Part shown: positions 1 through 64,000 of the stretch, in pieces
Numbering within the stretch: the first letter of the stretch is position 1
Layout of the letters: the number at the start of each line of letters is the position of its first letter
Assembly: GCF_002270415.1 (NCBI RefSeq)
Contig: NZ_NNRI01000022.1
Span: forward strand, 1,178,001-1,242,000
DNA length: 64,000 bases
Reading direction: 5' to 3'
DNA from: Mesorhizobium sophorae
Lineage (GTDB): Bacteria > Pseudomonadota > Alphaproteobacteria > Rhizobiales > Rhizobiaceae
Translations under genes and position numbers: made by a program
The notes under the pieces: generated by a model
What the model saw: only the letters and a program-made list of their open reading frames with translations
Databases searched by the model: none
Told to the model about the DNA's origin: nothing

Positions 1-1
1 C

Positions 2-439
2 GCCTCACAGTCAGGCACGGTACAGGAATCTTCAGTCCACACTGTTGGCGGCGTCGGCCCCGGGGAAGTGCTTATGATGATTGTCCCCGATGCTGACAAT
101 CTCGTCGTGGACGCCTTGATTCCTCCGTCGTGCATAGATGACGTCCGCCCCGGTCAACCGGTGTCGATCCGTTTCCCCGCTTTCGATGCAGGGACGACAC
201 CGACATGCCGAGGTTCGGTCAAGCGCATCTCGGCAGACCTGATTAGGGATCAGCAACGGCAGCTCTCCTATTTCTCGGCGCGGATCAATGTTGAAAACAA
301 GGCGGCTTGCTTGACGGAGGCCAAGGTTCTCAAGCCAGGTATGCCTGCCGAAGTGCACATAAGCACTGACGAACGCAGCGTCTGGTCCTATTTGCTGAAG
401 CCTCTTACGGATCAGATATCGAGGGCCTTCCGCCAATGA
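2..439 (+). CDS. HlyD-family secretion adaptor, C-terminal part (cut by window edge)
   Basis: The frame is open from the first bases of the window, so the gene starts upstream. The visible 145 residues match the C-terminal beta-barrel part of membrane fusion proteins of type I secretion systems: a segment reading VGPGEVLMMIVPDADNLVV, then a region on an input range ending in VRPGQPVSIRFPAFD, and near the end LKPGMPAEVHI, the usual closing motif of the family. These proteins span the periplasm and link an inner-membrane ABC exporter to an outer-membrane channel. The ABC partner would be expected upstream, outside the window. The protein ends in a short basic tail (LLKPLTDQISRAFRQ), normal for this family. 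Whether the complete gene is intact cannot be told here. Confidence 0.75.
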   Translation, partial: ASQSGTVQESSVHTVGGVGPGEVLMMIVPDADNLVVDALIPPSCIDDVRPGQPVSIRFPAFDAGTTPTCRGSVKRISADLIRDQQRQLSYFSARINVENKAACLTEAKVLKPGMPAEVHISTDERSVWSYLLKPLTDQISRAFRQ

Positions 440-1571
440 AGCGGCGGGAATTCTAAGCTGATCTTGACGCTCACCTCCCGCCGGAGTGCCGACGCAGGCG
501 AGCATTTCTAACGCTCCTTTGTCCACATACGAGGGAGTGCAAGAAAGCGATCCTCAATGTCTTCGCGATTGCCCTGCACTCGGTCGAGCGGCCCGACAGC
601 CATCTGGAGGGACCATTCTGACAGCCGGACCCACCGGCTGTTAGGTGCGTCATGCGTGCCGGCTGGGTCAGTATGTCCTTCGCCGACGGAATCGCAACAT
701 TCGAACGAAGACCGAGTTCCTCGCGAGACCGTTGCTTGCGGCCATCACGAAGCTGGTAGCGGTCCTCGGTAGCCCAAAATGGGCTGTTATTGAGCCGTCT
801 TCATCCCTTTGGAGGATGACGAGCGCCAAGGTCTCTGGGATCTGATAGTACTTAAAGTCGCCTGGGGCGCCCAAAGCTTGGCGAATTGGCCGCTTCAAAT
901 TCCCGACCGGCACGAGATGCTACGCTCGCATTTCCTTTGGAATGGTCAAGAGATGAGCTGGTTTAAAGATACGGAAATTCGTCGGTCTGCGAAGACTGTG
1001 ACTGAGGCCCAACGCGCCGAACGCGCCGACAAAACGGCCCGATTGAAATTGCTTCGCACTGGATTACTGGTGCCGGAGCTTGATTTCGAATTTTCGTTCA
1101 CGGAGGAGATAGATTGCTCTCTGGTTATTGCGGCATTCACCGATCCTAGGGAGACGGCCCCAGGTCCATCTCGGTCTAGATCCATCCGCAGTCTACATCG
1201 CTGATCAAAAAGATATCGATGAGCTCGTTTTCTCCTCGATTGGAGCCAGAACATCCGGACCGGCTCAGACGCCAGCATTGTGACGTTGACGGCTTGTCGC
1301 CTGCGCCTTCGCGCCAGCGAGGCCCGCCACGGTTCTGGTCGGGAGGAGAAGGTGAAAACCAATACCCGCGCGCTTCAGGACCTGAGCAATAACGGCACAA
1401 GCGAGTATCAGCGCAACCGCTACTAGCGGCGTGGGTTCAACGCAAGATTCAAAATGATAAGGGCCGCCCAGTGCTGATCCCCAACGGTCATCGCCTGGGG
1501 CCATCTGAGGCTTCGGCGTTTTGTGGCGTTCACCGATGAGATATAGCAGTCCCCGCTCCAGAGTCTCATTC
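440..1571. other. Stretch without a supported gene; decayed DNA
   Basis: No open frame here has both a credible start with ribosome binding site and protein-like composition. Short protein-like patches exist: on the plus strand around 985-1060 a run reading AKTVTEAQRAERADKTARLK resembles small lysine/arginine-rich rhizobial proteins, and on the minus strand around 700-870 a run reading YYQIPETLALVILQRDEDG looks coding. Each is surrounded by stops or shadowed by the other strand. I read this as remnants of decayed genes rather than working ones. Confidence 0.4.
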
Positions 1572-1851
1572 ATGGCTTGGAAAATTGCAGATATCGGCAT
1601 TGGCGATGAGGTGACGATAACGGCGCCCGTGCTCAGAATGCTGGATGGTGGGCGAGCAAGCGTCAGCATCCGGTCGTATGGCTTTCCCTATTCGGTCCCA
1701 GCTCAAAAGAGGGCCCAACCAGGTGACGAGTTGGAGGTTAGAGGGATAGTCAGCCGGATTGAGGAGGACTCCCAAGGTGACTGTGAAGGCTGGCGGGTTG
1801 ATTGCCGTTGATGCCGACGCGATCACTGACTGGACGCCTATTGTCTGCCAT
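1572..1851 (+). pseudogene. Unknown small protein, frameshifted
   Basis: An ATG at 1572 opens a protein-like frame (MAWKIADIGIGDEVTI..., rich in short beta-strand-like segments) that runs to the codons for SRIEED near 1770. There the sense switches to the next frame, which continues with PKVTVKAGGLIAVDADAITD. One inserted base near 1770 explains both halves. The joined product would be about 90 residues. I do not recognise the family. The frame then runs directly into the sulfotransferase remnant. Confidence 0.45.
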
Positions 1852-2343
1852 GAAGATCAGAAGGGGCTTTGGCGTACTCTGCCTAAGGGCGCGGCACCAG
1901 ACTTGAATCGGCTGTTGCAGGGTACGCGTCCTGCATCGACTGGCCCTAGGCGCATTATTGGCGTGACCTCATTGAGTTCTATCCGGACGCCCAGGTCATT
2001 CTGACATGCCGATCGCCGGAATGTTGTTGGGACAAGCTTCGAGAACGCGATCCTGGCAGGTATCAGCCAGAGCACGGATCAGGAATCGCGGGGCCTTACC
2101 TTAATCTCTAGGAACGTCTTCGGCACTCGGCCGCATGATCGCGCCAATGCCATCGCCGCCTACGGAGCCAATGTAAGGGCGGTCATTGCAACGATTCCGT
2201 CGGGTCAGCTGCTGGTCCACAATCTGGGCGACGAATGGGGGCCGCTCTGCCTGCATCTTGGTGTGCCAGTGCCGGACCATTCCTATCCCAATCGCAACAA
2301 CCCCAACGACTTGCAATCGGCTCTTGCACACAGAACGAGTTAA
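1846..2343 (+). pseudogene. Sulfotransferase-family remnant with several frameshifts and stops
   Basis: Pieces of one sulfotransferase-like protein follow each other in order but in changing frames: CHEDQKGLWRTLPKGAAPD (about 1846-1905), LESAVAGYASCIDWP (about 1903-1950), HYWRDLIEFYPDAQVILTCR (about 1955-2020), then FGTRPHDRANAIAAYGANVR and LLVHNLGDEWGPLCLHLGVP (about 2119-2280), ending at TAA 2341. The layout matches the P-loop sulfotransferase family in which a WPA.xFW..L motif, a VILT.R.P motif and a conserved LGVPVP near the C-terminus are typical. The N-terminal PAPS-binding part (GxGRTGTxSL) is missing. At least two in-frame stops (after DWP and after PYLNL) and two shifts make it non-functional. 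Confidence 0.65.
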
Positions 2344-2622
2344 CCGTCTGCAATCGTCAGGTCACGACTATCTTCGCGACGACGGTCAGAACCGGGCTTG
2401 GGCTAACATAAAATTTTTTTGACCCAGAGGGACCGGCGTTCCATCAATTTTCAACGACGGCTTACATCTCGGCCATTGAGGGTCTCTTTCCACAACGAAG
2501 CTGACATAGAAAGACCAACAGATTTCGGCTCCCTCTGCGGGGCGCGCCGTCAGCGGTTTGGGTCATTGGTCAGTCCAAAGCCCCGCCGCTCCAAGGCCGC
2601 CCCATACACGATCGAAAACAGT
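2342..2622. other. Intergenic stretch, nothing recognised
   Basis: Between the sulfotransferase remnant and the terminator of the PRC-barrel gene I see no coding frame with a start signal, no repeat and no RNA-like structure. Confidence 0.4.
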
Positions 2623-2651
2623 GTGGCCCGCGCCTAAACAGCGCGGGCCAC
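2623..2651 (-). terminator. Hairpin terminator of the PRC-barrel gene
   Basis: A perfect 11-bp inverted repeat, GTGGCCCGCGC and GCGCGGGCCAC, with a 7-base loop. It lies 9 bases beyond the stop codon of the minus-strand PRC-barrel gene and is followed on that strand by ACACTGTTTTCG, a short T-containing tail. Confidence 0.75.
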
Positions 2652-2659
2652 GTTGGGGT

Positions 2660-3529
2660 CTACTGGCCAACAACGATCCGCTGCTTGTCGCGATTCTGCG
2701 CGTAGGTGCCCTTGTCATAGGCAGTCTGCGCCTCAAGCTGGGCCTTTGTGAGGTTTGTGTAGAGATACCGGTTGCCATCCTTGTCGGACAGGAACTTCAA
2801 TTTCTCCAAGCCAACAGCAACTGGCTTTTCGCCCATGCCGAGGAAGCCGCCGACGTCGACGACCACGGCATCCACCTTCTTGTCGCCGCCCAGGACGACG
2901 TCGCCGATCTCGCCGACTTTTGCATCGTCTGCTCCATAGACTGTGGTGCCAATGAAATCCTTGGTGCTGATTTTGTCCACCGGCATCTCGGTCAGCGAAG
3001 ACTTGTCGATTGCCGCGGTGGCCGTGTTGTCCGTCGTGGCTGGAGCCGGCTTGTTGGCCGCGGCGGTGGCAGCTGCATCGTTGTTGGGCGATGCCGATGC
3101 GGTGTCGTAGACTTTCAAGTCAAAATCTTGCTGGGCCTGAAGGTCCTCCTTGGTGGTCTTTGCGACCAACCAGCGATCACCCTTCTTCTCGACCCACTCG
3201 GCCTTGCTGAAATCGTAGGCGACGTTCTTTTCCCCCAAGCCCAGGAACCCGCCTACGCCGATGATGATGTACTTGGCTTTGCCGTCCTTGGAGAGGACGA
3301 TGTCTTTGACATCACCTATCTTCTCGGCATTGTCTGCGGCGCTATCATAGACGTCGGCGCCTATGATCTTGGTGACCAGGCTGCCGTCTGCAACGGCCGC
3401 CGGCGCCGTCGCCGCAGTGGTCGTGGCGGTGGCAGGTTTGGTGGCGTTTTCAGCGGCGGCCCCCGATACCCACATGCCAGACGACAGAAGGGTTGCTACT
3501 GCGGTGGTAGCCAAAAGTTTGCTGATCAT
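2660..3529 (-). CDS. Exported protein with two PRC-barrel domains
   Basis: The 289-residue product starts with a clear signal peptide (MISKLLATTAVATLLSSG, cleavage near AAAEN), followed by an Ala/Thr-rich linker. Two PRC-barrel domains follow, about residues 50-140 and 185-275, each with the motif GDVxDIVL or GEIGDVVL and the diagnostic GVGGFLGLGEKNV / DVGGFLGMGEKPV. They are separated by an Ala/Pro/Thr linker. PRC-barrel proteins of this two-domain exported kind are common in Rhizobiales and are thought to act at the envelope; the exact role is unknown. An EcfG-type promoter lies about 90 bases upstream and a strong terminator follows, so this is a single-gene unit of the stress regulon. Confidence 0.85.
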   Translation of the reverse strand: MISKLLATTAVATLLSSGMWVSGAAAENATKPATATTTAATAPAAVADGSLVTKIIGADVYDSAADNAEKIGDVKDIVLSKDGKAKYIIIGVGGFLGLGEKNVAYDFSKAEWVEKKGDRWLVAKTTKEDLQAQQDFDLKVYDTASASPNNDAAATAAANKPAPATTDNTATAAIDKSSLTEMPVDKISTKDFIGTTVYGADDAKVGEIGDVVLGGDKKVDAVVVDVGGFLGMGEKPVAVGLEKLKFLSDKDGNRYLYTNLTKAQLEAQTAYDKGTYAQNRDKQRIVVGQ

Positions 3530-3620
3530 GGTACGTTTCCTTGTGCGTTAGTGTTGATGCACGCCGCGTTCGGCCGAACCATTGCAGGGAGGCTGGACGC
3601 GGCACAGTTTGCGACGTCAC

Positions 3621-3645
3621 AACGGGCCGCACGATGTGAAGTTCC
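3621..3645 (-). promoter_or_regulatory. EcfG-type stress promoter for the PRC-barrel gene
   Basis: On the minus strand the sequence reads GGAAC, 16 bases, CGTT. This is an exact match to the promoter recognised by the general-stress sigma factor EcfG of alphaproteobacteria. It ends about 90 bases upstream of the start codon at 3529. Confidence 0.7.
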
Positions 3646-3851
3646 TTTGGAATTCGGAAGTCGCCTGAGATGGCTAGTGTGACTCGCGTTAACCGCAGCG
3701 GAGTTGTCGGCATCCGAAACGCCAAGTTAGATTCCCTGCTGCGACTCGCATTTTTCCGTGCGTATACGGAACCTGTATCGCGGAAACCTTGTTGGCTCCC
3801 CTCCCGAGCCGATTTGCTGTTCGAGGAAAGGGGAAAACTAGGCAGAATCCT

Positions 3852-4087
3852 GGCGTCGGCTGGCTGGCAGCAATCATCAGCGGTATCGCGGGATGGCTCG
3901 CCGAGATCATGAAGAGCAACATGGGCGTGCTTATGAGCATCATCTTGGGGATCGTGGGGGCCATTGTCGTCAACCTCATCCCCTGAGCGTGCTTGGCATA
4001 TCGTTGGCCGGCTGGCTCGGCTATCTGGTCGCCGGCTTCATCGGCGCTTGCATCTTGATCGCGGTGGCCCGAGCGACAAAACGCTAA
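3852..4087 (+). pseudogene. GlsB/YeaQ/YmgE-type membrane protein, frameshifted
   Basis: The first half (frame through 3986) reads GWLAAIISGIAGWLAEIMK and SIILGIVGAIVVNL, the glycine-rich helices of the transglycosylase-associated/GlsB stress protein family. The frame then meets a stop, while the next frame continues the same protein as LSVLGISLAGWLGYLVAGF and ends at 4087. One base change near 3980 explains the break. No proper start codon precedes the first helix. An intact protein would be about 80 residues with three membrane helices. Confidence 0.65.
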
Positions 4088-4117
4088 TCCGCGAACGATT
4101 GCGGTCACGCTCAACCT

Positions 4118-4142
4118 GAGCCCTTCGCCCGACGAAGGGCTC
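4118..4142 (+). terminator. Hairpin terminator after the GlsB remnant
   Basis: A perfect 10-bp inverted repeat GAGCCCTTCG / CGAAGGGCTC with loop CCCGA starts 31 bases past the stop of the GlsB remnant. No T-run follows, so rho-independent strength is uncertain. Confidence 0.5.
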
Positions 4143-4145
4143 AGA

Positions 4146-4379
4146 CTCCCTCAGCTCGCAGCATGTTCCCGTACCGAACAAGCCGCTGCCGTCGGCGGCT
4201 TGGGTGGTGCGGCGATCGGTGCCGCGGTGGCCGGCGATCCGGTATAAGGTGCTGTCGTTGGTGGTGCAGTCGGCGCGATAGCCGGTGCAGTGATCGGTCA
4301 CGCCAGCGAGGCCGGCCAACGCCGGTATCGCGATCGTCATGGCCGGGTTTACATTGCCCGGTGCCCGTAAGGCTACTGA
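4146..4379 (+). pseudogene. YMGG-like glycine-zipper lipoprotein, broken copy
   Basis: Read in the frame of TGT at 4164 the translation is ACSRTEQAAAVGGLGGAAIG, then AAVAGDPV, stop (TAA 4245), then a second glycine-zipper run and YRDRHGRVYIARCP, stop (TAA 4368), GY, stop (4377). This is nearly residue for residue the intact minus-strand gene at 10389-10640, with a Lys codon and an Asp codon turned into TAA. The signal peptide part is not recognisable. It is a dead copy of the same gene in opposite orientation. Confidence 0.8.
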
Positions 4380-4769
4380 TGCCTGGCGCGTGATTTGTCG
4401 CGATCACGTGCCTTCGATCAAGGAAGGACAACTGGATGGCCTATAAAGACAAAACACCGTTCGCTCTGGTGTCTCAGCGCTGCCGCGATTTCCTTGGGGC
4501 CCACACCGGCCACTTGCGGGAAAGGATCGAGGCTCCCCACGTCGCCTAAATTTGGCTTATCGCCCGGCCGGCCTCTTTGTTGCAGCCGCGGTTCCGGTTT
4601 GGAACGCCGGCGGGCAATACAGCCAAATGGCCCAGCCTGCAAAAATCCTCTCTGCCCTCAAGGTTGCACGGCAACGGGCGGGTGGTTTAAACCAACTTAG
4701 TATCACTTTTCGCTGTTTGCATGGTTGTCAGATCTAGACGGTATATGACGCAACGCTAAATCAATCCCT
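4380..4769. other. Intergenic stretch, nothing recognised
   Basis: About 390 bases with only low-quality open frames on both strands (Arg/Pro/Cys-rich translations without start signals). I find no promoter, repeat or RNA-like feature that I can support. Confidence 0.4.
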
Positions 4770-5237
4770 ATGGTACGTTTTCTGCTGAGCCTCGTTCCGG
4801 TCCTATTTTGTAGCACGCTTCTTCAGGCCCAAGCGTGGCAGCCCTTCGGTGTCAGGCAGCTTGGCTTCACATTCGATGTTCCCCCGGCTTTTGTGCTGAC
4901 ACAGCGTTCCGACCAAGGCGCGGCTTTTCAGGGCGAAAACGATGCCTTCCTCGCGGTTTGGGGCGCCAGAATCGGGAACGCCAGTTTTCGCGCAGAGATC
5001 GAGCATCGCATGATTGAGGACGAAAAGGCTGGCTGGAGGCTAACCTATCGACGCCTCACCCCGAGGTGGGCCAGTTACTCCGGTGTCAAGGAGGGCCAGA
5101 TCCGATATGTCCGCGCTATCGCGGTCTGCAACGACCGAGCCGCTCTCTTCACCATAAATTACAGCAGATCGGAAAAAATCCCGTACGACCCTGTTGTTAT
5201 CCAGATGGTGCGATCCCTGAAAGCGGAAGGTTGCTAA
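4770..5237 (+). CDS. Exported protein of unknown function, rhizobial family
   Basis: The 155-residue product begins with a signal peptide (MVRFLLSLVPVLFCSTLLQAQA). The mature part has the pattern of a small secreted rhizobial family: an F-x-V-P start segment, then a VKEGQIRYVRAIAVCN strand and a C-terminal YDPVVIQMVRSLK helix. The protein at 51371-51844 shares the same outline (GLKDGKIFYERR ... KYDPLVGAIAGSLK), so the two are distant paralogs. One cysteine pair (Cys near residue 119 and the last residue) could form a disulfide. No function can be given. No clear ribosome binding site is seen before the ATG. Confidence 0.7.
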   Translation: MVRFLLSLVPVLFCSTLLQAQAWQPFGVRQLGFTFDVPPAFVLTQRSDQGAAFQGENDAFLAVWGARIGNASFRAEIEHRMIEDEKAGWRLTYRRLTPRWASYSGVKEGQIRYVRAIAVCNDRAALFTINYSRSEKIPYDPVVIQMVRSLKAEGC

Positions 5238-5403
5238 GCTGAACCCGCAGTTCGAGGTAGCAAAGCTCCTTACTTCGTAGGCAGAAGAATGCGGCACATA
5301 GCGCGCACAGACGCCTCACAGAAAGTGCAACAAGAGCCTGGTTGGGCAACCGCATTCTCGGTTCTGTAGATCTAGGCTAGGCACATGGATCTCGAGCTAG
5401 GGA

Positions 5404-5586
5404 TTATCGTTGCGGCGTAGATATTGGTGACGGCTTCGACGGGTTTTCCAGCAGTCTCGATGACCGCTGAAGCCTCGAAGATCTTTGCTTGGTCGTTGGT
5501 TCTACCTTGGCGACAATCGGCCTTTTCGCGATGAGGTAGTCGGCTCTATTTGTCCGATAATCTTCTTTATGGGTTCGGGTTGTCAT
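5404..5586 (-). CDS. Small basic protein, unknown, stress-promoter driven
   Basis: A 60-residue frame starts at an ATG preceded by CGGAGGAAATCGAG, a strong ribosome binding site. The product is hydrophilic and basic (MTTRTHKEDYRTNRADYLIA..., two RSSRLQ/RSSRLL repeats, Pro/Ser-rich end) with no membrane segment. An exact EcfG-type promoter (17-base spacer) lies 26-51 bases upstream, which argues that this is a real gene. No family is recognised. Confidence 0.55.
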   Translation of the reverse strand: MTTRTHKEDYRTNRADYLIAKRPIVAKVEPTTKQRSSRLQRSSRLLENPSKPSPISTPQR

Positions 5587-5611
5587 CTCGATTTCCTCCG
5601 GGTGAAGATGC

Positions 5612-5637
5612 AACGCGGCCGAGCACCTACTCGTTCC
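5612..5637 (-). promoter_or_regulatory. EcfG-type stress promoter for the small gene at 5404-5586
   Basis: Minus strand: GGAAC, 17 bases, CGTT. Both elements match the EcfG consensus exactly and the spacer is one of the two allowed lengths. Confidence 0.65.
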
Positions 5638-5880
5638 GGGTGTCAGCCTTTCGGCCAATCTATTCTCCGGACACATCGTACAATGCACGGATCAGCTAAA
5701 AGCGAGAGCCATCCTATTCAACGTAAAGCTATAGCGGTCCGCGAATTCGTCGGCCTCATACGATCGAGAGCGACTTTTTCTGATCTGGGGTCATGCGGCT
5801 GTGCCGCGCGGCAAACCAAGACGGATGCGTTGCCCCTCGGCAAAGGCTAGCGCGTAAGCCTCTATTTCAAAGGAGCTGAC
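5638..5880. other. Intergenic stretch, nothing recognised
   Basis: Upstream of the promoter at 5612-5637 only short frames with poor composition are present. No repeat or RNA-like structure was seen. Confidence 0.35.
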
Positions 5881-6090
5881 ATGGGCCTTGCCATTTCTCG
5901 GACGAACCACTCGCCCATGCTTTCCATAATTTCAACGGAGTGGGACCCAGGTCCGGGGTCTCATCAAGCATGGCTTTCTTCCCTTTGGTGGGCGAAAGCA
6001 CCTGAGTTGACTTTCAAGCGTCCGTATGCCGGAGGAGGCGGACGACCTAATCAATATAAGCTACCGGAGCGCATTGCCCATAACATTTGA
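5881..6090 (+). CDS. Possible small protein, unknown
   Basis: An ATG preceded by AAAGGAGCTGAC, a good ribosome binding site at proper distance, opens a 69-codon frame (MGLAISRTNHSPML...). The composition (several Trp, Pro, Gly) is not strongly protein-like, and I recognise no family. The ribosome binding site is the main support; it may be a remnant. Confidence 0.3.
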   Translation: MGLAISRTNHSPMLSIISTEWDPGPGSHQAWLSSLWWAKAPELTFKRPYAGGGGRPNQYKLPERIAHNI

Positions 6091-6124
6091 TAGGTGGTTT
6101 AGACGGCACGGGGGTCTAAAGCGC

Positions 6125-6149
6125 GGAACATTTTAGCAAGAGCCGCATT
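6125..6149 (+). promoter_or_regulatory. EcfG-like promoter for the small gene at 6180
   Basis: GGAAC, 16 bases, CATT: one mismatch in the -10 element against the EcfG consensus. It ends 30 bases before the TTG start at 6180. Confidence 0.45.
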
Positions 6150-6179
6150 CCATCGGTCAGCTAGCTAAGGGAGGCTTTC

Positions 6180-6314
6180 TTGACCCAACGGCGGGTCGAC
6201 AAGGAACGGATCGAGCGAGCAGATAGGGAGTCCAAACTTGCGATAGAGGCAGAGCGTCTGGCCCGCAAGAAGTCCTCGAGGCGTCGCCAAGAAGCCAACG
6301 CGAAAGATTATTGA
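6180..6314 (+). CDS. Small charged protein, TTG start
   Basis: A TTG codon follows AAGGGAGG at a 5-base spacing and opens a 44-residue frame with strongly coding character: MTQRRVDKERIERADRESKL then AIEAERLARKKSSRRRQEA, a single charged helix likely to form a coiled coil. The stop is TGA at 6312. The upstream EcfG-like promoter supports it. Function unknown. Confidence 0.5.
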   Translation: MTQRRVDKERIERADRESKLAIEAERLARKKSSRRRQEANAKDY

Positions 6315-6524
6315 GGTCGACTGAGCAACAAACCGAAAGTCTTCGCGAGCTGAGCACATGCGAAATCAACTTCCTCGATCAAGGACGAAGGGCCGATGTC
6401 ATTTCGGTCGACGAGATAACCCACAAGCTCTCGGTATCAATCGGAGGAGTCGCCATCTGAGCCTCACCGCGCTTGTACCGTTCGGCCTGACCAATTCGGT
6501 TACTTATGCCCTTTCGGTTGCGGT

Positions 6525-6704
6525 GTTGTACTCATACAAGGCTATCGCGACACCGCCGCCATCCACGCCAAGCTTGACGAGATCATCATTGCACTCGACG
6601 AAACCAGAAACGACGTTGTCGGCATGGAGCATGCTGATCCGGAGGAGATTAGGGAAAAGCTCGTGAAGCTGGAAGAGGAAGCGGCCCAAAAACTTGGGCC
6701 ATGA
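6525..6704 (+). pseudogene. Low-affinity iron permease family, C-terminal remnant
   Basis: The frame reads VVLIQGYRDTAAIHAKLDEI, then IALDETRNDVVGMEHADPEE and KLVKLEEEAAQKLGP before TGA at 6702. A membrane end of FLIQ..NRDTAAIQLKLDELI followed by a short charged tail is the signature C-terminus of the small low-affinity iron permease-like proteins (about 130-150 residues) found in Rhizobiales. The membrane part upstream is absent, and there is no start codon. Confidence 0.6.
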
Positions 6705-6894
6705 CGGGAGCGACAGAATGTCGGTCCGCGCCCGCCGAGGAGCGTCCGCTGCTTTGGGCAGATTTCTCGATTGTCACCGTCTCGTCATCGATCGGGCTGC
6801 CCTCGCCAGTAACCTCGATCCCCGCCAAGCGCTAAGTGCAGGGCACGGCCTGAGGGGCCTTGTCCAACATTCGTTTCAAAACCATCTATGCAGC

Positions 6895-7476
6895 ATGATC
6901 TCCAAAGCCTCTTATTTTCAGTTTGATCTGTTCGGTTCGGCCAACGCATTGCCGAACGGCTTCCACTACCTGCCGGAACTTATCACGCCTGAGGATGAGG
7001 CATTTCTCGTGTCCGCGCTCCAGGAGTTGACGTTCGAACCGTTCGATTTCGACGGCCACCTCGCCAATCGCCATGTCGTCAGCTTCGGAACGCGCTATGA
7101 CTATCAGCGGCGTCAGGTGGTCGAGGCGCCCATGCCGGAATTTCTTCTGCCGCTTCGGCAGAAGGTCGCTGCGTTTGCGTGCGTCCCTGAACAGAACTTG
7201 GCTCAGATGCTGATCAACGAATATCGTCCAGGCGCCGGCATTGGGTGGCATCGCGACAAACCGCACTATGAGTTGATTGCGGGCGTGTCGCTTCTGGCAC
7301 CGTGTGACTTCAGGCTGCGTCGTAAGAACGGGGACAGATGGGATCGTCAGACCATCACGGTTGAACCGCGGTCAGCCTATCTCATGTCAGGCCCGGCGCG
7401 CAGCGAATGGGAACACAGCATTCCGCCTTTGGCCAAGCATCGCTATTCAGTCACGCTGCGAACATTGCGGCTGTAG
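6895..7476 (+). CDS. AlkB-family 2-oxoglutarate/Fe(II) dioxygenase
   Basis: The 193-residue product carries the AlkB fold signatures: substrate-lid segment ending in VVSFGTRYDY, then NEYRPGAGIGWHRDKPHY with the iron ligands His and Asp of HxD, a distal ligand His in EWEHSIPP, and the 2-oxoglutarate-binding Arg pair in RYSVTLRTLR. AlkB proteins oxidatively demethylate alkylated bases in DNA or RNA. The length equals that of compact bacterial AlkB homologs. The frame is open further upstream, but the ATG at 6895 begins the family-like sequence (MISKASYFQFDLFGS). It lies beyond the iron-permease remnant and stands alone. Confidence 0.85.
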   Translation: MISKASYFQFDLFGSANALPNGFHYLPELITPEDEAFLVSALQELTFEPFDFDGHLANRHVVSFGTRYDYQRRQVVEAPMPEFLLPLRQKVAAFACVPEQNLAQMLINEYRPGAGIGWHRDKPHYELIAGVSLLAPCDFRLRRKNGDRWDRQTITVEPRSAYLMSGPARSEWEHSIPPLAKHRYSVTLRTLRL

Positions 7477-7548
7477 GCCAAAATCAAATGCGTGGGCGGC
7501 GCGTTCGGACCGGCAAGCACTGCAGAGGGGATCCGGCGAGCCGAAATA

Positions 7549-7848
7549 TCAATCCGCAGTCTTGCCTAATGTGTCGGCGACGACCGCACCGCGCTTGCCC
7601 ATGGGCAGGGCAGGGCCCGTGGTCGAGTCGACAGCCGTCTGATGTTCCATCTCCGCGTTGATGGCGGCGCCGGCAATAAGGATGATGACTGAAATCCAAG
7701 TCCACATCATCAAGCCGACCACCGCGCCAAGCGATTCGTACGTGGCGTTGTAGTTGGCGAAATGCTGCAGATAGAACGAGAAGAGCCACGATGCCCCGAT
7801 CCAGACAGTGGTCGCGATCAAGGCTCCCCAACTCAGCCATCGCCACGC
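7549..7848 (-). pseudogene. YihY/BrkB-family membrane protein, C-terminal fragment
   Basis: The fragment begins without a start at WRWLSWGALIATTVWIGASW and continues through YNATYESLGAVVGLMMWTW, IILIAGAAINAEMEHQTAVD and ALPMGKRGAVVADTLGK. This is the last third of the YihY family (normally about 300-350 residues, six membrane helices). The upstream two thirds are gone; the 5' end merges with the end of the small gene at 7833-8039. A complete YihY gene lies at 10965-11966, but its C-terminus differs, so the fragment is a different paralog. Confidence 0.75.
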
Positions 7849-8039
7849 TTCTCAATCTCATATGTCACCCAGCGGCATAACATGCCGATGATCGATAAAG
7901 CGGCGCCGCCAACCAGGCAGGCTGTGAGCACAAAGCTTTTCGAAGCGCTCGACCAGCTTACGAGGGCGAGCATGATCACGCACGCCGTCGAGATGAGATA
8001 ACCCACTCCCTTCAGCATGTGCAAAGAAGCTTTCGTCAT
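7833..8039 (-). CDS. Small two-helix membrane protein, unknown
   Basis: The ATG follows GGAGAGGTTCCGAT, a good ribosome binding site. The 68-residue product has a short N-terminal segment, a helix around GYLISTACVIMLALVSW and a second around FVLTACLVGGAALSIIGML, ending in a charged tail (RWVTYEIEKRGDG). No family is recognised. An EcfG-like promoter lies 31 bases upstream. The last bases overlap the 5' end of the YihY fragment. Confidence 0.6.
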   Translation of the reverse strand: MTKASLHMLKGVGYLISTACVIMLALVSWSSASKSFVLTACLVGGAALSIIGMLCRWVTYEIEKRGDG

Positions 8040-8069
8040 ATCGGAACCTCTCCTTAGTCGGCTCTTTGG

Positions 8070-8094
8070 AACATTCCGTGCGCTCTGAAGTTCC
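8070..8094 (-). promoter_or_regulatory. EcfG-like promoter for the small membrane protein
   Basis: Minus strand: GGAAC, 16 bases, TGTT; one mismatch to the consensus. It sits between the left end of the insertion sequence and the gene at 7833-8039. Confidence 0.5.
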
Positions 8095-8129
8095 ATCGCG
8101 GGCCCGAGCTGTGTTTCGGCGTGGAATAA

Positions 8130-9787
8130 GGGCTCTGACGCACTTTTGGTGGTGATGGAGCCTACGCAGCGCCGATGACGCGCGCCTGGAGTAGGTCGAG
8201 TTTTCCTCGGCCGTACATTTGGCGTTTCACGAGCTTGAGTTTGGTGATCTGCCCCTCGGTTTGGCCATTGGACCAGGGAGATGTGATCGCCGCGCTCACA
8301 GCCGCTCGGTCCTTGACGATGCCGTTGGCGAAGGGGGCAACAAGGCCCGATCGAGCTTGCTCCAGCCATGGCTCAAGATCGACGAGAGACTTCTTGCGGA
8401 TCATGGCCTGGAAGGCGGCGATGATTCCTCGGGCATCGACCAGCTGGGGCACACCGCCCTCAATCGCGGCGACAAGGACGGTTTCGGACTTGGAGAGGTT
8501 GTCGCGACCGACGGTCATCAGCCGCGCTATGGTCCGCGCCGAGGGCGCCCGGCTCAAGGCGCCACCATCGACCTTTTCCGCCTTCCGACGGCGCGTAGCC
8601 CACTCGGTGACAACCCGAAGACTACCACGGAACCCTTGGCCTTTGAGCCGTCGCCATAGCTCGGCGCCGTTCCGCCGTCCGGCCGACCACTGGGCGTCGA
8701 GCCATGGCAGGTGCAGTTCGAGCGAGTTCTCGCGGACGCGGAAGATATCCGAGCGTTGACCGCGCATGACGCGACGGACAAGGCCGCGGCTGTACCCGGT
8801 CCGGCGAACGATCTCCTTGATCGTCACCCCGGTCTTGGCCAGGCCGAGAATGGCGGCGTTGGTGTCTTCCCGGCGAAGATATCCCTCATATTGGATCCGC
8901 TCGGCGGCAGTGAGCAGGTCGGGATTGATCGTGACTGCGCCGATCGCGGACCGAATCTGGCGCATGGATTTGCGCACGGCGTCGAGGAAGGCGCGGCTGG
9001 CGTTCTCCATCAAGTGCCAACGGTCGGCCACCTGGATCGCCTTCGGCAGAGCCTTGGCTGCAGCCATTGCGTAGCCACCGCCACGGTCGCGGGCGACGAT
9101 GCCGATCTGAGGCTGGTCAGAGAGCCAGGCCTGAGCCGTCGCTGGTTCCCGGTCAGGCAGCAATGCGATGGTCTTGCGCCGCTCCAGATCGCAGATGAGG
9201 GTTCCATAGCGCTGGTTGCGTCGCCACGCCCAGTCGTCGATCCCGATCACGGCTGGCGGAACGAAGCGCGGGCTGCCGCGCCGCCGCACGACGCGCAGCA
9301 GGGTGTCGTTGCTCACTGGCAGCATCAGTCTCCGGGCGAAGCCCGCTGCCGGGCGCCCGCCCAGAACAAGCCCAAGATGATGAACGATATCGTCGAGGCG
9401 AGCGGTTCGCCGCGCCCATGGCGCCAGGACGCCCTCGTCAAAGCGCTCGGCGAAGATTCGCCGGCCGCACAGAACCGCGTCGCAGTGGAACCGGCGCACC
9501 AGGACGACCAGCCGAACAGGCTTTCCAGCCAACGGCAGATCCGCCAAGCGCCGCTGATACCGGCTGTGGATCCGCTCCGATCTCGTTCCGCAGCCCGGAC
9601 AGGCACTCGCCATGCTCAAAGGTCGGATCGTGATGAGCGTCGCGTCGACCGCACTGGCGGCATCTTCAACAACAAAGCCGCGAGGGACGAGAGTCGATGG
9701 TCGGAGGGCCTGGCCCATGGCATTGATTCCTTTTGTGAAACCAGTGCCAGCCGACGTCACAATGTCATCAAAACTGAGTCAGAGCCC
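8130..9787. mobile_element. ISL3-family insertion sequence
   Basis: The element is bounded by imperfect inverted repeats. The left end reads GGGCTCTGACGCACTTTTGG and the reverse complement of the right end reads GGGCTCTGACTCAGTTTTGA; the first ten bases are identical, and matches continue for about 28 bases. It carries one full-length transposase. The 8 bases flanking each side (TGGAATAA left, CTTTTGCG right) do not match, so no target duplication is left. Confidence 0.8.
8162..9718 (-). CDS. ISL3-family transposase
   Basis: The 518-residue product has the ISL3 layout: an N-terminal zinc finger (ACPGCGTRSERIHSRY), a helix-turn-helix-like part, then the DDE catalytic domain with the first Asp in IGIDDWAWRRNQRYGT, the second in VARDRGGGYAMAAAKALP next to VADRWHLMEN, and the Glu in QTEGQITKLKLVKRQMYGRG. 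A helix-turn-helix insertion lies between (GVTIKEIVRRTGYSRGLVRR). The start at 9718 has AAAGGA 8 bases upstream; a GTG in frame at 9760 is possible. The reading frame is intact, so the element could be active. Confidence 0.9.
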   Translation of the reverse strand: MGQALRPSTLVPRGFVVEDAASAVDATLITIRPLSMASACPGCGTRSERIHSRYQRRLADLPLAGKPVRLVVLVRRFHCDAVLCGRRIFAERFDEGVLAPWARRTARLDDIVHHLGLVLGGRPAAGFARRLMLPVSNDTLLRVVRRRGSPRFVPPAVIGIDDWAWRRNQRYGTLICDLERRKTIALLPDREPATAQAWLSDQPQIGIVARDRGGGYAMAAAKALPKAIQVADRWHLMENASRAFLDAVRKSMRQIRSAIGAVTINPDLLTAAERIQYEGYLRREDTNAAILGLAKTGVTIKEIVRRTGYSRGLVRRVMRGQRSDIFRVRENSLELHLPWLDAQWSAGRRNGAELWRRLKGQGFRGSLRVVTEWATRRRKAEKVDGGALSRAPSARTIARLMTVGRDNLSKSETVLVAAIEGGVPQLVDARGIIAAFQAMIRKKSLVDLEPWLEQARSGLVAPFANGIVKDRAAVSAAITSPWSNGQTEGQITKLKLVKRQMYGRGKLDLLQARVIGAA

Positions 9788-10388
9788 CTTTTGCGAGCCG
9801 ATCCAGGGTCCCAATTGCGGGCCGATTGACAGGACGTCGACCGCTTTGAAACTGAGTTCCTTTAGCGACTCGCAAAGCAGACCATCCGGATCTCTGGTGA
9901 AGGCTTGCCCATCATGAAGGTCAAAAAAGTAACGAGACATACGCCCTCCGACAACATCGATATTTCGCGATATCTGTTAACCTGAAAAGTCTGGAAATGT
10001 TCCGGAATGGCGTCGGTGCAGCGCGAGAGCGGCAAGCAGGCGATGGTGCTTCTAGGATGCCCTGTCTCCCGTATACCAGCGCGTTTTGGCGATAGCATGA
10101 AGGGCCAACGTCACCGCAGCTAAGTGGTCTTCTGGCTTGCCTTTGTCGCAAGCGGGACCCGATATGTGGTAGCGCCTTCCTCGGGCAAATATGCGCCTTG
10201 TGGTAGCCACTGGCTGGCTAGCGAAATAACTGAAGCACAGGCCCGCGAGTTTATCGGGTTCCTCGGTTCCATTGGGCATCACTCCTGTAGGAAGCGCGGA
10301 TGCAGGAAGCGCGGATAGTGAACAGCACGCCGTGACACCGAGCGTTGAGCCACGTGATCCACTGATCAGATCACGCGGCTTAACAGCA
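9788..10388. other. About 600 bases without a supported gene
   Basis: Right after the insertion sequence are two short similar stretches (AAACTGAGT at 9771 and at 9849) and a GGGTCCCAATTGCGGGCCGA segment near 9808 that looks like the edge of another mobile element. On the minus strand near 10080-10180 a run reading GKPEDHLAAVTLALHAIAKT looks coding but has no start or ribosome binding site. Two near-identical GGAAGCGCGGAT units lie at 10297 and 10308. Confidence 0.35.
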
Positions 10389-10640
10389 TCAATACCCGTC
10401 GGGACACCGTGCGATGTAGACACGCCCATGACGATCTCTGTAGCGGCACTGACCGGCTTCACTGGCATGCCCGATCACCGCGCCCGCAATGGCCCCAGCG
10501 GCACCGCCAACGATCGCGCCTTTGACGGGATCGCCGGCTACGGCTGCACCAATTGCCGCTCCACCCAGACCACCGACTGCAGCGCCCTGCTCGGTGCGCG
10601 AACATGCTCCGAGCGGGACGATAAGGCTCAAGATGAGCAT
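10389..10640 (-). CDS. YMGG-like glycine-zipper lipoprotein
   Basis: The product begins MLILSLIVPLGACSRTEQ, a lipoprotein signal with lipobox LGAC, then a glycine-zipper region (GGLGGAAIGAAVAGDPVKG and GGAAGAIAGAVIGHASE) and a C-terminal YRDRHGRVYIARCPDGY. Such 80-90 residue proteins sit in the outer membrane. The ribosome binding site GGAGGA is well placed for an ATG at 10648, which is out of frame because of a run of six A; the in-frame ATG is at 10640, 14 bases from the ribosome binding site. Either the A-run carries an indel or the later start is used. A broken copy lies at 4146-4379. Confidence 0.7.
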   Translation of the reverse strand: MLILSLIVPLGACSRTEQGAAVGGLGGAAIGAAVAGDPVKGAIVGGAAGAIAGAVIGHASEAGQCRYRDRHGRVYIARCPDGY

Positions 10641-10964
10641 TTTTTCATGAATTGTCCTCCAGCGGCCCGAGATTGAGCCCGGGGTAAATGCGCGATTTGT
10701 TTTTTCGATCCGTCGACTTTCTAAATTACCGATTGATTGTGCGCGCCGGCGATCCACCCACCTGAGCGCTCACGCTTCCATAGCAGGATTTGGTCAGTAT
10801 CGGGAAATCGAGGGAGTGCTCAGCACTTCTCACCTCGGGCTCACGGCAGGTTGTCCACAAAGAGTTCCGATCCAATTCCTGAACCCACGGGCGCGCCCAA
10901 TCGGAACATCGAAAGCTCCACCGTATTGGTACTGGACGCCATTGCAAATGCCTACGGACGCAAA

Positions 10965-11966
10965 ATGCGACCCTCGATCACAAACGTATGGGCCTTGGTG
11001 AGAGAAAGCGTAGTCGGCTTCGTCAACGACAATGCGCTTAGCCATGGGGCGGCAATGGCTTTTTACGCCGCCACCTCCCTGGCCCCAATTTTGCTAATTG
11101 TGGTCGCTATTGCAGGCCTCGTTTTCGGTCAGGATGCGGCTCAATTGGCTTTGTCCGCGCAAATCTCGGGGCTGATGGGGCCAGAAAGCGCAGATCTTCT
11201 TCAGACCGCGCTGGAGAGCGCCTCGAGCAGATTATCCGGAACCTGGGCCGCGGTGATCGGAATTGTGACGTTGTTGGTGGCCGCATCGGGCGTCTTTGGC
11301 GAAATGCAGCAATCACTAAATTCGATTTGGAAGGTCGAACCTCAGGGGAGTTCGTTGTCGCGTCTAGTCCGGGCCCGTGCAGCAAGTCTGGGTTTGGTCG
11401 CTGCGCTGGGTTTCATGTTGCTCGTGTCGCTCGTTGCGAGCGCAGCGATCGCGGCACTGGGAACCATCATCAACCCTCACCTGCCGTTTGGCACAATCGT
11501 CCTCGGCATGATCAACGCGGTCGTCTCATTTGTCCTGATCTCGTTGATGTTCGCGGCAATCTACAAAGTTTTGCCAGATCGAACCCTCGAATGGCGCGAC
11601 GTAGGGATTGGTGCTGTGGCGACGGCTGCCCTGTTCACCCTCGGAAAATCACTTATCGGCTGGTATATCGGCAGTAGTGCGATCGCATCCTCGTATGGGG
11701 CCGCCGGTGGACTGCTCGTCATACTCCTGTGGGTGTACTACTCATCGGAGATCTTTCTTCTCGGCGCCGAATTCACTCGCGCCTATTCTGTTCGACACGG
11801 CAGCAGGTCCGATCTGAACGCGCTGGTTCACAGTGCTTCGCCCGCAAGAGACGTCCCATTTCGTGCAAAGAAAACGTCCAACTCTGCTGGCGTGGTGGCG
11901 CTGTTGGCGGTGGCGTGCGCGAGCGCAACGATGACCGCGCTTATGCTAGGTCTTCGCCGCCCCTAG
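10965..11966 (+). CDS. YihY/virulence-factor BrkB family membrane protein
   Basis: The 333-residue product has the family layout: an N-terminal helix with the conserved NDNALSHGAAMAFYAATSLA, five further membrane helices, ASSYGAAGGLLVILLWVYYS and the end motif IFLLGAEFTRAYSVRHGS. A final hydrophobic segment near the C-terminus is extra. The family has unknown biochemical function (once mis-annotated as RNase BN). The ATG at 10965 is the first that gives family-like sequence; the frame is open to 10737. No strong ribosome binding site is seen. It is divergent from the YMGG gene. Confidence 0.8.
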   Translation: MRPSITNVWALVRESVVGFVNDNALSHGAAMAFYAATSLAPILLIVVAIAGLVFGQDAAQLALSAQISGLMGPESADLLQTALESASSRLSGTWAAVIGIVTLLVAASGVFGEMQQSLNSIWKVEPQGSSLSRLVRARAASLGLVAALGFMLLVSLVASAAIAALGTIINPHLPFGTIVLGMINAVVSFVLISLMFAAIYKVLPDRTLEWRDVGIGAVATAALFTLGKSLIGWYIGSSAIASSYGAAGGLLVILLWVYYSSEIFLLGAEFTRAYSVRHGSRSDLNALVHSASPARDVPFRAKKTSNSAGVVALLAVACASATMTALMLGLRRP

Positions 11967-11974
11967 GCGGTTGA

Positions 11975-12877
11975 TCATCTGAGGGTTTGTTCCTCTAGCA
12001 AGCGCCGCATTGCCAGGGCGTTCCTTGGCGCAAAGCCTTCATAGTCATTGTTGAAATAGACCCAAGCTCTCCTTGCGCCACTGGCGCGGATCTTGTCAGC
12101 CCATCCGCTTAGCTCGTCTCTGGTGTAATCATGCCGGTACCAGCGCTCTGGACCGTGGAGCCGCACGTAGACATCCTCCGCTGTACGCACGAGGACATCC
12201 GGAAGACGAGGGCCGCTGCATGAGCAAAAAATTGTGCCTGTATTCCGAAAGGCCGAGTATACGGTCTCGTTCCACCAACTGGCGTGACGAAACTCCACCA
12301 CATTGCGCCGGGCCGGGTCGAGTTGGCTGAGAATGCCGTTCAGTCGTGACTTAGTGAAATGGTAACTGGGCGGGAGCTGGAAGAGAAAGCAGCCCATTCT
12401 CTCACCGAGGATATCGGCCATCATTCCAAAATCCTTTACGAGGGTTTTGGTCCCCTGAAACCTCTTGATGTGGGTAATCAGCTCACAGACCTTTACCGTA
12501 TAGACGAAACTGCTTTTTCCGGGTTGCCGAAGCCAGCTTTTGACATTTGTGACGGTTGGCCAAGAATAAAAGGATGCGTTGATTTCGACAGTATCGAATC
12601 GTTTCGCGTAATAGTTGAACCATTGGCTGGTGGGCAGATCCGTCGGATAAAACTGTCCCCGCCATTTCCAGTAAAACCATCCCGAGCACCCGACATAGGC
12701 AGATGCCTGCAAACACGAGACGGTGTCACGCTCTCCTATTGCCCCGGCCAATCGGGCGGTATGCATCTTGTCGGCACGTCCAACGTTTTCAATTCGCTGC
12801 TTCTCTCTGCGCAGCCTACGCAGCTCACGGCGCTCCTCGGGTCCAAGTGCTTTCCGTTTGATGGCTTCCGAACCCAT
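11975..12877 (-). CDS. DUF72 (YecE-like) protein
   Basis: The 300-residue product has a charged N-terminal helix of about 55 residues (KALGPEERRELRRLRREKQR), then the DUF72 TIM-barrel-like domain: AYVGCSGWFYWKWRGQFYP, the FDTVEINASFYSWP motif, LPPSYHFTKSRL, NVVEFRHASWWN and a C-terminal YVRLHGPERWY with AWVYFNNDYEGFAPRNA. The gene starts at an ATG preceded by GGAAAGGG. The family's biochemical role is not established. It converges with the YihY gene (stops 9 bases apart). The frame is open upstream to 13345, but that part does not look coding. Confidence 0.85.
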   Translation of the reverse strand: MGSEAIKRKALGPEERRELRRLRREKQRIENVGRADKMHTARLAGAIGERDTVSCLQASAYVGCSGWFYWKWRGQFYPTDLPTSQWFNYYAKRFDTVEINASFYSWPTVTNVKSWLRQPGKSSFVYTVKVCELITHIKRFQGTKTLVKDFGMMADILGERMGCFLFQLPPSYHFTKSRLNGILSQLDPARRNVVEFRHASWWNETVYSAFRNTGTIFCSCSGPRLPDVLVRTAEDVYVRLHGPERWYRHDYTRDELSGWADKIRASGARRAWVYFNNDYEGFAPRNALAMRRLLEEQTLR

Positions 12878-13203
12878 GAAATTACCCTTTCCGCCTTTAA
12901 CGCGGGGCACGGCCGGATGGCTCCGTGGCAACTGGCCAAAGTGGCGCAGGGGCGGATCGCTGCCATCGGGGTACGGATCTAAGTACAAAGTCTGGTGTCG
13001 ATGTCGATGCGACGATGCGACCAGCTCTCGAAAACGCCAGGCCGCCCTGAATGCGTGCGCTGATGCCGCGTTCAAGAAACCGAAACGAAGCTCAATGAGC
13101 TCTACAGGCAGATCGAAGCTCGCCTGAAGGACGACGCGGATACCAAAAGCGACCCTGGCCGCGTCCCCGGGGGTATCGGGAGAGAAGAGTCGAACCAACA
13201 ACT
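12878..13203. other. Intergenic stretch with a plus-strand coding-like tail
   Basis: From about 13064 the plus strand reads ETKLNELYRQIEARLKDDAD and runs on to TAA at 13247, inside the end of the LolA-like gene. It has helical, coding-like composition but no start codon (a TGA precedes it). I read it as a gene tail left by a deletion; the family is not recognised. Confidence 0.35.
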
Positions 13204-13845
13204 TCAACGCGACTTCGTTGAGGTGTTGTTCTCCCGGTTTGCCGCGTAATCGATAGTGAAGGTTCCCTCGGCAACGCGACCGCCCTGCTTCACGTTGAAG
13301 ATTGTTACCGTCGTGGTCAATCCCTTCTCGTCTATAAGGCTCCACTTTCGTAAGTCGAGATTTTTCCTGTCAAACACCATAGAGATATTTGAATTACCGA
13401 AGGATGATTTGTCAGATAGTTTAATAATTATCAGATCGCCTTCCTCCCTGATGCTTTTGAGCCGGCTGCCAGAGAGGTCGACCTTATTGTCGAGTAGCAG
13501 CTTGAGTGGCGTCTTCGAGAGCGAATAAAGCCGCGAGGTCTTAAGCTTCTTATTATACACGACTACCGATTTGCCATCGGCAATGACGATGATCCCCGAT
13601 TGGCCGGCGTAGTTGAATCGGATCTTGCCCGGGCGTTGGAGAAAAAACCTGCCACTGGTCCGTTCCGCCTTTGGGCCGGACTGGACGAAGTCCCCAGACA
13701 TGGATTTTATTGAGGAGAAGTGATCGGCAATCGCCTGCGCGTCTACCGGTGCAGCCGGGAGCGCAGTTGTAAATCCAAGATTTGTCGCGGCAGCGCCGAC
13801 CATGACGAAACACCAACCACGCAGTCTTTTCCTCTTAGAGGCCAT
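13204..13845 (-). CDS. LolA-like outer-membrane lipoprotein carrier family protein
   Basis: After a signal peptide (GWCFVMVGAAATNLGFTTA, cleavage near LPAAP) the sequence follows the LolA pattern of Rhizobiales: FSSIKSMSGDFVQSGPKAER, FFLQRPGKIRFNYAG, VIADGKSVVVYNKKLKTSRL, YSLSKTPLKLLLDNKVDL and NSNISMVFDRKNLDLRKWSL. LolA carries lipoproteins across the periplasm. The housekeeping lolA is normally elsewhere beside ftsK, so this may be a second, stress-linked copy. The start is uncertain: ATG 13845 or GTG 13863. It follows the L,D-transpeptidase by about 30 bases on the same strand and probably shares its transcript. Confidence 0.75.
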   Translation of the reverse strand: MASKRKRLRGWCFVMVGAAATNLGFTTALPAAPVDAQAIADHFSSIKSMSGDFVQSGPKAERTSGRFFLQRPGKIRFNYAGQSGIIVIADGKSVVVYNKKLKTSRLYSLSKTPLKLLLDNKVDLSGSRLKSIREEGDLIIIKLSDKSSFGNSNISMVFDRKNLDLRKWSLIDEKGLTTTVTIFNVKQGGRVAEGTFTIDYAANRENNTSTKSR

Positions 13846-13875
13846 ACCATTGTCCAAGTTCACCTAGCAACGCGC

Positions 13876-14880
13876 CTACTGGAGGCCCTCGTCAACCGAC
13901 TCCACCGTTTCGTCTTTGAAGATAACCTTTGTGCCCTTTTGCACCTCAGAAGCGAGGTCTTCAGCATCCCAATTGGTCAGCCGGATGCAACCATGTGAGA
14001 AGGTCTTTCCAATCTTGCCCGGTTCGGGCGTACCGTGAATGCCGTAGCTTTCGATGGACAAATCAATCCATACCGATCCGACCGGATTATTTGGCCCGGC
14101 CGCTATAGTGAATGGGCGGTTGGTCTTAACCCCCTTGAAGGCGAAGTCAGGATCGTAATGATAGGTCGGGTTGTGCACCACGCGTTTGACTTCTGCCTGG
14201 CCGCTCGGCGCCGGCTTCTCTTGGCTCCCGATCGAAGCGGGGTACACTGCAAGCACTTTGCCGGAAGAGTCGAGCACGCGAACTTGGCGAGCGCTCTTGT
14301 CGACCTCAACTCTGGCAATAACCGAGGGAGGATCGCCTCGGGCGATAGCTGGCACCAGCAACTTTGCGCCGGCAACCCTGAAGCTGATGCCGGGATTGAG
14401 CCTTTCGAGCAGCTGTCCGCTGGTATGGAAGCGTTCAGCCATCTTTTCCACCGCATTGTGATAGCCAAGCCTAGGCAGGCGAGCCATTCCTTCCATGCGA
14501 GCCGGAATTCGCTTGGTAAACGGTCCACGCACATCCTTGCGTGTCAGCTCGTAGGTCACAAGGGCCGGGCTTGAGGATGTTGCGACTAGCTTGTCCCAAG
14601 TCTCCCGGGTGAGCTTGCCATCGGCGGGCAATCCGTTCGCCGCCTGAAATGCCCGGACCGCCTTGGCGAAGTTCTCTGCTCCGCGGCCGTCGATCAAGCC
14701 CGGCGAGAACCTCGCGCGATCCAAAAGGATTTGCGCCTTCAGCACGATAGGATTGACGCCCTTCGCTTCGCCGTCGTCGAATTGGGCATTGTTGACGGCG
14801 GCTCGGTCCAGCTTCGCCGCCTCTGTCCTGCCGCATGCGAGGACGAGCACAGCGGCTGCGACAAGAACGGGCCTGATCAT
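13876..14880 (-). CDS. L,D-transpeptidase with peptidoglycan-binding domain
   Basis: The 334-residue product has a signal peptide (VLVAAAVLVLACGRTEA), a PG_binding_1 domain around residues 45-100 (LLDRARFSPGLIDGRGAE, AFQAANGLPADGKLT), a LysM-like middle, and a YkuD catalytic domain with the active-site motif HGTPEPGKIGKTFSHGCIRL (Cys nucleophile) followed by NWDAEDLA. Such enzymes make 3-3 cross-links or attach proteins to peptidoglycan. The ATG at 14880 has AGGAG nine bases upstream; an in-frame GTG lies at 14889. An EcfG-like promoter lies upstream. With the LolA-like gene it forms an envelope-maintenance pair. Confidence 0.85.
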   Translation of the reverse strand: MIRPVLVAAAVLVLACGRTEAAKLDRAAVNNAQFDDGEAKGVNPIVLKAQILLDRARFSPGLIDGRGAENFAKAVRAFQAANGLPADGKLTRETWDKLVATSSSPALVTYELTRKDVRGPFTKRIPARMEGMARLPRLGYHNAVEKMAERFHTSGQLLERLNPGISFRVAGAKLLVPAIARGDPPSVIARVEVDKSARQVRVLDSSGKVLAVYPASIGSQEKPAPSGQAEVKRVVHNPTYHYDPDFAFKGVKTNRPFTIAAGPNNPVGSVWIDLSIESYGIHGTPEPGKIGKTFSHGCIRLTNWDAEDLASEVQKGTKVIFKDETVESVDEGLQ

Positions 14881-14917
14881 CAATGTCACTCCTGGAGCTG
14901 CACGACACTGCTTCTAT

Positions 14918-14942
14918 GACGCTGCACGGGAGATCTGGTTCC
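14918..14942 (-). promoter_or_regulatory. EcfG-like promoter for the L,D-transpeptidase/LolA unit
   Basis: Minus strand: GGAAC, 16 bases, CGTC; one mismatch in the -10 element. It lies about 38 bases before the start codon. Confidence 0.45.
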
Positions 14943-15114
14943 ATTCCCTGGAGCTAAACATTGTCGGTCACGATACAGGTCGCTGGCGACTGGCCTGTCC
15001 CTTTCTTGCTTCCGACAGTGCTGCAATCGACGCGGAAGTGGCGGCTTCGATGCGGTGGTCGCAGTTTCCCAGTAAAAGGTTTTGATCCATTGCTTGTCCG
15101 ATTCCAGAGTTGGT

Positions 15115-15139
15115 CGAACCAAATCTCGCCCACCGCGTT
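15115..15139 (+). promoter_or_regulatory. EcfG-like promoter for ligD
   Basis: CGAAC, 16 bases, CGTT: the -10 element is exact and one base of the -35 element differs. It ends 36 bases before the ligD start. Confidence 0.45.
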
Positions 15140-15174
15140 GAAACTCGCGTTGCGTCATCAGCCGGGGCATTTCC

Positions 15175-17823
15175 ATGACAAAGGGCGAGCTTTCCACCTA
15201 CAGGGCCAAGCGGGATTTCACCAAGACGAAAGAGCCCAGCGGCGCAAGCACGATCGGGAAATCTAACCGGCTTCGATTTGTCATTCAGAAACACGCGGCC
15301 ACGCGGCTGCACTACGATCTTCGCCTTGAGCTTGATGGTGTGTTCAAGTCGTGGGCCGTTACCAAGGGACCGTCGCTGGATCCTCACGACAAACGTCTCG
15401 CAGTCGAGGTGGAGGACCATCCGCTAGACTATGGCGACTTCGAAGGCACCATCCCCAAGGGCCAATATGGCGGTGGCACCGTGCAGCTGTGGGATCGGGG
15501 ATACTGGGAGCCGGAAGGCTCTATGTCAGCTGAACAGGCTTTGGAAAAAGGCGATCTTAAGTTCACGCTCGACGGTAAGCGCCTGCACGGAAGTTTTGTC
15601 CTTGTGCGCATGAAGCATGATCGCAATGGAGGCAAACGCACCAACTGGCTGCTGATCAAGCATCGCGACAAATACGCGACCGATGGCAATGGCGACGCGG
15701 TGCTGGCGCAGGACCGATCCGTCGCCTCTGGACGAAGCATGGATAAGATTGCCGCGGGGAAGGGTGCCGGACCGAAGCCATTCATGATGCAAGGCTCAGG
15801 GGTGGCCGATGCGGATGCCGTGTGGAACGGCAATCGCGGCCATGCTGCTGACGAGCGCGCCGCCAAGCCGTCAAAGCCATCTACGCGCCCCGAACGAACT
15901 TCTCGTGCTTCGGCGGCGAAAATGCCCGACTTCATCGCACCGCAGCTGTGCCAGACGCTTTCCCGGCCGCCAGCGGGAGCGAATTGGGTCCATGAAATCA
16001 AGTTCGATGGCTACCGCGTCCAGCTGCGGGTCGAGGATAACGCCACCACGTTGAAGACCAGAAAAGGCCTGGATTGGACGGAGAAGTTTGGCGCCATCGC
16101 AAAGGAGGCGGCCAGCCTTCCCGATGGCATCATCGATGGCGAGATTGTCGCGCTCGGCGAGAATGGCGCGCCCGATTTTGCCGCCATGCAAGCTGCATTG
16201 TCCGAGCGCCGCACAAACGATCTCATCTTCTTTGCCTTTGATCTGTTATTCGCCAACGGCGTTGATCTGCGAAACCTGCCTCTCTTGGGACGCAAGGAGC
16301 GACTGAGTGCGATGCTCGGTGAGGTCGATCGCGGCGAGGAAAATCTTATCCGCTATGTCGAGCATTTCACCAATGGCGGCGATGCGGTGCTGCGCTCCGC
16401 CTGTCGTCTGTCGCTTGAAGGCATTGTCTCCAAAAAGGCTCATGCAACCTATGTCTCAGGCAGGACCGACACCTGGGCAAAATCGAAATGCCGCGCCGGG
16501 CATGAGGTCGTCATCGGCGGCTGGGCCACCACTAATGGCAAATTCCGATCGTTGCTGGTCGGCGTCAATCGGGGCGAGCATTTCGCTTACATCGGCCGTG
16601 TCGGAACCGGATACAGCGAGGCAAAGGTCAAGCAACTGCTGCCAAGGCTGAAGCAGATGCAGGCGGTCAAGTCGCCATTCACTGGCGATGGCACGCCAAA
16701 AAAGGATTCAACCGTCTTTTGGACAAAGCCCGAACTGGTTGCGGAAATCGAATTCGCCGGGTGGACTGGCGGCGGCAATGTCAGGCAGGCCGCCTTCAAA
16801 GGCTTGCGCGAAGACAAGCCCGCGAGAGAGGTTGAGGCCGAGCGACCCGCTGATCCTCAAAAGACGCAGATTGCCGAACCCGCCAAGGCAACTGCCCGGA
16901 GTGGGAAAAGCCCGGTCGTCCTGGGCGTCATCATCTCCAAGCCTGACAAGCCGCTGTGGCCGAATGCCGGCGACGGTGGCCAGCCGGTCACCAAGCTCGA
17001 TCTTGCAGAGTACTTTGAGGCCATTGGCCCCTGGATGATCGAACATCTCAAAGGTCGCCCCTGTTCGCTTGTCCGAGCCCCTGATGGATACGCCGGCGAG
17101 CAGTTCTTCCAGCGCCACGCAATGCCAGGCACGTCGAATCTGCTGGAGTTGGTGACAGTCTTCGGCGACCACAAGCCATATCTTCAGATTGACCGCGTTG
17201 AGGGCCTGGCCGCGATCGCCCAGATCGGTGGCCTGGAGCTGCATCCCTGGAATTGCCAGGCCGATCATCCTGAAATTCCCGGGCGACTTGTCTTCGACCT
17301 CGACCCTGGTCCGGAGGTTGCCTTTGCCGAGGTGGTAGCCGCAGCGAAGGAAATGCGCGATCGTCTTGAAGATCTGGGCTTGGTGAGCTTTTGCAAGACG
17401 ACGGGCGGCAAGGGCCTGCACGTTGTCACCCCATTGGCCACCCAGCGTAACAAAACGACATGGCCAGAGGCCAAGGCCTTCGCGAAGGCGGTGTGCATGC
17501 AAATGGCGGCGGACCGTCCAGACCTCTATCTCGTCAACATGGCCAAGAAGCTGCGGACGTCTCGGATCTTTCTCGACTACCTTCGAAATGATCGTATGGC
17601 GACAGCCGTTTCACCGCTGTCTCCCCGCGCCAGAGAGGGTGCGCCTGTATCGATGCCGCTGACATGGGGGCAGGTGAGGGCGGATCTCGATCCGAAAAAA
17701 TATACCGTCCGCACCGTGCCGGGCCTCCTGAAGAAGACCGTCGCCTGGGCGGACTATAATGACGGCGAACGGTCGATCAGCAGTGCCATCAAACGGATGG
17801 GTTCAGCAAAGCTCGCCGCATGA
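15175..17823 (+). CDS. ligD: DNA ligase D (phosphoesterase-ligase-polymerase)
   Basis: The 882-residue enzyme of bacterial non-homologous end joining. Residues about 30-190 form the 3'-phosphoesterase domain ([19 protein letters not shown] with catalytic His and Asp). Residues about 250-560 form the ATP-dependent ligase, with catalytic Lys276 in EIKFDGYR and downstream FFAFDLLF and [12 protein letters not shown] motifs. Residues about 590-870 form the primase/polymerase domain ([11 protein letters not shown], metal-binding [22 protein letters not shown]). The domain order is that common in Rhizobiales. No Ku gene is in the window, although LigD normally acts with Ku. The stop overlaps the start of the next ligase by 4 bases. 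Confidence 0.95.
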
Positions 17824-18839
17824 CATCGAAAAATGTGAAGCCGCTTTTTCGCCTTCCGTTGGATACTGCGCCGATGGAGGCAAAGGCTGCCGACGCGTTG
17901 CCTGCTAACACCGGCCAATGGCAGTACGAACCCAAATGGGACGGGTTTCGATGTCTGGCCTTCAAAGCTGGCGATGAGGTGGACTTGCGAGCAAAATCAG
18001 GTAAGCCGCTCGGCAGATATTTTCCGGAAGTCGTCTCGATTTTGCGTGAGCTGAAAGCCACGGAATTCGTCGTCGATGGCGAGATCGTTATCGAAGTCGA
18101 TGGCTCGCTTTCTTTTGACGCACTCCAGATGCGGCTGCATCCGGCAGAAAGCAGGATTCGAAAACTGTCGATGGAAACCCCGGCCAGACTGATCTTGTTT
18201 GATATCCTGGCCAATCCCGGTACCAGCTTGATCCATCAGCCTTTGTCCGCACGGCGCGTAGCGCTGGAGGCGTTCTTAAAGTCGGTTGAAAGTACCGGCC
18301 TTGAGTTGTCGAGCTGTACCCAGGATTTGACGACTGCAAAGAAGTGGCTCGGGGACTCGGGTCAGGGGTCAACGGACGGCGTCGTCGCCAAGCTCCTCAA
18401 TGACGAATATCGGCCTGGTGAGCGCACCATGGTCAAAATCAAACGCCTACGCACTGCTGATTGCGTGGTCGGAGGGTTTCGCTACCTGGCGAACTCGCGC
18501 GAGGTCGGCTCCTTATTGCTTGGCCTCTACAATGATCAGCGCAAACTCGACCATGTGGGATTTACATCGACAATCGCGCAGCAAGACCGGACAACGCTAA
18601 CGCGACGACTTGAGGCTTTGCGAGCGCCGCCTGGCTTTACAGGCAAGGCGCCCGGCGGCCCCAGCCGCTGGAGCACGGAAAGAAGCGGGCAGTGGGAGCC
18701 ATTGCGGCCAGAGTTGGTCGCAGAAGTGCGTTTCGATCACGTGACCGGCGATCGCTTCCGGCACGGCACCAAATTCCTTCGATGGCGGCCCGACAAGAAT
18801 CCGGGGCAGTGCACGTTCGAACAGATCTTGCAAAAATGA
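17820..18839 (+). CDS. ATP-dependent DNA ligase (LigC-like)
   Basis: The 339-residue product is a stand-alone ligase of the LigC type: nucleotidyltransferase domain with the adenylated Lys in [13 protein letters not shown], motif [17 protein letters not shown] and [18 protein letters not shown], then an OB-fold part from about residue 220 ending in [16 protein letters not shown]. LigC enzymes are tied to end joining and gap repair alongside LigD. The ATGA overlap with ligD shows translational coupling in one operon. Confidence 0.9.
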
Positions 18840-18892
18840 AGCGCTCGTCTTGCAACGAGCATGAAGTGTCCTCGCATCCGCAGAGCGCAAAA

Positions 18893-19342
18893 TCATTTGT
18901 CCGGTTGCTGCTGCGCGGCTGGAATTTCCGGTTCCAGTGGCGGCGCGTCGATGGGGTGGGGCTCTCGGTCATGTTCGAACTGCTCGGCCCACTGCAGATC
19001 CATCAACCAAGGTTCGCGCCGGCCGATCCAGAGTTCGTAGCCGGGTATGATGTCGCCGGGAGCAAGATCGAGAGCGCCGAGCGATATCTCCGCCTCGTCA
19101 CCCCGTAATGAAGCGACACGCGATCCGCAATCGGGGCAAAAGCTTCTTCCTTCAAACGTCCTGAGTTCGCCGGCTCCCTCATAGGCAGATCGCGGCCAGA
19201 CTCCAAAGAAGTTGAAAGCACTGCCGCTTGCACGTCTGCAATCCTGACAATGGCAAAGGCCAACGCGGAGCGGAGCGCCTTTGACCGAGAAGCGAACTGC
19301 ACCACAGAGGCAACCCCCGTTGCGAACGACATCTTCGCTCAT
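18893..19342 (-). CDS. GFA (CENP-V/Gfa-like) family protein
   Basis: The 149-residue product has the zinc-binding pattern of the family: NGGCLCGAVRFSVKG, LCHCQDCRRASGSAFNFF and SFCPDCGSRVASL. The founding member was described as glutathione-dependent formaldehyde-activating enzyme; the role of most members is unknown. The C-terminus is extended and acidic/proline-rich (PHPIDAPPLEPEIPAAQQQ). The ATG at 19342 lies inside the 3' part of the next upstream minus-strand frame, so the two overlap by more than 150 bases. Confidence 0.8.
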   Translation of the reverse strand: MSEDVVRNGGCLCGAVRFSVKGAPLRVGLCHCQDCRRASGSAFNFFGVWPRSAYEGAGELRTFEGRSFCPDCGSRVASLRGDEAEISLGALDLAPGDIIPGYELWIGRREPWLMDLQWAEQFEHDREPHPIDAPPLEPEIPAAQQQPDK

Positions 19343-19727
19343 GTGCGGCTCGCATCGGAGGATCACGGTTCTCATCGGGGTTAGGCACTGGCAGCTCATC
19401 GGGCAAAAGATCCGGGTCAGGCTCTCGCACGTCAGGTGTCCAGGTTGGCGCATCCATCGGCGGTTGTTCGCTCGGCTCGCGTTTGGGCGGCATGGCTACG
19501 CTCCGGGTTTGCCGGTCGGGCGAGGTCTTACCGGCCACGGGCCGAGCGTCGCTCTGTCTGGCCGGGAAGGGGTCTGCGAGAGGGCTTTTAGGCGGTGCGC
19601 CAGCTGTCTCGGGGCTGGACTGCCCGTGACCCGCGCCTTCGTCGCTTGGGGTTTTTCGCTCGATTTCGGCGCCGGCCGCCTCCGGCTCTTTGACAATTGC
19701 ATCGTTGCGATTCTTGATCTTCGCCAT
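19179..19727 (-). CDS. Hydrophilic proline-rich protein, unknown; 3' end probably damaged
   Basis: The start has a textbook ribosome binding site (AAAGGAGG, 8-base spacer) and an exact EcfG promoter upstream. The first 125 residues are disordered-looking and rich in Pro, Asp and Glu (MAKIKNRNDAIVKEPEAAGA, then PPMDAPTWTPDVREPDPDLL). From about 19342 the frame runs over the GFA gene and becomes Cys/Arg/Leu-rich shadow translation, so the natural stop seems lost by a frameshift or deletion. The family is not recognised. Confidence 0.55.
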   Translation of the reverse strand: MAKIKNRNDAIVKEPEAAGAEIERKTPSDEGAGHGQSSPETAGAPPKSPLADPFPARQSDARPVAGKTSPDRQTRSVAMPPKREPSEQPPMDAPTWTPDVREPDPDLLPDELPVPNPDENRDPPMRAAHERRCRSQRGLPLWCSSLLGQRRSAPRWPLPLSGLQTCKRQCFQLLWSLAAICL

Positions 19728-19750
19728 TCCGGTTGCCTCCTTTGCTGGCC

Positions 19751-19775
19751 AACGACCGGCCGCAAGGAATGTTCC
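19751..19775 (-). promoter_or_regulatory. EcfG-type promoter, minus-strand side of a divergent pair
   Basis: Minus strand: GGAAC, 16 bases, CGTT; exact consensus, 24 bases before the start at 19727. Confidence 0.7.
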
Positions 19776-19784
19776 ATTTCAGGC

Positions 19785-19809
19785 GGAACTGACAGCGAGC
19801 GGGGCTGTT
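19785..19809 (+). promoter_or_regulatory. EcfG-like promoter, plus-strand side of a divergent pair
   Basis: GGAAC, 16 bases, TGTT; one mismatch. It ends 29 bases before the start at 19839. With the minus-strand promoter it makes a back-to-back stress promoter region of 59 bases. Confidence 0.5.
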
Positions 19810-19838
19810 ATCGGTCATCACACGGGAGATCGACAACA

Positions 19839-20069
19839 ATGTCTGGCAATCAAGACCGTCGCGAAACCGGTGCAACAAAATATCCGGCCAAGACCGGTGC
19901 CGACCCGTCCGATGCATTCTCCCAGGACGCGGCTGGCAATAAGAAGCCCAAGACAGGGGTTGGACTAACGCGCCCTGCGGATGAAGTGGATGACCGGACG
20001 CATCAGTCAGACGGTCAGAACCCTCCTGGCCAAGGGTCACCGGGCGGTAGAAAGAGGGATCGGCGATAA
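19839..20069 (+). CDS. Small hydrophilic protein, unknown
   Basis: A 76-residue product without hydrophobic segments (MSGNQDRRETGATKYPAKTG, ending in GSPGGRKRDRR), probably disordered. GGGAG lies about 10 bases before the ATG. It is expressed from its own EcfG-like promoter, opposite to the other disordered protein at 19727. Small disordered proteins of this kind are frequent among stress-induced rhizobial genes; no function is known. Confidence 0.6.
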   Translation: MSGNQDRRETGATKYPAKTGADPSDAFSQDAAGNKKPKTGVGLTRPADEVDDRTHQSDGQNPPGQGSPGGRKRDRR

Positions 20070-20357
20070 ATTGCCCGCACCTTTTCCGCAAGGTCTTCGA
20101 GGCTGAATGGTTTTGGCTACTTGAGCTCTACCGGCCATGAAGACACCGGTCCAAGCGCGCTGTCGCTCCCGGGCTGCGAAAGGCAGAGGGAACTCGGTTT
20201 TGGTTGCATCCCCACGTGGCTACGGCTGTAGGGGCGGGTTTTCTAGGCTCCGTTAGACAGGCTGCAAGTGACGGGCACTCAGCGAGCTTTTTTCCAGTCA
20301 GCACAGCCAACTTTTTCCTTAAACGCACGTTGTTCCTCTGCAACCGAGGAGACATCG
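20070..20357. other. Intergenic stretch before the SDR gene
   Basis: No gene is supported. A GGAAC at 20189 has no matching -10 element at 16 or 17 bases, so I do not call an EcfG promoter here. Confidence 0.35.
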
Positions 20358-21335
20358 ATGCCGAGCGATACGAAAACCGACACCTCGACGACCGTCCGAA
20401 AACAGCGGCGCATACAGCGCAAGGTCGACGCCGACGATCGAATGAAACCAAAATCGACACCCGTCGGCGCGATGCAGGCCGGCGCGCGAAAATACCCGGC
20501 GCCGCCGTTTCCAAAGCAGCATCATCCGAAACCCGGCCATGAAGCAGAGATCAAGCCAGCTCCGCTATACGTTGCACCGTTCTGGCGCGGCTCTGGCAAG
20601 CTCGAGGGCAAGGTGGCGCTGGTCACCGGAGGTGATTCCGGTATTGGGCGTGCGGTCGCCGTCCTGTTCGCACGCGAAGGCGCAGACATTGCGATCGTCT
20701 ATCTGTCGGAGGATGGCGACGCCGAGGTAACGAAGCAGTCGGTGGAAAGCGAAGGCGGCCGCTGCATAACCATCCGAGGAGATGTCGCGGACCGAAACTT
20801 CTGCCGCAAAGCTGTGGCCAACACGGTCAAGCAACTGGGAGGGCTCGACGTGCTCGTAAACAACGCAGCATTCCAGGTGCATTCAACGGATTTTGCCGAC
20901 CTGACTGAGGAGCATTTCGACACCACCTTGAAGACCAACCTCTACGGCTATTTCCATATGGCCCAAGAGGCGGTGGCGTATATGAAGGCCGGCTCGGCGA
21001 TCGTCAACACGGGGTCCATAACCGGAATAGACGGGTCGAAAGAACTGATCGACTACTCGATGACCAAGGGCGGTATTCACGCCTTCACGAGGGCCCTATC
21101 AGGCAACCTTATCGGCAAGGGCATTCGCGTCAATGCAGTCGCTCCGGGGCCGGTCTGGACACCGCTCAACCCGTCTGAAAAGCAGGCCGACGATGTCTCG
21201 AAGTTCGGCGCGAAAACCCCCATGAAGCGCCCAGCACAGCCGGAAGAAATCGCACCAGCCTATGTCTTTCTGGCATCGCCGCAATGTTCGAGCTACATCA
21301 CCGGAGAGATCCTCCCGATCATAGGTGGCTATTGA
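20358..21335 (+). CDS. SDR-family oxidoreductase (YdaD/YhdF-like)
   Basis: The 325-residue product begins with about 70 charged residues, then a PFWRGSGKLEGKVALVTG linker typical of the general-stress SDR group (Bacillus YdaD/YhdF type). The Rossmann motif is TGGDSGIGRAVA, the NNAA motif follows, and the catalytic Tyr and Lys are in YSMTKGG. The C-terminal SYITGEILPIIGGY is family-typical. It is an NAD(P)-dependent oxidoreductase with unknown substrate. The ATG at 20358 follows CGAGGAGACATCG. It stands alone among the stress genes. Confidence 0.85.
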   Translation: MPSDTKTDTSTTVRKQRRIQRKVDADDRMKPKSTPVGAMQAGARKYPAPPFPKQHHPKPGHEAEIKPAPLYVAPFWRGSGKLEGKVALVTGGDSGIGRAVAVLFAREGADIAIVYLSEDGDAEVTKQSVESEGGRCITIRGDVADRNFCRKAVANTVKQLGGLDVLVNNAAFQVHSTDFADLTEEHFDTTLKTNLYGYFHMAQEAVAYMKAGSAIVNTGSITGIDGSKELIDYSMTKGGIHAFTRALSGNLIGKGIRVNAVAPGPVWTPLNPSEKQADDVSKFGAKTPMKRPAQPEEIAPAYVFLASPQCSSYITGEILPIIGGY

Positions 21336-21393
21336 CGAACCGTGCTCGCGTCGCGCTGCGAAAGCACGCGGGGCAATCAGGGACAAAAACCCG

Positions 21394-22246
21394 TCAAGAC
21401 GTTCGCAAGAACGCGCTAATCGCTTCGGCCACAGCTTCAGGAGCCTCTTCGGCCATATGATGCCCACTCTGGATCCCTTTTCCGCTGAGCGTGGTGGTCC
21501 ATGGACGCCAAACATCGAGTACGTTGCCATAGAGCATCTCGAGATCATCCCGGGTCGACCACAGGGCCAGCGTCGGACAGGCAACCCGGCGGCCGGCCTT
21601 TCGGTCTCCGGCATCATGACATCGATCGATTGTCAGCCCTGCCCGGTAGTCTTCAAGCATACCATGGACTACTGCCGGGTCGTGGATCGCTCGCGAATAA
21701 TCGGCATAGGCCTCAGCTCCCATCGCTTCGGCCGAGCCACCATACCAGGCGTCAGGGTCGGCCATGATGGCGCGTTCAGGCTGAGCATAAAAGAACCAGT
21801 GCCACCACAGTTTTGCGAAGCGTGCATTGCAACGCTCGAGGGCTTCCAAAATAGGAACACCGTCCATGACGCGATCAGATGGGAAATTGCCGACGGGTGG
21901 TCCATGGCCGTCCGGAAAGCGGTATAGCTGCCGCGATCATGTCCTGCGATGGCAAACCGGTCAAAGCCGAGGCGATTCATCAGCGCGATGCAGTCCCTTG
22001 CTTTCGCAGCTTTGAGGAGCCGACGTGGTCGGCTGCGTCCTCCGGTATGGAAGACCGGCCGAAGCCTCGCAAGTCAGGACAGACCACCGTGTGGTCAGCG
22101 GCGAGAAGCGGCGCGACCTGGTGCCAGGTGACGTGTGTGCGGGGGTGGCCATGCAGCAGTAGCAACGGCGGCCCGGAGCCGCCGAACCTCACCCGTAGCG
22201 AAGCCTCGGGCAGATCCACCATCTGGAGACTGAACTTTTCGAACAT
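21394..22246 (-). pseudogene. Alpha/beta hydrolase (haloacetate-dehalogenase-like), two frameshifts
   Basis: Three consecutive frames together encode one protein. The first (start ATG 22246 after AAAGGGGCTG) has PPLLLLHGHPRTHVTWHQVA and VVCPDLRGFGRS; the second (from about 21990) has the nucleophile motif FAIAGHDRGSYTAFRTAMDH; the third (from about 21870) has KLWWHWFFYAQPERAIMADP and the His segment SGHHMAEEAPEAVAEAI. The intact family member is about 290 residues, with catalytic Asp in GHDRG. Shifts near 22005 and 21880 disrupt it. Confidence 0.75.
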
Positions 22247-22532
22247 CAGCCCCTTTCGGCGCCGGGAGTGCAACAGATCGCATATCTGACACCAATCCGC
22301 GCGAGCGGTATTGGTTTCGAGCGATCGTGGAATTCGAAATCGCTTCATCTCGATCGAATTACAATCCAGGCATTTTTAGTAGTCACGACAGTTCAATCAA
22401 GAATGGTGCACGGGTCCGACAGACAGTCGTTTTCTAACCCTGCGTAAGCTTGTTATTGTGCAGTGCAGCAACGATTTTGTTGCATGTGCATTGTGCGCGG
22501 TTTTCGTCACCTTGGCGCCTGAGGATCACGAT

Positions 22533-23684
22533 TTGCGAAACCTCTCAGATACAATCACTCGGCTGACCGCTATGCGTGGCCGGCCGGGTTTGTCCGTGCA
22601 CCGCGACGACCGCTTGTCCGACATAGCCGGTTTCGGATCCAATCCCGGTGCCTTGCGTGGGCGCGTCTATGTTCCTGAGAATCTCCCGCGGGGAGCCGCG
22701 TTGGTTGTCGTCCTGCACGGCTGCACGCAGACGGCGGATGCGTACGATCATGGATCTGGATGGTCGAAGCTGGCGACCGACCAGGGTTTTGCGCTGCTAT
22801 TTCCGGAGCAGCAGCGCGGCAACAATCCCAATCTGTGCTTCAACTGGTTCGTGCCCGAAGATGTCACACGCGACCGTGGAGAAGTGCTCTCCATCCGCCA
22901 GATGATCCAAGCCATGGTGACAAAGCATGGTCTCGACCACCGGCGCATTTTTATCACCGGTCTTTCTGCCGGCGGCGCCATGGCGGCGGCGATATTGGCA
23001 ACATATCCGGAAGTGTTCGCCGGCGGCGCAATCATAGCAGGGCTCGCCTACGGCAGCGCGTCGACGATCCCGGAAGCCTTCGATCGCATGCGTGGCCATG
23101 GCGGCCCAACGAAAACTGAGCTCCAGAGACGCTTGGCCGGAGCTTCGCCTCATAAAGGGACTTGGCCGAAGATTTCAATCTGGCAGGGCTCGGCCGACAC
23201 CACAGTGGTCCCGTCGAACGCGGATTCCATTCTCGCTCAATGGCAAGGAGTTCATGGCGTTGGCGCAAGCCCCACCCGAAAAGAAACGGTCGATCGACAG
23301 ATACGTCAGGTGTGGTGCGACGCGGACGGCAATGAGTTGATCGAGAAATACACGATTGCCGGCATGGGCCATGGTACGCCACTGCAGACGCTCGGTGATG
23401 ATGGCTTGGGCGTTGCCGCCCCATTCATGCTGGACGTCGGTATTTCATCAACGCGCCATATTGCGGATTTCTGGGGTCTTACAAGCCGAACTGAAGCCAG
23501 ATCTGGGGAAGCTCCGAAAAGGTCGCCAGGCAAAGCAGTGAGGACTTATGCACCTGTCGAGAATCCGCGAGCAGTACGCGCCGATGCCGCTAAGGCGCCG
23601 CAGCCTGATGCTCCGGGCGGTTCGGCCACAGGCATTACCAAGGTGATTGAGGACGCTCTGCGCGCAGCCGGCTTAATGGGTTAG
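22533..23684 (+). CDS. PHB-depolymerase-family esterase (LpqC-like)
   Basis: The 383-residue product has the esterase PHB family pattern: LVVVLHGCTQTADAYDHGSG, LLFPEQQRGNNPNLCFNWF, the nucleophile Ser in IFITGLSAGGAMAAAILATY, an Asp candidate in WQGSADTTVVPSN and the catalytic His in AGMGHGTPL. After the domain comes a charged Pro/Ala tail and a short C-terminal helix. The start is probably the TTG at 22533, which follows GAGGA by 7 bases and begins LRNLSDTITRLTAMRG as in relatives; the frame extends to a GTG at 22458. The physiological substrate is unknown. Confidence 0.8.
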   Translation: MRNLSDTITRLTAMRGRPGLSVHRDDRLSDIAGFGSNPGALRGRVYVPENLPRGAALVVVLHGCTQTADAYDHGSGWSKLATDQGFALLFPEQQRGNNPNLCFNWFVPEDVTRDRGEVLSIRQMIQAMVTKHGLDHRRIFITGLSAGGAMAAAILATYPEVFAGGAIIAGLAYGSASTIPEAFDRMRGHGGPTKTELQRRLAGASPHKGTWPKISIWQGSADTTVVPSNADSILAQWQGVHGVGASPTRKETVDRQIRQVWCDADGNELIEKYTIAGMGHGTPLQTLGDDGLGVAAPFMLDVGISSTRHIADFWGLTSRTEARSGEAPKRSPGKAVRTYAPVENPRAVRADAAKAPQPDAPGGSATGITKVIEDALRAAGLMG

Positions 23685-24207
23685 CGAAGACGCCAGCCAC
23701 AGAGCGAGACGTTGGACATGAATTACCACCTTCCTTCCGAAGTTCGAAATTTCGGCTGGAAGGTCTCGCGGTCGGGGAGGGCGTGCGCGGTTGCGCTAAA
23801 GGCCGCGTCCATCTCACCACCTGCCAGGCCGATCCAATGCGGGTTCGGCTGAAGCTTGGCGAGACCTGCGAGCGCGCACGACAGCGCGGTTAGCCGCGAT
23901 GTTCCGCTGCATATGTCGAATGCTCCGCTTCCATGACGGCGGGCTTTTTCATTTGGCCGGAACATCGATGCTCACGGGTGGTTGAGCTTCAGCGCGTTCT
24001 TCCGCGGTTCCTGCCGGCGGAGGCCAACTGACCGAAGCATTCGGCGGGTGTCCAGTTCCAGAGGCTCATGCCTACCTCCTTGTGCCAGCCGCATGTCGCG
24101 CATGTCGGACCATCTGGGCGCAGGCCAAGGACGAGTAGAAAACTGCTCGCTCGCATGCTCGCTGCCGGGGGACGGCGGATCGGAATACGATAGCTTAACC
24201 CGGTATC
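23685..24207. other. About 520 bases without a supported gene
   Basis: On the minus strand around 23740-23900 a run reading GLAKLQPNPHWIGLAGGEMD looks somewhat coding, but no start with ribosome binding site is found. No repeats, promoters or RNA-like structures were seen. Confidence 0.35.
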
Positions 24208-24396
24208 TCAGCGGGTTCCGAGCGCCTTCGCTTCGCGTTCCAGTGTCTCGCGGTTGTCGCCGTGCTTTTTGATCAACTCGCGCACATGATCAGTTGAAAG
24301 GCCGAACTTGCTGGCTAAGTAGCCAACCTCATATTCCTCGTCTCCGCTGACGCGAGTACGGTCTTGATAGCCGAGCTTATTCTTGTCGTCAGCCAT
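24208..24396 (-). CDS. DUF3606 small protein
   Basis: The 62-residue product (MADDKNKLGYQDRTRVSGDE, then EVGYLASKFGLSTDHVRELI) is a clear DUF3606 member: an RTRVS.DE.YEV segment followed by a helix that resembles a helix-turn-helix. The start lies 8 bases inside the end of the preceding gene, behind GAGGAAG, so the two are translationally coupled. The function is unknown; relatives are common in rhizobia. Confidence 0.8.
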   Translation of the reverse strand: MADDKNKLGYQDRTRVSGDEEYEVGYLASKFGLSTDHVRELIKKHGDNRETLEREAKALGTR

Positions 24397-24574
24397 TGGA
24401 TTTCTTCCTCGCCGCTGCTGGATTTTGGCCGGTAGCAGCCGTTGTCTTAGCGTCTTTCGAGTGGGCAGCCAACGCTGGGCCTGCCCCAGTCGCCTTGCGC
24501 ATGTCGCCACTGCGCGTTTCGGGCTGCCGTTTCTTCCCTAGAAGGCCTGAAAAATACTTGCTTAAAAACCCCAT
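24389..24574 (-). CDS. Small Ala-rich protein coupled to DUF3606
   Basis: The start ATG has an excellent ribosome binding site (AAAGGAGGATAGG). The 61-residue product starts MGFLSKYFSGLLGKKRQPET, an amphipathic helix, followed by an Ala/Lys-rich tail. Its stop overlaps the DUF3606 start by 8 bases. Upstream on this strand, GGAAC with AATT at 16 bases is only a weak EcfG candidate. Function unknown. Confidence 0.6.
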   Translation of the reverse strand: MGFLSKYFSGLLGKKRQPETRSGDMRKATGAGPALAAHSKDAKTTAATGQNPAAARKKSNG

Positions 24575-24861
24575 CCTATCCTCCTTTTGATCGGGCATTT
24601 CAGCCGAGTCTAATTCAAGAATTTGCGTGGGCGGGATTTGTTCCTGTGGGCAGTGTCACCGTGGTACCTGAGATGACGAAGGCCAATGCATTTCGGTCGA
24701 CGAACGTACCCATAAATTGATTGCCAACGCCAAGTTTGTTGGGATCAAGCGGGAAGAGACGACGAAAAGGCACACCGCTCAGCTGATGCCACCTTCCGGC
24801 ATGCCTCTGTCTCCCTGCTCCAGATGCGATCCTGGAAATCGGTTTGCGATCACCGTTCCAG

Positions 24862-24886
24862 GGAACATCTGGCATCGCCGCAGGTT
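24862..24886 (+). promoter_or_regulatory. EcfG-like promoter for katE
   Basis: GGAAC, 16 bases, GGTT; one mismatch in the -10 element. It ends 43 bases before the katE start. Confidence 0.45.
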
Positions 24887-24929
24887 GCTGAGCAGCTCAT
24901 TCCCAGAGCAAGCCCCAAAGGAGGACCGC

Positions 24930-27038
24930 ATGGCGCGTAAGGCAGCAACCAATCCCAATTCCGCGACGATCCACGACCAAACCCTTGTTCGAGGGGAGGG
25001 CGGAGAGCTGCATCAGATTGCAGCCGGCAAGACAGACATTCTGACCACAGCCCAGGGCGGCCCGGTCGCAGATGATCAGAACACGCTTAAGATCGGGCCA
25101 CGCGGCCCAACCCTGATCGAAGATTTCCACTTCCGCGAAAAGATTTTTCACTTCGACCACGAACGCATTCCCGAGCGCGTCGTCCATGCCCGAGGCTACG
25201 GCGCCCACGGCTTTTTCGAGACATATAAATCGCTCGCCAAGTACACCCGTGCCGACGTTTTTCAGCGCGCTGGTGAGAAGACGCCGGCGTTTGTCCGGTT
25301 CTCGACCGTAGCCGGCAGCAAGGGCTCGTTCGATCTGGCGCGCGACGTGCGCGGGTTCGCTGTCAAGCTTTACACCCAGGAAGGCAACTGGGACATCGTC
25401 GGCAACAACATCCCGGTGTTCTTCATCCAGGATGCGATCAAGTTCCCCGATGTCGTGCACTCGGTCAAACCTGAGCCCGATCGTGATTTCCCTCAAGCCC
25501 AGTCAGCGCATGACACGTTCTGGGATTTCATCAGTCTGACGCCCGAATCCATGCATATGATCATGTGGGTGATGTCGGACCGCGCGATCCCGCGGTCGTT
25601 CCGCTTCATGCAGGGCTTTGGAGTGCACACCTTCCGCCTGCTCAATGCCGCCGACGAGTCCACCTTCGTGAAATTCATCTGGAAGCCGAAACTTGGTATG
25701 CAATCGGTGGTCTGGAACGAGGCCGTCAAAATCAACGGCGCCGATCCTGACTTTCACCGCAGGGATCTGTGGAACGCTGTCCAGTCCGGGGCTTTCCCGG
25801 AGTGGGAACTATGCCTGCAGCTCTTCGACCAAGAGTTCGCAGACAGCTTCGATTTCGATGTCCTCGATCCGACAAAGCTGATCCCGGAAGAGATCCTGCC
25901 GCCGATTCCCGTCGGCCGGCTGGTTCTCGACCGCATGCCGGACAACTTTTTTGCCGAGACCGAGCAGGTTGCGTTCATGACGCAGAACGTGCCGCCCGGC
26001 ATTGACTTCAGCAACGATCCACTGCTGCAGGGCAGGAACTTTTCGTATCTCGACACGCAGCTGAAGCGCCTTGGAAGTCCCAATTTTACCCATCTGCCGA
26101 TCAACGCTCCGAAATGCCCGTTCCACCATTTTCAGCAGGACGGGCATATGGCGATGCGCAATCCCGTCGGACGCGCTAACTATCAGCCCAATTCGTTCGG
26201 CGAGGGGCCACGAGAGTCGCCGGAGCGCGGCTTCCGCTCATTCGCCGATGCCGAGGAAGGTCAGAAGATCAGGCTGCGCCCTGAGAGTTTCTCCGATCAC
26301 TACAGTCAAGCTGGTCAATTTTTCAACAGCCAGACGCCGACCGAGCAACGCCATATCGCCATGGCGCTGACGTTCGAATTGAGCAAGGTTGAAATGCCGG
26401 TCATACGTGAACGCATGGTCGCCCATCTCCTCAACATCGACGAGGGGTTGGCCGCCACGGTCGCCGACAAACTCGGTATCACCGACTTGCCGAACGCCGC
26501 GGACGCAGCCGTGCCGCCGCGTACGGATCTGGAGCCATCGCCGGCGTTGAGCATCATCGAAAACGGACCCGACAGTTTCCAAGGCCGCAAGGTCGGCGTT
26601 CTGGTGGGCAATGGCGTCGATGCCGCGCTGCTCAAAGCCTTGCAAGCCGCTATCGAAGGCGAAGGGGCGACGATGGAGGTCATTGCTTTGAAAGTCGGTG
26701 GCGTGCAGGCCGACGATGGCACCAAGATCATTGCCAAGCATATGATTGACGGGGGGCCGTCGGTGCTGTTCGACGCGGTGGCCCTTCTGCTTACGGAAGA
26801 AGCCGCGGAACTTCTGACTGGAGAGGCAGCAGCCCGGGATTTTGTGGCAGACGCTTTTGCGCACTGCAAATTCATCGGTTTTACGCCCGGGGCGGTGCCT
26901 CTTCTTGCGAAGGCGGGCGTCGACCCGGCAGCCGACGAGGGCCTTATTCCTCTGCCCGATGGGGACGCTGCCGGAACGTATATCGAGGCGTGCCGCAAAT
27001 TGCGACTGTGGGCGCGGGAGGCGAGCGTCAAGCTATAG
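24930..27038 (+). CDS. katE: Large-subunit monofunctional catalase (HPII type)
   Basis: The 702-residue product is a clade-2 heme catalase converting hydrogen peroxide to water and oxygen. The active site is visible: distal His in [17 protein letters not shown], Asn in [15 protein letters not shown] and the proximal Tyr in [14 protein letters not shown]. Residues about 540-700 are the flavodoxin/DJ-1-like C-terminal domain ([20 protein letters not shown]) that marks the large subunit class. The ATG at 24930 follows AAAGGAGGACCGC. Catalases of this class usually belong to the stationary-phase/general stress regulon, which fits the promoter. Confidence 0.95.
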
Positions 27039-27365
27039 GTGAGCTTTATCCGGCAGGCCATCGCCTGCCGAATAAGTCCTTTCGAGATGAAAGGGAAACA
27101 GTAGTGACTGAGGAAGAAACCGGACGGCCGGTCATAGCCCCGCAAACCGTGCGGAGTCACAGAGCAGCAAATCCGTGAGATCGTCTCATTGGTGGGAACG
27201 GACCGGGCGTCGATCCTGCGCGAGGCCAGGCTTCTTCAAAAAGGCCGGGGTTGAGAACACGCGCGGCGCCGATTTCTTCCACTACACGTGGATTCCCGAC
27301 GTGCCGGAGACGATACTCGTTCGCTGCGTGCTATTGGGATTACGACGGCCAAAGCTGACTGTCGT
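27039..27365. other. Intergenic stretch after katE, nothing recognised
   Basis: No frame with a start signal and protein-like composition is present. No repeat was seen; a terminator for katE could not be identified. Confidence 0.35.
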
Positions 27366-27729
27366 TTATGATGCAACCGTCGTTGCCAGGACTGCGACAA
27401 GGTCGGCAGGGGTAAAGGGTTTGTTGACCCGAGGAGCGGACTGGAGGGCGGCGGTTGAGAGCTCAAGGTTGCCGTACCGGTAACGACGGCGAAGGGCAGG
27501 CGACGCGAGGCCACCTCCGCCGCGATCGGAGCACTGCTCGTTCCGCCAAGATTGGCATCGACGAAGCCCATTCCACTGTCGGGCGGCATTGCCCTCAGGA
27601 ACTCAGTCGCGACCTCAAGGCCGCCAGCCGACAGGCCGATGCCGACATCGGGAAGGGGCCGCGGTCGTTCTCGTCCGGGTTCGCGCTACGGGGATCGGCG
27701 GCTGCGGGACGCTGCTTTCGGGTAGCCAC
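27366..27729 (-). pseudogene. Chimeric remnant: CheB-type methylesterase start joined to a response-regulator end
   Basis: From a GTG at 27729 the frame reads MATRKQRPAAADPRS, as in CheB/CheR fusion proteins, then breaks at PFP; the next frame gives DVGIGLSAGGLEVATEFLRA and MPPDSGMGFV, the CheB active-site region. In the same frame this passes straight into DANLGGTSSAPIAAEVASRR and LPFAVVTG, the core of a receiver domain. A further shift gives YGNLELSTAALQS, RVNKPFTPADLVAVLATTVA and TAA at 27366, the normal end of a single-domain response regulator. An internal deletion plus two shifts therefore fused two genes. Confidence 0.65.
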
Positions 27730-27986
27730 CGGCTTACCTGGTGCCAATGCTTTTTGGAGGGGGGAACTGGCCCTGCCCATCTCGATCTCCCAGTCGATAA
27801 CGAGGGCAAGCCCTACCGGCCGCGGTCACAAGTTTTTGTAACAGGAAGAACGGGATGCAGAAAGGATGTTCCACCATCAGATGTGGCTGCCTCGCTCCTG
27901 CATCGTCCCAATGTAGATTTATCCACACGGATCTCAGCATCGGACGCCGTTCGCATTTGATTGGCGAAACAGCCAATGAGCCGCAC

Positions 27987-29768
27987 TTAACTTACCGCGG
28001 GGCTATCCAAAAGCGAGGCCTCGACGAAAGAGATCGGCGCCTCGATCGTCCAGATCACATCATTGAAGCCGAACTTGAGTTCCCCTGTCCCGCTCAAAGC
28101 CTGCGGCGCAACGCGCTTGAGCACGACGCTGCCAAAACCGTGGTTCCCGATTGACTTGATCTCAGGCCCGTCCTGCTCCGCCCATGTCAGCTTGAGTGTT
28201 CGATTGGCAAGCTGGCCGGCTATGCTCCACGTCACGGCGATACTGCCACGGTGACCGGACAATACACCGTACTTAGCGGAGTTTGTGCATAGTTCGTGGA
28301 ATGCGATACCGAGATATTGGACGGCATTGGGGTTGAGCGTAACAGGCGGCCCCACCGTGGTGATTGCCTCTTCCCGGCCGAATGGTTTGGCTTGGGCCAA
28401 GATAAGATCGGAAATGGTGGCGCCTTTCCAGTCAGCCGACACCAATAGGTCGTGCGACCTCGACAGCGCCATGATGCGCTCCCGGACCTGTTTTTCAAAT
28501 TCGTCGGGATTTAGTGACCGCTTGTTCGTCTCGCGGATCATTGAAAGGATGACCGAGTACTGGTTCTTCACACGGTGATTGACCTCGCGCATCAGCATGC
28601 GGATGCGATGTTCGTTCTCCTTGGTCGCAGTTATGTCGCGCGCAATCTTCGAAGCGCCGACGATGCGGCCCGCCGCGTTGCGAACCGGCGAAATGGTGAG
28701 CGAGACCGGCACTTGTTCCCCGTTTTTGCGCTGGCGAATCGTCTCGTAGCTTTCGATCCGTTCTCCGCGCCGGAGACGCTCGAGGATCCGCGGCTCCTCG
28801 TCATGGTGTTCAGGTGGGATCAGCATGCTGACATGCTGCCCAACGGCTTCAGAGGGAGCGTAGCCGAAAAGCCGTTCGGCGCCTCTGTTCCAACTCTTGA
28901 TGAACCCGTCCAAATCCTTGCTCACGATTGCATCGAAAGAGGACTCGACTACCGCGGACAGATGCTGGGCGGCGTCTTCGCCTCTTTTGCGGTCCGTGAG
29001 ATCTAAAAGCATATTGACGGCACCTGTGAGGTTGCCATGCTCGTCCCTGAGCGGAGTCGGAAATGGCAAGAATGGAAAAAAGCTCCCATCGGGGCGTTGG
29101 GCGATGGCTTCGACGTTGCGGATCGGACGATTTTCCTTGAGCGTGATTGCCATGGGGCATTGGTCGTGCGGCAATTCCTGGCCATCGACGGTGAACAGGC
29201 GGAAGGTGACGCACCACTCATCCTGGCCGATCTTCGGTTCCCGGCCGGCAAGTTCGGCCGAAGCCCTGTTACAATAGGTAATTACACCTCGTGCGTCGGT
29301 CGTGTAGACCGCGACCGGCAAAGCATCCAGGATTTGGTGGAAGCGGGCGTCTTTCTGGTGGCTCGCCTGCTCGGCAGACCTCAGTTGAGTCACGTCGACG
29401 GTGAAGCAGCGCGAATGCACCAGTTGGCCGTTTTCGAATTGACCGCTTGAACTGATTTCCACGTGCCTGATGGAGCCATCGCGTGCGAGGAGTTTGGCCG
29501 GATAACGCTCGACTGCTTCGCCTCTCGATAGGCGGGCCAGGATATCGTTGATGGCGCGCTCATCAGCGTGAAAGCTGGCGATGTCGCGACCAATGTAATC
29601 AGGGGCTTCATAGCCCAAAAGGGTTAATTCGGCTTTGTTGGCATGGAGAATACGTCCGGCGCCATCTACGATATGCAGACCAATTCCACCGTTCTCGAAA
29701 AAGTCCTGATAATCAATTTGCGGAAGGCCCAGCCCGGACATGTGCCCCGTCATAACTGCGCTTTCCAT
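27987..29768 (-). CDS. HWE-family sensor histidine kinase with three PAS domains
   Basis: The 593-residue, soluble protein has PAS domains at about residues 15-130, 140-262 and 270-395 (each ending in a PAC-like DVTQ, DLTDRK or DITATK), then an HWE kinase core: phosphoacceptor His in MREVNHRVKNQYSVILSMIR, the N box IAFHELCTNSAKYGVLSGHR and the WAEQDGP motif that names the family, then GFGSVVLKRVAPQALSG. HWE kinases in alphaproteobacteria often feed the PhyR-NepR-EcfG general stress cascade. Its own promoter is an exact EcfG match. The receiver remnant just downstream may be what is left of a partner regulator. Confidence 0.9.
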   Translation of the reverse strand: MESAVMTGHMSGLGLPQIDYQDFFENGGIGLHIVDGAGRILHANKAELTLLGYEAPDYIGRDIASFHADERAINDILARLSRGEAVERYPAKLLARDGSIRHVEISSSGQFENGQLVHSRCFTVDVTQLRSAEQASHQKDARFHQILDALPVAVYTTDARGVITYCNRASAELAGREPKIGQDEWCVTFRLFTVDGQELPHDQCPMAITLKENRPIRNVEAIAQRPDGSFFPFLPFPTPLRDEHGNLTGAVNMLLDLTDRKRGEDAAQHLSAVVESSFDAIVSKDLDGFIKSWNRGAERLFGYAPSEAVGQHVSMLIPPEHHDEEPRILERLRRGERIESYETIRQRKNGEQVPVSLTISPVRNAAGRIVGASKIARDITATKENEHRIRMLMREVNHRVKNQYSVILSMIRETNKRSLNPDEFEKQVRERIMALSRSHDLLVSADWKGATISDLILAQAKPFGREEAITTVGPPVTLNPNAVQYLGIAFHELCTNSAKYGVLSGHRGSIAVTWSIAGQLANRTLKLTWAEQDGPEIKSIGNHGFGSVVLKRVAPQALSGTGELKFGFNDVIWTIEAPISFVEASLLDSPAVS

Positions 29769-29807
29769 GAATTCACTATCCCAACCCGACCCTCAACAGC
29801 CTTGTGA

Positions 29808-29832
29808 AACGTCGACACCCTATAATGGTTCC
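29808..29832 (-). promoter_or_regulatory. EcfG-type promoter for the HWE kinase
   Basis: Minus strand: GGAAC, 16 bases, CGTT; exact consensus, about 40 bases before the start at 29768. Confidence 0.7.
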
Positions 29833-29958
29833 GGTTTCGACTTCGCCGGATGATGGCGTGTCAGTGCAATGAAGGGAGCTCAATGCCTGCCACGGTGTCT
29901 CCGCGCAGCGGAAATGGCCCCGGCGAGGACGCCGGGACCATTGAAAACCGGCCCAAAT

Positions 29959-30486
29959 TCACGCTGCTTGCAGTTCGGCCGCCCGGTCATTGACGAGGGC
30001 TTTGCCCAGCGACGACAGCGCCCTGTCGGTCGCTTTTTCCTCCTCGAGGGTCGCGTTGAGAAGTTCAACGATATCATCCTTGCCAAGCGAGGTGGCCCAC
30101 GCAATCAGAGTGCCATATCGTGCAATTTCGTAGTGCTCGACAGCTTGCGCAGCGCCTACGAGACCGGCGTCCAGTGAAGTCGATCCCATATACTCCTCGA
30201 GAATTTCCGATCCTTCCTCGAGGATGCCGTCGATGGCGGGGCAGGTTTTGCCGCGCGCCGCTGCACCGAGGATGTCAAAGACCTCCTCAAGCCGCTCGAC
30301 CTGGCCTTCGGTTTCGAGACGGTGCTTTTCGAAGGCTGCGGTGACCTGCTCGTCATCTGCGCCCTTGGCCATCTTGGGCAAGGCCTTCAGAATTTTCTTT
30401 TCGGCATAGTAGATATCCTTGAGACCATCGAGTAGCAGATCCTCAAGGCCCTTGGTTTTGGCGGTTGCCTTTTTGGTGGTTGCCAT
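29959..30486 (-). CDS. DUF892 ferritin-like protein (YciE/YciF family)
   Basis: The 175-residue, all-helical product starts with a Lys/Ala/Thr tail, then follows the YciF pattern: LEDLLLDGLKDIYYAEKKIL, an E-x6-Y metal-ligand helix, LEEVFDILGAAARGKTCPAI and VEHYEIARYGTLIAWATSLG with the carboxylate and His ligands of a di-iron four-helix bundle. Members are induced by osmotic and general stress. An EcfG-like promoter lies upstream. It is a single-gene unit. Confidence 0.9.
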   Translation of the reverse strand: MATTKKATAKTKGLEDLLLDGLKDIYYAEKKILKALPKMAKGADDEQVTAAFEKHRLETEGQVERLEEVFDILGAAARGKTCPAIDGILEEGSEILEEYMGSTSLDAGLVGAAQAVEHYEIARYGTLIAWATSLGKDDIVELLNATLEEEKATDRALSSLGKALVNDRAAELQAA

Positions 30487-30532
30487 TGCTGTGTCCTCAT
30501 TGTTTGAAATGACCCGGTGCCGGGTATTCCCT

Positions 30533-30557
30533 AACTCAGAGAAAAGCCGGGAGTTCC
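30533..30557 (-). promoter_or_regulatory. EcfG-like promoter for the DUF892 gene
   Basis: Minus strand: GGAAC, 16 bases, AGTT; one mismatch. It ends 47 bases before the start at 30486. Confidence 0.5.
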
Positions 30558-30584
30558 AATTCCATTCGACGCCCTTCGGATGCG

Positions 30585-30848
30585 TCAGTTCAACGTTTGG
30601 CCGTATCCGAGCTCTTTCAGTTGGTCCGCCGCTAGCGCGAGCAGGGCGATGCCGATTTCGGGAGCTTGCCAGCCAGCACGAAGGGCGATGTGCCTGATCT
30701 CCTGGACATAGGGGGCAAGCGCGTTTTTACACTCTGCTCCTCGAAGGGCGGCGTCTGTGCGAGCCGGCATTTTCATCTTAACATTCCCGTGCTTGCTCGG
30801 CGCCATACCCTGTGTCGAGGAAGTAGCGATGGCGGTTGTCCGAGACAC
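30585..30848 (-). CDS. Small conserved-looking protein, unknown
   Basis: The 87-residue frame starts at a GTG with AGAGAG upstream; an in-frame ATG at 30776 would give 63 residues. The C-terminal part reads ECKNALAPYVQEIRHIALRA, then GWQAPEIGIALLALAADQLK, a helical segment that looks conserved and coding. No family name can be given. An EcfG-like promoter lies 47 bases upstream of the GTG and favours the longer form. Confidence 0.55.
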   Translation of the reverse strand: MSRTTAIATSSTQGMAPSKHGNVKMKMPARTDAALRGAECKNALAPYVQEIRHIALRAGWQAPEIGIALLALAADQLKELGYGQTLN

Positions 30849-30894
30849 ATTTAGACTCTCTTCGGGACGCGGCTAGAGCAGCCTTCGACCCCCT

Positions 30895-30919
30895 AACTAT
30901 CGAGCAAGGTAGTCGTTCC
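30895..30919 (-). promoter_or_regulatory. EcfG-like promoter for the gene at 30585-30848
   Basis: Minus strand: GGAAC, 16 bases, AGTT; one mismatch to the consensus. Confidence 0.4.
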
Positions 30920-31119
30920 CAACGTCTTAACGTGATGGCCGGTGGAGCATCATGAAATACGGCTGCCATGACCGTGATTGAAGCAATGAGGTCAGCGACC
31001 TTCAGACGACGCGGTCCATGCCTGCGCTTTAACAAGCATCATGTGATTGGCCCGGCAGGCAAATTTGCGAGCGCGGCGGAACCTTCCCGCCCCAGCAACT
31101 TTACTCATGAGAGGGACAA

Positions 31120-31419
31120 ATGGAGGCCAGAAGTAGCAGCATCGGTTGTGATACGAGCGTGGGAAGGCATGCAATGGACTTCTTCGTATTTCTCCACAAC
31201 GTGGCCTCTCTCCGAAGTGACGGACTCCACCCCGAACTTGTGCGTCTTTTCAGACAAAGGGCCGTGTTGTCCGGGCCAACCGTTAGGGAGTTGCAATCCC
31301 GTGGGCCACGCAGTGGAGAGCAGGCCGGTCCCAATCCTTCCCGGATCTCAAATCGGCGCTTGCCCAGGGATGTGATCCGCTTTCCTAGGAAAGCGAAATC
31401 CAAAGTGCGGGGTCCCTGA
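31120..31419 (+). CDS. Possible small protein, unknown
   Basis: An ATG preceded by GAGAGGGACAA opens a 99-codon frame. The middle (MDFFVFLHNVASLRSDGLHP) is protein-like, the rest is Arg/Ser/Pro-rich. A weak EcfG-like element (GGAAC, 16 bases, CTTT, at 31078-31102) lies immediately upstream. Support is modest; competing frames exist on the other strand. Confidence 0.3.
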   Translation: MEARSSSIGCDTSVGRHAMDFFVFLHNVASLRSDGLHPELVRLFRQRAVLSGPTVRELQSRGPRSGEQAGPNPSRISNRRLPRDVIRFPRKAKSKVRGP

Positions 31420-31476
31420 TCCACCGCCTGTTCTGACCATCTTCAGATACGCGTCGGACGGAGTGACATCGGCACC

Positions 31477-31932
31477 ATGCAGCTAATACTGGCCATTATT
31501 AAAAATGAAGGCTATCAGCTTTGCCGCTCATTCGTGTTGGCGACCATGCTTGCTCTGGCCGCGTGCTCGTCTTCCGAGCCCATCGAGCAGCAATCAAAAA
31601 TCGCGGCGTCGGCGTCGCAGACGGCAGCCATGGTCGTCGACGCGTGGGCCGCTGGCGCCGTCCCTTCACACTATGCATCGGCCACATTGCAATCGACGGC
31701 CGAAACGCTTGCCAATGCCAGCAGGCAGATGCAGTCCGAAGATTCTCCTGAATCTCCCGAGAGGCATGATGTCATCACGGCGATGGGTCGGCTGTCGGCT
31801 GCGGCAACGCACGCCCAAGTGGGGGTGGTGGCTGGCAACCCCCGGCAGGTGAGCCACGCGCTGCAGGAACTTCGAACGGCCGCGAGCGATCTCGCCGCCG
31901 CCCATGCTCGATATTCCCCGCCGAAATCATGA
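31477..31932 (+). CDS. Small lipoprotein, unknown, coupled to the NRAMP gene
   Basis: The product carries a lipoprotein signal (SFVLATMLALAACSSSEP, lipobox LAAC at about residue 30), then an Ala/Ser-rich helical domain (AASASQTAAMVVDAWAAGAV, GRLSAAATHAQVGVVAG). The start may be the ATG at 31477 or a later one, since the region before the signal is unusually long. The stop overlaps the start of the next gene by four bases (ATGA), so the two were an operon. The family is not recognised. Confidence 0.6.
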   Translation: MQLILAIIKNEGYQLCRSFVLATMLALAACSSSEPIEQQSKIAASASQTAAMVVDAWAAGAVPSHYASATLQSTAETLANASRQMQSEDSPESPERHDVITAMGRLSAAATHAQVGVVAGNPRQVSHALQELRTAASDLAAAHARYSPPKS

Positions 31933-32372
31933 AAAAGCTGCTTGAAATCTCGCTTGGTATCGTGACCAGCGTTGGCGGCTTCCTCGAGGTCGGATCGATG
32001 GCGACGGCCGCCCAAGCTGGCGCGACTTTCGGCTTCCGGCTGATCTGGGCAATCCTCCTTGGTACCATCTGCATCATCTTTCTGGTTGAGATGGCTGGCC
32101 GGTTCGCTGCCGTCAGCGGCCACACGATCTCCGACGGAATTCGCGAGAGGTTTGGCTTCAATGCCTTCCTGTGGCCTTTGTTGGCCACCTTACTCGTCAA
32201 CCTCATGGTGATGTCGGCAGAGATCGGCGGCGTTGCTATCGCGGCGGAACTTGCGACCGGGATCGGCTTTCAATGGTGGGCACTGCCACTGGCGTTCCTC
32301 GCGTGGCTGTTTCTCAAGAAAGGATCGCGCAGGATCACCCAGAAGATGCTGGCTCGCACCGCCTCGATCTGA
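31929..32372 (+). pseudogene. NRAMP-family metal transporter, N-terminal third only
   Basis: The product begins MKKLLEISLGIVTSVGGFLE and has NRAMP helices 1-4 (GFRLIWAILLGTICIIFLVE, MAGRFAAVSGHTISDGIRER, NLMVMSAEIGGVAIAAEL, FQWWALPLAFLAWLF). NRAMP proteins have about 400-450 residues and 11 helices; here the sequence stops making sense at about 32315, where it collides with the minus-strand ABC permease. The final codons (RRITQKMLARTASI) are shadow translation of that gene. The gene is truncated and non-functional. Confidence 0.75.
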
Positions 32373-32602
32373 GCGAGGCCATAATACAGCAGGAAGAGTT
32401 GAACCAGCATCGGCGTGCCGCGTATGACATAGGTGTATGCCAGCACTGCGAGCGAGAGGCCGGGACGTCCGAACGCGCGGATGAAGGCCAGCGGCACGGA
32501 CACAAGAAATCCGGCCGTCAGCGACAAGACCGTCAGGGTCAAGGTGAGCCCAACGCCCGAAGGCAGGACAACCATTGCGTCGAACATCAAGCCGAGGTTC
32601 AT
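32270..32602 (-). pseudogene. Amino-acid ABC permease (HisM-type), C-terminal half lost
   Basis: The first 95 residues are a normal polar-amino-acid permease start: LPSGVGLTLTLTVLSLTAGF, AYTYVIRGTPMLVQLFLLYY and EAVRASIFWVILRDPF. Right after DPF the sequence is foreign (RNSHARNASG) because it lies in the NRAMP gene. The conserved EAA loop is missing, so the protein cannot couple to an ATPase. It lies 12 bases downstream of the intact permease at 32615. Confidence 0.75.
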
Positions 32603-32614
32603 GGGTTGCTCCCT

Positions 32615-33274
32615 CTATCGGCCGAGTGCCGGATAGCGTCGCTCAGCCAGCCGGATCGACAGCAGCGTGACGGTGGTCAGCGAGAGGTAGAGAGCGGCGG
32701 CCGCAAGGTAGAAGGTCAATGGTGCGCGCAAGGATCCGGCCCCCACATACGCGACGCGCATGATGTCGGTCAGGCCGACGATCGAGACCAGCGCGGTGTC
32801 CTTGAAGAGCGAAATCCAGAGATTGCCGTAGGCAGGCAGCGCCAGCCGCAGCATCTGTGGTCCGATAACGAACATCCAGCGCTGCCAGGCGTTCAGGCCA
32901 AGCGACTTTGCCGCTTCGGTTTGACCCGCTGGCACTGCCGCAATCGCGCCGCGAAACACTTCGGTCGCATAGCCGCTGAAGACGACCGAGAGCGCGATAA
33001 CGCCTGCGGTGAATGCGTTCACCTCCACGTACCGGCCGGCGATCTTGCTGGCGAGGGTCGTTCCACCGAAGTAGATGAGCAGGATAATGAGAAGTTCTGG
33101 TACACCACGGACAACCGTCGTGTAGGCCGTCACGACGCTGTTGAGGCGCGGCTGTGCCGTGCCCTTCGAAATGGCCAGAAACAGCCCTAATGCGGTACCC
33201 AGGCAGCCGCTGACAAGAGCCAGGCTTATGGTCACGGTGAGTGCGACAACAAACTGAGTAGTAAAACCACCCAT
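32615..33274 (-). CDS. Polar amino-acid ABC transporter permease (HisQ-type)
   Basis: The 219-residue membrane protein has the permease layout: VVALTVTISLALVSGCLGTA, YTTVVRGVPELLIILLIYFG, the EAA loop AAKSLGLNAWQRWMFVIGPQ and NLWISLFKDTALVSIVGLTD. It would form a heterodimer with the truncated permease downstream, so the transporter is probably dead. No binding protein or ATPase gene remains next to it. A divergent LysR regulator suggests the operon was once inducible, similar in layout to opine or amino-acid uptake operons. Confidence 0.8.
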   Translation of the reverse strand: MGGFTTQFVVALTVTISLALVSGCLGTALGLFLAISKGTAQPRLNSVVTAYTTVVRGVPELLIILLIYFGGTTLASKIAGRYVEVNAFTAGVIALSVVFSGYATEVFRGAIAAVPAGQTEAAKSLGLNAWQRWMFVIGPQMLRLALPAYGNLWISLFKDTALVSIVGLTDIMRVAYVGAGSLRAPLTFYLAAAALYLSLTTVTLLSIRLAERRYPALGR

Positions 33275-33450
33275 GGGGCGCGTTCCTTGGCACGCAATAC
33301 CGCGAGATACGACGGTCCGTGTCAATCAGACCAAGTCGTATAACCCAAGGTTGCGAATTGTTATATTGGTAATTTGGAGTTAATTGGAGATATTGCCCAA
33401 TTCTAACGCTTGAAATTACACACTCAATCCATAATTTTTATTATTTTATC

Positions 33451-33467
33451 TATAACGCACCGTTATA
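33451..33467. promoter_or_regulatory. Probable LysR operator in an AT-rich divergent promoter region
   Basis: TATAAC, GCACC, GTTATA is a perfect dyad with a T-N11-A core, the form bound by LysR-type regulators. It lies in an AT-rich stretch (about 33330-33475) between the divergent permease and LysR genes, 79 bases before the LysR start. Confidence 0.4.
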
Positions 33468-33545
33468 TACTGAGGCGGTTCGTTGCTCCCCAGGTTGGCG
33501 GTATCTGCTTCCCGGGTGGCGTTGTCAGGGAAGGGAGCGCAGGGA

Positions 33546-34493
33546 ATGGAGTTGCTGCAGAGCGACCTGAAGCTCCGTCAACTGAAGGTCTTCCGAGAAG
33601 TGTTGCGGGCCGGTTCGACAAGGCGAGCAGCGGTTGCGCTCGGGATAAGCCAGCCGGCCGTCAGTCAACATGTGAAGCAACTCGAGACCACGCTCGGCAT
33701 CACACTCTTCAAGAGATCAGCCAACCGCATCGTCCCCTTGCAGGAAGCCTGGGAACTCCTGCGAAACGTAGAACTCGCCCTGACGTCCCTGGATCGGCTG
33801 GAAGCGTCAATCTTCGCGATGAAGAACGACGAAAAGCAGCGGATTGCGATTGCCGCGCCTTCTGTTTTCGGTTTCGTGACCTTGCCCAAGGTCGTGGCGA
33901 TCATCCACTCAAAGACCGCCTCGAATGTCCGGTCACTTTCGGGAAGCTACGAGCAGATCGGCGAGCACATCCTGGCAGGGCGTGCCGAAATCGGAATCTC
34001 GAGGCTGCCCCTGGATCCAAGTCTGTTTGAGTGGGCGCCGCTTGGGTCGGCACGAAACGTATGCATCTTCCATCCCGACCATCGGTTCTCAAAACAGACC
34101 TGTATCGAGGCTCAAGACCTGGCAGGCGAAACGATCGTCGATATCGATCCCCAGTTCGCCGCCCACCAAATGAACTTCAATGCCTTGCGCTTCGCCGGCG
34201 TTGAGCCAGACATACTGGTGGAATTCGACTGCAACGGTCACGAAGCCGGATACGTTTCGGCTGGCCTGGGCATTTCGATAACCAACGAGATCATCGCGCG
34301 TGAGTACGCTGCGTTTCACTTGGGAATAAGGCCAGTGGAGCCGTCCGCGCTCTATCACTACGTTGCGATTTGGCAGAAGGGCCGGACCTTTTCCAGCGCA
34401 TTGAATGTCTCGCTCGAGGCGATCATCGCTGCGTTTTCCACGGAGCCGCCTGCGGTTTCCTTAGGAAGCGCCAATTTATTGGCGGTCGGCTAG
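33546..34493 (+). CDS. LysR-family transcriptional regulator
   Basis: The 315-residue product has the N-terminal winged helix (LKLRQLKVFREVLRAGSTRR, AAVALGISQPAVSQHVKQLE, LFKRSANRIVPLQEAW) and a LysR substrate-binding domain from about residue 90. The ATG follows CGCAGGGA. It is divergent from the damaged amino-acid ABC operon, which it probably controls together with a small-molecule inducer. The gene appears intact although its presumed target is broken. Confidence 0.85.
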   Translation: MELLQSDLKLRQLKVFREVLRAGSTRRAAVALGISQPAVSQHVKQLETTLGITLFKRSANRIVPLQEAWELLRNVELALTSLDRLEASIFAMKNDEKQRIAIAAPSVFGFVTLPKVVAIIHSKTASNVRSLSGSYEQIGEHILAGRAEIGISRLPLDPSLFEWAPLGSARNVCIFHPDHRFSKQTCIEAQDLAGETIVDIDPQFAAHQMNFNALRFAGVEPDILVEFDCNGHEAGYVSAGLGISITNEIIAREYAAFHLGIRPVEPSALYHYVAIWQKGRTFSSALNVSLEAIIAAFSTEPPAVSLGSANLLAVG

Positions 34494-34650
34494 GCTGCCC
34501 TCGCAACTCGGATCGTGTGCAGGGTTTCCGGCTGAGATGCGTATATCAACGCAACATCTTCCAATCCTTGCGACCCGTGACAACATCGCTCAATCCATCC
34601 TGGATTCGTCGTTGTCCTCCCAGCAACGGCGGATGCCTGGCAAAGTGGTA

Positions 34651-35745
34651 TCAGCCGATTGCTTGCCGCAACTCCGTATGTGGCGGTGTCTGTTGAAGCC
34701 TCGCCGCGATCACATGAAGTTGCTCCGGCCTCAAGTGGGTATAGCGGCGGAGCATCTTCCAATCCTTGTGCCCGGTGACCATGGCGACCTGCTCGATGGT
34801 GAAGCCAGCTTCAAACAGGCGGCTTGTGCCTTCGTGACGCAGGTCGTGGAAGTGCAGGTCCTCGACCTTAAGTTTATGACAGGCACGTCGGAAGGCGGTT
34901 CCGGCCGACTTCCCATTGTAGGGGAAGATGCGTCCCTTTCCCTCAGTGGAGAAACGCTGCTCTTCGAGGATCGCGCGGGCGTCGTAACCGCTCACATCGA
35001 GGAGCGGGATACGCATGTGATTGCCCTTTTTGTGGCGGGGGTCCTTGCGATCTCGTATCAGCAGGGTGTTGTTGCGGTCGTTCAGGTCCTCCCAAGTGGC
35101 GTTGCAGATTTCCCCGAGCCGCATGGCGGTGGCGATCGCAAAGCGGATGATCTTGTCGACGGGGATAATCTGGAAGTTGTTTTCTCTGAAGTACCGGATC
35201 AGGGCCTCTATCTCGCCAGGTGTCGGCCGCCGATCGCGTTCGTTGCCCTTGCCAACAAGACCCAAGCGGGCGAGGGCGACACGACCAAGTTCCACCGGCT
35301 CCGCTGAATAAGGCAGTCCATGCACAGCCGCGCCGTGCACCAGCAATGTCCGGATGTATCCGATGTCTATTCCAACGGTGACAGGTCCGGCGCCTTCCTC
35401 GGCTCGTTCCTTGCCGAACTTTATGACCTGTTCGCGACTGAGATCCGCGATGTTGAGCCTTCCGAGCCTGGCTCGTAGCAGGTCCAGGCTGAATGCCTTC
35501 GAACGCCCGATCAACTTGCCAACTTCCGTCATATCGGCGATATGCAGGTCGATCAGGTCGGAGACCGTTTTGATCCCGTCCTTGTGCTTGGGAGCAGGCT
35601 TCTGACCCAGGTCGATTTCTCGCTCAATTCGGCGCGCCCACATCTCGGCGTCCTTGCGGAGCGAGAAGCTGGTGCTGAGGTAGTGGCCCTTGCAGCGAAC
35701 CTGCACACGCCACTTGCCGGAAGCCAACTTGTTGATGGTTGCCAT
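34651..35745 (-). CDS. Tyrosine recombinase (integrase) next to dusA
   Basis: The 364-residue product has an N-terminal DNA-binding/core-binding part (MATINKLASGKWRVQVRCKG, a WxVQVR start typical of phage-type integrases) and a C-terminal catalytic domain with the Arg in IATAMRLGEICN, the His-x-x-Arg box in LHFHDLRHEGTSRLFE, the second His in VTGHKDWKMLRRYTHL and the nucleophile Tyr in RRYTHL. The start is at 35745; a GTG lies further upstream in frame. It faces away from dusA and starts about 130 bases from the dusA start, the arrangement of dusA-associated integrases. Confidence 0.9.
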   Translation of the reverse strand: MATINKLASGKWRVQVRCKGHYLSTSFSLRKDAEMWARRIEREIDLGQKPAPKHKDGIKTVSDLIDLHIADMTEVGKLIGRSKAFSLDLLRARLGRLNIADLSREQVIKFGKERAEEGAGPVTVGIDIGYIRTLLVHGAAVHGLPYSAEPVELGRVALARLGLVGKGNERDRRPTPGEIEALIRYFRENNFQIIPVDKIIRFAIATAMRLGEICNATWEDLNDRNNTLLIRDRKDPRHKKGNHMRIPLLDVSGYDARAILEEQRFSTEGKGRIFPYNGKSAGTAFRRACHKLKVEDLHFHDLRHEGTSRLFEAGFTIEQVAMVTGHKDWKMLRRYTHLRPEQLHVIAARLQQTPPHTELRQAIG

Positions 35746-35873
35746 GGGTGGTCTCTTTTTCGTGCACGCTGTGTGCACAGGGAGGGGTACAAAATGCGAA
35801 AACTGACGGATATCGTGTCGTACAAACGGCGAACGTGTGCACGTTTTAAGGCCCTGAAAATACGAGAAAAAGC

Positions 35874-36869
35874 GTGATAAATCAAGCCCATAGGATTTCC
35901 GTTGCGCCTATGATGGATTGGACGGATCGGCATTGCCGGTTCTTCCATCGCCAGCTGACCTGCCGTGCGCTGCTTTACACCGAGATGGTGGTGGCCGACG
36001 CGGTTATCCATGGCGCGCGCGAGCGGCTGCTTGGCTTCGATGCGGCGGAGCATCCCGTCGCCTTGCAGGTCGGTGGCTCAGATCCCGGAAAACTCGCCGA
36101 GGCGGCGCGCATCGGCGAAGCCTTTGGCTATGATGAGATCAACCTCAATGTCGGCTGCCCGTCCGACCGCGTCCAGTCGGGCGCTTTCGGCGCCTGCCTG
36201 ATGAAAGTGCCTGACCTCGTCGCCGACTGCGTCGCGGCGATGAAAGCGGCGGTGACGGTTCCCGTCACCGTCAAATGCCGCATCGGCGTCGACGAGCAGG
36301 ATCCCGAGCCGGCGCTCGATACGCTGGCGGACGGTGTTTTCGAAGCCGGCGCCGACGCGCTGTGGGTGCATGCGCGCAAGGCGTGGCTGGAAGGGCTGAG
36401 CCCCAAGGAAAACCGCGACATCCCGCCGCTCGACTACAGCCGCGTCTATCGGCTTAAGGCCAGAAAACGAAACGAATGCATTGGCATCAACGGCGGCATT
36501 CAGTCGATCGAGGAGGCGCGGGCGCATCTCGACCATGTCGACGGCGCCATGCTTGGCCGCGCCGCCTACCACACGCCCGGCATCCTGGCCGGCGTCGACG
36601 CCGCCTTCTACGGCGTCAAGTCCGACACGTTCGATTTCGCCGCGCTGATCGATGCCATGGCAGAGTACGCGGCCCACCATATCGAACAGGGCGGGCGGCT
36701 TGGCCATGTCACCCGCCATATGGTCGGACTGTTCCATGGCTTGCCCGGCGCGCGCCGCTACCGCCAGATCCTGTCCACCGATGCGACCCGGCCCGGCGCC
36801 GGACCGGACGTGCTCAGGACGGCCTTCGCAGCCGTCGAGTTCGGTGGAGCGGCGGCCGAAGCGGCCTGA
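35874..36869 (+). CDS. dusA: tRNA-dihydrouridine synthase A
   Basis: The 331-residue flavoenzyme reduces uridine in the D-loop of tRNA. Family marks are the opening ISVAPMMDWTDRHCRFFHR, LQVGGSDPGKLAEAARI, the active-site Cys in INLNVGCPSDRVQSGAFGA, VTVKCRIGVDEQDPE and NGGIQSIEEARAHLDHVDGA. The start appears to be a GTG at 35874; the leading residues (MINQAHR) differ from usual DusA starts and may be supplied by the integrated element, since the recombination site lies in the 5' end of dusA. No good ribosome binding site is seen. Confidence 0.9.
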   Translation: MINQAHRISVAPMMDWTDRHCRFFHRQLTCRALLYTEMVVADAVIHGARERLLGFDAAEHPVALQVGGSDPGKLAEAARIGEAFGYDEINLNVGCPSDRVQSGAFGACLMKVPDLVADCVAAMKAAVTVPVTVKCRIGVDEQDPEPALDTLADGVFEAGADALWVHARKAWLEGLSPKENRDIPPLDYSRVYRLKARKRNECIGINGGIQSIEEARAHLDHVDGAMLGRAAYHTPGILAGVDAAFYGVKSDTFDFAALIDAMAEYAAHHIEQGGRLGHVTRHMVGLFHGLPGARRYRQILSTDATRPGAGPDVLRTAFAAVEFGGAAAEAA

Positions 36870-36880
36870 CGAGGTCGGGG

Positions 36881-37585
36881 TCAATCCCTGAGGATCATGC
36901 GGTCGCCGCGCACATCGAAGCCCGACAACGAGCCGATGAAGTTCATGCCAAGCAGGCTCTGGCTGAGCATGCCGGGTGCTGCAATCATCACTGGCATGTC
37001 CTTGCGCACGATGCCGCCGATCGCCAGTTGATCGGTCTTGACGGCCGCGGCGCGCGCCATGCCGTTGGCGGTCGAGACCGGTATTGTGTAGTTGAGCGCC
37101 GCTGGTTTGAATCCGGATGCCTGGGCGTCTTCGGACGTCAACACGGTGCTGGTCGCGCCGGTATCGACCACGGCCCGCACTGGATTGCCGTTGACCAGGA
37201 TGCGGGCTTCGAAATGGCCGTTGTCCGCCTTGTCGAGTGTCACCGTGGCGTGGCCGTCCTCGACGCCCAGAGCCAGCGGGCTGCCGGGAACAAGGCCTGC
37301 GGTGACGCGGCTGGCAACGTCCTGCAGTTCGTATCGATACTGGTAGCCGGCGATCAGCGCGAGCGCGATGGCCGCCCAGGCGCCGAGGTTGCGGGCCATG
37401 GCGCCCAGGGGCCTGCCTGAGCGAAGCAGGCCGGCGCCGACCAGCGCGCCGAAAGCGCCAAGCCAGATCAGCCGGCCAAAATCGTAATTCTCGACGCCGA
37501 GCGTGCTGCCGGTGGAATCGTTGAGCATGAGCAGGGCTGCTCCCACCCCGATTGCGGCAATCAGTATCCAGAACAGGCGGTTCAT
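36881..37585 (-). CDS. Membrane-anchored clan AA retropepsin-like aspartic protease
   Basis: The 234-residue product has two or three N-terminal membrane helices (LFWILIAAIGVGAALLML, LGAFGALVGAGLL, AWAAIALALIAGYQYRY) and a C-terminal protease fold from about residue 115 with the catalytic Asp in RAVVDTGATSTVLTSEDA and the closing LGMNFIGSLSGFDVRGDRM. This matches the TIGR02281 family of alphaproteobacterial proteases, whose substrate is not known. It converges with dusA (11 bases between stops). Confidence 0.85.
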   Translation of the reverse strand: MNRLFWILIAAIGVGAALLMLNDSTGSTLGVENYDFGRLIWLGAFGALVGAGLLRSGRPLGAMARNLGAWAAIALALIAGYQYRYELQDVASRVTAGLVPGSPLALGVEDGHATVTLDKADNGHFEARILVNGNPVRAVVDTGATSTVLTSEDAQASGFKPAALNYTIPVSTANGMARAAAVKTDQLAIGGIVRKDMPVMIAAPGMLSQSLLGMNFIGSLSGFDVRGDRMILRD

Positions 37586-37598
37586 CTGTGTGGTCGCC

Positions 37599-37832
37599 TC
37601 ACGAAAGCGCGTCGCGTTCGCGCGTCATGCGAGCGCGGCGCGTTTCCCGCCGCGGCCGACGCTCGACCGTTTCCAGACGGGCAGGCAATTCAGCCATGAC
37701 GGAGCGACGCGTTTCGGGCGTCATGCCGATCCAGGCGCCGATTTCCTCGCGCGTGCGTCCGCAACCGAAACAGAACCCGGTTTTCATGTCGATCGAACAG
37801 ACGAGGATGCACGGGGATTCGATGACCGTCAT
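37599..37832 (-). CDS. DUF1289 small Cys-rich protein
   Basis: The 77-residue product has the DUF1289 signature MTVIESPCILVCSIDMKTGF followed by CFGCGRTREEIGAWI, four cysteines that probably bind a metal or FeS cluster, and a basic C-terminal tail. The function is unknown. It lies 13 bases upstream of the protease gene on the same strand and probably forms an operon with it. Confidence 0.85.
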   Translation of the reverse strand: MTVIESPCILVCSIDMKTGFCFGCGRTREEIGAWIGMTPETRRSVMAELPARLETVERRPRRETRRARMTRERDALS

Positions 37833-38030
37833 GTCTTTCTCTTGAGGGTTTCCATCAGAAATCCCTTGTTCCACCTCCACATGGTGCAACCGCAAAGCCA
37901 ATGCAAGCCCTCGCAATTGCCCCCTTCGCGGCGACCTTTGCGGCAAATGCATGAGCATGATCCAGGAGGTTGTGCCAACCACGCAAGGCGGCTATGCCGC
38001 TCACCAACCCAGGGAATGATTGCCGACGAC

Positions 38031-39029
38031 ATGACCAGCGCGCTGCCTTTCGACGATTTTCGCAACCTGTTGGCCAACTTGCCGGCGGCCGACACGACAG
38101 CCGAGGCCCGTGTGCGCACGCTGTTTGCCAAGGCCGACAAGCCCAGCAATTCGCTTGGCCGCATCGAGGACATCGCCGCCTGGCTCGCGGCCTTGAGTGG
38201 GCGGGCTCCACCCGCCGTGACAAGGCCTTTGATGGCGGTCTTCGCCGGCAACCATGGCGTCACCCGGCATGGCATTTCGCCACGGCCGGTGGCGGCGACC
38301 GCCAACGCAGTCGAGCTTTGTGCCGCCGGAGGTGCTGCCATCAACCAGATCTGCATTGCCAATGATCTCGGGCTGAAGGTTTTCGATCTTGCCCTGCACA
38401 TCCCGACCGCCGACTTCACCGAGGATGCCGCATTGGACGAGCGCGGTTGCGCCGCCACCATGGCCTTCGGCATGGAAGCGATCGCGGGAGGCACCGACCT
38501 GCTTTGCCTCGGCGATCTCGGCGTCGGCAACTCCACTGTTGCTGCGGCCCTGTTTGCGGCGCTGTTCGGAGGCAAGGGCGCCGACTGGGTCGGCCCGGGA
38601 TCCGGAGCCGGTGCGGCGATGCAGGTGCGCAAGGCTGAAGTGGTCGATGCGGCACTTGCCTTTCACGGCGGCCATCTCGGCGACCCGTTGGAGGCGCTGC
38701 GCCGGGTCGGTGGCCGGGAGTTCGCGGCGATCGCCGGCGCCATCCTCGCCGCGCGGATGCAGAAGATACCGGTTCTGCTCGACGGATTCGCGGCAACGGC
38801 GGCTGCAGCAGTGCTGCGTGCCGCCAACCCCACGGCACTCGACCACTGCCTTCTTGCCAGCGTGTCGCCGGACCCCGCGCATGCCAGGGCCGCCGAGCGC
38901 CTCGGCCTTCGTCCGTTGCTCGATCTGGGCATTAGCCATGGTGAGGGAGCAGGGGCCGCTCTTGCCGCAGGCCTGGTCAAGGCAGCGGCGCTGACCAGTT
39001 CAGGCATGGCGGCGGCCGTTCGGGGTTAG
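38031..39029 (+). CDS. cobT: Nicotinate-nucleotide--dimethylbenzimidazole phosphoribosyltransferase
   Basis: The 332-residue enzyme makes alpha-ribazole phosphate for the lower loop of cobalamin. Family marks: PSNSLGRIEDIAAWLAAL, MAVFAGNHGVTRHGIS, LCLGDLGVGNSTVAAAL, DWVGPGSGAGA and the C-terminal active-site segment LDLGISHGEGAGAALA with the catalytic Glu. The start may be the ATG at 38031 or an in-frame ATG at 38016. No cobalamin riboswitch is recognisable upstream, and other cob genes are not in the window. It is called cobU in the Pseudomonas nomenclature. Confidence 0.9.
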   Translation: MTSALPFDDFRNLLANLPAADTTAEARVRTLFAKADKPSNSLGRIEDIAAWLAALSGRAPPAVTRPLMAVFAGNHGVTRHGISPRPVAATANAVELCAAGGAAINQICIANDLGLKVFDLALHIPTADFTEDAALDERGCAATMAFGMEAIAGGTDLLCLGDLGVGNSTVAAALFAALFGGKGADWVGPGSGAGAAMQVRKAEVVDAALAFHGGHLGDPLEALRRVGGREFAAIAGAILAARMQKIPVLLDGFAATAAAAVLRAANPTALDHCLLASVSPDPAHARAAERLGLRPLLDLGISHGEGAGAALAAGLVKAAALTSSGMAAAVRG

Positions 39030-39054
39030 ACGCCAGACAGACGAGCGAAGTCTG

Positions 39055-40575
39055 CTATCGCCGCCGCGCCGCCACCGCCGCGGTCGGCAGTGCCGGCAGT
39101 TCTTCCATCACCCGGCTCAGCGGGAAGATGGCGATCGCCTCGGTGCCTTCGCGCAGCTTGGAATGAAGTTCGAACTCGCCGCCATGCATGGCGAGCAGGC
39201 CTTGCACGATCGGTAGGCCGAGACCGGTGCCTTGCTCGGCGCTCTTGATGGCAATCGAGCCCTGGCCGAAGGCCGAGAGCACCACCGGGATTTCGTCTTC
39301 GGGGATGCCGGGACCATTGTCCTTGACCGAAATGTACTGTCCGCCACCCGCTGTCCAGCCGACGCGAACGCGGATTTCGCCGCCGCTGGCAGTGAACTTG
39401 ATGGCGTTTGACAGAAGGTTGAGCGTGATCTGCCGCACCGCCCGCTCGTCGGCGAACAGGCGCAGCAACTCATGCTCGAAATCCTGGATGACGCGGATAT
39501 CCTTGTTGCGCGCCCTCAATTCCATCATGTGACAGCAATCCTCGACGATGTTGAGCAGCATCACCGGCTCCTCGTTGAGCTGGTAGCGGCCGGCCTCGAT
39601 GCGCGACAGGTCGAGGATTTCGTTGATCAGGTCGAGCAGGTGCTGGCCGGACTCGTGCACGTCATGGGCGTAGTCGCGATAGGTCGGGTTGCTCATCGGT
39701 CCGAGCACCTCGTTCGACATCACCTCAGAAAAGCCAAGAATGGCATTGAGCGGCGTGCGCAGTTCGTGGCTCATCGAAGCGAGAAACCGCGACTTCGCCA
39801 GATTGGCGTCTTCCGCCCGCCGCCGCGCCTCGTCGGACATCGATTTCGCCGTCTCCAGTTCGGCGACCAGCGCATCCTTTTCGGAGCGGAACGACAACAG
39901 CATCAGGGACGCGCGGTTGAGGTGACGGGCGACATAGGCGAAGAAGGGCAACGACACGACCAGCAGCCCCGCCATGATCGCCCCTACCGGCATCCACAGC
40001 TTGACGCCGGCATAGGCGTAGAGCGCCACCGGAACGGCAAAGGTCGCCAGCAAGGCGCCACCCAGGGAGGAGGTCATGACAGCGGTCGCCGCCATGGCGA
40101 CCAACAGCACCACCGCTTTGACAACCTGGAACTGGTCGGGCAGGCAAGTGCTGCAGCCAAGCCAGACGAACCACCCCCAGCCGAGACCGCAAAGGAAGTG
40201 GCCGATCAGCAATTCTCTTTGTGTTTGCAATGGGTTGAGCTCGGAAGCTTCAGTGCGCTCAATGCGCCGCGCCAGGAAGGTGACGATGATGTAGCAGGCG
40301 AGCGTGAACAGGGCCCAAAGGCCGATCTCATTGCCGACGCCGGTAAACCGGCCGGCTGCCGCGATCGCCAGGACGAGCAGCGGGATGGCGATGGCGCCGC
40401 TTGTCATCGCGCGGGCGTGGAGCTTCAGGAGTTCGCGATCAAAGTCGGGATTGCCGGCCTGCTGCGAAAGACGGTCGCGCGTCTTGCGCACCGCGCGCGC
40501 GACATCGCTGTTGCGATGAGGTTTCCTGCGGTCCACTATGAACTTGTCCGCTGTGTTCGAGCGTTGCAAGGGCAT
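39055..40575 (-). CDS. Membrane sensor histidine kinase
   Basis: The 506-residue product has an N-terminal basic segment, five or six membrane helices (about residues 60-225), a coiled-coil linker and a HisKA phosphoacceptor domain (AKSRFLASMSHELRTPLNAI), then a HATPase with N box LLSNAIKFTASGGE, G1 DNGPGIPEDEIP and G2 GTGLGLPIVQGL. No receiver follows. The kinase core resembles that of alphaproteobacterial PdhS/DivJ-type kinases, but without a search I would not name it further. No response regulator gene is adjacent. Confidence 0.85.
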   Translation of the reverse strand: MPLQRSNTADKFIVDRRKPHRNSDVARAVRKTRDRLSQQAGNPDFDRELLKLHARAMTSGAIAIPLLVLAIAAAGRFTGVGNEIGLWALFTLACYIIVTFLARRIERTEASELNPLQTQRELLIGHFLCGLGWGWFVWLGCSTCLPDQFQVVKAVVLLVAMAATAVMTSSLGGALLATFAVPVALYAYAGVKLWMPVGAIMAGLLVVSLPFFAYVARHLNRASLMLLSFRSEKDALVAELETAKSMSDEARRRAEDANLAKSRFLASMSHELRTPLNAILGFSEVMSNEVLGPMSNPTYRDYAHDVHESGQHLLDLINEILDLSRIEAGRYQLNEEPVMLLNIVEDCCHMMELRARNKDIRVIQDFEHELLRLFADERAVRQITLNLLSNAIKFTASGGEIRVRVGWTAGGGQYISVKDNGPGIPEDEIPVVLSAFGQGSIAIKSAEQGTGLGLPIVQGLLAMHGGEFELHSKLREGTEAIAIFPLSRVMEELPALPTAAVAARRR

Positions 40576-40649
40576 GAAACTTCAATTTATGCGAGCAGCG
40601 GTTTCCAAGTGTTAAGCTACGTTCGAATGATTAACCAACCGTTTGCCAT

Positions 40650-41270
40650 ATGAGCCGTTCATGGGGCACGAGGCCGCGCCGGCGATACGCTGCGCCACCC
40701 CGAAGCTTGGGGCGCCGGCTGATGGATTACGGGCTTACCGTCATCATTCTCGGATTGCTGATCCTGTTGGCGGCTCGTCTCGACCGGGTGGAAACACGCA
40801 AGACGGAGGGTGTGGCAATCGTCAACGATGGCGATTCCATCACGCTTGGCGCCGAGCGTGTCCGTATGCGCGGTATAGACGCTCCAGAATATACGCAGAC
40901 CTGCCGCAGGAATGGCGCCGACTATCCCTGCGGCACGCTTGCGCGCCAGGCGCTGGTGCGACTGATCGCCGGCAAGCCCGTCTCCTGTACCGGCTGGCAG
41001 CGGGACCGCTACGGCCGGTTGCTTGGCAACTGCACCGCCGGCGGCAAGGATCTCAACCGCGCGCAGGTGGAGGCGGGCTGGGCGGTTGCGTTTGGCGGCT
41101 TCGAGAGCGAGGAGGCCACGGCCCGTGCGGCAAGGGTCGGCATGTGGGCGGGTACATTCGACCGGCCGCAGGACTGGCGCGACAGCCATCACGGCGAAGT
41201 CGTTGAGAGAAAGCATGGCACGCTGGCGTCGATCGGCGATGCCGTGCGTGAGATTTTTCGGTTCTGGTAA
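40650..41270 (+). CDS. Thermonuclease-family (SNase) protein, membrane anchored
   Basis: The 206-residue product has a basic N-terminus, one membrane helix (YGLTVIILGLLILLAA) and a staphylococcal-nuclease fold: VNDGDSITLGAERVRMRGID, APEYTQTCRRNGADYPCG, and CTGWQRDRYGRLLGNC with a conserved Arg, then LNRAQVEAGWAVAFGGF. The four cysteines may pair in the periplasm. An alternative start is the ATG at 40722 (MDYGLTV). Confidence 0.85.
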   Translation: MSRSWGTRPRRRYAAPPRSLGRRLMDYGLTVIILGLLILLAARLDRVETRKTEGVAIVNDGDSITLGAERVRMRGIDAPEYTQTCRRNGADYPCGTLARQALVRLIAGKPVSCTGWQRDRYGRLLGNCTAGGKDLNRAQVEAGWAVAFGGFESEEATARAARVGMWAGTFDRPQDWRDSHHGEVVERKHGTLASIGDAVREIFRFW

Positions 41271-41285
41271 ACCCCGTAAGGGGTT
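41270..41285 (+). terminator. Small hairpin after the nuclease gene
   Basis: AACCCC, loop GTAA, GGGGTT begins at the last base of the stop codon. The stem is only six base pairs and is followed by GAACTC, so termination strength is doubtful. Confidence 0.35.
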
Positions 41286-41321
41286 GAACTCTATGGTTGT
41301 TGGGAAACCGGGAGGATGGGA

Positions 41322-41933
41322 ATGAAGTTGTTCGACGGTGGCCGCGCACCCAATCCGAGGCGGGTCCGCGTTTTCCTGGCCGAGAAGGGCATTACTGTTC
41401 CGCTGGTGCCCATCGACATGGGCGCGCTGGAGCACAGGAAGCCGTCGGTCAGTTCGCGTAACCCTTTGCAGCGTCTGCCGGTGCTTGAACTCGACGACGG
41501 CACGATCCTCACCGAATCCGTCGCCATCTGCCGTTATTTCGAGGAGTTGCAGCCCGAGCCGGCCCTGTTCGGGCGTGGCGCGCTCGGCAAGGCGCAAGTC
41601 GAGATGTGGCAGAGACGGATGGAATTCAACCTGCTCAGTTGCGTCGCACAGGCCTTCCGTCACATCCACCCGGCGATGAAGGAATGGGAAATTCCGCAGA
41701 TTGCCGAATGGGGCGAGGCCAACAAGCCCAAGGCCGTGGAATTCCTCAGGCTGCTGGACGATGAGCTGGGCAGCCGGGAGTTCATCGCCGGCGACAGCTA
41801 TTCGATTGCCGACATCACCGGCCTGATCGCCGTCGACTTCATGAAACCGGCACGCATCAAGGTGCCGGACGAATGCGCGAATGTGTTGCGCTGGCACCAA
41901 GCCGTTTCCAGCCGGCCGAGCGCCGCCGCCTGA
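41322..41933 (+). CDS. Glutathione S-transferase family protein
   Basis: The 203-residue product has a thioredoxin-like N-terminal domain (KLFDGGRAPNPRRVRVFLAE, NPLQRLPVLELDDGTILTES, the last with the Glu-Ser of the glutathione site) and an all-helical C-terminal domain with the conserved SIADITGLIAVDF N-capping box. The second ATG, six bases after GGAGG, is the likely start. The substrate is unknown. It lies two bases before the uracil-DNA glycosylase gene and is probably cotranscribed. Confidence 0.85.
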   Translation: MKLFDGGRAPNPRRVRVFLAEKGITVPLVPIDMGALEHRKPSVSSRNPLQRLPVLELDDGTILTESVAICRYFEELQPEPALFGRGALGKAQVEMWQRRMEFNLLSCVAQAFRHIHPAMKEWEIPQIAEWGEANKPKAVEFLRLLDDELGSREFIAGDSYSIADITGLIAVDFMKPARIKVPDECANVLRWHQAVSSRPSAAA

Positions 41934-41935
41934 CC

Positions 41936-42598
41936 ATGATCCTGAAAAGCGGAAGCCAGTGTTCGGACGAGATCACGGTCGACGAGGATGCGCTCGAAAG
42001 CTTCGCCGAGACGGTTCGCGCTTGCCGCATCTGCGTCGAAAGTCCGATCGGCAAGCCACTGCCGCACGAACCGCGACCGGTGTTGAGACCATCGTCCAGC
42101 GCCCGCATCTTGATCGCCAGCCAGGCGCCGGGAACCAAGGTGCATATCACAGGCATGCCGTTCACCGACGCCTCCGGCGACCGCCTGCGCAGCTGGCTCG
42201 GGGTGACGAGCGAGGAATTCCACGACATCGATAAGTTCGCCATCGTGCCGATGGGCTTTTGCTTTCCCGGCCAGGATGCCAAGGGTGGCGACTTGCCGCC
42301 GAGGCGCGAATGCGCGCCGGCGTGGCGCGCGCCGTTGATGGCGTTGATGCCGCGGATCGATCTGGTGCTTACCATCGGCATCTATGCGCAGGCCTGGCAC
42401 ATGGGTGCCGTGCGCCGACCTTCGCTGACCGAAACGGTGATGGACTGGCGTGCCATCTGGGATCAGCCCGGCAGCCGGAAAGTGCTGCCGCTGCCGCATC
42501 CGTCGTGGCGCAACACCGGCTGGCTGAAGAAGAATCCGTGGTTTGAAATGGATTTGCTGCCATTCCTGAGATCGGAAATCCGCTATCGTCTCGATTGA
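41936..42598 (+). CDS. Uracil-DNA glycosylase family protein
   Basis: The 220-residue product has a Cys-containing start segment (CRICVESPIGKPLPH), motif A-like ILIASQAPGTKVHITGMPFT, a middle VLTIGIYAQAWHMG and motif B-like LPLPHPSWRNTGWLKKNPWF. These are the features of the family-4/5-like uracil-DNA glycosylase superfamily; the missing cysteines of a full FeS set put it in the shorter branch. It would remove uracil or other damaged bases. It follows the GST gene at once. Confidence 0.8.
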   Translation: MILKSGSQCSDEITVDEDALESFAETVRACRICVESPIGKPLPHEPRPVLRPSSSARILIASQAPGTKVHITGMPFTDASGDRLRSWLGVTSEEFHDIDKFAIVPMGFCFPGQDAKGGDLPPRRECAPAWRAPLMALMPRIDLVLTIGIYAQAWHMGAVRRPSLTETVMDWRAIWDQPGSRKVLPLPHPSWRNTGWLKKNPWFEMDLLPFLRSEIRYRLD

Positions 42599-42707
42599 AC
42601 TTTCAGCAAGAAATCACTCGCTTTTTGCCCGATCGGCAGAATTTCTTTCTTGTGGAAGGCTCCAATAAGGCGGAATATAGCCAATCTATTCCCCCGGAGA
42701 GAAAAAG

Positions 42708-43199
42708 ATGGACCGCCTCGATAGAAAAATTCTCCGCCTCTTGCAGGAGGACGCGACACTCGCGGTCGCCGACGTTGCCAAGAAAGTCGGGCTGTCGACG
42801 ACACCTTGCTGGCGGCGCATCCAGAAGCTTGAGGAAGAGGGCGTCATCAAGCGGCGCGTCGCCATCCTCGACCATGAAAAGGTCAATGTGCGGGTCACCG
42901 TCTTCGTGTCGATCCGCACCAATTCGCACAGCCATGAATGGCTGCGGCGGTTTTCCGAGGTCATCCAGGAATTTCCCGAAGTGGTCGAGTTCTACCGCAT
43001 GAGCGGCGATGTCGACTATCTCCTGCGCGTCGTGGTGCCCGACATCGCCGCCTACGACGCCTTCTACAAGCGACTGATCGCCAAGATCGAGATCCGCGAC
43101 GTGTCGTCGTCCTTCGCCATGGAGCAGATCAAATATACGACCGAGATCCCACTGGATTACATGGTGCTGGACAAGGAATCTGGCGCCAACGCCGCTTGA
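42708..43199 (+). CDS. Lrp/AsnC-family transcriptional regulator
   Basis: The 163-residue product has the N-terminal helix-turn-helix (LDRKILRLLQEDATLAVADV, AKKVGLSTTPCWRRIQKLEE) and the C-terminal RAM domain (VEFYRMSGDVDYLLRVVVPD). GGAGAG precedes the ATG. The target genes are not evident from the context; regulators of this type usually respond to amino acids. Confidence 0.9.
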   Translation: MDRLDRKILRLLQEDATLAVADVAKKVGLSTTPCWRRIQKLEEEGVIKRRVAILDHEKVNVRVTVFVSIRTNSHSHEWLRRFSEVIQEFPEVVEFYRMSGDVDYLLRVVVPDIAAYDAFYKRLIAKIEIRDVSSSFAMEQIKYTTEIPLDYMVLDKESGANAA

Positions 43200-43213
43200 G
43201 CTGACCGGGCTTC

Positions 43214-43783
43214 TCAGTTCTTTTTCTTGTTGAGGAAGCTCCAGGGTGAGTTCACCGGCAGCGTGATCGTGTCCGGCACGCTGTCGACGTTCACCACATC
43301 GGCCTTGCGCACGGTGTAACCGGACTGGATGACGCTGACGCCATCGAGTATGAACAGCTGGCTTTTCTCCATAGCCGGCTTCAGCGCGCCGGTGACGGCA
43401 ACCGGCTGATAGGCCTCCGACATCTTGTAGGGGTGGGCCGGCGTGACCAGCACGATCTGGTTGGGCGGCGGCGTCGGCATGTGGCTGCAGGCGCCCGTCC
43501 ACGGCACCAGCAGGAACTGATAGACAAGGTCGCCGTCGCGATCGACGGGCAATGCATAGCCTGCCAACTGGATAGTCTTGTCCTGCAGATTAAGCGACAG
43601 CGTCTCGCCATGGTCAGGCAATTTTGCCGCGATCATCGGCAGCCCGACGTTTTCGGCTGCGGTCTGCGTCGCCGGGCGCAGATCCTTCCAGAGTATGTGT
43701 GCGGTCTCGGCCGAGGCATCGGCGGTAAGGGCCACAAACAGCGCGGCTGCGAGCGCTATGGATGATCTGATATCGTTGCTCAT
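43214..43783 (-). CDS. DUF3299-family exported protein
   Basis: The 189-residue product has a signal peptide (IALAAALFVALTADASAETA) and a DUF3299 domain: QLAGYALPVDRDGDLVYQFL, LVPWTGACSHMPTPPPNQIV and VTGALKPAMEKSQLFILDGV. The SH.PxPPPNQ segment is diagnostic. The function is not known; members are often near metal or lipoprotein genes. AAGGAAG precedes the ATG. Confidence 0.85.
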   Translation of the reverse strand: MSNDIRSSIALAAALFVALTADASAETAHILWKDLRPATQTAAENVGLPMIAAKLPDHGETLSLNLQDKTIQLAGYALPVDRDGDLVYQFLLVPWTGACSHMPTPPPNQIVLVTPAHPYKMSEAYQPVAVTGALKPAMEKSQLFILDGVSVIQSGYTVRKADVVNVDSVPDTITLPVNSPWSFLNKKKN

Positions 43784-43829
43784 TGGCCGCTTCCTTTGGA
43801 CCCGAGTAGAGACGCCGTTGCCAATGGCG

Positions 43830-44411
43830 TCAACGCTCGAGCCGCATCACATGTCTGCGAGAACCGGCCATGCCGATCTCGTGGAACCCGCGCGCCGCAA
43901 ACATGTCGCGAAAGCCCATGAAGCTGTAACTCGGCGATGCCTGATCGACCGGATAAGCCTCGATCGTTCCGGCCCCCTTGGCGAAGGCGTGATCGATGGC
44001 GCCGTCGAGCAGCGCGGATGCCAGGCCACTTCCGCGCAAAGCCCTTGGCACGTAGAAACAAACGATCGACCAAATATCGGTCTCGCTGTCGTCCTGTTCG
44101 CGTGAAAGCTTGCGATAGGTCTGGCGTGGTGCGACCGAGCACCAACCAACGGTCTTGCCATCAAGATGGGCGAGGATTCCGACCGGCGTGCCGGCATCGA
44201 CAAGCGCCATCATGGCCCGCCTTTTCTCGTCGCTCTCGACATGCTCGCGGCTGGGCAGATGGCGCCACGCCATGCACCAGCAATATTTCGGTGCGCCCGG
44301 CTGTTCGAACAGGGTTTCGAAATCCGCGCGTGTCGAGCGCGTCACTTCCGTAAAGCGGATTTCAGGTCCGTCAGCCTTTCCTGGCGGCGAGGCGCTCGAG
44401 CGTCCTGGCAT
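43830..44411 (-). CDS. GNAT-family acetyltransferase
   Basis: The 193-residue product has an N-terminal Cys/Trp-rich part (FEQPGAPKYCWCMAWRHLPS) and the acetyl-CoA-binding motif ALRGSGLASALLDGAIDHAF, with WSIVCFYVPR before it as beta-4. The substrate is unknown; the YCWCMAWR element marks a subgroup of rhizobial GNATs. Its start overlaps the end of the AlkD-like gene by 41 bases, so they are coupled. Confidence 0.8.
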   Translation of the reverse strand: MPGRSSASPPGKADGPEIRFTEVTRSTRADFETLFEQPGAPKYCWCMAWRHLPSREHVESDEKRRAMMALVDAGTPVGILAHLDGKTVGWCSVAPRQTYRKLSREQDDSETDIWSIVCFYVPRALRGSGLASALLDGAIDHAFAKGAGTIEAYPVDQASPSYSFMGFRDMFAARGFHEIGMAGSRRHVMRLER

Positions 44412-45075
44412 CCGATAGTTCCTTCACAGCATCCTTGCCGATCCAGCGCGCCGTCTTGTCGGTCGATTGCGCGAGCCTTTCGGCGACAGCAAGGGCAGCA
44501 CCGTGCATATCCATTGATCGCTTGCCGATCGAACGAAGGGCCCAGTTCACGCCCTTCTTCACGAAGTTGCGGCCGTCGGTGGCATGCGCTTCGATGATCG
44601 GCAGGAAGGCGAGAAAGGTCGCTTCCGGCTCTTTCTTCCGGTGGACGACGGACCAGGCCATCATGGCAAAAGCCGTGCGTCGAACGAACTCCCGTTCGTC
44701 GGCCGCGAACTCGCCGATCAGTTCCTTCCAGGCGTCAGTGTCGACGAAAAGGTCCGAGACGCCATCGACGATATCCCAGGAGTCGAAACTCGACGCCCAT
44801 TGCCTTGCATCCGCTGCAGAAAACCGCTTCGGGTCGGCCGTGACGGAAGCGATGAACTGCGCCTCAATGATGCCCGTCTGCCACAGCGCGAAAGCGCGCT
44901 CATGGTTGCGTTTGATTTTCCTGGCAATCTGCCGCTGCATGCCGTGCGAGATGCCGAGCGCACGTTCGATCTTGATGCCGTAGCGCAGCATGCCAAGGCG
45001 ATTTTCCTCCGAGCCGATCGAGCGCAGATGCGCGACGATTTCGTCGGCACTGGATTGGGGCGAAAGCTCGGTCAT
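44371..45075 (-). CDS. DNA alkylation repair protein (AlkD-like)
   Basis: The 234-residue, all-helical product follows the AlkD HEAT-repeat pattern: SADEIVAHLRSIGSEENRLG, GMLRYGIKIERALGISH, SVTADPKRFSAADARQWASS, DSWDIVDGVSDLFVD and FVKKGVNWALRSIGKR with the Trp and Asp of the lesion-binding groove. AlkD excises alkylated purines. AAGG precedes the ATG. Confidence 0.85.
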   Translation of the reverse strand: MTELSPQSSADEIVAHLRSIGSEENRLGMLRYGIKIERALGISHGMQRQIARKIKRNHERAFALWQTGIIEAQFIASVTADPKRFSAADARQWASSFDSWDIVDGVSDLFVDTDAWKELIGEFAADEREFVRRTAFAMMAWSVVHRKKEPEATFLAFLPIIEAHATDGRNFVKKGVNWALRSIGKRSMDMHGAALAVAERLAQSTDKTARWIGKDAVKELSDARTLERLAARKG

Positions 45076-45083
45076 CGCGAACC

Positions 45084-45953
45084 TTATTTTTCCAGGCGCG
45101 CCAGCAGCGAGGACGTATCCCAACGCTTGCCGCCCATCGCCTGCACATCCTTGTAGAACTGGTCGACAAGTGCTGTCACCGGCAGTTTGGCTCCGTTGCG
45201 GTCGGCCTCGGTCAGGCAGATGCCAAGATCCTTGCGCATCCAGTCGACGGCGAAGCCGAAATCATATTTGCCGGCATTCATCGTCTTGTGCCGGTTCTCC
45301 ATCTGCCAGGAACCGGCCGCACCCTTGGAAATCACCTCGATCACCTTCTCGATGTCGAGCCCGGCTTTCTTGCCGAAATGGATGCCTTCTGCCAAGCCCT
45401 GCACGAGGCCGGCGATGGTGATCTGGTTTATCATCTTGGTGAGCTGGCCAGCACCGGCCGATCCCATCAAGCCGACCATGCGGGCATAGGCATCGATGAC
45501 GGGCCTGGCCCTGTCGAAAGCGTCCTGTTCGCCGCCGACCATGACCGTAAGCACGCCATTCTCGGCGCCTGCCTGGCCGCCGGAGACCGGCGCATCGAGA
45601 AACGAAAAGCCACCGGCCTGCGCGGCCGCCGCCAGTTCGCGCGCGACCTCGGCCGAGGCCGTTGTGTTGTCGATGAAGACCGAGCTTTTCTTCATCGATT
45701 TGAAGGCGCCTTCGGGACCTGTCGTCACCGAACGCAGATCGTCATCATTGCCGACGCAGGAGAAGACGAAATCCTTGCCCTCGGCCGCCTCCGCCGGCGT
45801 CTGCGCGAGGCTGCCGCCATGCTGGCCAACCCATTGCTCGGCCTTGGCTTTGGTGCGGTTGTAGACGGTGACGTCATGGCCACCCTTGTTCCTGAGGTGC
45901 CCGGCCATCGGATAGCCCATCACGCCAAGACCGAGAAATGCCACAGATGCCAT
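45084..45953 (-). CDS. NAD(P)-dependent oxidoreductase, 3-hydroxyisobutyrate dehydrogenase family
   Basis: The 289-residue product has the Rossmann start ASVAFLGLGVMGYPMAGHLR, the substrate-binding FLDAPVSGGQAGAENGVLTV, and the catalytic Lys in GAGQLTKMINQITIAGLVQG. The family oxidises beta-hydroxy acids (3-hydroxyisobutyrate, glyoxylate/succinate semialdehyde); the substrate cannot be read from sequence. It lies downstream of the amino-acid ABC operon on the same strand, with 111 bases between. Confidence 0.85.
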   Translation of the reverse strand: MASVAFLGLGVMGYPMAGHLRNKGGHDVTVYNRTKAKAEQWVGQHGGSLAQTPAEAAEGKDFVFSCVGNDDDLRSVTTGPEGAFKSMKKSSVFIDNTTASAEVARELAAAAQAGGFSFLDAPVSGGQAGAENGVLTVMVGGEQDAFDRARPVIDAYARMVGLMGSAGAGQLTKMINQITIAGLVQGLAEGIHFGKKAGLDIEKVIEVISKGAAGSWQMENRHKTMNAGKYDFGFAVDWMRKDLGICLTEADRNGAKLPVTALVDQFYKDVQAMGGKRWDTSSLLARLEK

Positions 45954-46064
45954 GATATTATCCTTCAGACGGAAACGAAATTCGCTGCGAAAGCTCTAGG
46001 CTCTGCGCTCATTTCGTCAAGACGCCTGTGGGCTGATCGACTGGTGCAGGCAATATGGAATTGG

Positions 46065-46934
46065 TCAACGCTTCAGGTGGATGGTGATCCGGCGTTCGAT
46101 CCATTCAATGCCATGGCGCAATATCTCGACCATGACGAGGTAGACGACGGCTACCCAGATATAGGCCTGAATGTCGAAGGAGTTGGCGAAGGCGAGCTTT
46201 GCGTTGCCCATCAGGTCGTAGACGGTGATGATGGCGACGATGGCCGAAGCCTTGATCATCAGGATCAGCTCATTGCCATAAGGCCGCAAGGCAACGATCA
46301 ACGCCTGCGGCAGGATGATCTTGCGCAAGGTCTGCAGTTTGTGCAGGCCCAGGGAAGCAGCGCCTTCCCACTGGCCCCTGGGCACGCTCTCGATGGCGCC
46401 ACGCAGGATTTCGGCCTGGTACGCGGCTGTGTTGAGCGCAAAGGCAAAGACGCCGCAGTTGAATGCATCCTTGAAAAAATCCCAAAGCGTGAATCGGGCG
46501 ACGGACAGCCCGTCGCTAAAGACGGGAAGGTAGATGCCGAATTCGCTGAGTTGCGGCCGGAAAGAGCCGACGCCGTAATAGACCAGAAACGTCTGGACCA
46601 GCAGCGGCGTGCCACGGAAAAAGTAGACATAGCAATAGGCGAGGCCGGATAGGATTCGGTTCCTGGACATACGGCCATAGGCGACAGGGAGCGACAGTAT
46701 CGCCCCAAGCACCATCGCTATGGCGACCAGCGACAGGGTGACCCCAAGCCCGCTCAGATAGGCCGGCGCATACTTGGCAAAGAAGGCCGGATTCCAGGCA
46801 AGGACGAGATAGGCAACAATGCCCAGGCCGAAGGCTATCCACAGGCCGACGAGCGCATAGCCGGCGATGCGGGGACGCGGCCAGCCCCGCGCCCGTGGCG
46901 GTGGCCGTTCGACCATCGTGGCTGTAGCGCTCAT
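46065..46934 (-). CDS. Amino-acid ABC transporter permease (second subunit)
   Basis: The 289-residue product has an N-terminal Pro/Arg-rich cytoplasmic part and permease helices with YVYFFRGTPLLVQTFLVYYG, the EAA loop EGAASLGLHKLQTLRKIILP and ASAIVAIITVYDLMGNAKL. The start overlaps the stop of the preceding permease (ATGA). It forms a heterodimer with that protein; no ATPase gene is adjacent, so the ATP-binding subunit must come from elsewhere. Confidence 0.9.
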   Translation of the reverse strand: MSATATMVERPPPRARGWPRPRIAGYALVGLWIAFGLGIVAYLVLAWNPAFFAKYAPAYLSGLGVTLSLVAIAMVLGAILSLPVAYGRMSRNRILSGLAYCYVYFFRGTPLLVQTFLVYYGVGSFRPQLSEFGIYLPVFSDGLSVARFTLWDFFKDAFNCGVFAFALNTAAYQAEILRGAIESVPRGQWEGAASLGLHKLQTLRKIILPQALIVALRPYGNELILMIKASAIVAIITVYDLMGNAKLAFANSFDIQAYIWVAVVYLVMVEILRHGIEWIERRITIHLKR

Positions 46935-47650
46935 CGTTGTGCCTCCCGCCGGCCGAGCGAGCGCAGGATCGCGCTGGTGGCGAAGGACGACACGATGGCC
47001 AGGCCGAGAAAGACCAGGGCCGCCACGCTGTAAAACAGGAACGAGTGCTTGGTGACGCGAGCCGCCACACCGGCATTGCGCAGCGTCTCGGCGAGACCGA
47101 CGACCGACACCAGCGATGTATCCTTGAGCAGACTAAGCCAGCAGTTTTCCAAGCCGGGAAACGCGATACGAAGCAGCTGCGGCAAGATCACCTTGCGCAT
47201 GGTCAACCAGTTGGAAAGGCCAATGGCATAGCCGCCCTCATACTGGCCCTTCGGTATGGCGCGGAATGCCGACAGGAAAACTTCGCTGGCATAGGACGAG
47301 AAGATCAGGGAAAGCACGATCATGCCGGCGACGAAGCCGTTGACGTCGATAGTCGCGTCGGGCCGGAAATACCGGATGAGATGCTGCAGCAGAATTGGCA
47401 CGCCGAAGAAAAACAGGAAAAGCGTTACCAGTTCCGGCAGGCCGCGGAAGACCGTGGTGTAGATGTTGGCGGCGAGGCGCAGCGAGGGTTCTTCGGACTG
47501 TTTGGCGTATGCAATGAAAAAGCCGATTGTCAGCCCGATCGGCAGCGTGGCGAGTGCGAGCGCGACGGTAACCAGGGCGCCATAAGCGATATCATCAAGC
47601 CAGCCATCGGGTCCCCAACTGAGAAGTGTCCATAAGCTCTGGGCTGGCAT
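46931..47650 (-). CDS. Amino-acid ABC transporter permease (first subunit)
   Basis: The 239-residue product has permease helices with TTVFRGLPELVTLFLFFFGV, the EAA loop EGGYAIGLSNWLTMRKVILP and NCWLSLLKDTSLVSVVGLAE. It belongs to the HisQ/ArtQ group. It lies 75 bases downstream of the binding-protein gene, behind a hairpin, and overlaps the second permease. Confidence 0.9.
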   Translation of the reverse strand: MPAQSLWTLLSWGPDGWLDDIAYGALVTVALALATLPIGLTIGFFIAYAKQSEEPSLRLAANIYTTVFRGLPELVTLFLFFFGVPILLQHLIRYFRPDATIDVNGFVAGMIVLSLIFSSYASEVFLSAFRAIPKGQYEGGYAIGLSNWLTMRKVILPQLLRIAFPGLENCWLSLLKDTSLVSVVGLAETLRNAGVAARVTKHSFLFYSVAALVFLGLAIVSSFATSAILRSLGRREAQR

Positions 47651-47690
47651 TGACTGGTCTTGTCTCCACGGCGATCACAGAAGACCTAGA

Positions 47691-47713
47691 GGCGGCGGGG
47701 GACCCCCGCCGCC
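47691..47713 (-). terminator. Intercistronic hairpin between binding protein and permeases
   Basis: GGCGGCGGGGG, A, CCCCCGCCGCC is a perfect 11-bp inverted repeat with almost no loop, 13 bases after the binding-protein stop. No T-run follows on the minus strand. It probably works as a partial terminator or mRNA-stabilising structure that lets the binding protein be made in excess over the membrane subunits. Confidence 0.6.
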
Positions 47714-47725
47714 TTTGTCATATTA

Positions 47726-48511
47726 TCAGGATTCGGCGCCGAAGACGTCGAACTTGAAGTACTTGTCGTTGATTTCCTTGTACTTTCCGTTGGCGCGAAT
47801 AGCCTCGATGGCCGCATTGAACTTGTTGACGAGATCGGTCTCGCCCTTGCGTACGGCAATGCCGGCGCCCGGTCCGAAGATGTCGACCGGTTGCGGCGAA
47901 GGCTGGCCGAGAATCTTGCAGCATGCGCCATCGGGCGAATCCAGCCACTGCTGAAGCACAACAATATCGTCCTCGATGGCGTCCAGGCGACCATTGGCAA
48001 GATCTGCCTGCTCCTCGGGGCTGCTCGGATAGCCCTTGACGGTGCTGTCGGTGTAAGTCTTCGAGGCATAGTTGAAATGCGTGGTCGTGGTGGCGACACC
48101 AATGGTCTTGCCAGCGAGATCTGCCTTGGTCACGCCTTTCAGGGTGCTGTCTTTAGGCACGGCCAGGGCCGACGGCGTGTTGTAATATTTGTTGGTGAAG
48201 TCGACCTTCTCCTTGCGCTCCGGCGTGATCGACATCGAGGCGACGATGGCGTCGAACTTGCCGGCCTGGAGAGCGGGGATGATGCCGTCCCAATCCTGGG
48301 CGACGAAGGTGCACTTGACCTTCATCTGGTCACAAAGCGCCTTGGCGATATCGATGTCGAAACCGACGAGCTGGCCATCGGCGGTGAGGTTGTTGAAGGG
48401 TGGGTAGGCGCCTTCGGTGCCGATCCTCAGGGTCTTTTCCTGGGCCTGGGCTACGCCGAGCGTCAGCAGCGCAGCCGATGCGGCAAGCGCGATACGCAGT
48501 GCAATACGCAT
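47726..48511 (-). CDS. Amino-acid ABC transporter substrate-binding protein
   Basis: The 261-residue periplasmic protein has a signal peptide (IALRIALAASAALLTLGVAQ) and the SBP_bac_3 fold: LRIGTEGAYPPFNNLTADGQ, VGFDIDIAKALCDQMKVKCT, QDWDGIIPALQAGKFDAIVA, SMSITPERKEKVDFTNKY. The motif order is that of Lys/Arg/His and opine binding proteins. It is the first gene of the operon with the two permeases. Confidence 0.9.
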   Translation of the reverse strand: MRIALRIALAASAALLTLGVAQAQEKTLRIGTEGAYPPFNNLTADGQLVGFDIDIAKALCDQMKVKCTFVAQDWDGIIPALQAGKFDAIVASMSITPERKEKVDFTNKYYNTPSALAVPKDSTLKGVTKADLAGKTIGVATTTTHFNYASKTYTDSTVKGYPSSPEEQADLANGRLDAIEDDIVVLQQWLDSPDGACCKILGQPSPQPVDIFGPGAGIAVRKGETDLVNKFNAAIEAIRANGKYKEINDKYFKFDVFGAES

Positions 48512-48668
48512 GATAGTCCTCTCTTTATGGTCCCGGCCGTCGTTCCAAACGGCTCTGTGGGGCGGTGCTTTTGACCGCCCGCTGGCGCGATACTCCCACT
48601 CTTTCCAAGAAAAAAGCAACTGCAAAACCGCAAAAATGGGCAAGGCTATTCTGCCGCTGCGTTAGCTC

Positions 48669-49178
48669 TCAAGCAACGAGCCCAATGTCCCGCTCGATGA
48701 AGTCGGCTATTGATTTCACATCGTCGAGATCGAACACCGGCAAGAGCTCGCCTTCGGCCGCAAAATCGGCGGCGACAGCGACGATGTTGGGATCCGTTGC
48801 CGACAGCGGTGTGCGGTCCTTCGCTTCCAGCCGTCGGGTTTCGATCTTGCGGTGGGCTTCGCGCTTGTAGCCTTCGACCAGCACCAGATCGCACGGCGCG
48901 AGCCGTGATAGAATCGCCTCCAGCGTCGGCTCATTCTCACCGCGCAGTTCGTGCATCAGCGCCCAACGGTTTCCTGACACGATCGCGACTTCGGTGGCGC
49001 CAGCCTGCCGGTGGCGGAAGCTGTCGGCGCCCGGCTTGTCGATGTCGAAGTCATGATGGGCGTGTTTCACCGTCGACACCTTCCAGCCGCGCCGGACAAG
49101 TTCGGTGACCAGCCTTTCGGTCAATGTCGTCTTACCGGAATTCTTCCAGCCGGTGATGCCGAAGACGCGTCTGTTCAT
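48669..49178 (-). CDS. mobB: Molybdopterin-guanine dinucleotide biosynthesis protein B
   Basis: The 169-residue GTPase-like protein has the P-loop GITGWKNSGKTTLTERLVTE, STVKHAHHDFDIDKPGADSF and DLVLVEGYKREAHRKIE, all typical of MobB. It assists MobA in attaching GMP to molybdopterin. Its start overlaps the mobA stop by four bases. Confidence 0.9.
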   Translation of the reverse strand: MNRRVFGITGWKNSGKTTLTERLVTELVRRGWKVSTVKHAHHDFDIDKPGADSFRHRQAGATEVAIVSGNRWALMHELRGENEPTLEAILSRLAPCDLVLVEGYKREAHRKIETRRLEAKDRTPLSATDPNIVAVAADFAAEGELLPVFDLDDVKSIADFIERDIGLVA

Positions 49179-49807
49179 GATCTCATGCTCCGCAACAAAC
49201 GTTCGGCCTGAACAAGATCATCGGGCACATTGATGTTGAAGAAAGGGTCGACCGGTTGGCCTGCGGATTGCAGAACCGGGAATTCCACCTCGACAAATCC
49301 ATGCCGGTCGATGAAGGCCGAAACCCGCCTGATATCCTCATCGACCAGAAAGTGCCGCAAGGCGTCGCGGCAGTCCGTCGGCCACAGCGCGAAGGTCGGA
49401 TGGCGCTTGCCGGCCGAGCAAGCAACGGCAATCGAACCAGGACGCTGATCGGTGGCTGTCGCCAGTCGTTCGACAAGATCCAGCGGCAGGAAGGGCGTGT
49501 CGCCGGCAGCGGTGACGACAGTCTTGCAAGCCGTGTTGGCGGCGGCCCATTCGAGGCCGGTCAGGATTCCGGCAAGCGGTCCGGCAAAGCCGGTCACAGT
49601 GTCGGCAAGCACTGGCAGCTCGTAGCGTGAGAAGCGTGTGGCGTCACCGTTGGCGCTGAGCGCCAGGGGGGCGATCTGCGGGCCGAGGCGCGACACGACC
49701 TGGTCGAGCACGCGACCACCGCCAAGCGGCAACAGGCTCTTGTCGCCACCGCCCATTCGTCTTGACTGGCCGCCGGCCAGAATGAGCCCTGCAACATCTC
49801 GCTTCAT
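49175..49807 (-). CDS. mobA: Molybdenum cofactor guanylyltransferase
   Basis: The 210-residue enzyme transfers GMP from GTP to molybdopterin. Family marks: AGLILAGGQSRRMGGGDKSL (GTP-binding loop), VTAAGDTPFLPLDLVERL with the metal-binding Asp, and the closing FFNINVPDDLVQAERLL. It is the first gene of a two-gene operon with mobB. Confidence 0.9.
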   Translation of the reverse strand: MKRDVAGLILAGGQSRRMGGGDKSLLPLGGGRVLDQVVSRLGPQIAPLALSANGDATRFSRYELPVLADTVTGFAGPLAGILTGLEWAAANTACKTVVTAAGDTPFLPLDLVERLATATDQRPGSIAVACSAGKRHPTFALWPTDCRDALRHFLVDEDIRRVSAFIDRHGFVEVEFPVLQSAGQPVDPFFNINVPDDLVQAERLLRSMRS

Positions 49808-49851
49808 GCCACCGAGCCTGTACGCCAGCCGTCGGAAATCACAAGAGCCGG

Positions 49852-50847
49852 CTAGATTCCGTCCGGGACCATGCTTGGCCCGGTGCTCTCGGCAACGATC
49901 TTACGCCGGCCGACCACTCGCTCGCGGTAAAGCGCATAGAGGCCGGAGCCGATGATGATCGTGGCGCCGACGATCATCGGCAGATCGGGAATATCGGCGA
50001 AGACGAACAGGCCAAGCAGGATCGACCAGATCAGGGCCGTGTAGCGGAACGGCGCGATGAAGGAGATGTCGCCCGCCCGCATCGCCATGATGATGAACTG
50101 GTAGCCGATGAGCACCAGCACCGCGGCGAGCGCCAACAAGGCTGTGCTGTTTCCCGTCATCGGCGTCCAGCCCCCCATCGGCGAAAGCAACGCGGCTCCC
50201 AGGATTGTCATGGCAAACGCGGTAGCGGTCGACACCAGCAGCGTCGGAATGGCCTTGGGAATCCGCTTGGTGGCAAGATCGCGTACCGCACAACAGGCAA
50301 CGCAGGCCAGCGCCACCAGCGAGTAGACGCTGAACCCCTCGAAACCTGGCCGCACGATGACCAGCACACCGGCAAATCCGATGGCGATGGCCAGCCAGCG
50401 CCGCCAACCGACGCCCTCGTTGAAGACCAGTGCCGCGCCCATCGTCACCGCCAGCGGCAACGCCTGGAGTACAGCCGAGACACTGGCGATAGGCAAATGG
50501 GCGAGCGCGATCAGGAACGTCACCGTGCCGCCGGCTTCGCCGAGGACGCGCAGCGCCACCATTGGCTCGAGCATCGAGCGTAGCCGGACGAGGGCACCGC
50601 GCTGCCAGGCAAGCGAGCCGACGAACAGGGTGGCAAACACTCCCCTGATCAGCATGACTTGCGCCATGTTCATCGATTGCGACGAGTATTTGGTTATGGC
50701 GTCGTTGAGGGTGAAGCCGGCCATCGCCACAACCATGAACAACGCGCCGCGAAGGTTTGGAGAAAGGGGCAAGATGACTACCGGCTCTGCTTTGCCAAAG
50801 CCTGTAGCATTCGGGCATGAAACAGCAACAGCAAAGGGCTGGGCCAC
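49852..50847 (-). CDS. EamA-family (DMT) membrane transporter
   Basis: The product has ten membrane helices in two EamA repeats: GALFMVVAMAGFTLNDAITK, LRVLGEAGGTVTFLIALAHL, SVSAVLQALPLAVTMGAALV in the first and ALIWSILLGLFVFADIPDLP in the second. Substrates of such DMT exporters are usually amino acids or metabolites. The exact start is unclear: the first 20-25 residues look non-coding, and a TTG near 50775 before PLSPNLRGALF is a likely alternative. Confidence 0.8.
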   Translation of the reverse strand: MAQPFAVAVSCPNATGFGKAEPVVILPLSPNLRGALFMVVAMAGFTLNDAITKYSSQSMNMAQVMLIRGVFATLFVGSLAWQRGALVRLRSMLEPMVALRVLGEAGGTVTFLIALAHLPIASVSAVLQALPLAVTMGAALVFNEGVGWRRWLAIAIGFAGVLVIVRPGFEGFSVYSLVALACVACCAVRDLATKRIPKAIPTLLVSTATAFAMTILGAALLSPMGGWTPMTGNSTALLALAAVLVLIGYQFIIMAMRAGDISFIAPFRYTALIWSILLGLFVFADIPDLPMIVGATIIIGSGLYALYRERVVGRRKIVAESTGPSMVPDGI

Positions 50848-50892
50848 AGGATTGTCCGGTGCCCAGAATATCGCCTGCCATGGCGGCGGACC

Positions 50893-51252
50893 TTATTTCT
50901 TCGGCGTCAGAATTTCGGTGCCGTTGCCTTCCTTGCCGGCGATCGTCCACAGGCCGTGCAGCGACCCGTCATCCTCGACCTTGTAGACGACAAGGCCGAT
51001 GTCCTTGCCCATCACATAGCCGGCCGAGAAGGCGTCGTCATTGCGCATGCAGATACCGTCCGAAGACGAGCCGCCCGTCTCCCAATGGATCGCGCAGGTC
51101 GTCCCGCTGGTCAGCGTGATGGTGGCTTCGCCACCATAGGCCGAGCCGTCGAAATTGGTGCCGGCGACGGTATACGTGCCGCCGATCGACTGGGCCGCAG
51201 CGGGCAAGGTGGCGAGGCCAAGCAATGCGAACGAAAGAAGAAGTTTGCGCAT
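50893..51252 (-). CDS. Small exported protein, unknown
   Basis: The 119-residue product has a signal peptide (MRKLLLSFALLGLATLPAAA) and a small beta-rich domain: SIGGTYTVAGTNFDGSAYGG, ATITLTSGTTCAIHWETGG and SAGYVMGKDIGLVVYKVEDD with two cysteines that may pair. The repeated Gly-x-Tyr pattern resembles small secreted beta-barrel proteins of rhizobia. A ribosome binding site GGGGGAAT precedes the ATG. Function unknown. Confidence 0.7.
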   Translation of the reverse strand: MRKLLLSFALLGLATLPAAAQSIGGTYTVAGTNFDGSAYGGEATITLTSGTTCAIHWETGGSSSDGICMRNDDAFSAGYVMGKDIGLVVYKVEDDGSLHGLWTIAGKEGNGTEILTPKK

Positions 51253-51370
51253 GGTGTATTCCCCCGGAGCGAAAGACCGCTACGAGACGGAGGCTAAGCG
51301 GGAAAACGCCACCGGTAAATCAGGCGAACATTCGCGTGCGGAGATTTGTCCACGGTGTGGCCGAAAATGC

Positions 51371-51844
51371 TCATGGTCCCTTGAGGCTGCCGGCGATGGC
51401 GCCGACCAGCGGATCGTATTTCGATTTCAGGGCCGGCGGGTAATCGATCCAGACCGTTCGGATGACGCCATCCCGGCCGAACAGACGTCGCTCGTAAAAG
51501 ATCTTTCCATCCTTCAAGCCCGACAGCACCGCCCAGTCCTTGCCGGCCTTGCTGTAGGTGACCTTGTAGCCGGGCTCATCGCTGGTTTTCTCAGCCGCGA
51601 CGAACCCCTTGGGCGTGTCGTCGTCGACGTTGAGGATGCCCGAGCAGATCAGGCTGGCGCCGTCGGCACTTAGCCACGCCTGTCCGTCGCCATTGTCCGG
51701 CTCGGGCTGGCGGTCGGTGAAGATGTCGTCGGGAAAGGTGCAGACGGTGCCGAAGCGCTCATTGGTGTAAGTGAATGGCGCGGCAATGGCGTTTGTCGCT
51801 GCAATTGTTGCGATAACCGCCAGAAATGAGGAACGACTCAGCAT
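51371..51844 (-). CDS. Exported protein, paralog of the one at 4770
   Basis: The 157-residue product has a signal peptide (SSFLAVIATIAATNAIAAPF) and a domain with ERFGTVCTFPDDIFTDRQPE, WAVLSGLKDGKIFYERRLFG and the C-terminal KYDPLVGAIAGSLKGP. The GLKDGKI...YDPLV..I..SLK pattern is shared with 4770-5237. The ATG follows GAGGCGGGAT. Two cysteines may form a disulfide. Function unknown. Confidence 0.75.
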   Translation of the reverse strand: MLSRSSFLAVIATIAATNAIAAPFTYTNERFGTVCTFPDDIFTDRQPEPDNGDGQAWLSADGASLICSGILNVDDDTPKGFVAAEKTSDEPGYKVTYSKAGKDWAVLSGLKDGKIFYERRLFGRDGVIRTVWIDYPPALKSKYDPLVGAIAGSLKGP

Positions 51845-51900
51845 ATCCCGCCTCGAAGCCAATGACCCGGAGGCGATCCTGCATGAATTTCGCGCAAAGA

Positions 51901-52896
51901 TCAGCCGCCGGTGACGCTCATGTGCCGCGAAACGGAGGGGCGGCTGGTCCGGCGGTCGATGATGAAGTCATGGCCCTTCGGCTTGCGGCCGATCGCTTCG
52001 TCGATGGCCTCGGCAACCAGCTCGTTGCCTTCGGACGCACGCAAGGGCGCGCGCAGGTCGGCGGCATCCTCCTGGCCGAGGCACATATAGAGCGTGCCGG
52101 TGCAGGTCAGCCGGACGCGGTTGCAGCTTTCGCAGAAATTATGCGTCATCGGCGTGATGAAGCCGAGCCGTCCGCCGGTCTCGGCGACATGCACGTAGCG
52201 GGCCGGGCCGCCGGTCTTGAAGGGAATGTCGGCCAGCGTGAACTGGCGTTCCAGCGACGCGCGCAGCAGCGACAACGGCAAGTACTGGTCGGTCCGGTCG
52301 GCGTCGATCTCGCCCATCGGCATGGTTTCGATGACCGTCAGGTCCATGCCGCGGCCATGCGCCCAACGCATCATGTCGGGCAGTTCGGCGTCGTTGAAAT
52401 CGCGCAGCGCCACCGCGTTGAGCTTGACCTTCAGCCCGGCCGCAAGTGCTGCATCGATGCCTTGCATGACCTTGTCGAGATGGCCCCAGCGGGTGATCTT
52501 GTGGAACTTGTCGGCATCGAGCGTGTCGAGCGAGACGTTGATGCGATTGACGCCGCAATCGGCGAGTTCGGCGGCGAAGCGAGACAGCTGCGAGCCGTTG
52601 GTGGTCAGCGTCAATTCTTCCAGCGCGCCGCTTTCGAGATGCCGCGACAGCTGGCGCACGAGGTGCATGATGTTCTTGCGAACCAGCGGCTCGCCGCCGG
52701 TGAGGCGCAGTTTCCTCACACCTTTTTCGATGAACACCGTGCACAGCCGGTCGAGTTCTTCCAGCGACAGCAGGTCCTTCTTCGGCAGGAAGGCCATGTC
52801 CTCGGCCATGCAATAGGTGCAGCGGAAGTCGCAGCGGTCGGTGACCGACACCCTGAGATAGCTGATGGTGCGCCCAAAAGGATCGATCATGTCCAT
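51901..52896 (-). CDS. moaA: GTP 3',8-cyclase
   Basis: The 331-residue radical SAM enzyme starts molybdopterin synthesis from GTP. The N-terminal cluster is in [18 protein letters not shown] (CxxxCxxC), the GGEPL motif follows in [17 protein letters not shown], and the C-terminal second cluster is in [20 protein letters not shown]. The protein ends in the catalytic Gly-Gly. Two in-frame ATG codons lie at 52896 and 52890. A Mo-box-like site lies 32 bases upstream. Confidence 0.95.
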
Positions 52897-52927
52897 GCTT
52901 CAAGCAATTCCCGTGGCCGTGAGCGGC

Positions 52928-52955
52928 ATCGTTATATACCGCTATGTGATACGAT
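52928..52955 (-). promoter_or_regulatory. Mo-box-like operator upstream of moaA
   Basis: ATCGTTATATA, 6 bases, TGTGATACGAT. The left half matches the ModE/MopA consensus ATCGNTATATA exactly, the spacer has the expected 6 bases, and the right half keeps the outer ACGAT and part of the inner TATAT. The site covers -32 to -59 before moaA, where a molybdate-dependent repressor would act. Confidence 0.55.
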
Positions 52956-53095
52956 CCGGCCTGCCATTCAAGATACCGCTTCTCGATCTTTGGTAACATT
53001 CCCTGGCCGACATCGCATGTCGGCTCACCTCAACGGCCTTTTCCCTTCCGGCGAAGCAGCGTAGGGAAGGGTGGATTGCTACGGGATCGAACACC

Positions 53096-53449
53096 ATGAC
53101 CGCACCCAGGGAACTCCGGGTCTCGAAGGACCGCAAACTGCTGTCGGTCACCTTTCCCGATCATCGGCCGTTCGAACTGCCGGCGGAGCTGTTGCGTGTC
53201 GCTTCGCCATCGGCCGAAGTGCAGGGCCATTCGCCGGATCAGCGGGTGACGGTCCCCGGTAAACGCAATGTGGCGATCCTGAAGATCGAGCCGGTCGGCA
53301 ATTATGCGGTGCGCATCACCTTCGATGATTTCCACGACACCGGCATCTTCACCTGGAATTACCTGCACACGCTCGGCCATGAAAAGGACGAGCGCTGGAA
53401 TGCCTATCTCGCCGAGCTTGCGGAAAAGGGCTTGAGCCGGGACCGCTAG
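53096..53449 (+). CDS. DUF971 (gamma-butyrobetaine hydroxylase-like N-terminal) protein
   Basis: The 117-residue product has the DUF971 pattern: RELRVSKDRKLLSVTFPDHR, PFELPAELLRVASPSAEVQG, AILKIEPVGNYAVRITFDD and TGIFTWNYLHTLGHEKDERW. The domain is found alone in many alphaproteobacteria, often near FeS or molybdenum enzymes; the function is not settled. It is divergent from moaA. Confidence 0.85.
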   Translation: MTAPRELRVSKDRKLLSVTFPDHRPFELPAELLRVASPSAEVQGHSPDQRVTVPGKRNVAILKIEPVGNYAVRITFDDFHDTGIFTWNYLHTLGHEKDERWNAYLAELAEKGLSRDR

Positions 53450-53515
53450 GCCGTCGCTGTCGTCAAAACGTCATCGATGTGGGGTAGCGCCGGCAAAGGT
53501 TTGGAGACGAGGAAG

Positions 53516-54127
53516 ATGTCGGTCATCACCACGGTCGAGCAGCTCGAGGCGCTCTATGGCGTTCCAGGCGAGGCTTCGTTGGTCAAGGAACTCGATCACG
53601 TCATTCCGGAATACGCAGCCTTCATCGAGGCCTCGCCGTTCGTCGCGCTGGCAACCAGCGGACCAGAGGGCCTGGACTGTTCGCCGCGCGGCGATCTCGC
53701 CGGTTTCGTGCGCATCGTTGATCCGAAAACGCTGATGATGCCGGACCGTCGCGGCAACAACCGCGCCGATTCGCTGAAAAACATCATCCGCGACCCGCGC
53801 GTCGGTCTTTTGTTTCTCGTGCCGGGCTCCGGCACGACGCTGCGCATCAACGGTCGGGCCCATATCACGACGGATACAGCGCTGTGCGCGTCGTTCACCG
53901 TGGACGGCAAGGCGGCGCGCTCGGTCACTGTCGTCGATATCGATACGGTCTACTTCCAATGCGCCCGCGCCATTGTCCGCTCCGAGCTGTGGAACCCGGC
54001 GAGGCATGTCGACCCGAAGTCGCTGCCGACGCCCGGACAGATCCTGGAAATCACCAGCCGCAGGAACATCGACGGCGAGACCTACGACAAGGAATGGCCG
54101 GAGCGGGCGAAGAAGACGATGTGGTAG
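53516..54127 (+). CDS. Pyridoxamine 5'-phosphate oxidase-family flavoprotein
   Basis: The 203-residue product has the split-barrel flavin-binding pattern: ASPFVALATSGPEGLDCSPR, GDLAGFVRIVDPKTLMMPDR, RGNNRADSLKNIIRDPRVGL and LLFLVPGSGTTLRINGRAHI. The RGNNRxDSLxNI motif is typical of the FMN-dependent MSMEG_1061-like group. The ATG follows GACGAGGAAG. It is probably a small flavin-dependent redox enzyme; the substrate is unknown. Confidence 0.85.
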   Translation: MSVITTVEQLEALYGVPGEASLVKELDHVIPEYAAFIEASPFVALATSGPEGLDCSPRGDLAGFVRIVDPKTLMMPDRRGNNRADSLKNIIRDPRVGLLFLVPGSGTTLRINGRAHITTDTALCASFTVDGKAARSVTVVDIDTVYFQCARAIVRSELWNPARHVDPKSLPTPGQILEITSRRNIDGETYDKEWPERAKKTMW

Positions 54128-54147
54128 GTTTCGGGGTTGAAAGGGCT

Positions 54148-54259
54148 AGAGCATGATGCCGAAAAGTGTGAAGCGGTTTTCGGACGACATCATGCTCTAT
54201 CTCTTTGATTTAGAGGCGGATTCAGATTTCGGGTCGATCCGACCTGAAATCATCCGGCT
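54148..54259. repeat. Palindromic intergenic repeat
   Basis: The unit starts and ends with AGAGCATGATG / CATCATGCTCT (11-bp arms, 54148-54158 and 54188-54198) and has an inner stem CCGAAAA / TTTTCGG. A second imperfect stem (GATTTCGGGTCG / GACCTGAAATC) follows up to the MarR stop. Elements of this kind are scattered between rhizobial genes. It sits between two convergent genes and may help to end transcription. Confidence 0.6.
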
Positions 54260-54712
54260 CTAGGCGTCTTTCAGCACATCATAGATCTTGCGCATCTGCT
54301 CGCCGATCATGTCGCATTGTTCCGGCGTCGACTGGCTCATCGCCTTCTCGATCAGCGCCATGTGCACTTTCAGCGCCTGCATCAGCAGCGTCTCGCCGGC
54401 TTCGGTCAGTGCAAGCCGCAGGATGCGCTTGTCCTTCTCGTCGCCTTCGCGGCGCAGCAGGCCACGCGCCTCCAGCTGCGGCAGGAGCATTGTGATGTTG
54501 GAGCGGCCGACGAGCAGCTTGCGGGCAAGGTCGTGCTGCGACATGCCGGGGTGGCGATAGAGGTTCATCAGCACGTCGAGCTGCGCCGGCTTCAGGTCGA
54601 GCGGCGCCAGTTTGGTCGCCAGCGTGCGTTCAAGCACATGGCAGGCGCGCGCCACCGCGACCCAGTTGCGAAAACGCGGGTTGTCCCAAGGTAACTCTTG
54701 TTTATTGTTCAT
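54260..54712 (-). CDS. MarR-family transcriptional regulator
   Basis: The 150-residue product has the winged helix of MarR: LDVLMNLYRHPGMSQHDLAR, KLLVGRSNITMLLPQLEARG and LRREGDEKDKRILRLALTEA (the basic wing). It is divergent from the alpha/beta hydrolase at 54760; two copies of a GTTCA-N4-TGAAC operator cover its start codon and the intergenic region, so it probably represses itself and the hydrolase. Confidence 0.9.
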   Translation of the reverse strand: MNNKQELPWDNPRFRNWVAVARACHVLERTLATKLAPLDLKPAQLDVLMNLYRHPGMSQHDLARKLLVGRSNITMLLPQLEARGLLRREGDEKDKRILRLALTEAGETLLMQALKVHMALIEKAMSQSTPEQCDMIGEQMRKIYDVLKDA

Positions 54713-54740
54713 CTTTGAACTATTATGTTCATGCTTGAAC
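54707..54740. promoter_or_regulatory. Double operator of the MarR regulator
   Basis: GTTCATCTTTGAAC (54707-54720) and GTTCATGCTTGAAC (54727-54740) are two near-identical dyads of form GTTCA-N4-TGAAC, 20 bases centre to centre, about two helix turns. The first covers the regulator's start codon, the second lies 20 bases before the hydrolase. Confidence 0.6.
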
Positions 54741-54759
54741 GTATGGATGGATTCTCACT

Positions 54760-55671
54760 ATGGCATCAATCGGGCTGAAGGTCATCCGGCGGGTGTTTGG
54801 TGCGGCCGAGCGTATTGCGCCGCGCCTGACCGGACGCGCGGCTTTCGAACTGTTCTGCCGCACGCCGAATGTGAAGGCGCTCAGCGATGGCGAGCGCCGC
54901 GCCGTCGACCGAGCGGCTGCGTTCATGACCGAGGCACGCCATCACCGGCTGAAGACCGCGACCGGCTGTGTCATGGTGCACGAATTCCGGCCGGAGCCGG
55001 GCAGGGCGGCCGCCGGCACGGTGCTTGTCGTGCATGGCTGGCGTTCGCGCACCGAATATATGCGTGCGCTGATCGAAGGCTATCGCGCTGCCGGCTACAG
55101 GGTGGTTTCGCTTGACCTGCCTGGCCACGGCCAGTCGCAGGGCCGACGGCTGAACATGGTCAATGCCGTGGATGCGGTGCGGGTCGCCGGCCAATGGTTC
55201 GGCCCATTCGTGGCTGTTGTCGGCCATTCCTTCGGTGGCGCCGTCGCCGCCAATGCCCTCGCCGGTTCGGTCAAGAACATCCCGCCGCTGGCGGCCGGAC
55301 GCCTGGTGCTGATCGCGGCGCCCAGTTCCCTGCCGGCGATCTTTGCCGACTTCAGCCGCATGCTCAATGTCGGACCTCGCTCGCAGGCCGCCATGGCGGA
55401 CCGTGTCGAACATCTTTCCGGCCGGCCGCTGCACGAATTCACCGGCGACCGCCAGCTCGCCGATGCGCCGGTGCCGACCCTGGTCATCCACGCACCGGAC
55501 GACCGTGAAGTTCCGGCCGACCATGCAACACGTTATGCCGGCGCCGGCGGCCATGTGCGGCTCTACTGGGCTGACGGCCTCGGCCACCGCCGCATCCTTG
55601 CCGACAAGGGCGTGGTCGGACGCGCGGTCGGTTTCGTCGGCGAGCATCGCGAGCCGTCGCTGCTGCACTGA
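54760..55671 (+). CDS. Alpha/beta hydrolase
   Basis: The 303-residue product has the hydrolase fold: VLVVHGWRSRTEYMRALIEG, VVSLDLPGHGQSQGRRLNMV, the nucleophile Ser in FVAVVGHSFGGAVAANALAG, Asp in LVIHAPDDREVPADHATRYA and His in WADGLGHRRILAD. The N-terminal 70 residues are an extra helical part (MASIGLKVIRRVFGAAERIA). It is controlled by the divergent MarR regulator; such pairs often detoxify lipophilic esters or peroxides. The substrate is unknown. Confidence 0.85.
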   Translation: MASIGLKVIRRVFGAAERIAPRLTGRAAFELFCRTPNVKALSDGERRAVDRAAAFMTEARHHRLKTATGCVMVHEFRPEPGRAAAGTVLVVHGWRSRTEYMRALIEGYRAAGYRVVSLDLPGHGQSQGRRLNMVNAVDAVRVAGQWFGPFVAVVGHSFGGAVAANALAGSVKNIPPLAAGRLVLIAAPSSLPAIFADFSRMLNVGPRSQAAMADRVEHLSGRPLHEFTGDRQLADAPVPTLVIHAPDDREVPADHATRYAGAGGHVRLYWADGLGHRRILADKGVVGRAVGFVGEHREPSLLH

Positions 55672-55684
55672 ACGGCCATCGAGG

Positions 55685-56080
55685 CTAATTCTTCTTCCCG
55701 CCGGGCTCGACCGGCAGTCCGGCCGCCTTCCAGGCGGTGTAGCCGCCAAGGATGTGCTTGACCGGCGATAGTCCCATGTCCTGCGCCGTCTTGGTGGCCA
55801 GCGCCGAGCGCCAGCCGCCGGCGCAGAAGAAGACGAAGCTCTTCCCCGAAGCGAAGAACGGTTTGTGATAGGGGCTTTCGGGGTCGATCCAGAATTCCAG
55901 CATGCCGCGGGTGACATGCTTGGCGCCGGGGATCCTGCCGTCGCGTTCGACCTCGCGCGGATCGCGCAGGTCGACGAAGATGGTGTCTTCATCGTCAAGC
56001 AGCCCGGCCGCTTCCTCCGGCGACACCACCTCGATCTCGGCATTCGCCTCATCCAGCAGTTCGCGATACCCTTTTTTCAC
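55685..56080 (-). CDS. Rhodanese-like sulfurtransferase domain protein
   Basis: The 131-residue single-domain protein has FVDLRDPREVERDGRIPGAK, a CH2-type start, and the active-site Cys in SFVFFCAGGWRSALATKTAQ, followed by ILGGYTAWKAAGLPVEP. The start is a GTG seven bases after GGGAGGA. Single rhodanese domains carry sulfane sulfur or bind thiols. It converges with the hydrolase gene. Confidence 0.85.
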   Translation of the reverse strand: MKKGYRELLDEANAEIEVVSPEEAAGLLDDEDTIFVDLRDPREVERDGRIPGAKHVTRGMLEFWIDPESPYHKPFFASGKSFVFFCAGGWRSALATKTAQDMGLSPVKHILGGYTAWKAAGLPVEPGGKKN

Positions 56081-56138
56081 AGGCTTGTCCTCCCGACCGG
56101 CTGGCTGTCTGGATTTGCAGCACAATGGCCGGCGTTTG

Positions 56139-56753
56139 TCACGCTCTGTCCGTGCCGGCCATCGTCTGCCACGCCGCCATCGCGCCGGCCACGGTTGCCA
56201 GAAGCGCCGAATGCGAGGCGCCGTCGCGGGCCTGGATCGACATGCCGTGCTGGACCGTGGCGTAGAAGGTGGCGGCAGCGCTGCAGTCGAATCCGACCGG
56301 CAGTTCGCCTTCGGCAACGCCGCGTTCGAGACGTTTGCACAGGGCGGCATGGTTTTCGGCGCGCCGACGGCGCAGATCGTCGCAGATGGCGCCGCGGCTG
56401 GAGTCCTGGTGCAAAGCGCCGAGCGTTATCAGGCAGCCCTGCGGGCGATCGGTCTGCGCGTAGGCTTTCGCCGTCAGGCATAGAAATTGTTCGATCGCCT
56501 GCCGCGCGGTCGGTGCTTCCTCAAGCGCCAGCCAGATGTCGGCACCCTCGGTGCGCGAATAGAAATCGGTCGCCTCGAGGAACAGCGCCTCCTTGCTGCC
56601 GAAGGCGGCGTAGAGGCTGGGCGAGTTGATGCCCATGGCGGCGGTCAGCTCACTCATCGATGCGCCTTCGTAACCGCGAGCCCAAAAAACCTCCATCGCG
56701 CGGTGCAGGGCTGCGGTTCGATCGAAGGTGCGGGGGCGGCCTCGTTCCGACAT
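56139..56753 (-). CDS. TetR-family transcriptional repressor
   Basis: The 204-residue product begins MSERGRPRTFDRTAALHRAM, with helix-turn-helix GYEGASMSELTAAMGINSPS and LYAAFGSKEALFLEATDFYS, the AcrR/AefR-like TetR type. It is divergent from the SDR gene at 56853; a long inverted repeat covers the region between, so it is the likely local repressor of both. Confidence 0.9.
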   Translation of the reverse strand: MSERGRPRTFDRTAALHRAMEVFWARGYEGASMSELTAAMGINSPSLYAAFGSKEALFLEATDFYSRTEGADIWLALEEAPTARQAIEQFLCLTAKAYAQTDRPQGCLITLGALHQDSSRGAICDDLRRRRAENHAALCKRLERGVAEGELPVGFDCSAAATFYATVQHGMSIQARDGASHSALLATVAGAMAAWQTMAGTDRA

Positions 56754-56770
56754 GACGCTCTTTTCTGTGT

Positions 56771-56833
56771 TGATCGATACATAATTCAGTTGACGCGGCC
56801 GGGCAAGACTGACAGTTATTTATGTATCGATCA
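56771..56833. promoter_or_regulatory. Paired TetR operators between TetR and SDR genes
   Basis: TGATCGATACATAA (56771-56784) and its exact reverse complement TTATGTATCGATCA (56820-56833) are 35 bases apart. Inside each arm TGTATCGATCA carries the dyad expected of a TetR half-site. A TTGACG (56790-56795) between them may be a -35 element for the SDR gene. Confidence 0.6.
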
Positions 56834-56852
56834 TTACAAAAAGGAGAATCAA

Positions 56853-57599
56853 ATGTCATCCGACAGCTTGAACGGCAAGGCCGCGCTCGTCACCGGCGGC
56901 AGTCGCGGCATCGGTGCGGCGATTGCGCGACGGCTTGCCGCCGAGGGCGCCAGCGTCGCGCTGACCTATGTGCATGGCGCGGAGCAGGCCCGCTCGGTCG
57001 TTGCCGAGATAGAGGCCAAGGGCGGCCGCGTCATCGCCATCAAGGCCGACAACCGCGATGCGGTGGCCATAGACAAGGCCGTCGATGACGCTGTGGCCGC
57101 ATTCGGCCGGCTCGACATCCTGGTCAACAGCGCCGGCATCTGGCGCGCCGCACCCATCGACACCCTGTCGCTCGCCGATTTCGACGAGACCATGTCGGTC
57201 AATCTCAGGGCGCCGTTCATCGCCTCGAAGGCGGCGGCAGTGCATATGGGCGAGGGCGGCAGGATCATCTCGATCGGCAGCAATCTTGCCGAGCGGGTGA
57301 CCGACACCAGTCTTGGCGCCTATTCGGCCAGCAAGGCCGCGCTCGTCGGCCTGACCAAGGCCTTGGCGCGCGACCTTGGCCCGCGCGGCATCACCGCCAA
57401 TGTCGTCCACCCCGGTTCGACCGACACCGACATGAATCCGGCCGATGGCCCGCACGCCGAACACCAGCGCCAGAAGATGGCAACGCCGCGCTTTGGCAAA
57501 GCCGAAGACATTGCCGGCATGGTCGCCTGGCTCGCAGGGCCGGAGGGCCGATTCGTCACCGGCGCCGCGCTGACCATCGACGGTGGCGCCAACGCCTGA
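56853..57599 (+). CDS. SDR-family oxidoreductase (3-oxoacyl-ACP-reductase-like)
   Basis: The 248-residue product has NAD(P)-binding AALVTGGSRGIGAAIARRLA, the NSAG motif in LDILVNSAGIWRAAP, catalytic Ser in IISIGSNLAE and Tyr-Lys in GAYSASKAALVGL, closing with FVTGAALTIDGGANA. AAGGAG precedes the ATG. It is controlled by the divergent TetR regulator; relatives reduce quinones or aldehydes, and the substrate here is unknown. Confidence 0.9.
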   Translation: MSSDSLNGKAALVTGGSRGIGAAIARRLAAEGASVALTYVHGAEQARSVVAEIEAKGGRVIAIKADNRDAVAIDKAVDDAVAAFGRLDILVNSAGIWRAAPIDTLSLADFDETMSVNLRAPFIASKAAAVHMGEGGRIISIGSNLAERVTDTSLGAYSASKAALVGLTKALARDLGPRGITANVVHPGSTDTDMNPADGPHAEHQRQKMATPRFGKAEDIAGMVAWLAGPEGRFVTGAALTIDGGANA

Positions 57600-57618
57600 T
57601 CCCCGGAGGATTTCCCCC

Positions 57619-57648
57619 GGCCGGAGCGGAGACACCCCCGCTTCGGCC
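57619..57648 (+). terminator. Hairpin after the SDR gene
   Basis: GGCCGGAGCGG and CCGCTTCGGCC pair over 11 positions with one G-T wobble, 20 bases after the stop codon. No T-run follows, so it may be a weak terminator. Confidence 0.45.
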
Positions 57649-57812
57649 GTCACGATGTTGTGAAACCGTTCTGCAACAAGCCTTCCAAAATTTATGGAAG
57701 CTTAACGAAATCAGTATGAATCAGTATAGTCGCGCCTTACATCCGCCATGCGGTGAGCGAGATCGTCTTAACGGTGCGGAACGGGAACCGGGTACAACCG
57801 GGCGGGTGATTC

Positions 57813-59690
57813 ATGAAATTCCTCCGAAACAAAGCAACCGTGATGCCGCTGGTGGCGATCTCGGCAACGCTGGCCTTCGGTGTGCCACAGGCAGGCGCGC
57901 AAGGGCTCTTCGACATGCTTTTCGGGGGTGGCGTCAGGCACGAGCCGCAAGGTGAGTTTCCGCCGCCGCCCAAGCACAAGCCGAAAGTGCCGGGTAGCGG
58001 CGGCGGCACAAAAATCAGCAGCCCGTCCTACTACACCTACAAGGCCGATCGGCTGGTGCGCATCGACTTTTCGGCGCTGGCAGCGGCACCAATGCCGGCG
58101 GCCCCGCAGGATGCCGCTTTCGTGCCCTCAGCCACGGGGGCTGCGTTCCACGACGCCATTGCCGGCTTGAGCGACTACGAGCTCTATGCCGAGCCCGATA
58201 TCGCCAAGGCGCTGATCGCCTACTATTCGGCCAATCCGGATTTCATCTGGGTGACCGGCACGGGCCTCAACAGCCGCGCGCAGGATGCGGTGCGGGTGCT
58301 GGGCGAGGCAGCGAGCTACGGCCTCGAGCCGGCCGACTACACGGTCAATGTGCCTGCCGCCAACGCCTCGCCGGCCGACGCCAATGCACAGCTGAAAGAG
58401 CTCGTCCGCTTCGAGATGTCGCTCTCGGCACGCGTGCTGCGCTATGCCCACGATGCCCAGAACGGCCGCGTCGAGCCCAACCGCATGACCGGCTACTATG
58501 ATTTCCCGGCCAAGCCGCTCGACTTGCAGGGCGTGCTGAAAACGATGGCGCATACCCAGGAGGTGCGCACTTATCTCGAATCGCGGCATCCTCAGAATGC
58601 GGAATACCAGGCGCTGCGCGTCGAACTGGAATCCTTGCAGGCCAGCGCCGAGAACGAGATCGTCGTCGACCCCAAGCTGTTGCTGAAGCCGGGCGAAACC
58701 AGCCCCGAACTGCCGAAGCTGCTGACCCTGATCGCCCGCAATCTCGATGACGAGATGGGTGGCGCCTATGGCGAGACCCTCGCGAGGCTGGCCACCAGCG
58801 AAGTCTATGTCCCGGAACTGGTTCCGGTGATCGAGGCCGTACAGAAGAAAGCCGGCATGAAGGGCGACGGCGTCATTGGACCGCGCACCGTCGCAACGCT
58901 GGCCGGAACATCCAAGGCCGACAGGCTGCTGAAGGTTGAGGTGGCGCTGGAGGAACTGCGCTGGCTGCCTTCTGATCTCGGCAGCCCGCGTGTCTTCATC
59001 AACCAGCCGGCCTTCACGGCGAGCTATATCGACAATGGCGAGGAAAAGCTGAAGACGCGTGTCGTCGTCGGCCGGACCACCAACCAGACCGCCTTCTTCT
59101 ACAACCAGATCAAGCAGGTCGACTTCCATCCCTATTGGGGCGTGCCGCAGTCGATCATCGTCAACGAGATGCTGCCCCGGCTGCGCAGCGATCCCGGCTA
59201 TCTCGACCGGGCCGGCTATGAGGTCACCGATTCGCGCGGCAAGCGCATCCCTTCGTCGGCGGTCGACTGGGGCGCGTATGGCGCCAACATTCCCTACAGC
59301 GTGCGCCAGCAGCCGAGCGAAGCCAATGCGCTGGGCGAACTGAAGATCCTGTTCCCCAACAAGCACGCGATCTACATGCACGACACGCCGCAGAAATCGT
59401 TCTTCAACCAGGATATGCGTGCGCTCAGCCATGGCTGCGTGCGGCTGCAAGATCCGCGCGGCATGGCCGCCGCCGTGCTCGGCACTTCGGTCGACGACAT
59501 CGCCGAGAAGCTGAAGCACGGGCATTCGACCGAGGACGTGACGCGCAAGATCCCGGTCTATGTCGCCTATTTCACCGCCTGGCCTGATATGTCCGGCAAG
59601 GTCGAATATTTCGGCGACGTCTACGATCGCGACACGCGGCTCAAGCAGGCATTGGACGCCACCGAGGCGGTGCGCTCGCCGTCGAGTTGA
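57813..59690 (+). CDS. L,D-transpeptidase, YcbB/LdtD-like
   Basis: The 625-residue product has a signal peptide (MPLVAISATLAFGVPQAGAQ), a Pro/Gly/Lys linker, a YcbB N-terminal helical part (RYAHDAQNGRVEPNRMTGYY), a PG-binding-like segment (VQKKAGMKGDGVIGPRTVAT) and a C-terminal YkuD domain with the active-site MRALSHGCVRLQDPRGMAAA (Cys). The motif VDFHPYWGVPQSIIVNEMLP is typical of the YcbB scaffold-bearing class. Such enzymes form 3-3 cross-links in peptidoglycan, which dominate in Rhizobiales. The only gene of its unit. Confidence 0.9.
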   Translation: MKFLRNKATVMPLVAISATLAFGVPQAGAQGLFDMLFGGGVRHEPQGEFPPPPKHKPKVPGSGGGTKISSPSYYTYKADRLVRIDFSALAAAPMPAAPQDAAFVPSATGAAFHDAIAGLSDYELYAEPDIAKALIAYYSANPDFIWVTGTGLNSRAQDAVRVLGEAASYGLEPADYTVNVPAANASPADANAQLKELVRFEMSLSARVLRYAHDAQNGRVEPNRMTGYYDFPAKPLDLQGVLKTMAHTQEVRTYLESRHPQNAEYQALRVELESLQASAENEIVVDPKLLLKPGETSPELPKLLTLIARNLDDEMGGAYGETLARLATSEVYVPELVPVIEAVQKKAGMKGDGVIGPRTVATLAGTSKADRLLKVEVALEELRWLPSDLGSPRVFINQPAFTASYIDNGEEKLKTRVVVGRTTNQTAFFYNQIKQVDFHPYWGVPQSIIVNEMLPRLRSDPGYLDRAGYEVTDSRGKRIPSSAVDWGAYGANIPYSVRQQPSEANALGELKILFPNKHAIYMHDTPQKSFFNQDMRALSHGCVRLQDPRGMAAAVLGTSVDDIAEKLKHGHSTEDVTRKIPVYVAYFTAWPDMSGKVEYFGDVYDRDTRLKQALDATEAVRSPSS

Positions 59691-59720
59691 GCAACGGCCG
59701 TTTTCGGCTTCTAGAGCGCG

Positions 59721-59743
59721 TCGGCTGAAACAGTTTCAGCCGA
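59721..59743. terminator. Perfect dyad between convergent genes
   Basis: TCGGCTGAAAC, A, GTTTCAGCCGA is an 11-bp perfect inverted repeat. It overlaps the stop codon of the minus-strand gene at 59736, lies 31 bases after the plus-strand stop, and could end transcription in both directions. Confidence 0.5.
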
Positions 59744-60215
59744 GCTCGAACAGCGGGCGCCTGAAACCCGCGTCGCGTCCGGCGATCAGCCAATAGACCA
59801 ATCCGGCGACAAGGCCGGCGGCGGCGATGATGCCGATGTCGGCCCAGCGCTCGGGGTCCATGTCCTCCGCTGAACTTGGCCAGATCAGGAAGAACCCGCC
59901 GGCGGCGGCCGCGGCGCCGAAAAACATGTGCAGCAGGAAATTGCGCAACGAGAAGAGTTCGGCAATCAGCGCGAAGATGAGCGTCTGCAGTGCGGTCACG
60001 ACAATCGTCAGGAAATAGACGAACATGCCGAGCGGCGGAACCACAAGGACGGCGATCGGCGAGACGCCCATGACGTCGAAATAGGCGGGCGCGTTGGGTA
60101 GGGAACTGAGCGCCGCGTAGATCGCCACGACAGCGATCAAGCCGACCAGCACCGATACGAGGTAGCCGGCCAACATCATCAGTATGCGCTTCAGCACGTG
60201 CTTCGCCGTCGCCAT
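59736..60215 (-). CDS. Multi-pass membrane protein, unknown
   Basis: The 159-residue product has four membrane helices (MMLAGYLVSVLVGLIAVVA, VLVVPPLGMFVYFLTIVVTA, FLLHMFFGAAAAAGGFFLIW, DIGIIAAAGLVAGLVYWLIA). I recognise no family; the outline is that of small Rhizobiales integral membrane proteins. The ATG at 60215 lies six bases past GGGGGATGGGC; an ATG at 60221 is also in frame. Confidence 0.75.
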   Translation of the reverse strand: MATAKHVLKRILMMLAGYLVSVLVGLIAVVAIYAALSSLPNAPAYFDVMGVSPIAVLVVPPLGMFVYFLTIVVTALQTLIFALIAELFSLRNFLLHMFFGAAAAAGGFFLIWPSSAEDMDPERWADIGIIAAAGLVAGLVYWLIAGRDAGFRRPLFELG

Positions 60216-60360
60216 GCCCATCCCCCATGCGGCGCCTATGGGCCGCAGTCAGCCATCAAAGCGAGACTAACGCAAGGGGAGGGGCAGGATGGTGCGGGGT
60301 AGTCGCTCCAGACCAATGACAAGCTCGACTTGCGGTGGAGACCACCGATTGCGGAGGTCG

Positions 60361-60598
60361 GCGCCGCCCCTCATCGCCCTGCCGGGCGTTCGTCGTTCGA
60401 AAAGCCAAGCAATTGGCTTTTTCGTCCGCTACGCGGACCACTCCTCAACTCCCCGTATAGTGACGGGGAGAAGGGGCTGACCGCAACGACGGCGCTCGTC
60501 TTGCAACGCTGGTGATGGGCGAAACCGGCGATGAGAGCGCCCCTCTCCCCGTCACTATACGGGGAGAGGATGCTGGCAGGCAGGTGAGGGGCAGCGCC
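60361..60598. repeat. Hairpin-forming repeat element, copy 1
   Basis: It begins GGCGCCGCCCCTCATCGCCC and ends with the near reverse complement GCAGGTGAGGGGCAGCGCC. Inside are CTCCCCGTATAGTGACGGGG and its reverse complement about 95 bases on, so the whole unit can fold into one long hairpin. Compared with copy 2 it has about 59 extra bases near the left end. It lies 21 bases beyond the stop of the LprI-like gene. It resembles a short non-autonomous mobile element. Confidence 0.65.
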
Positions 60599-60619
60599 AC
60601 GCGGAACACGAAGCGGCAT

Positions 60620-61360
60620 TCAGGCGCCGCCGCACATATGCTCCGAGTCCGGCAGCGCCCATGACGCCTTGATGGCGAGATCGATGCCGTAGTAGATGCG
60701 GCCGCGCTCATCGTGCTTGGGGCAATCCCTGGGAATGGAGATCAGACATATGACGGCCGCGTCGCCGACCTTCGAGGCGGCCAGGCCAGGGTCGCGATCA
60801 TAGGAGACGGCGCTGCCGTCATTGGTGAATGTCGCGGCACTGCCGCCATCCGGACTGGCCGTTTCCAGCGGATCGTCGCCAAGCCGCGTGGTCAGCGTCT
60901 TGATATGGGTGGAGGCGCATTGGCCGATTGCCGAGGGCAGCGGCTGGTCGGTCTCTTTCGGGTCTTGCGCCGCGGCCTCCAGCGCCTTCTTGCCGATCAG
61001 CGCGATGTTGTAGTCCTGCACCCATTGCGGCGCGGCGCCATAGGTTTGCAGCGCGTTGTTCAGCGCGCTGACGATGCAGGCGGTGTCGCTCTTGCAGGCA
61101 TTGCGGTCGGCAATCAGCCCTCGGGCGATCTTGCGCTTGTCGCCGTCGAATGCCGGCTCGAAATCCTTGAACGCCTTGGAGACCAGCAGGTCGATGGCCG
61201 ACAGCTGCGGATCGGCGCAGATCGCCTTTTCCGCCGGCAGGCTTGCCTTGGCGCAGTCGAAGGATGGCCCATCGGCCCGCGCCGGAGCGGCCCCAAGGAT
61301 GCCGCCGGCCAGAATGATGGCCAGCACTGCCAGACGACGGGTTAGAACGGAAGATCGCAT
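60620..61360 (-). CDS. LprI-N-domain (DUF1311)-type exported protein
   Basis: The 246-residue product has a signal peptide (LAVLAIILAGGILGAAPARA) and the LprI/DUF1311 motif DCAKASLPAEKAICADPQLS, then AFKDFEPAFDGDKRKIARGL and RNACKSDTACIVSALNNAL. Four or more cysteines probably pair. LprI-type proteins were described as lysozyme inhibitors in mycobacteria; in proteobacteria their role is unproven. The gene is flanked by the two repeat copies. Confidence 0.75.
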   Translation of the reverse strand: MRSSVLTRRLAVLAIILAGGILGAAPARADGPSFDCAKASLPAEKAICADPQLSAIDLLVSKAFKDFEPAFDGDKRKIARGLIADRNACKSDTACIVSALNNALQTYGAAPQWVQDYNIALIGKKALEAAAQDPKETDQPLPSAIGQCASTHIKTLTTRLGDDPLETASPDGGSAATFTNDGSAVSYDRDPGLAASKVGDAAVICLISIPRDCPKHDERGRIYYGIDLAIKASWALPDSEHMCGGA

Positions 61361-61508
61361 GATTGCCCCCAAGCCACGATTGCCCAAGGCGCGGCCCACG
61401 CCCTGGCATGCATGTCATACCTCAAGAATGGACAATTTTGGGCGAGGCCAGGGCAATCGCTTCAGGACAATGACAGTTCGACTTATGGCGAAGACCATCG
61501 CCGAAATC

Positions 61509-61690
61509 GGCGCCGCCCCTCATCGCCCTGCCGGGCACTTCTCCCCGTATAGTGACGGGGAGAAGGGGCTGGCCGCAACCTCAGCGCCATTCTGGCGACG
61601 CTGGTGATTGGCGAAATGGGCGATGAGAGCGCCCCTCTCCCCGTCACTATACGGGGAGAGGATGCCGGCAGGCAGGTGAGGGGCGGCGCC
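61509..61690. repeat. Hairpin-forming repeat element, copy 2
   Basis: It is 182 bases long, with terminal inverted repeats beginning GGCGCCGCCCCTCA (14 bases perfect, about 27 with mismatches) and an inner inverted pair around CTCCCCGTATAGTGACGGGG. It is highly similar in sequence and orientation to copy 1 about 1.1 kb away; similarity extends about 40 bases further left (CAATGACA ... AGACCA). No flanking duplication is obvious. Confidence 0.65.
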
Positions 61691-61741
61691 AGCGCCAGGA
61701 AAGGCCAATAGAACTAAATTCAAGGCGCGTGCCGACGAACC

Positions 61742-61999
61742 CTATTTTGGCTCGGCGGTCACGGGATCATAGGTGATTTCGACCTTGGCCTTGTCGGCTG
61801 TGTAGTAGGTGTCGACGTAGGCGCCGCTGTCCCAGTCGACTTCCTTGACATAGCGAAAGCCGTCGCGCTTCTCGACCTTGGCGAGGATCTCCGACAGTTT
61901 CTTGGCGTTGGGCGGCGGCAACAGGGGCTCGTCCGCGGCAAAGACCGGCCCGCCGGCGAGAAGAACGGCGACGCTTGTCGCCAGCAGAAATCTGGACAT
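61742..61999 (-). CDS. PepSY-domain small exported protein
   Basis: The 85-residue product has a signal peptide (LLATSVAVLLAGGPVFA) and a PepSY-type pattern: LPPPNAKKLSEILAKVEKRD and GFRYVKEVDWDSGAYVDTYY, ending with VEITYDPVTAEPK. PepSY proteins are small periplasmic regulators or inhibitors. A possible weaker EcfG-like promoter lies 30 bases upstream (62029-62054). Confidence 0.75.
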   Translation of the reverse strand: MSRFLLATSVAVLLAGGPVFAADEPLLPPPNAKKLSEILAKVEKRDGFRYVKEVDWDSGAYVDTYYTADKAKVEITYDPVTAEPK

Positions 62000-62028
62000 G
62001 GCTTTCCCTCAAGTTCTCGTCGGACAGA

Positions 62029-62054
62029 AACTCGCTGCCATGCCGGTTTGTTCC
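62029..62054 (-). promoter_or_regulatory. Possible EcfG-like promoter for the PepSY gene
   Basis: Minus strand: GGAAC, 17 bases, AGTT; one mismatch. It is the only such candidate I noted right of dusA. Confidence 0.3.
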
Positions 62055-62149
62055 GCAGCTGAAGTGCGTGGCGATTGAGTTCACCGATTGCAGGTTTCGG
62101 AAGAAAAGCCCGTGCGCCAAAAAAACCACGATGCGCCGCTTCAGTATTC

Positions 62150-62458
62150 ATGGCCATATTATCTTGGCGGTTCATTGGGGGTCACTATGCGCGCGCGTCA
62201 TGTCTCTTGCTTGCACTGTCGGTGCTTTCCATCCCGGCCGTTTGCATGCCTGTGCAGAAAGCCAACGCGCTGGAACCTGAACGCTACACGGTCTATTGCG
62301 CCGACGACCGCATCGAGGTTTCGTTCTGGGATCTCGAACAGATGAAGGTGCGGAACGGCTCCGACGTCTGTCAGTTCCAGAGCTATACGAGCTACAGCAG
62401 CGCCCTGAATTTCGCCCAGAAGAATTTTGGCGGCGAAGGGGCGGACTGCAGCTGCTAG
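62150..62458 (+). CDS. Small exported cysteine-containing protein, unknown
   Basis: The 102-residue product has a hydrophobic signal segment (ASCLLLALSVLSIPAVCM) and a mature part rich in polar residues: ALEPERYTVYCADDRIEVSF and NGSDVCQFQSYTSYSSALNF, ending CSC. The ATG at 62150 is chosen because the next in-frame part is a complete signal peptide; no strong ribosome binding site is seen. Function unknown. Confidence 0.55.
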   Translation: MAILSWRFIGGHYARASCLLLALSVLSIPAVCMPVQKANALEPERYTVYCADDRIEVSFWDLEQMKVRNGSDVCQFQSYTSYSSALNFAQKNFGGEGADCSC

Positions 62459-62509
62459 CTCTGTTGCATTGGATTGCGATGTTGAGGAAAGCAGGCCCGG
62501 GTGTCGGCC

Positions 62510-64000
62510 CTAGCCTTGGTCCTCATAGGCTGCGAGTGCCTTGGCGACGCCGGCAATGAGGTGTTCAGCATCACTCGCGTGTTCGAAGGCGATTCCGGTT
62601 TGCGCAAACTCAAGTGGCGAGTAATCAGGCGCTATCCGCTTGACCTCTGCCATAATGCGCTGAGCTTCATTCAGTTCGCCGAGTTGAGCGTGACACCCCG
62701 CCAGCCTTGCTAGTCGCCAGGGGGTCCTCGGTGGGACCTTGGACATGCTGACAAGCGCGGCCTTGTAATCTCCAGCCGAGTATTGGGCGATGGCGCGATC
62801 ATAGTGGTACCAATCAGGATGGATCGGGTTGATCCGTATCGCACTGTCAATCGCCGCGAGTGCTTCAAGCGGCCTGCCTCTCATCGTGAGCAAGTACCCC
62901 ATTTGCGCAATCGTATCGGCGTCATATGGATTGAGGTCGAACGCGCGTTGAAGGTGATGTTCCGCCGCTTCGAACCGGCGGGCAGAGATCAAGGCCTGGG
63001 CAAGCACACGATGGCAGCGTGGCTCTTCCGGCGCCAGCGTCACCGCACACTCCGCGCGGTCGATCAATGAAGCAAGCAACGCCGAGGATGCCTCGGCATA
63101 GCCACCGATAATGAGATCGGCGAGCGCGGTGTAGGAATGCGCCAAAGCATAGGTCGGGTCCTTGTCGACCGCAGCCTGAAAGAGATCGCGCGCGGCCTGA
63201 TTGTCATCATCGCCATAACCGCGCAGCCGGGCCAGTCCACGCAGGACAAGCTCATATGCGGCCAGGCTATCGGGAGGCTTCGGAGTTGCCTGCTTGATAC
63301 CCGCGTCGTCAAGCCGAGCGACCAGCCGGTTCACCACACGGCTGGCGATTTCTTCCTGCATTTCGAAGATCTGGCCGCCAGAAGCAGAAAACGTATCGCT
63401 CCAGAGGACTTCACCCGTCGAAGCGGTCATGAGACTGACGGTGACCCGCATGCCGTCTGCGCGGGTCGTCGCCCTGCCGCGGACCAGATAGGTTGCGCCG
63501 AGGCTGTCGCCAACGGCACGCCAATCGGAAGCGGAATCCGAGACAAATGCAAATCCGGAATTGCGCGCCAGCACAACGACCGTTCCGAAGCGAGCCAACG
63601 CATTGACAATGTCCTCGGCGAAACCGTCGACCAAAGGGGAGTCGTCCGGCGCACCTTCGTTGCTGAAGCGCAGTACCGCAACGCTCGGCTGTCCAGAGCG
63701 CTCTTGTCTTGGCGTATCGGGAAGAGAGAGGACGTAGCCGCGTTTGGCAACCGTGCGGATAATGGTTTGGCTTTCGTCCTGCAGCGCCTTTCGCAACTCC
63801 CTGACCGCCTGCGTCAGTGAGTCCTCGGTCACGAAGACATCGGGCCATACCGCTGACATCAGTTCGGACTTGGTCGCGACACGCCCGACATTCCGGCTGA
63901 GATAAGTTAACAGATCAAACGCCTTGCAGCGCAGAGCAACAGGTTTTCCATCGCGCACAAGCAGCCCGCGGGCAATATCAAGCTCGCAACTGCCAAGTGC
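62510..64000 (-). CDS. Winged-helix and TPR regulator, 5' end outside window
   Basis: The frame is open to the right edge. It starts in a winged-helix output domain of the CadC/ToxR type (CELDIARGLLVRDGKPVALR, CKAFDLLTYLSRNVGRVATK, VRELRKALQDESQTIIRTVA with the TVxxRGY ending), continues with a nucleotide-cyclase-partner-like central domain (VAVLRFSNEGAPDDSPLVDG, FAEDIVNALARFGTVVVLAR) and ends in four or more TPR-like repeats (DPTYALAHSYTALADLIIGG, FDLNPYDADTIAQMGYLLTM). Such proteins are common in Mesorhizobium and control unknown targets. Confidence 0.85.
   Translation of the reverse strand, partial: ALGSCELDIARGLLVRDGKPVALRCKAFDLLTYLSRNVGRVATKSELMSAVWPDVFVTEDSLTQAVRELRKALQDESQTIIRTVAKRGYVLSLPDTPRQERSGQPSVAVLRFSNEGAPDDSPLVDGFAEDIVNALARFGTVVVLARNSGFAFVSDSASDWRAVGDSLGATYLVRGRATTRADGMRVTVSLMTASTGEVLWSDTFSASGGQIFEMQEEIASRVVNRLVARLDDAGIKQATPKPPDSLAAYELVLRGLARLRGYGDDDNQAARDLFQAAVDKDPTYALAHSYTALADLIIGGYAEASSALLASLIDRAECAVTLAPEEPRCHRVLAQALISARRFEAAEHHLQRAFDLNPYDADTIAQMGYLLTMRGRPLEALAAIDSAIRINPIHPDWYHYDRAIAQYSAGDYKAALVSMSKVPPRTPWRLARLAGCHAQLGELNEAQRIMAEVKRIAPDYSPLEFAQTGIAFEHASDAEHLIAGVAKALAAYEDQG

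Follow-up and report, generated by a model that had tools for sequence, protein, structure and literature searches.

A dusA-associated integrase and the very probable attR end of an integrative genomic island in Mesorhizobium sophorae

The window analyzed here is a stretch of 64,000 nt from Mesorhizobium sophorae, corresponding to positions 1178001–1242000 of contig C15 from an assembly (G000) of 8.05 Mb in 24 contigs. It contains a gene for a tyrosine integrase that is divergent from dusA and separates a long block of accessory DNA, to its left, from the chromosomal sequence that starts within dusA. The relevant features, in window coordinates and with the evidence for each, are the following:

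1–35906, no strand: right arm of the probable island within the window (composition; no block-sized match beside dusA in the relatives examined)
8162–9760, minus strand: ISL3-type transposase (Pfam DDE_Tnp_ISL3, 6e-21)
15175–18839, plus strand: LigD-type ligase and a second ATP-dependent DNA ligase (Pfam and NCBIfam searches)
24717–27038, plus strand: large catalase, HPII-like (Pfam Catalase, 587 bits)
33483–34493, plus strand: LysR-type regulator adjoining the integrase, largely common to the relative genome G030 (Pfam; alignment with G030 from window position 33577)
34534–34650, minus strand: broken C-terminal relic of another putative dusA-associated integrase (DAI), with an internal stop (tblastn, residues 312–351 of the integrase from locus L063)
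34651–35778, minus strand: dusA-associated tyrosine integrase (longest ORF, with GTG start; conserved ATG start at 35745)
35746–35906, plus strand: putative element-borne dusA leader, with the GTG start codon (35874) and the first 11 codons (identity step; leader profile)
35907–35918, plus strand: attR core, CCTATGATGGAT, common to the candidate attL on contig C18 (search of the own genome; identity step)
35874–36869, plus strand: dusA, apparently chimeric, with a 5′ end from the element and a chromosomal body (NCBIfam PRK11815; identity step)

The integrase ORF matched Pfam Phage_integrase (2.2e-23) and PHROG integrase (4e-53), and contains R220, K245, H311, R314, H337 and Y346 (the R-K-H-R-H-Y residues), which include the RHRH/Y residues of tyrosine recombinases (R220, H311, R314, H337, and Y346) and are invariant across nine aligned homologues. 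The conserved inner ATG at 35745, which would give a product of 364 aa, is a likelier start than the GTG of the longest ORF. The gap to dusA is 128 bp counted from this ATG and 95 bp counted from the GTG, in agreement with a preliminary description of this DNA, which had reported a complete tyrosine recombinase starting some 130 bases from a divergent dusA. The latter gene, taken from its GTG start, was assigned to DusA (NCBIfam PRK11815) with 508.7 bits. A search of solved-structure sequences with the integrase gave no match at E ≤ 0.001, and the own genome held a single other integrase match, which is distant (34%, E = 4.9e-6). The relic at 34534–34650, located right behind the intact gene and also present in G030, matched the L063 integrase with 44% (E = 7e-4, tblastn) and looks like what is left of an integrase that formerly occupied this end.

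An alignment of nine homologues, used to scan species genomes, retrieved 320 relatives of this integrase, the best 80 of which were fetched. dusA is divergent from the integrase in 75 of these 80, with 87–151 bp between its start and that of the integrase match, and no dusA was found within the fetched stretch of the other five (L146, L149, L189, L190, and L196). The association with dusA thus extends over more than one genus. Among these best 80 of 320, the three closest relatives in the named collection are from Mesorhizobium. The DAI family and the dusA-specific genomic islands were described by Farrugia et al. (2015; PMC4482086), and the accessible part of that work lists phage mEp460 as a DAI carrier; the integrase of this phage matched that of the window with 38.5% over 88%, which relates the latter to the named DAIs. 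From its sequence and from its recurrent position at the 5′ end of dusA, the window integrase is classed as an intact member of the DAI family, a known group of tyrosine recombinases, the association with dusA having been anticipated in the preliminary description.

We compared the dusA edge with those from G030 (integrase 99% identical), G056 (94–95%), and G037, which contains an integrase remnant (94%). The 150 bp to the left of the core (35758–35907) showed an identity of 1.00 with G030, 0.98 with G056 and 0.99 with G037, and the 150 bp to the right (35908–36057) showed 0.90, 0.92, and 0.86, respectively; farther left, the identity of the shared part was mostly 0.93–1.00 in 150-bp windows, with a single value of 0.89 in G030. 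The step at 35907/35908 falls at CCTATGATGGAT (35907–35918) and, because it coincides with the att core, dusA is taken to owe its GTG and first 11 codons to element DNA. Additionally, the leader at 35746–35906 was recognized by a profile made from 72 DAI leaders, with its own type left out (E = 1.3e-15). The leader therefore tracks the type of integrase and not the host, being 98–100% identical where the dusA sequence right of the core is 86–92% identical, indicating that the start of dusA was supplied by the element, as previously surmised. A simple scan of positions 35640–35960 found no sigma-70-type promoter, with 0.3 expected. By analogy with a Vibrio dusA element, for which a new dusA promoter was demonstrated with a lacZ fusion (PMC8409611), the leader may nevertheless drive dusA.

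The motif TGTGCAC occurs in 40 of the 72 DAI leaders (L142–L218), with two or more copies in 12 of them, the mean after 50 simple shuffles of one strand being 0.42 of 72 leaders. It is likewise present in the window leader (35772–35842) and in the dusA stub from contig C18 described below; these copies are possible arm sites for the recombinase.

A search of the own genome with window positions 35790–36000 yielded 20 matches at E ≤ 10. Besides dusA, only one of them covers the whole core (C18:20911–20972, minus strand, 62 bp, 73%, E = 0.0175); it contains the 12-bp core and then departs from the dusA sequence. By direct reading, 17 of 21 bases around the core are identical between both sites, as two imperfect direct repeats of about 21 bp that lie on different contigs. 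The E-value of this match is weak alone, and it is its location that is telling. A common block precedes dusA in genomes G028, G057, G035, and G012, which have no integrase there, and its homologue in the own genome is found at C18:24185–26667. The matches to C18 are at 173 bp from dusA in G028, 317 bp in G057, 459 bp in G035 and 668 bp in G012, and the att copy from C18 lies 2.7 kb from the DNA that sits 173 bp from dusA in G028. The leader from G057 is of a weak DAI type (E = 7e-7), so this site may be an old scar and not a virgin site. Likewise, around 100 bp (C18:21017–20917) match the dusA start region of 10 out of 40 relatives, with 76–82% identity, and this stub joined to the window dusA produces 332 open codons, one more than the present dusA (331). 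The candidate attL thus sits on C18 between island-like DNA and the native dusA-upstream block, and dusA shows a new 5′ end at one junction and its old 5′ end at the other. Together, the identity step at the att core and the second att copy close to the native block sustain the proposal of an island edge at dusA. This second copy had been expected leftwards of dusA; none was found in the window, allowing up to 3 mismatches, nor by pattern in the left 400 kb of the same contig, but it was present on the other contig. A looser pattern gave one further 3-mismatch hit in the window, which was rejected as being at chance level. Insertion targeted to a tRNA gene was also discarded, the window being devoid of tRNAs. 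A tRNA-Ala (cgc) is located at C18:23546–23622, minus strand, between the native block and attL, and ARAGORN identified no tRNA in the dusA loci, of ~13–14 kb, from 18 relatives.

The right arm continues for ~7 kb past the window, to about C15:1,170.9 kb, and both arms sum ~64 kb on different contigs, with the middle unassembled. Taking C15:778–1158 kb as the chromosomal background, the tetranucleotide distance to the chromosome was 0.201 for the C15 arm (1171–1213.8 kb) and 0.224 for the C18 arm (1–20.9 kb); for chromosome windows of the sizes of the arms, which overlap and were drawn from the background itself, the maximum distances were 0.098 (34 windows) and 0.135 (36 windows). The distance between the two arms was 0.093, and a chromosome-like composition was found for C18:26–69 kb (0.074) and for the 28 kb to the right of dusA (0.065). 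By composition, then, both arms, which are the assembled part of the DNA between the repeats, appear foreign. A sliding composition score trained on both arms was island-like for C18:21–24 kb, which was not in the training set, and this would fit a remnant of an older element; the C15 arm windows at 1173.0, 1174.5, and 1186.5 kb scored as chromosome-like. In 2-kb windows, GC content is 0.54–0.625 left of 35 kb and 0.59–0.66 right of 36 kb, and a crude estimate of ORF cover is 0.63 on the left and 0.90 on the right. The DNA situated 28–36 kb past dusA matched 6/6 relatives, at about 25–40 kb from their own dusA, which, with the ORF cover, agrees with the orderly chromosome formerly described to the right of this gene.

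The left side had also been described as bearing insertion sequences. This holds, thinly within the window, where the Pfam-scanned ORFs include a single transposase, of the ISL3 type; beyond the window there are one more on C15 and three on C18. The catalase scored 917.8 bits with NCBIfam HPII, below the cut-off of 1102. Other window ORFs matched, in the Pfam and NCBIfam searches, an HlyD fragment, PRC-barrel, 2OG-Fe(II) oxygenase, the BrkB family, DUF72, LolA, and YkuD, as well as GFA, SDR, a PHB-depolymerase-type esterase, a PAS/HWE kinase, DUF892, an Nramp fragment, and a transporter permease; several of the scanned ORFs had no family match. The C18 arm contains DUF892, a DDE_5 transposase, two IS110 transposases, YidB, a terminase-like ORF, a cyclase/TPR protein, SMP-30, and an acyl-CoA dehydrogenase. 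A DUF892 gene is present in both arms (window 29959–30486 and C18:957–1502). Since the island carries LigD-kind ligases and a catalase, acquiring or losing it may alter survival under stress. No transfer genes (relaxase, type IV secretion) were detected among the Pfam-scanned ORFs of both arms, the middle of the island being missing. PrtN is reported from 60 of 94 dusA islands (PMC4482086); our search with PF11112 had no match in the own genome nor in any of 14 control genomes, and is uninformative.

We sought window positions 15000–27100 in 119 genomes of the genus, including the own genome, scoring two candidate places per genome; 87 of the 119 matched at E ≤ 1e-200, mostly by single genes. 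The preliminary description implied that relatives lacking the integrase should not carry the block next to dusA. By eye, this stood for the block as such among the 118 relatives, many of them drafts, but not for gene-sized pieces, since two loci have one within 6 kb of dusA (L049, matching window 21434–22248, 72%; L062, matching C15:1176284–1177049, 86%). Matches to the island arm in the 12–13 kb upstream of dusA were found, among 40 relatives, in these same L049 and L062, both with DAI remnants. Within the compared stretches, the matches over the 86 kb upstream of dusA in G030 were limited to the final ~2.4 kb and a single 585-bp piece that corresponds to the C18 arm, and G030 and G056 have only the dusA-side 1.4–2.4 kb in common with the window. 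In G056 (contig C181, locus L042), a 630-bp stretch at ~12 kb from dusA, separate from the integrase module, matches window 33957–34540, which covers part of the LysR gene and the bases right after it; in that genome, other DNA has apparently come in between this stretch and the integrase module.

We consider it highly probable that the window holds the attR end of an integrative genomic island, whose DAI recombined attP with an attB in dusA. The integrase would have recombined the attP of the element with attB, the conserved stretch that encodes MMDWTDRH in dusA, cutting the gene near its start; the old 5′ stub would have been displaced to the opposite end of the island, as attL on C18, and the leader, start codon and first 11 codons from the element would have been fused in frame to the remaining dusA. 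Excision would rejoin the stub and dusA, restoring the open frame of 332 codons. We infer that the integrase is active and that the C15 and C18 arms are the ends of one element. Against this reading speak the weak E-value of the C18 match, the location of the arms on different contigs, the negative promoter scan, the chromosome-like windows of the C15 arm and the lack of transfer genes among the scanned ORFs. In addition, the C15 arm is joined to chromosomal DNA that in G031 lies about 1.1 Mb from dusA, and G030, in spite of an integrase that is 99% identical, has little island DNA in common beyond the dusA end. The last two observations, together with the limited match of G056, the duplication on C8 of the block where C15 meets that distant chromosome, and the integrase decay seen at this site in G037 and 13 other relatives, could also be explained if the integrase and leader were short, decayed remains of a dusA island, with an unrelated 1–34 kb block of accessory DNA that had arrived separately by plasmid integration, IS-mediated shuffling or chromosomal rearrangement. 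We hold this to be improbable, as the integrase is full length with all its catalytic residues, the two arms are alike in composition, and C18 contains a matching attL with the displaced stub; moreover, cargo differs as a rule between islands with related integrases, according to the portion of PMC4482086 available. It could also be argued that an ordinary integrase gene lies by chance next to an untouched dusA with a native GTG start, which at 331 codons appears complete alone. This is hardly credible, given that the same arrangement recurs in 75 of the best 80 relatives, that the leader goes with the integrase type instead of the host, and that a displaced second dusA start exists.

The join of the C15 arm to the chromosome, at about 1,170.9 kb, coincides with a duplicated block of trehalose genes, named from reading their translations (C15:1166745–1170934 and C8:1–4206; 4.2 kb, 96.6% identical). 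The C15 copy joins the island, whereas the C8 copy joins the chromosome, as in G031, where the chromosome that is joined on C15 runs on into DNA that here lies on C8 and C5. This could be a real rearrangement between the trehalose blocks, leaving a split island that cannot excise: the contig was assembled so, without any N, and the identity over 4.2 kb is sufficient for recombination. We find this reading rather unlikely, because a crossover between copies in direct orientation would release a circle with ~1 Mb of chromosome, the order in G031 is C15, C8, C5, and the exact stretches shared by the copies, of up to 181 bp, could mislead a short-read assembly. A misjoin or misassembly at this point is the probable explanation. 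An inversion as the cause of the split was rejected because the orientations do not fit, and divergence did not distinguish the native from the island copy, since both lie at about the same distance from G031 and G065. The end of C18 (C18:1) showed only short repeats and no overlap with C15. A 75–78% relative of C15:1164.9–1170.9 kb occurs 71–178 kb upstream of dusA in G009, G035, G038, and G078, and in G031 and G065 a relative of this block adjoins the chromosome that is seen on C15.

The site appears to have been used more than once. The DAI leader profile found the C18 stub at E = 4.5e-11 and nothing else on C18 at E ≤ 10; the displaced stub being a DAI-type leader, dusA had probably received a leader from an element before this island came, and at least two leaders are readable in this strain, the present one and the older one displaced to C18. 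We also examined 40 relatives, comprising 20 with a close dusA and 20 mostly on large contigs, which are not a random draw. Near dusA, nine have a full-length DAI-like integrase (one of them, from L058, at only 33%), 14 have a remnant, some very short, and 17 have none. A DAI-type leader was present at E ≤ 1e-10 in 23 of the 40, 15 of which lack a full-length integrase. The training set of the profile may include some of the full-DAI loci among these relatives; all the training loci carry a near-full-length integrase match and, consequently, include neither the stub nor the orphan leaders. In G037 (C1:915940–916930, L080), dusA is in two overlapping pieces with two stops and adjoins a remnant of the same integrase type as that of the window; it was possibly lost after decay of the island. 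We lean, with some reserve, towards the view that the 5′ end of dusA in Mesorhizobium is a replaceable cassette owned by elements, in which successive islands install a leader and a start and the leader outlasts the decay of the island. If true, a housekeeping gene for tRNA modification would rely permanently on regulatory sequences that mobile elements had left behind. Among the titles retrieved in our literature searches none dealt with orphan dusA leaders, which does not prove that such a report is absent.

These results fix one edge of a large rhizobial accessory region to a 12-bp core and name the integrase that probably moved it; additionally, they link two contigs as the likely ends of one island, and the displaced and orphan leaders provide a record, open to testing, of successive insertions into a single housekeeping gene. 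The acquisition of a dusA 5′ end from an element was already known (PMC4482086), and the window island is a further example. As far as the available text of PMC4482086 describes them, dusA islands resemble that of the window in having an integrase that diverges from the start of dusA, att repeats that are imperfect, a dusA 5′ end supplied by the element, variable cargo and accreted insertion sequences; unlike them, the displaced stub here is a DAI-type leader from another element. Tandem elements at dusA are mentioned in PMC8409611, and IMEVchUSA3 and other Vibrio dusA elements also provide, in the sections of that work at hand, a new N-terminus for DusA. IMEVchUSA3 is mobilizable by IncC plasmids, whereas the ORFs scanned here are without transfer genes. 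In Mesorhizobium, ICEs without symbiosis genes that adjoin dusA have been reported (PMC8627217); compared with the ICEs and IMEs of this genus, as presented in the accessible part of that source, the scanned ORFs of the window island contain no relaxase or type IV secretion gene, and it shares with the reported ICEs its position at dusA.
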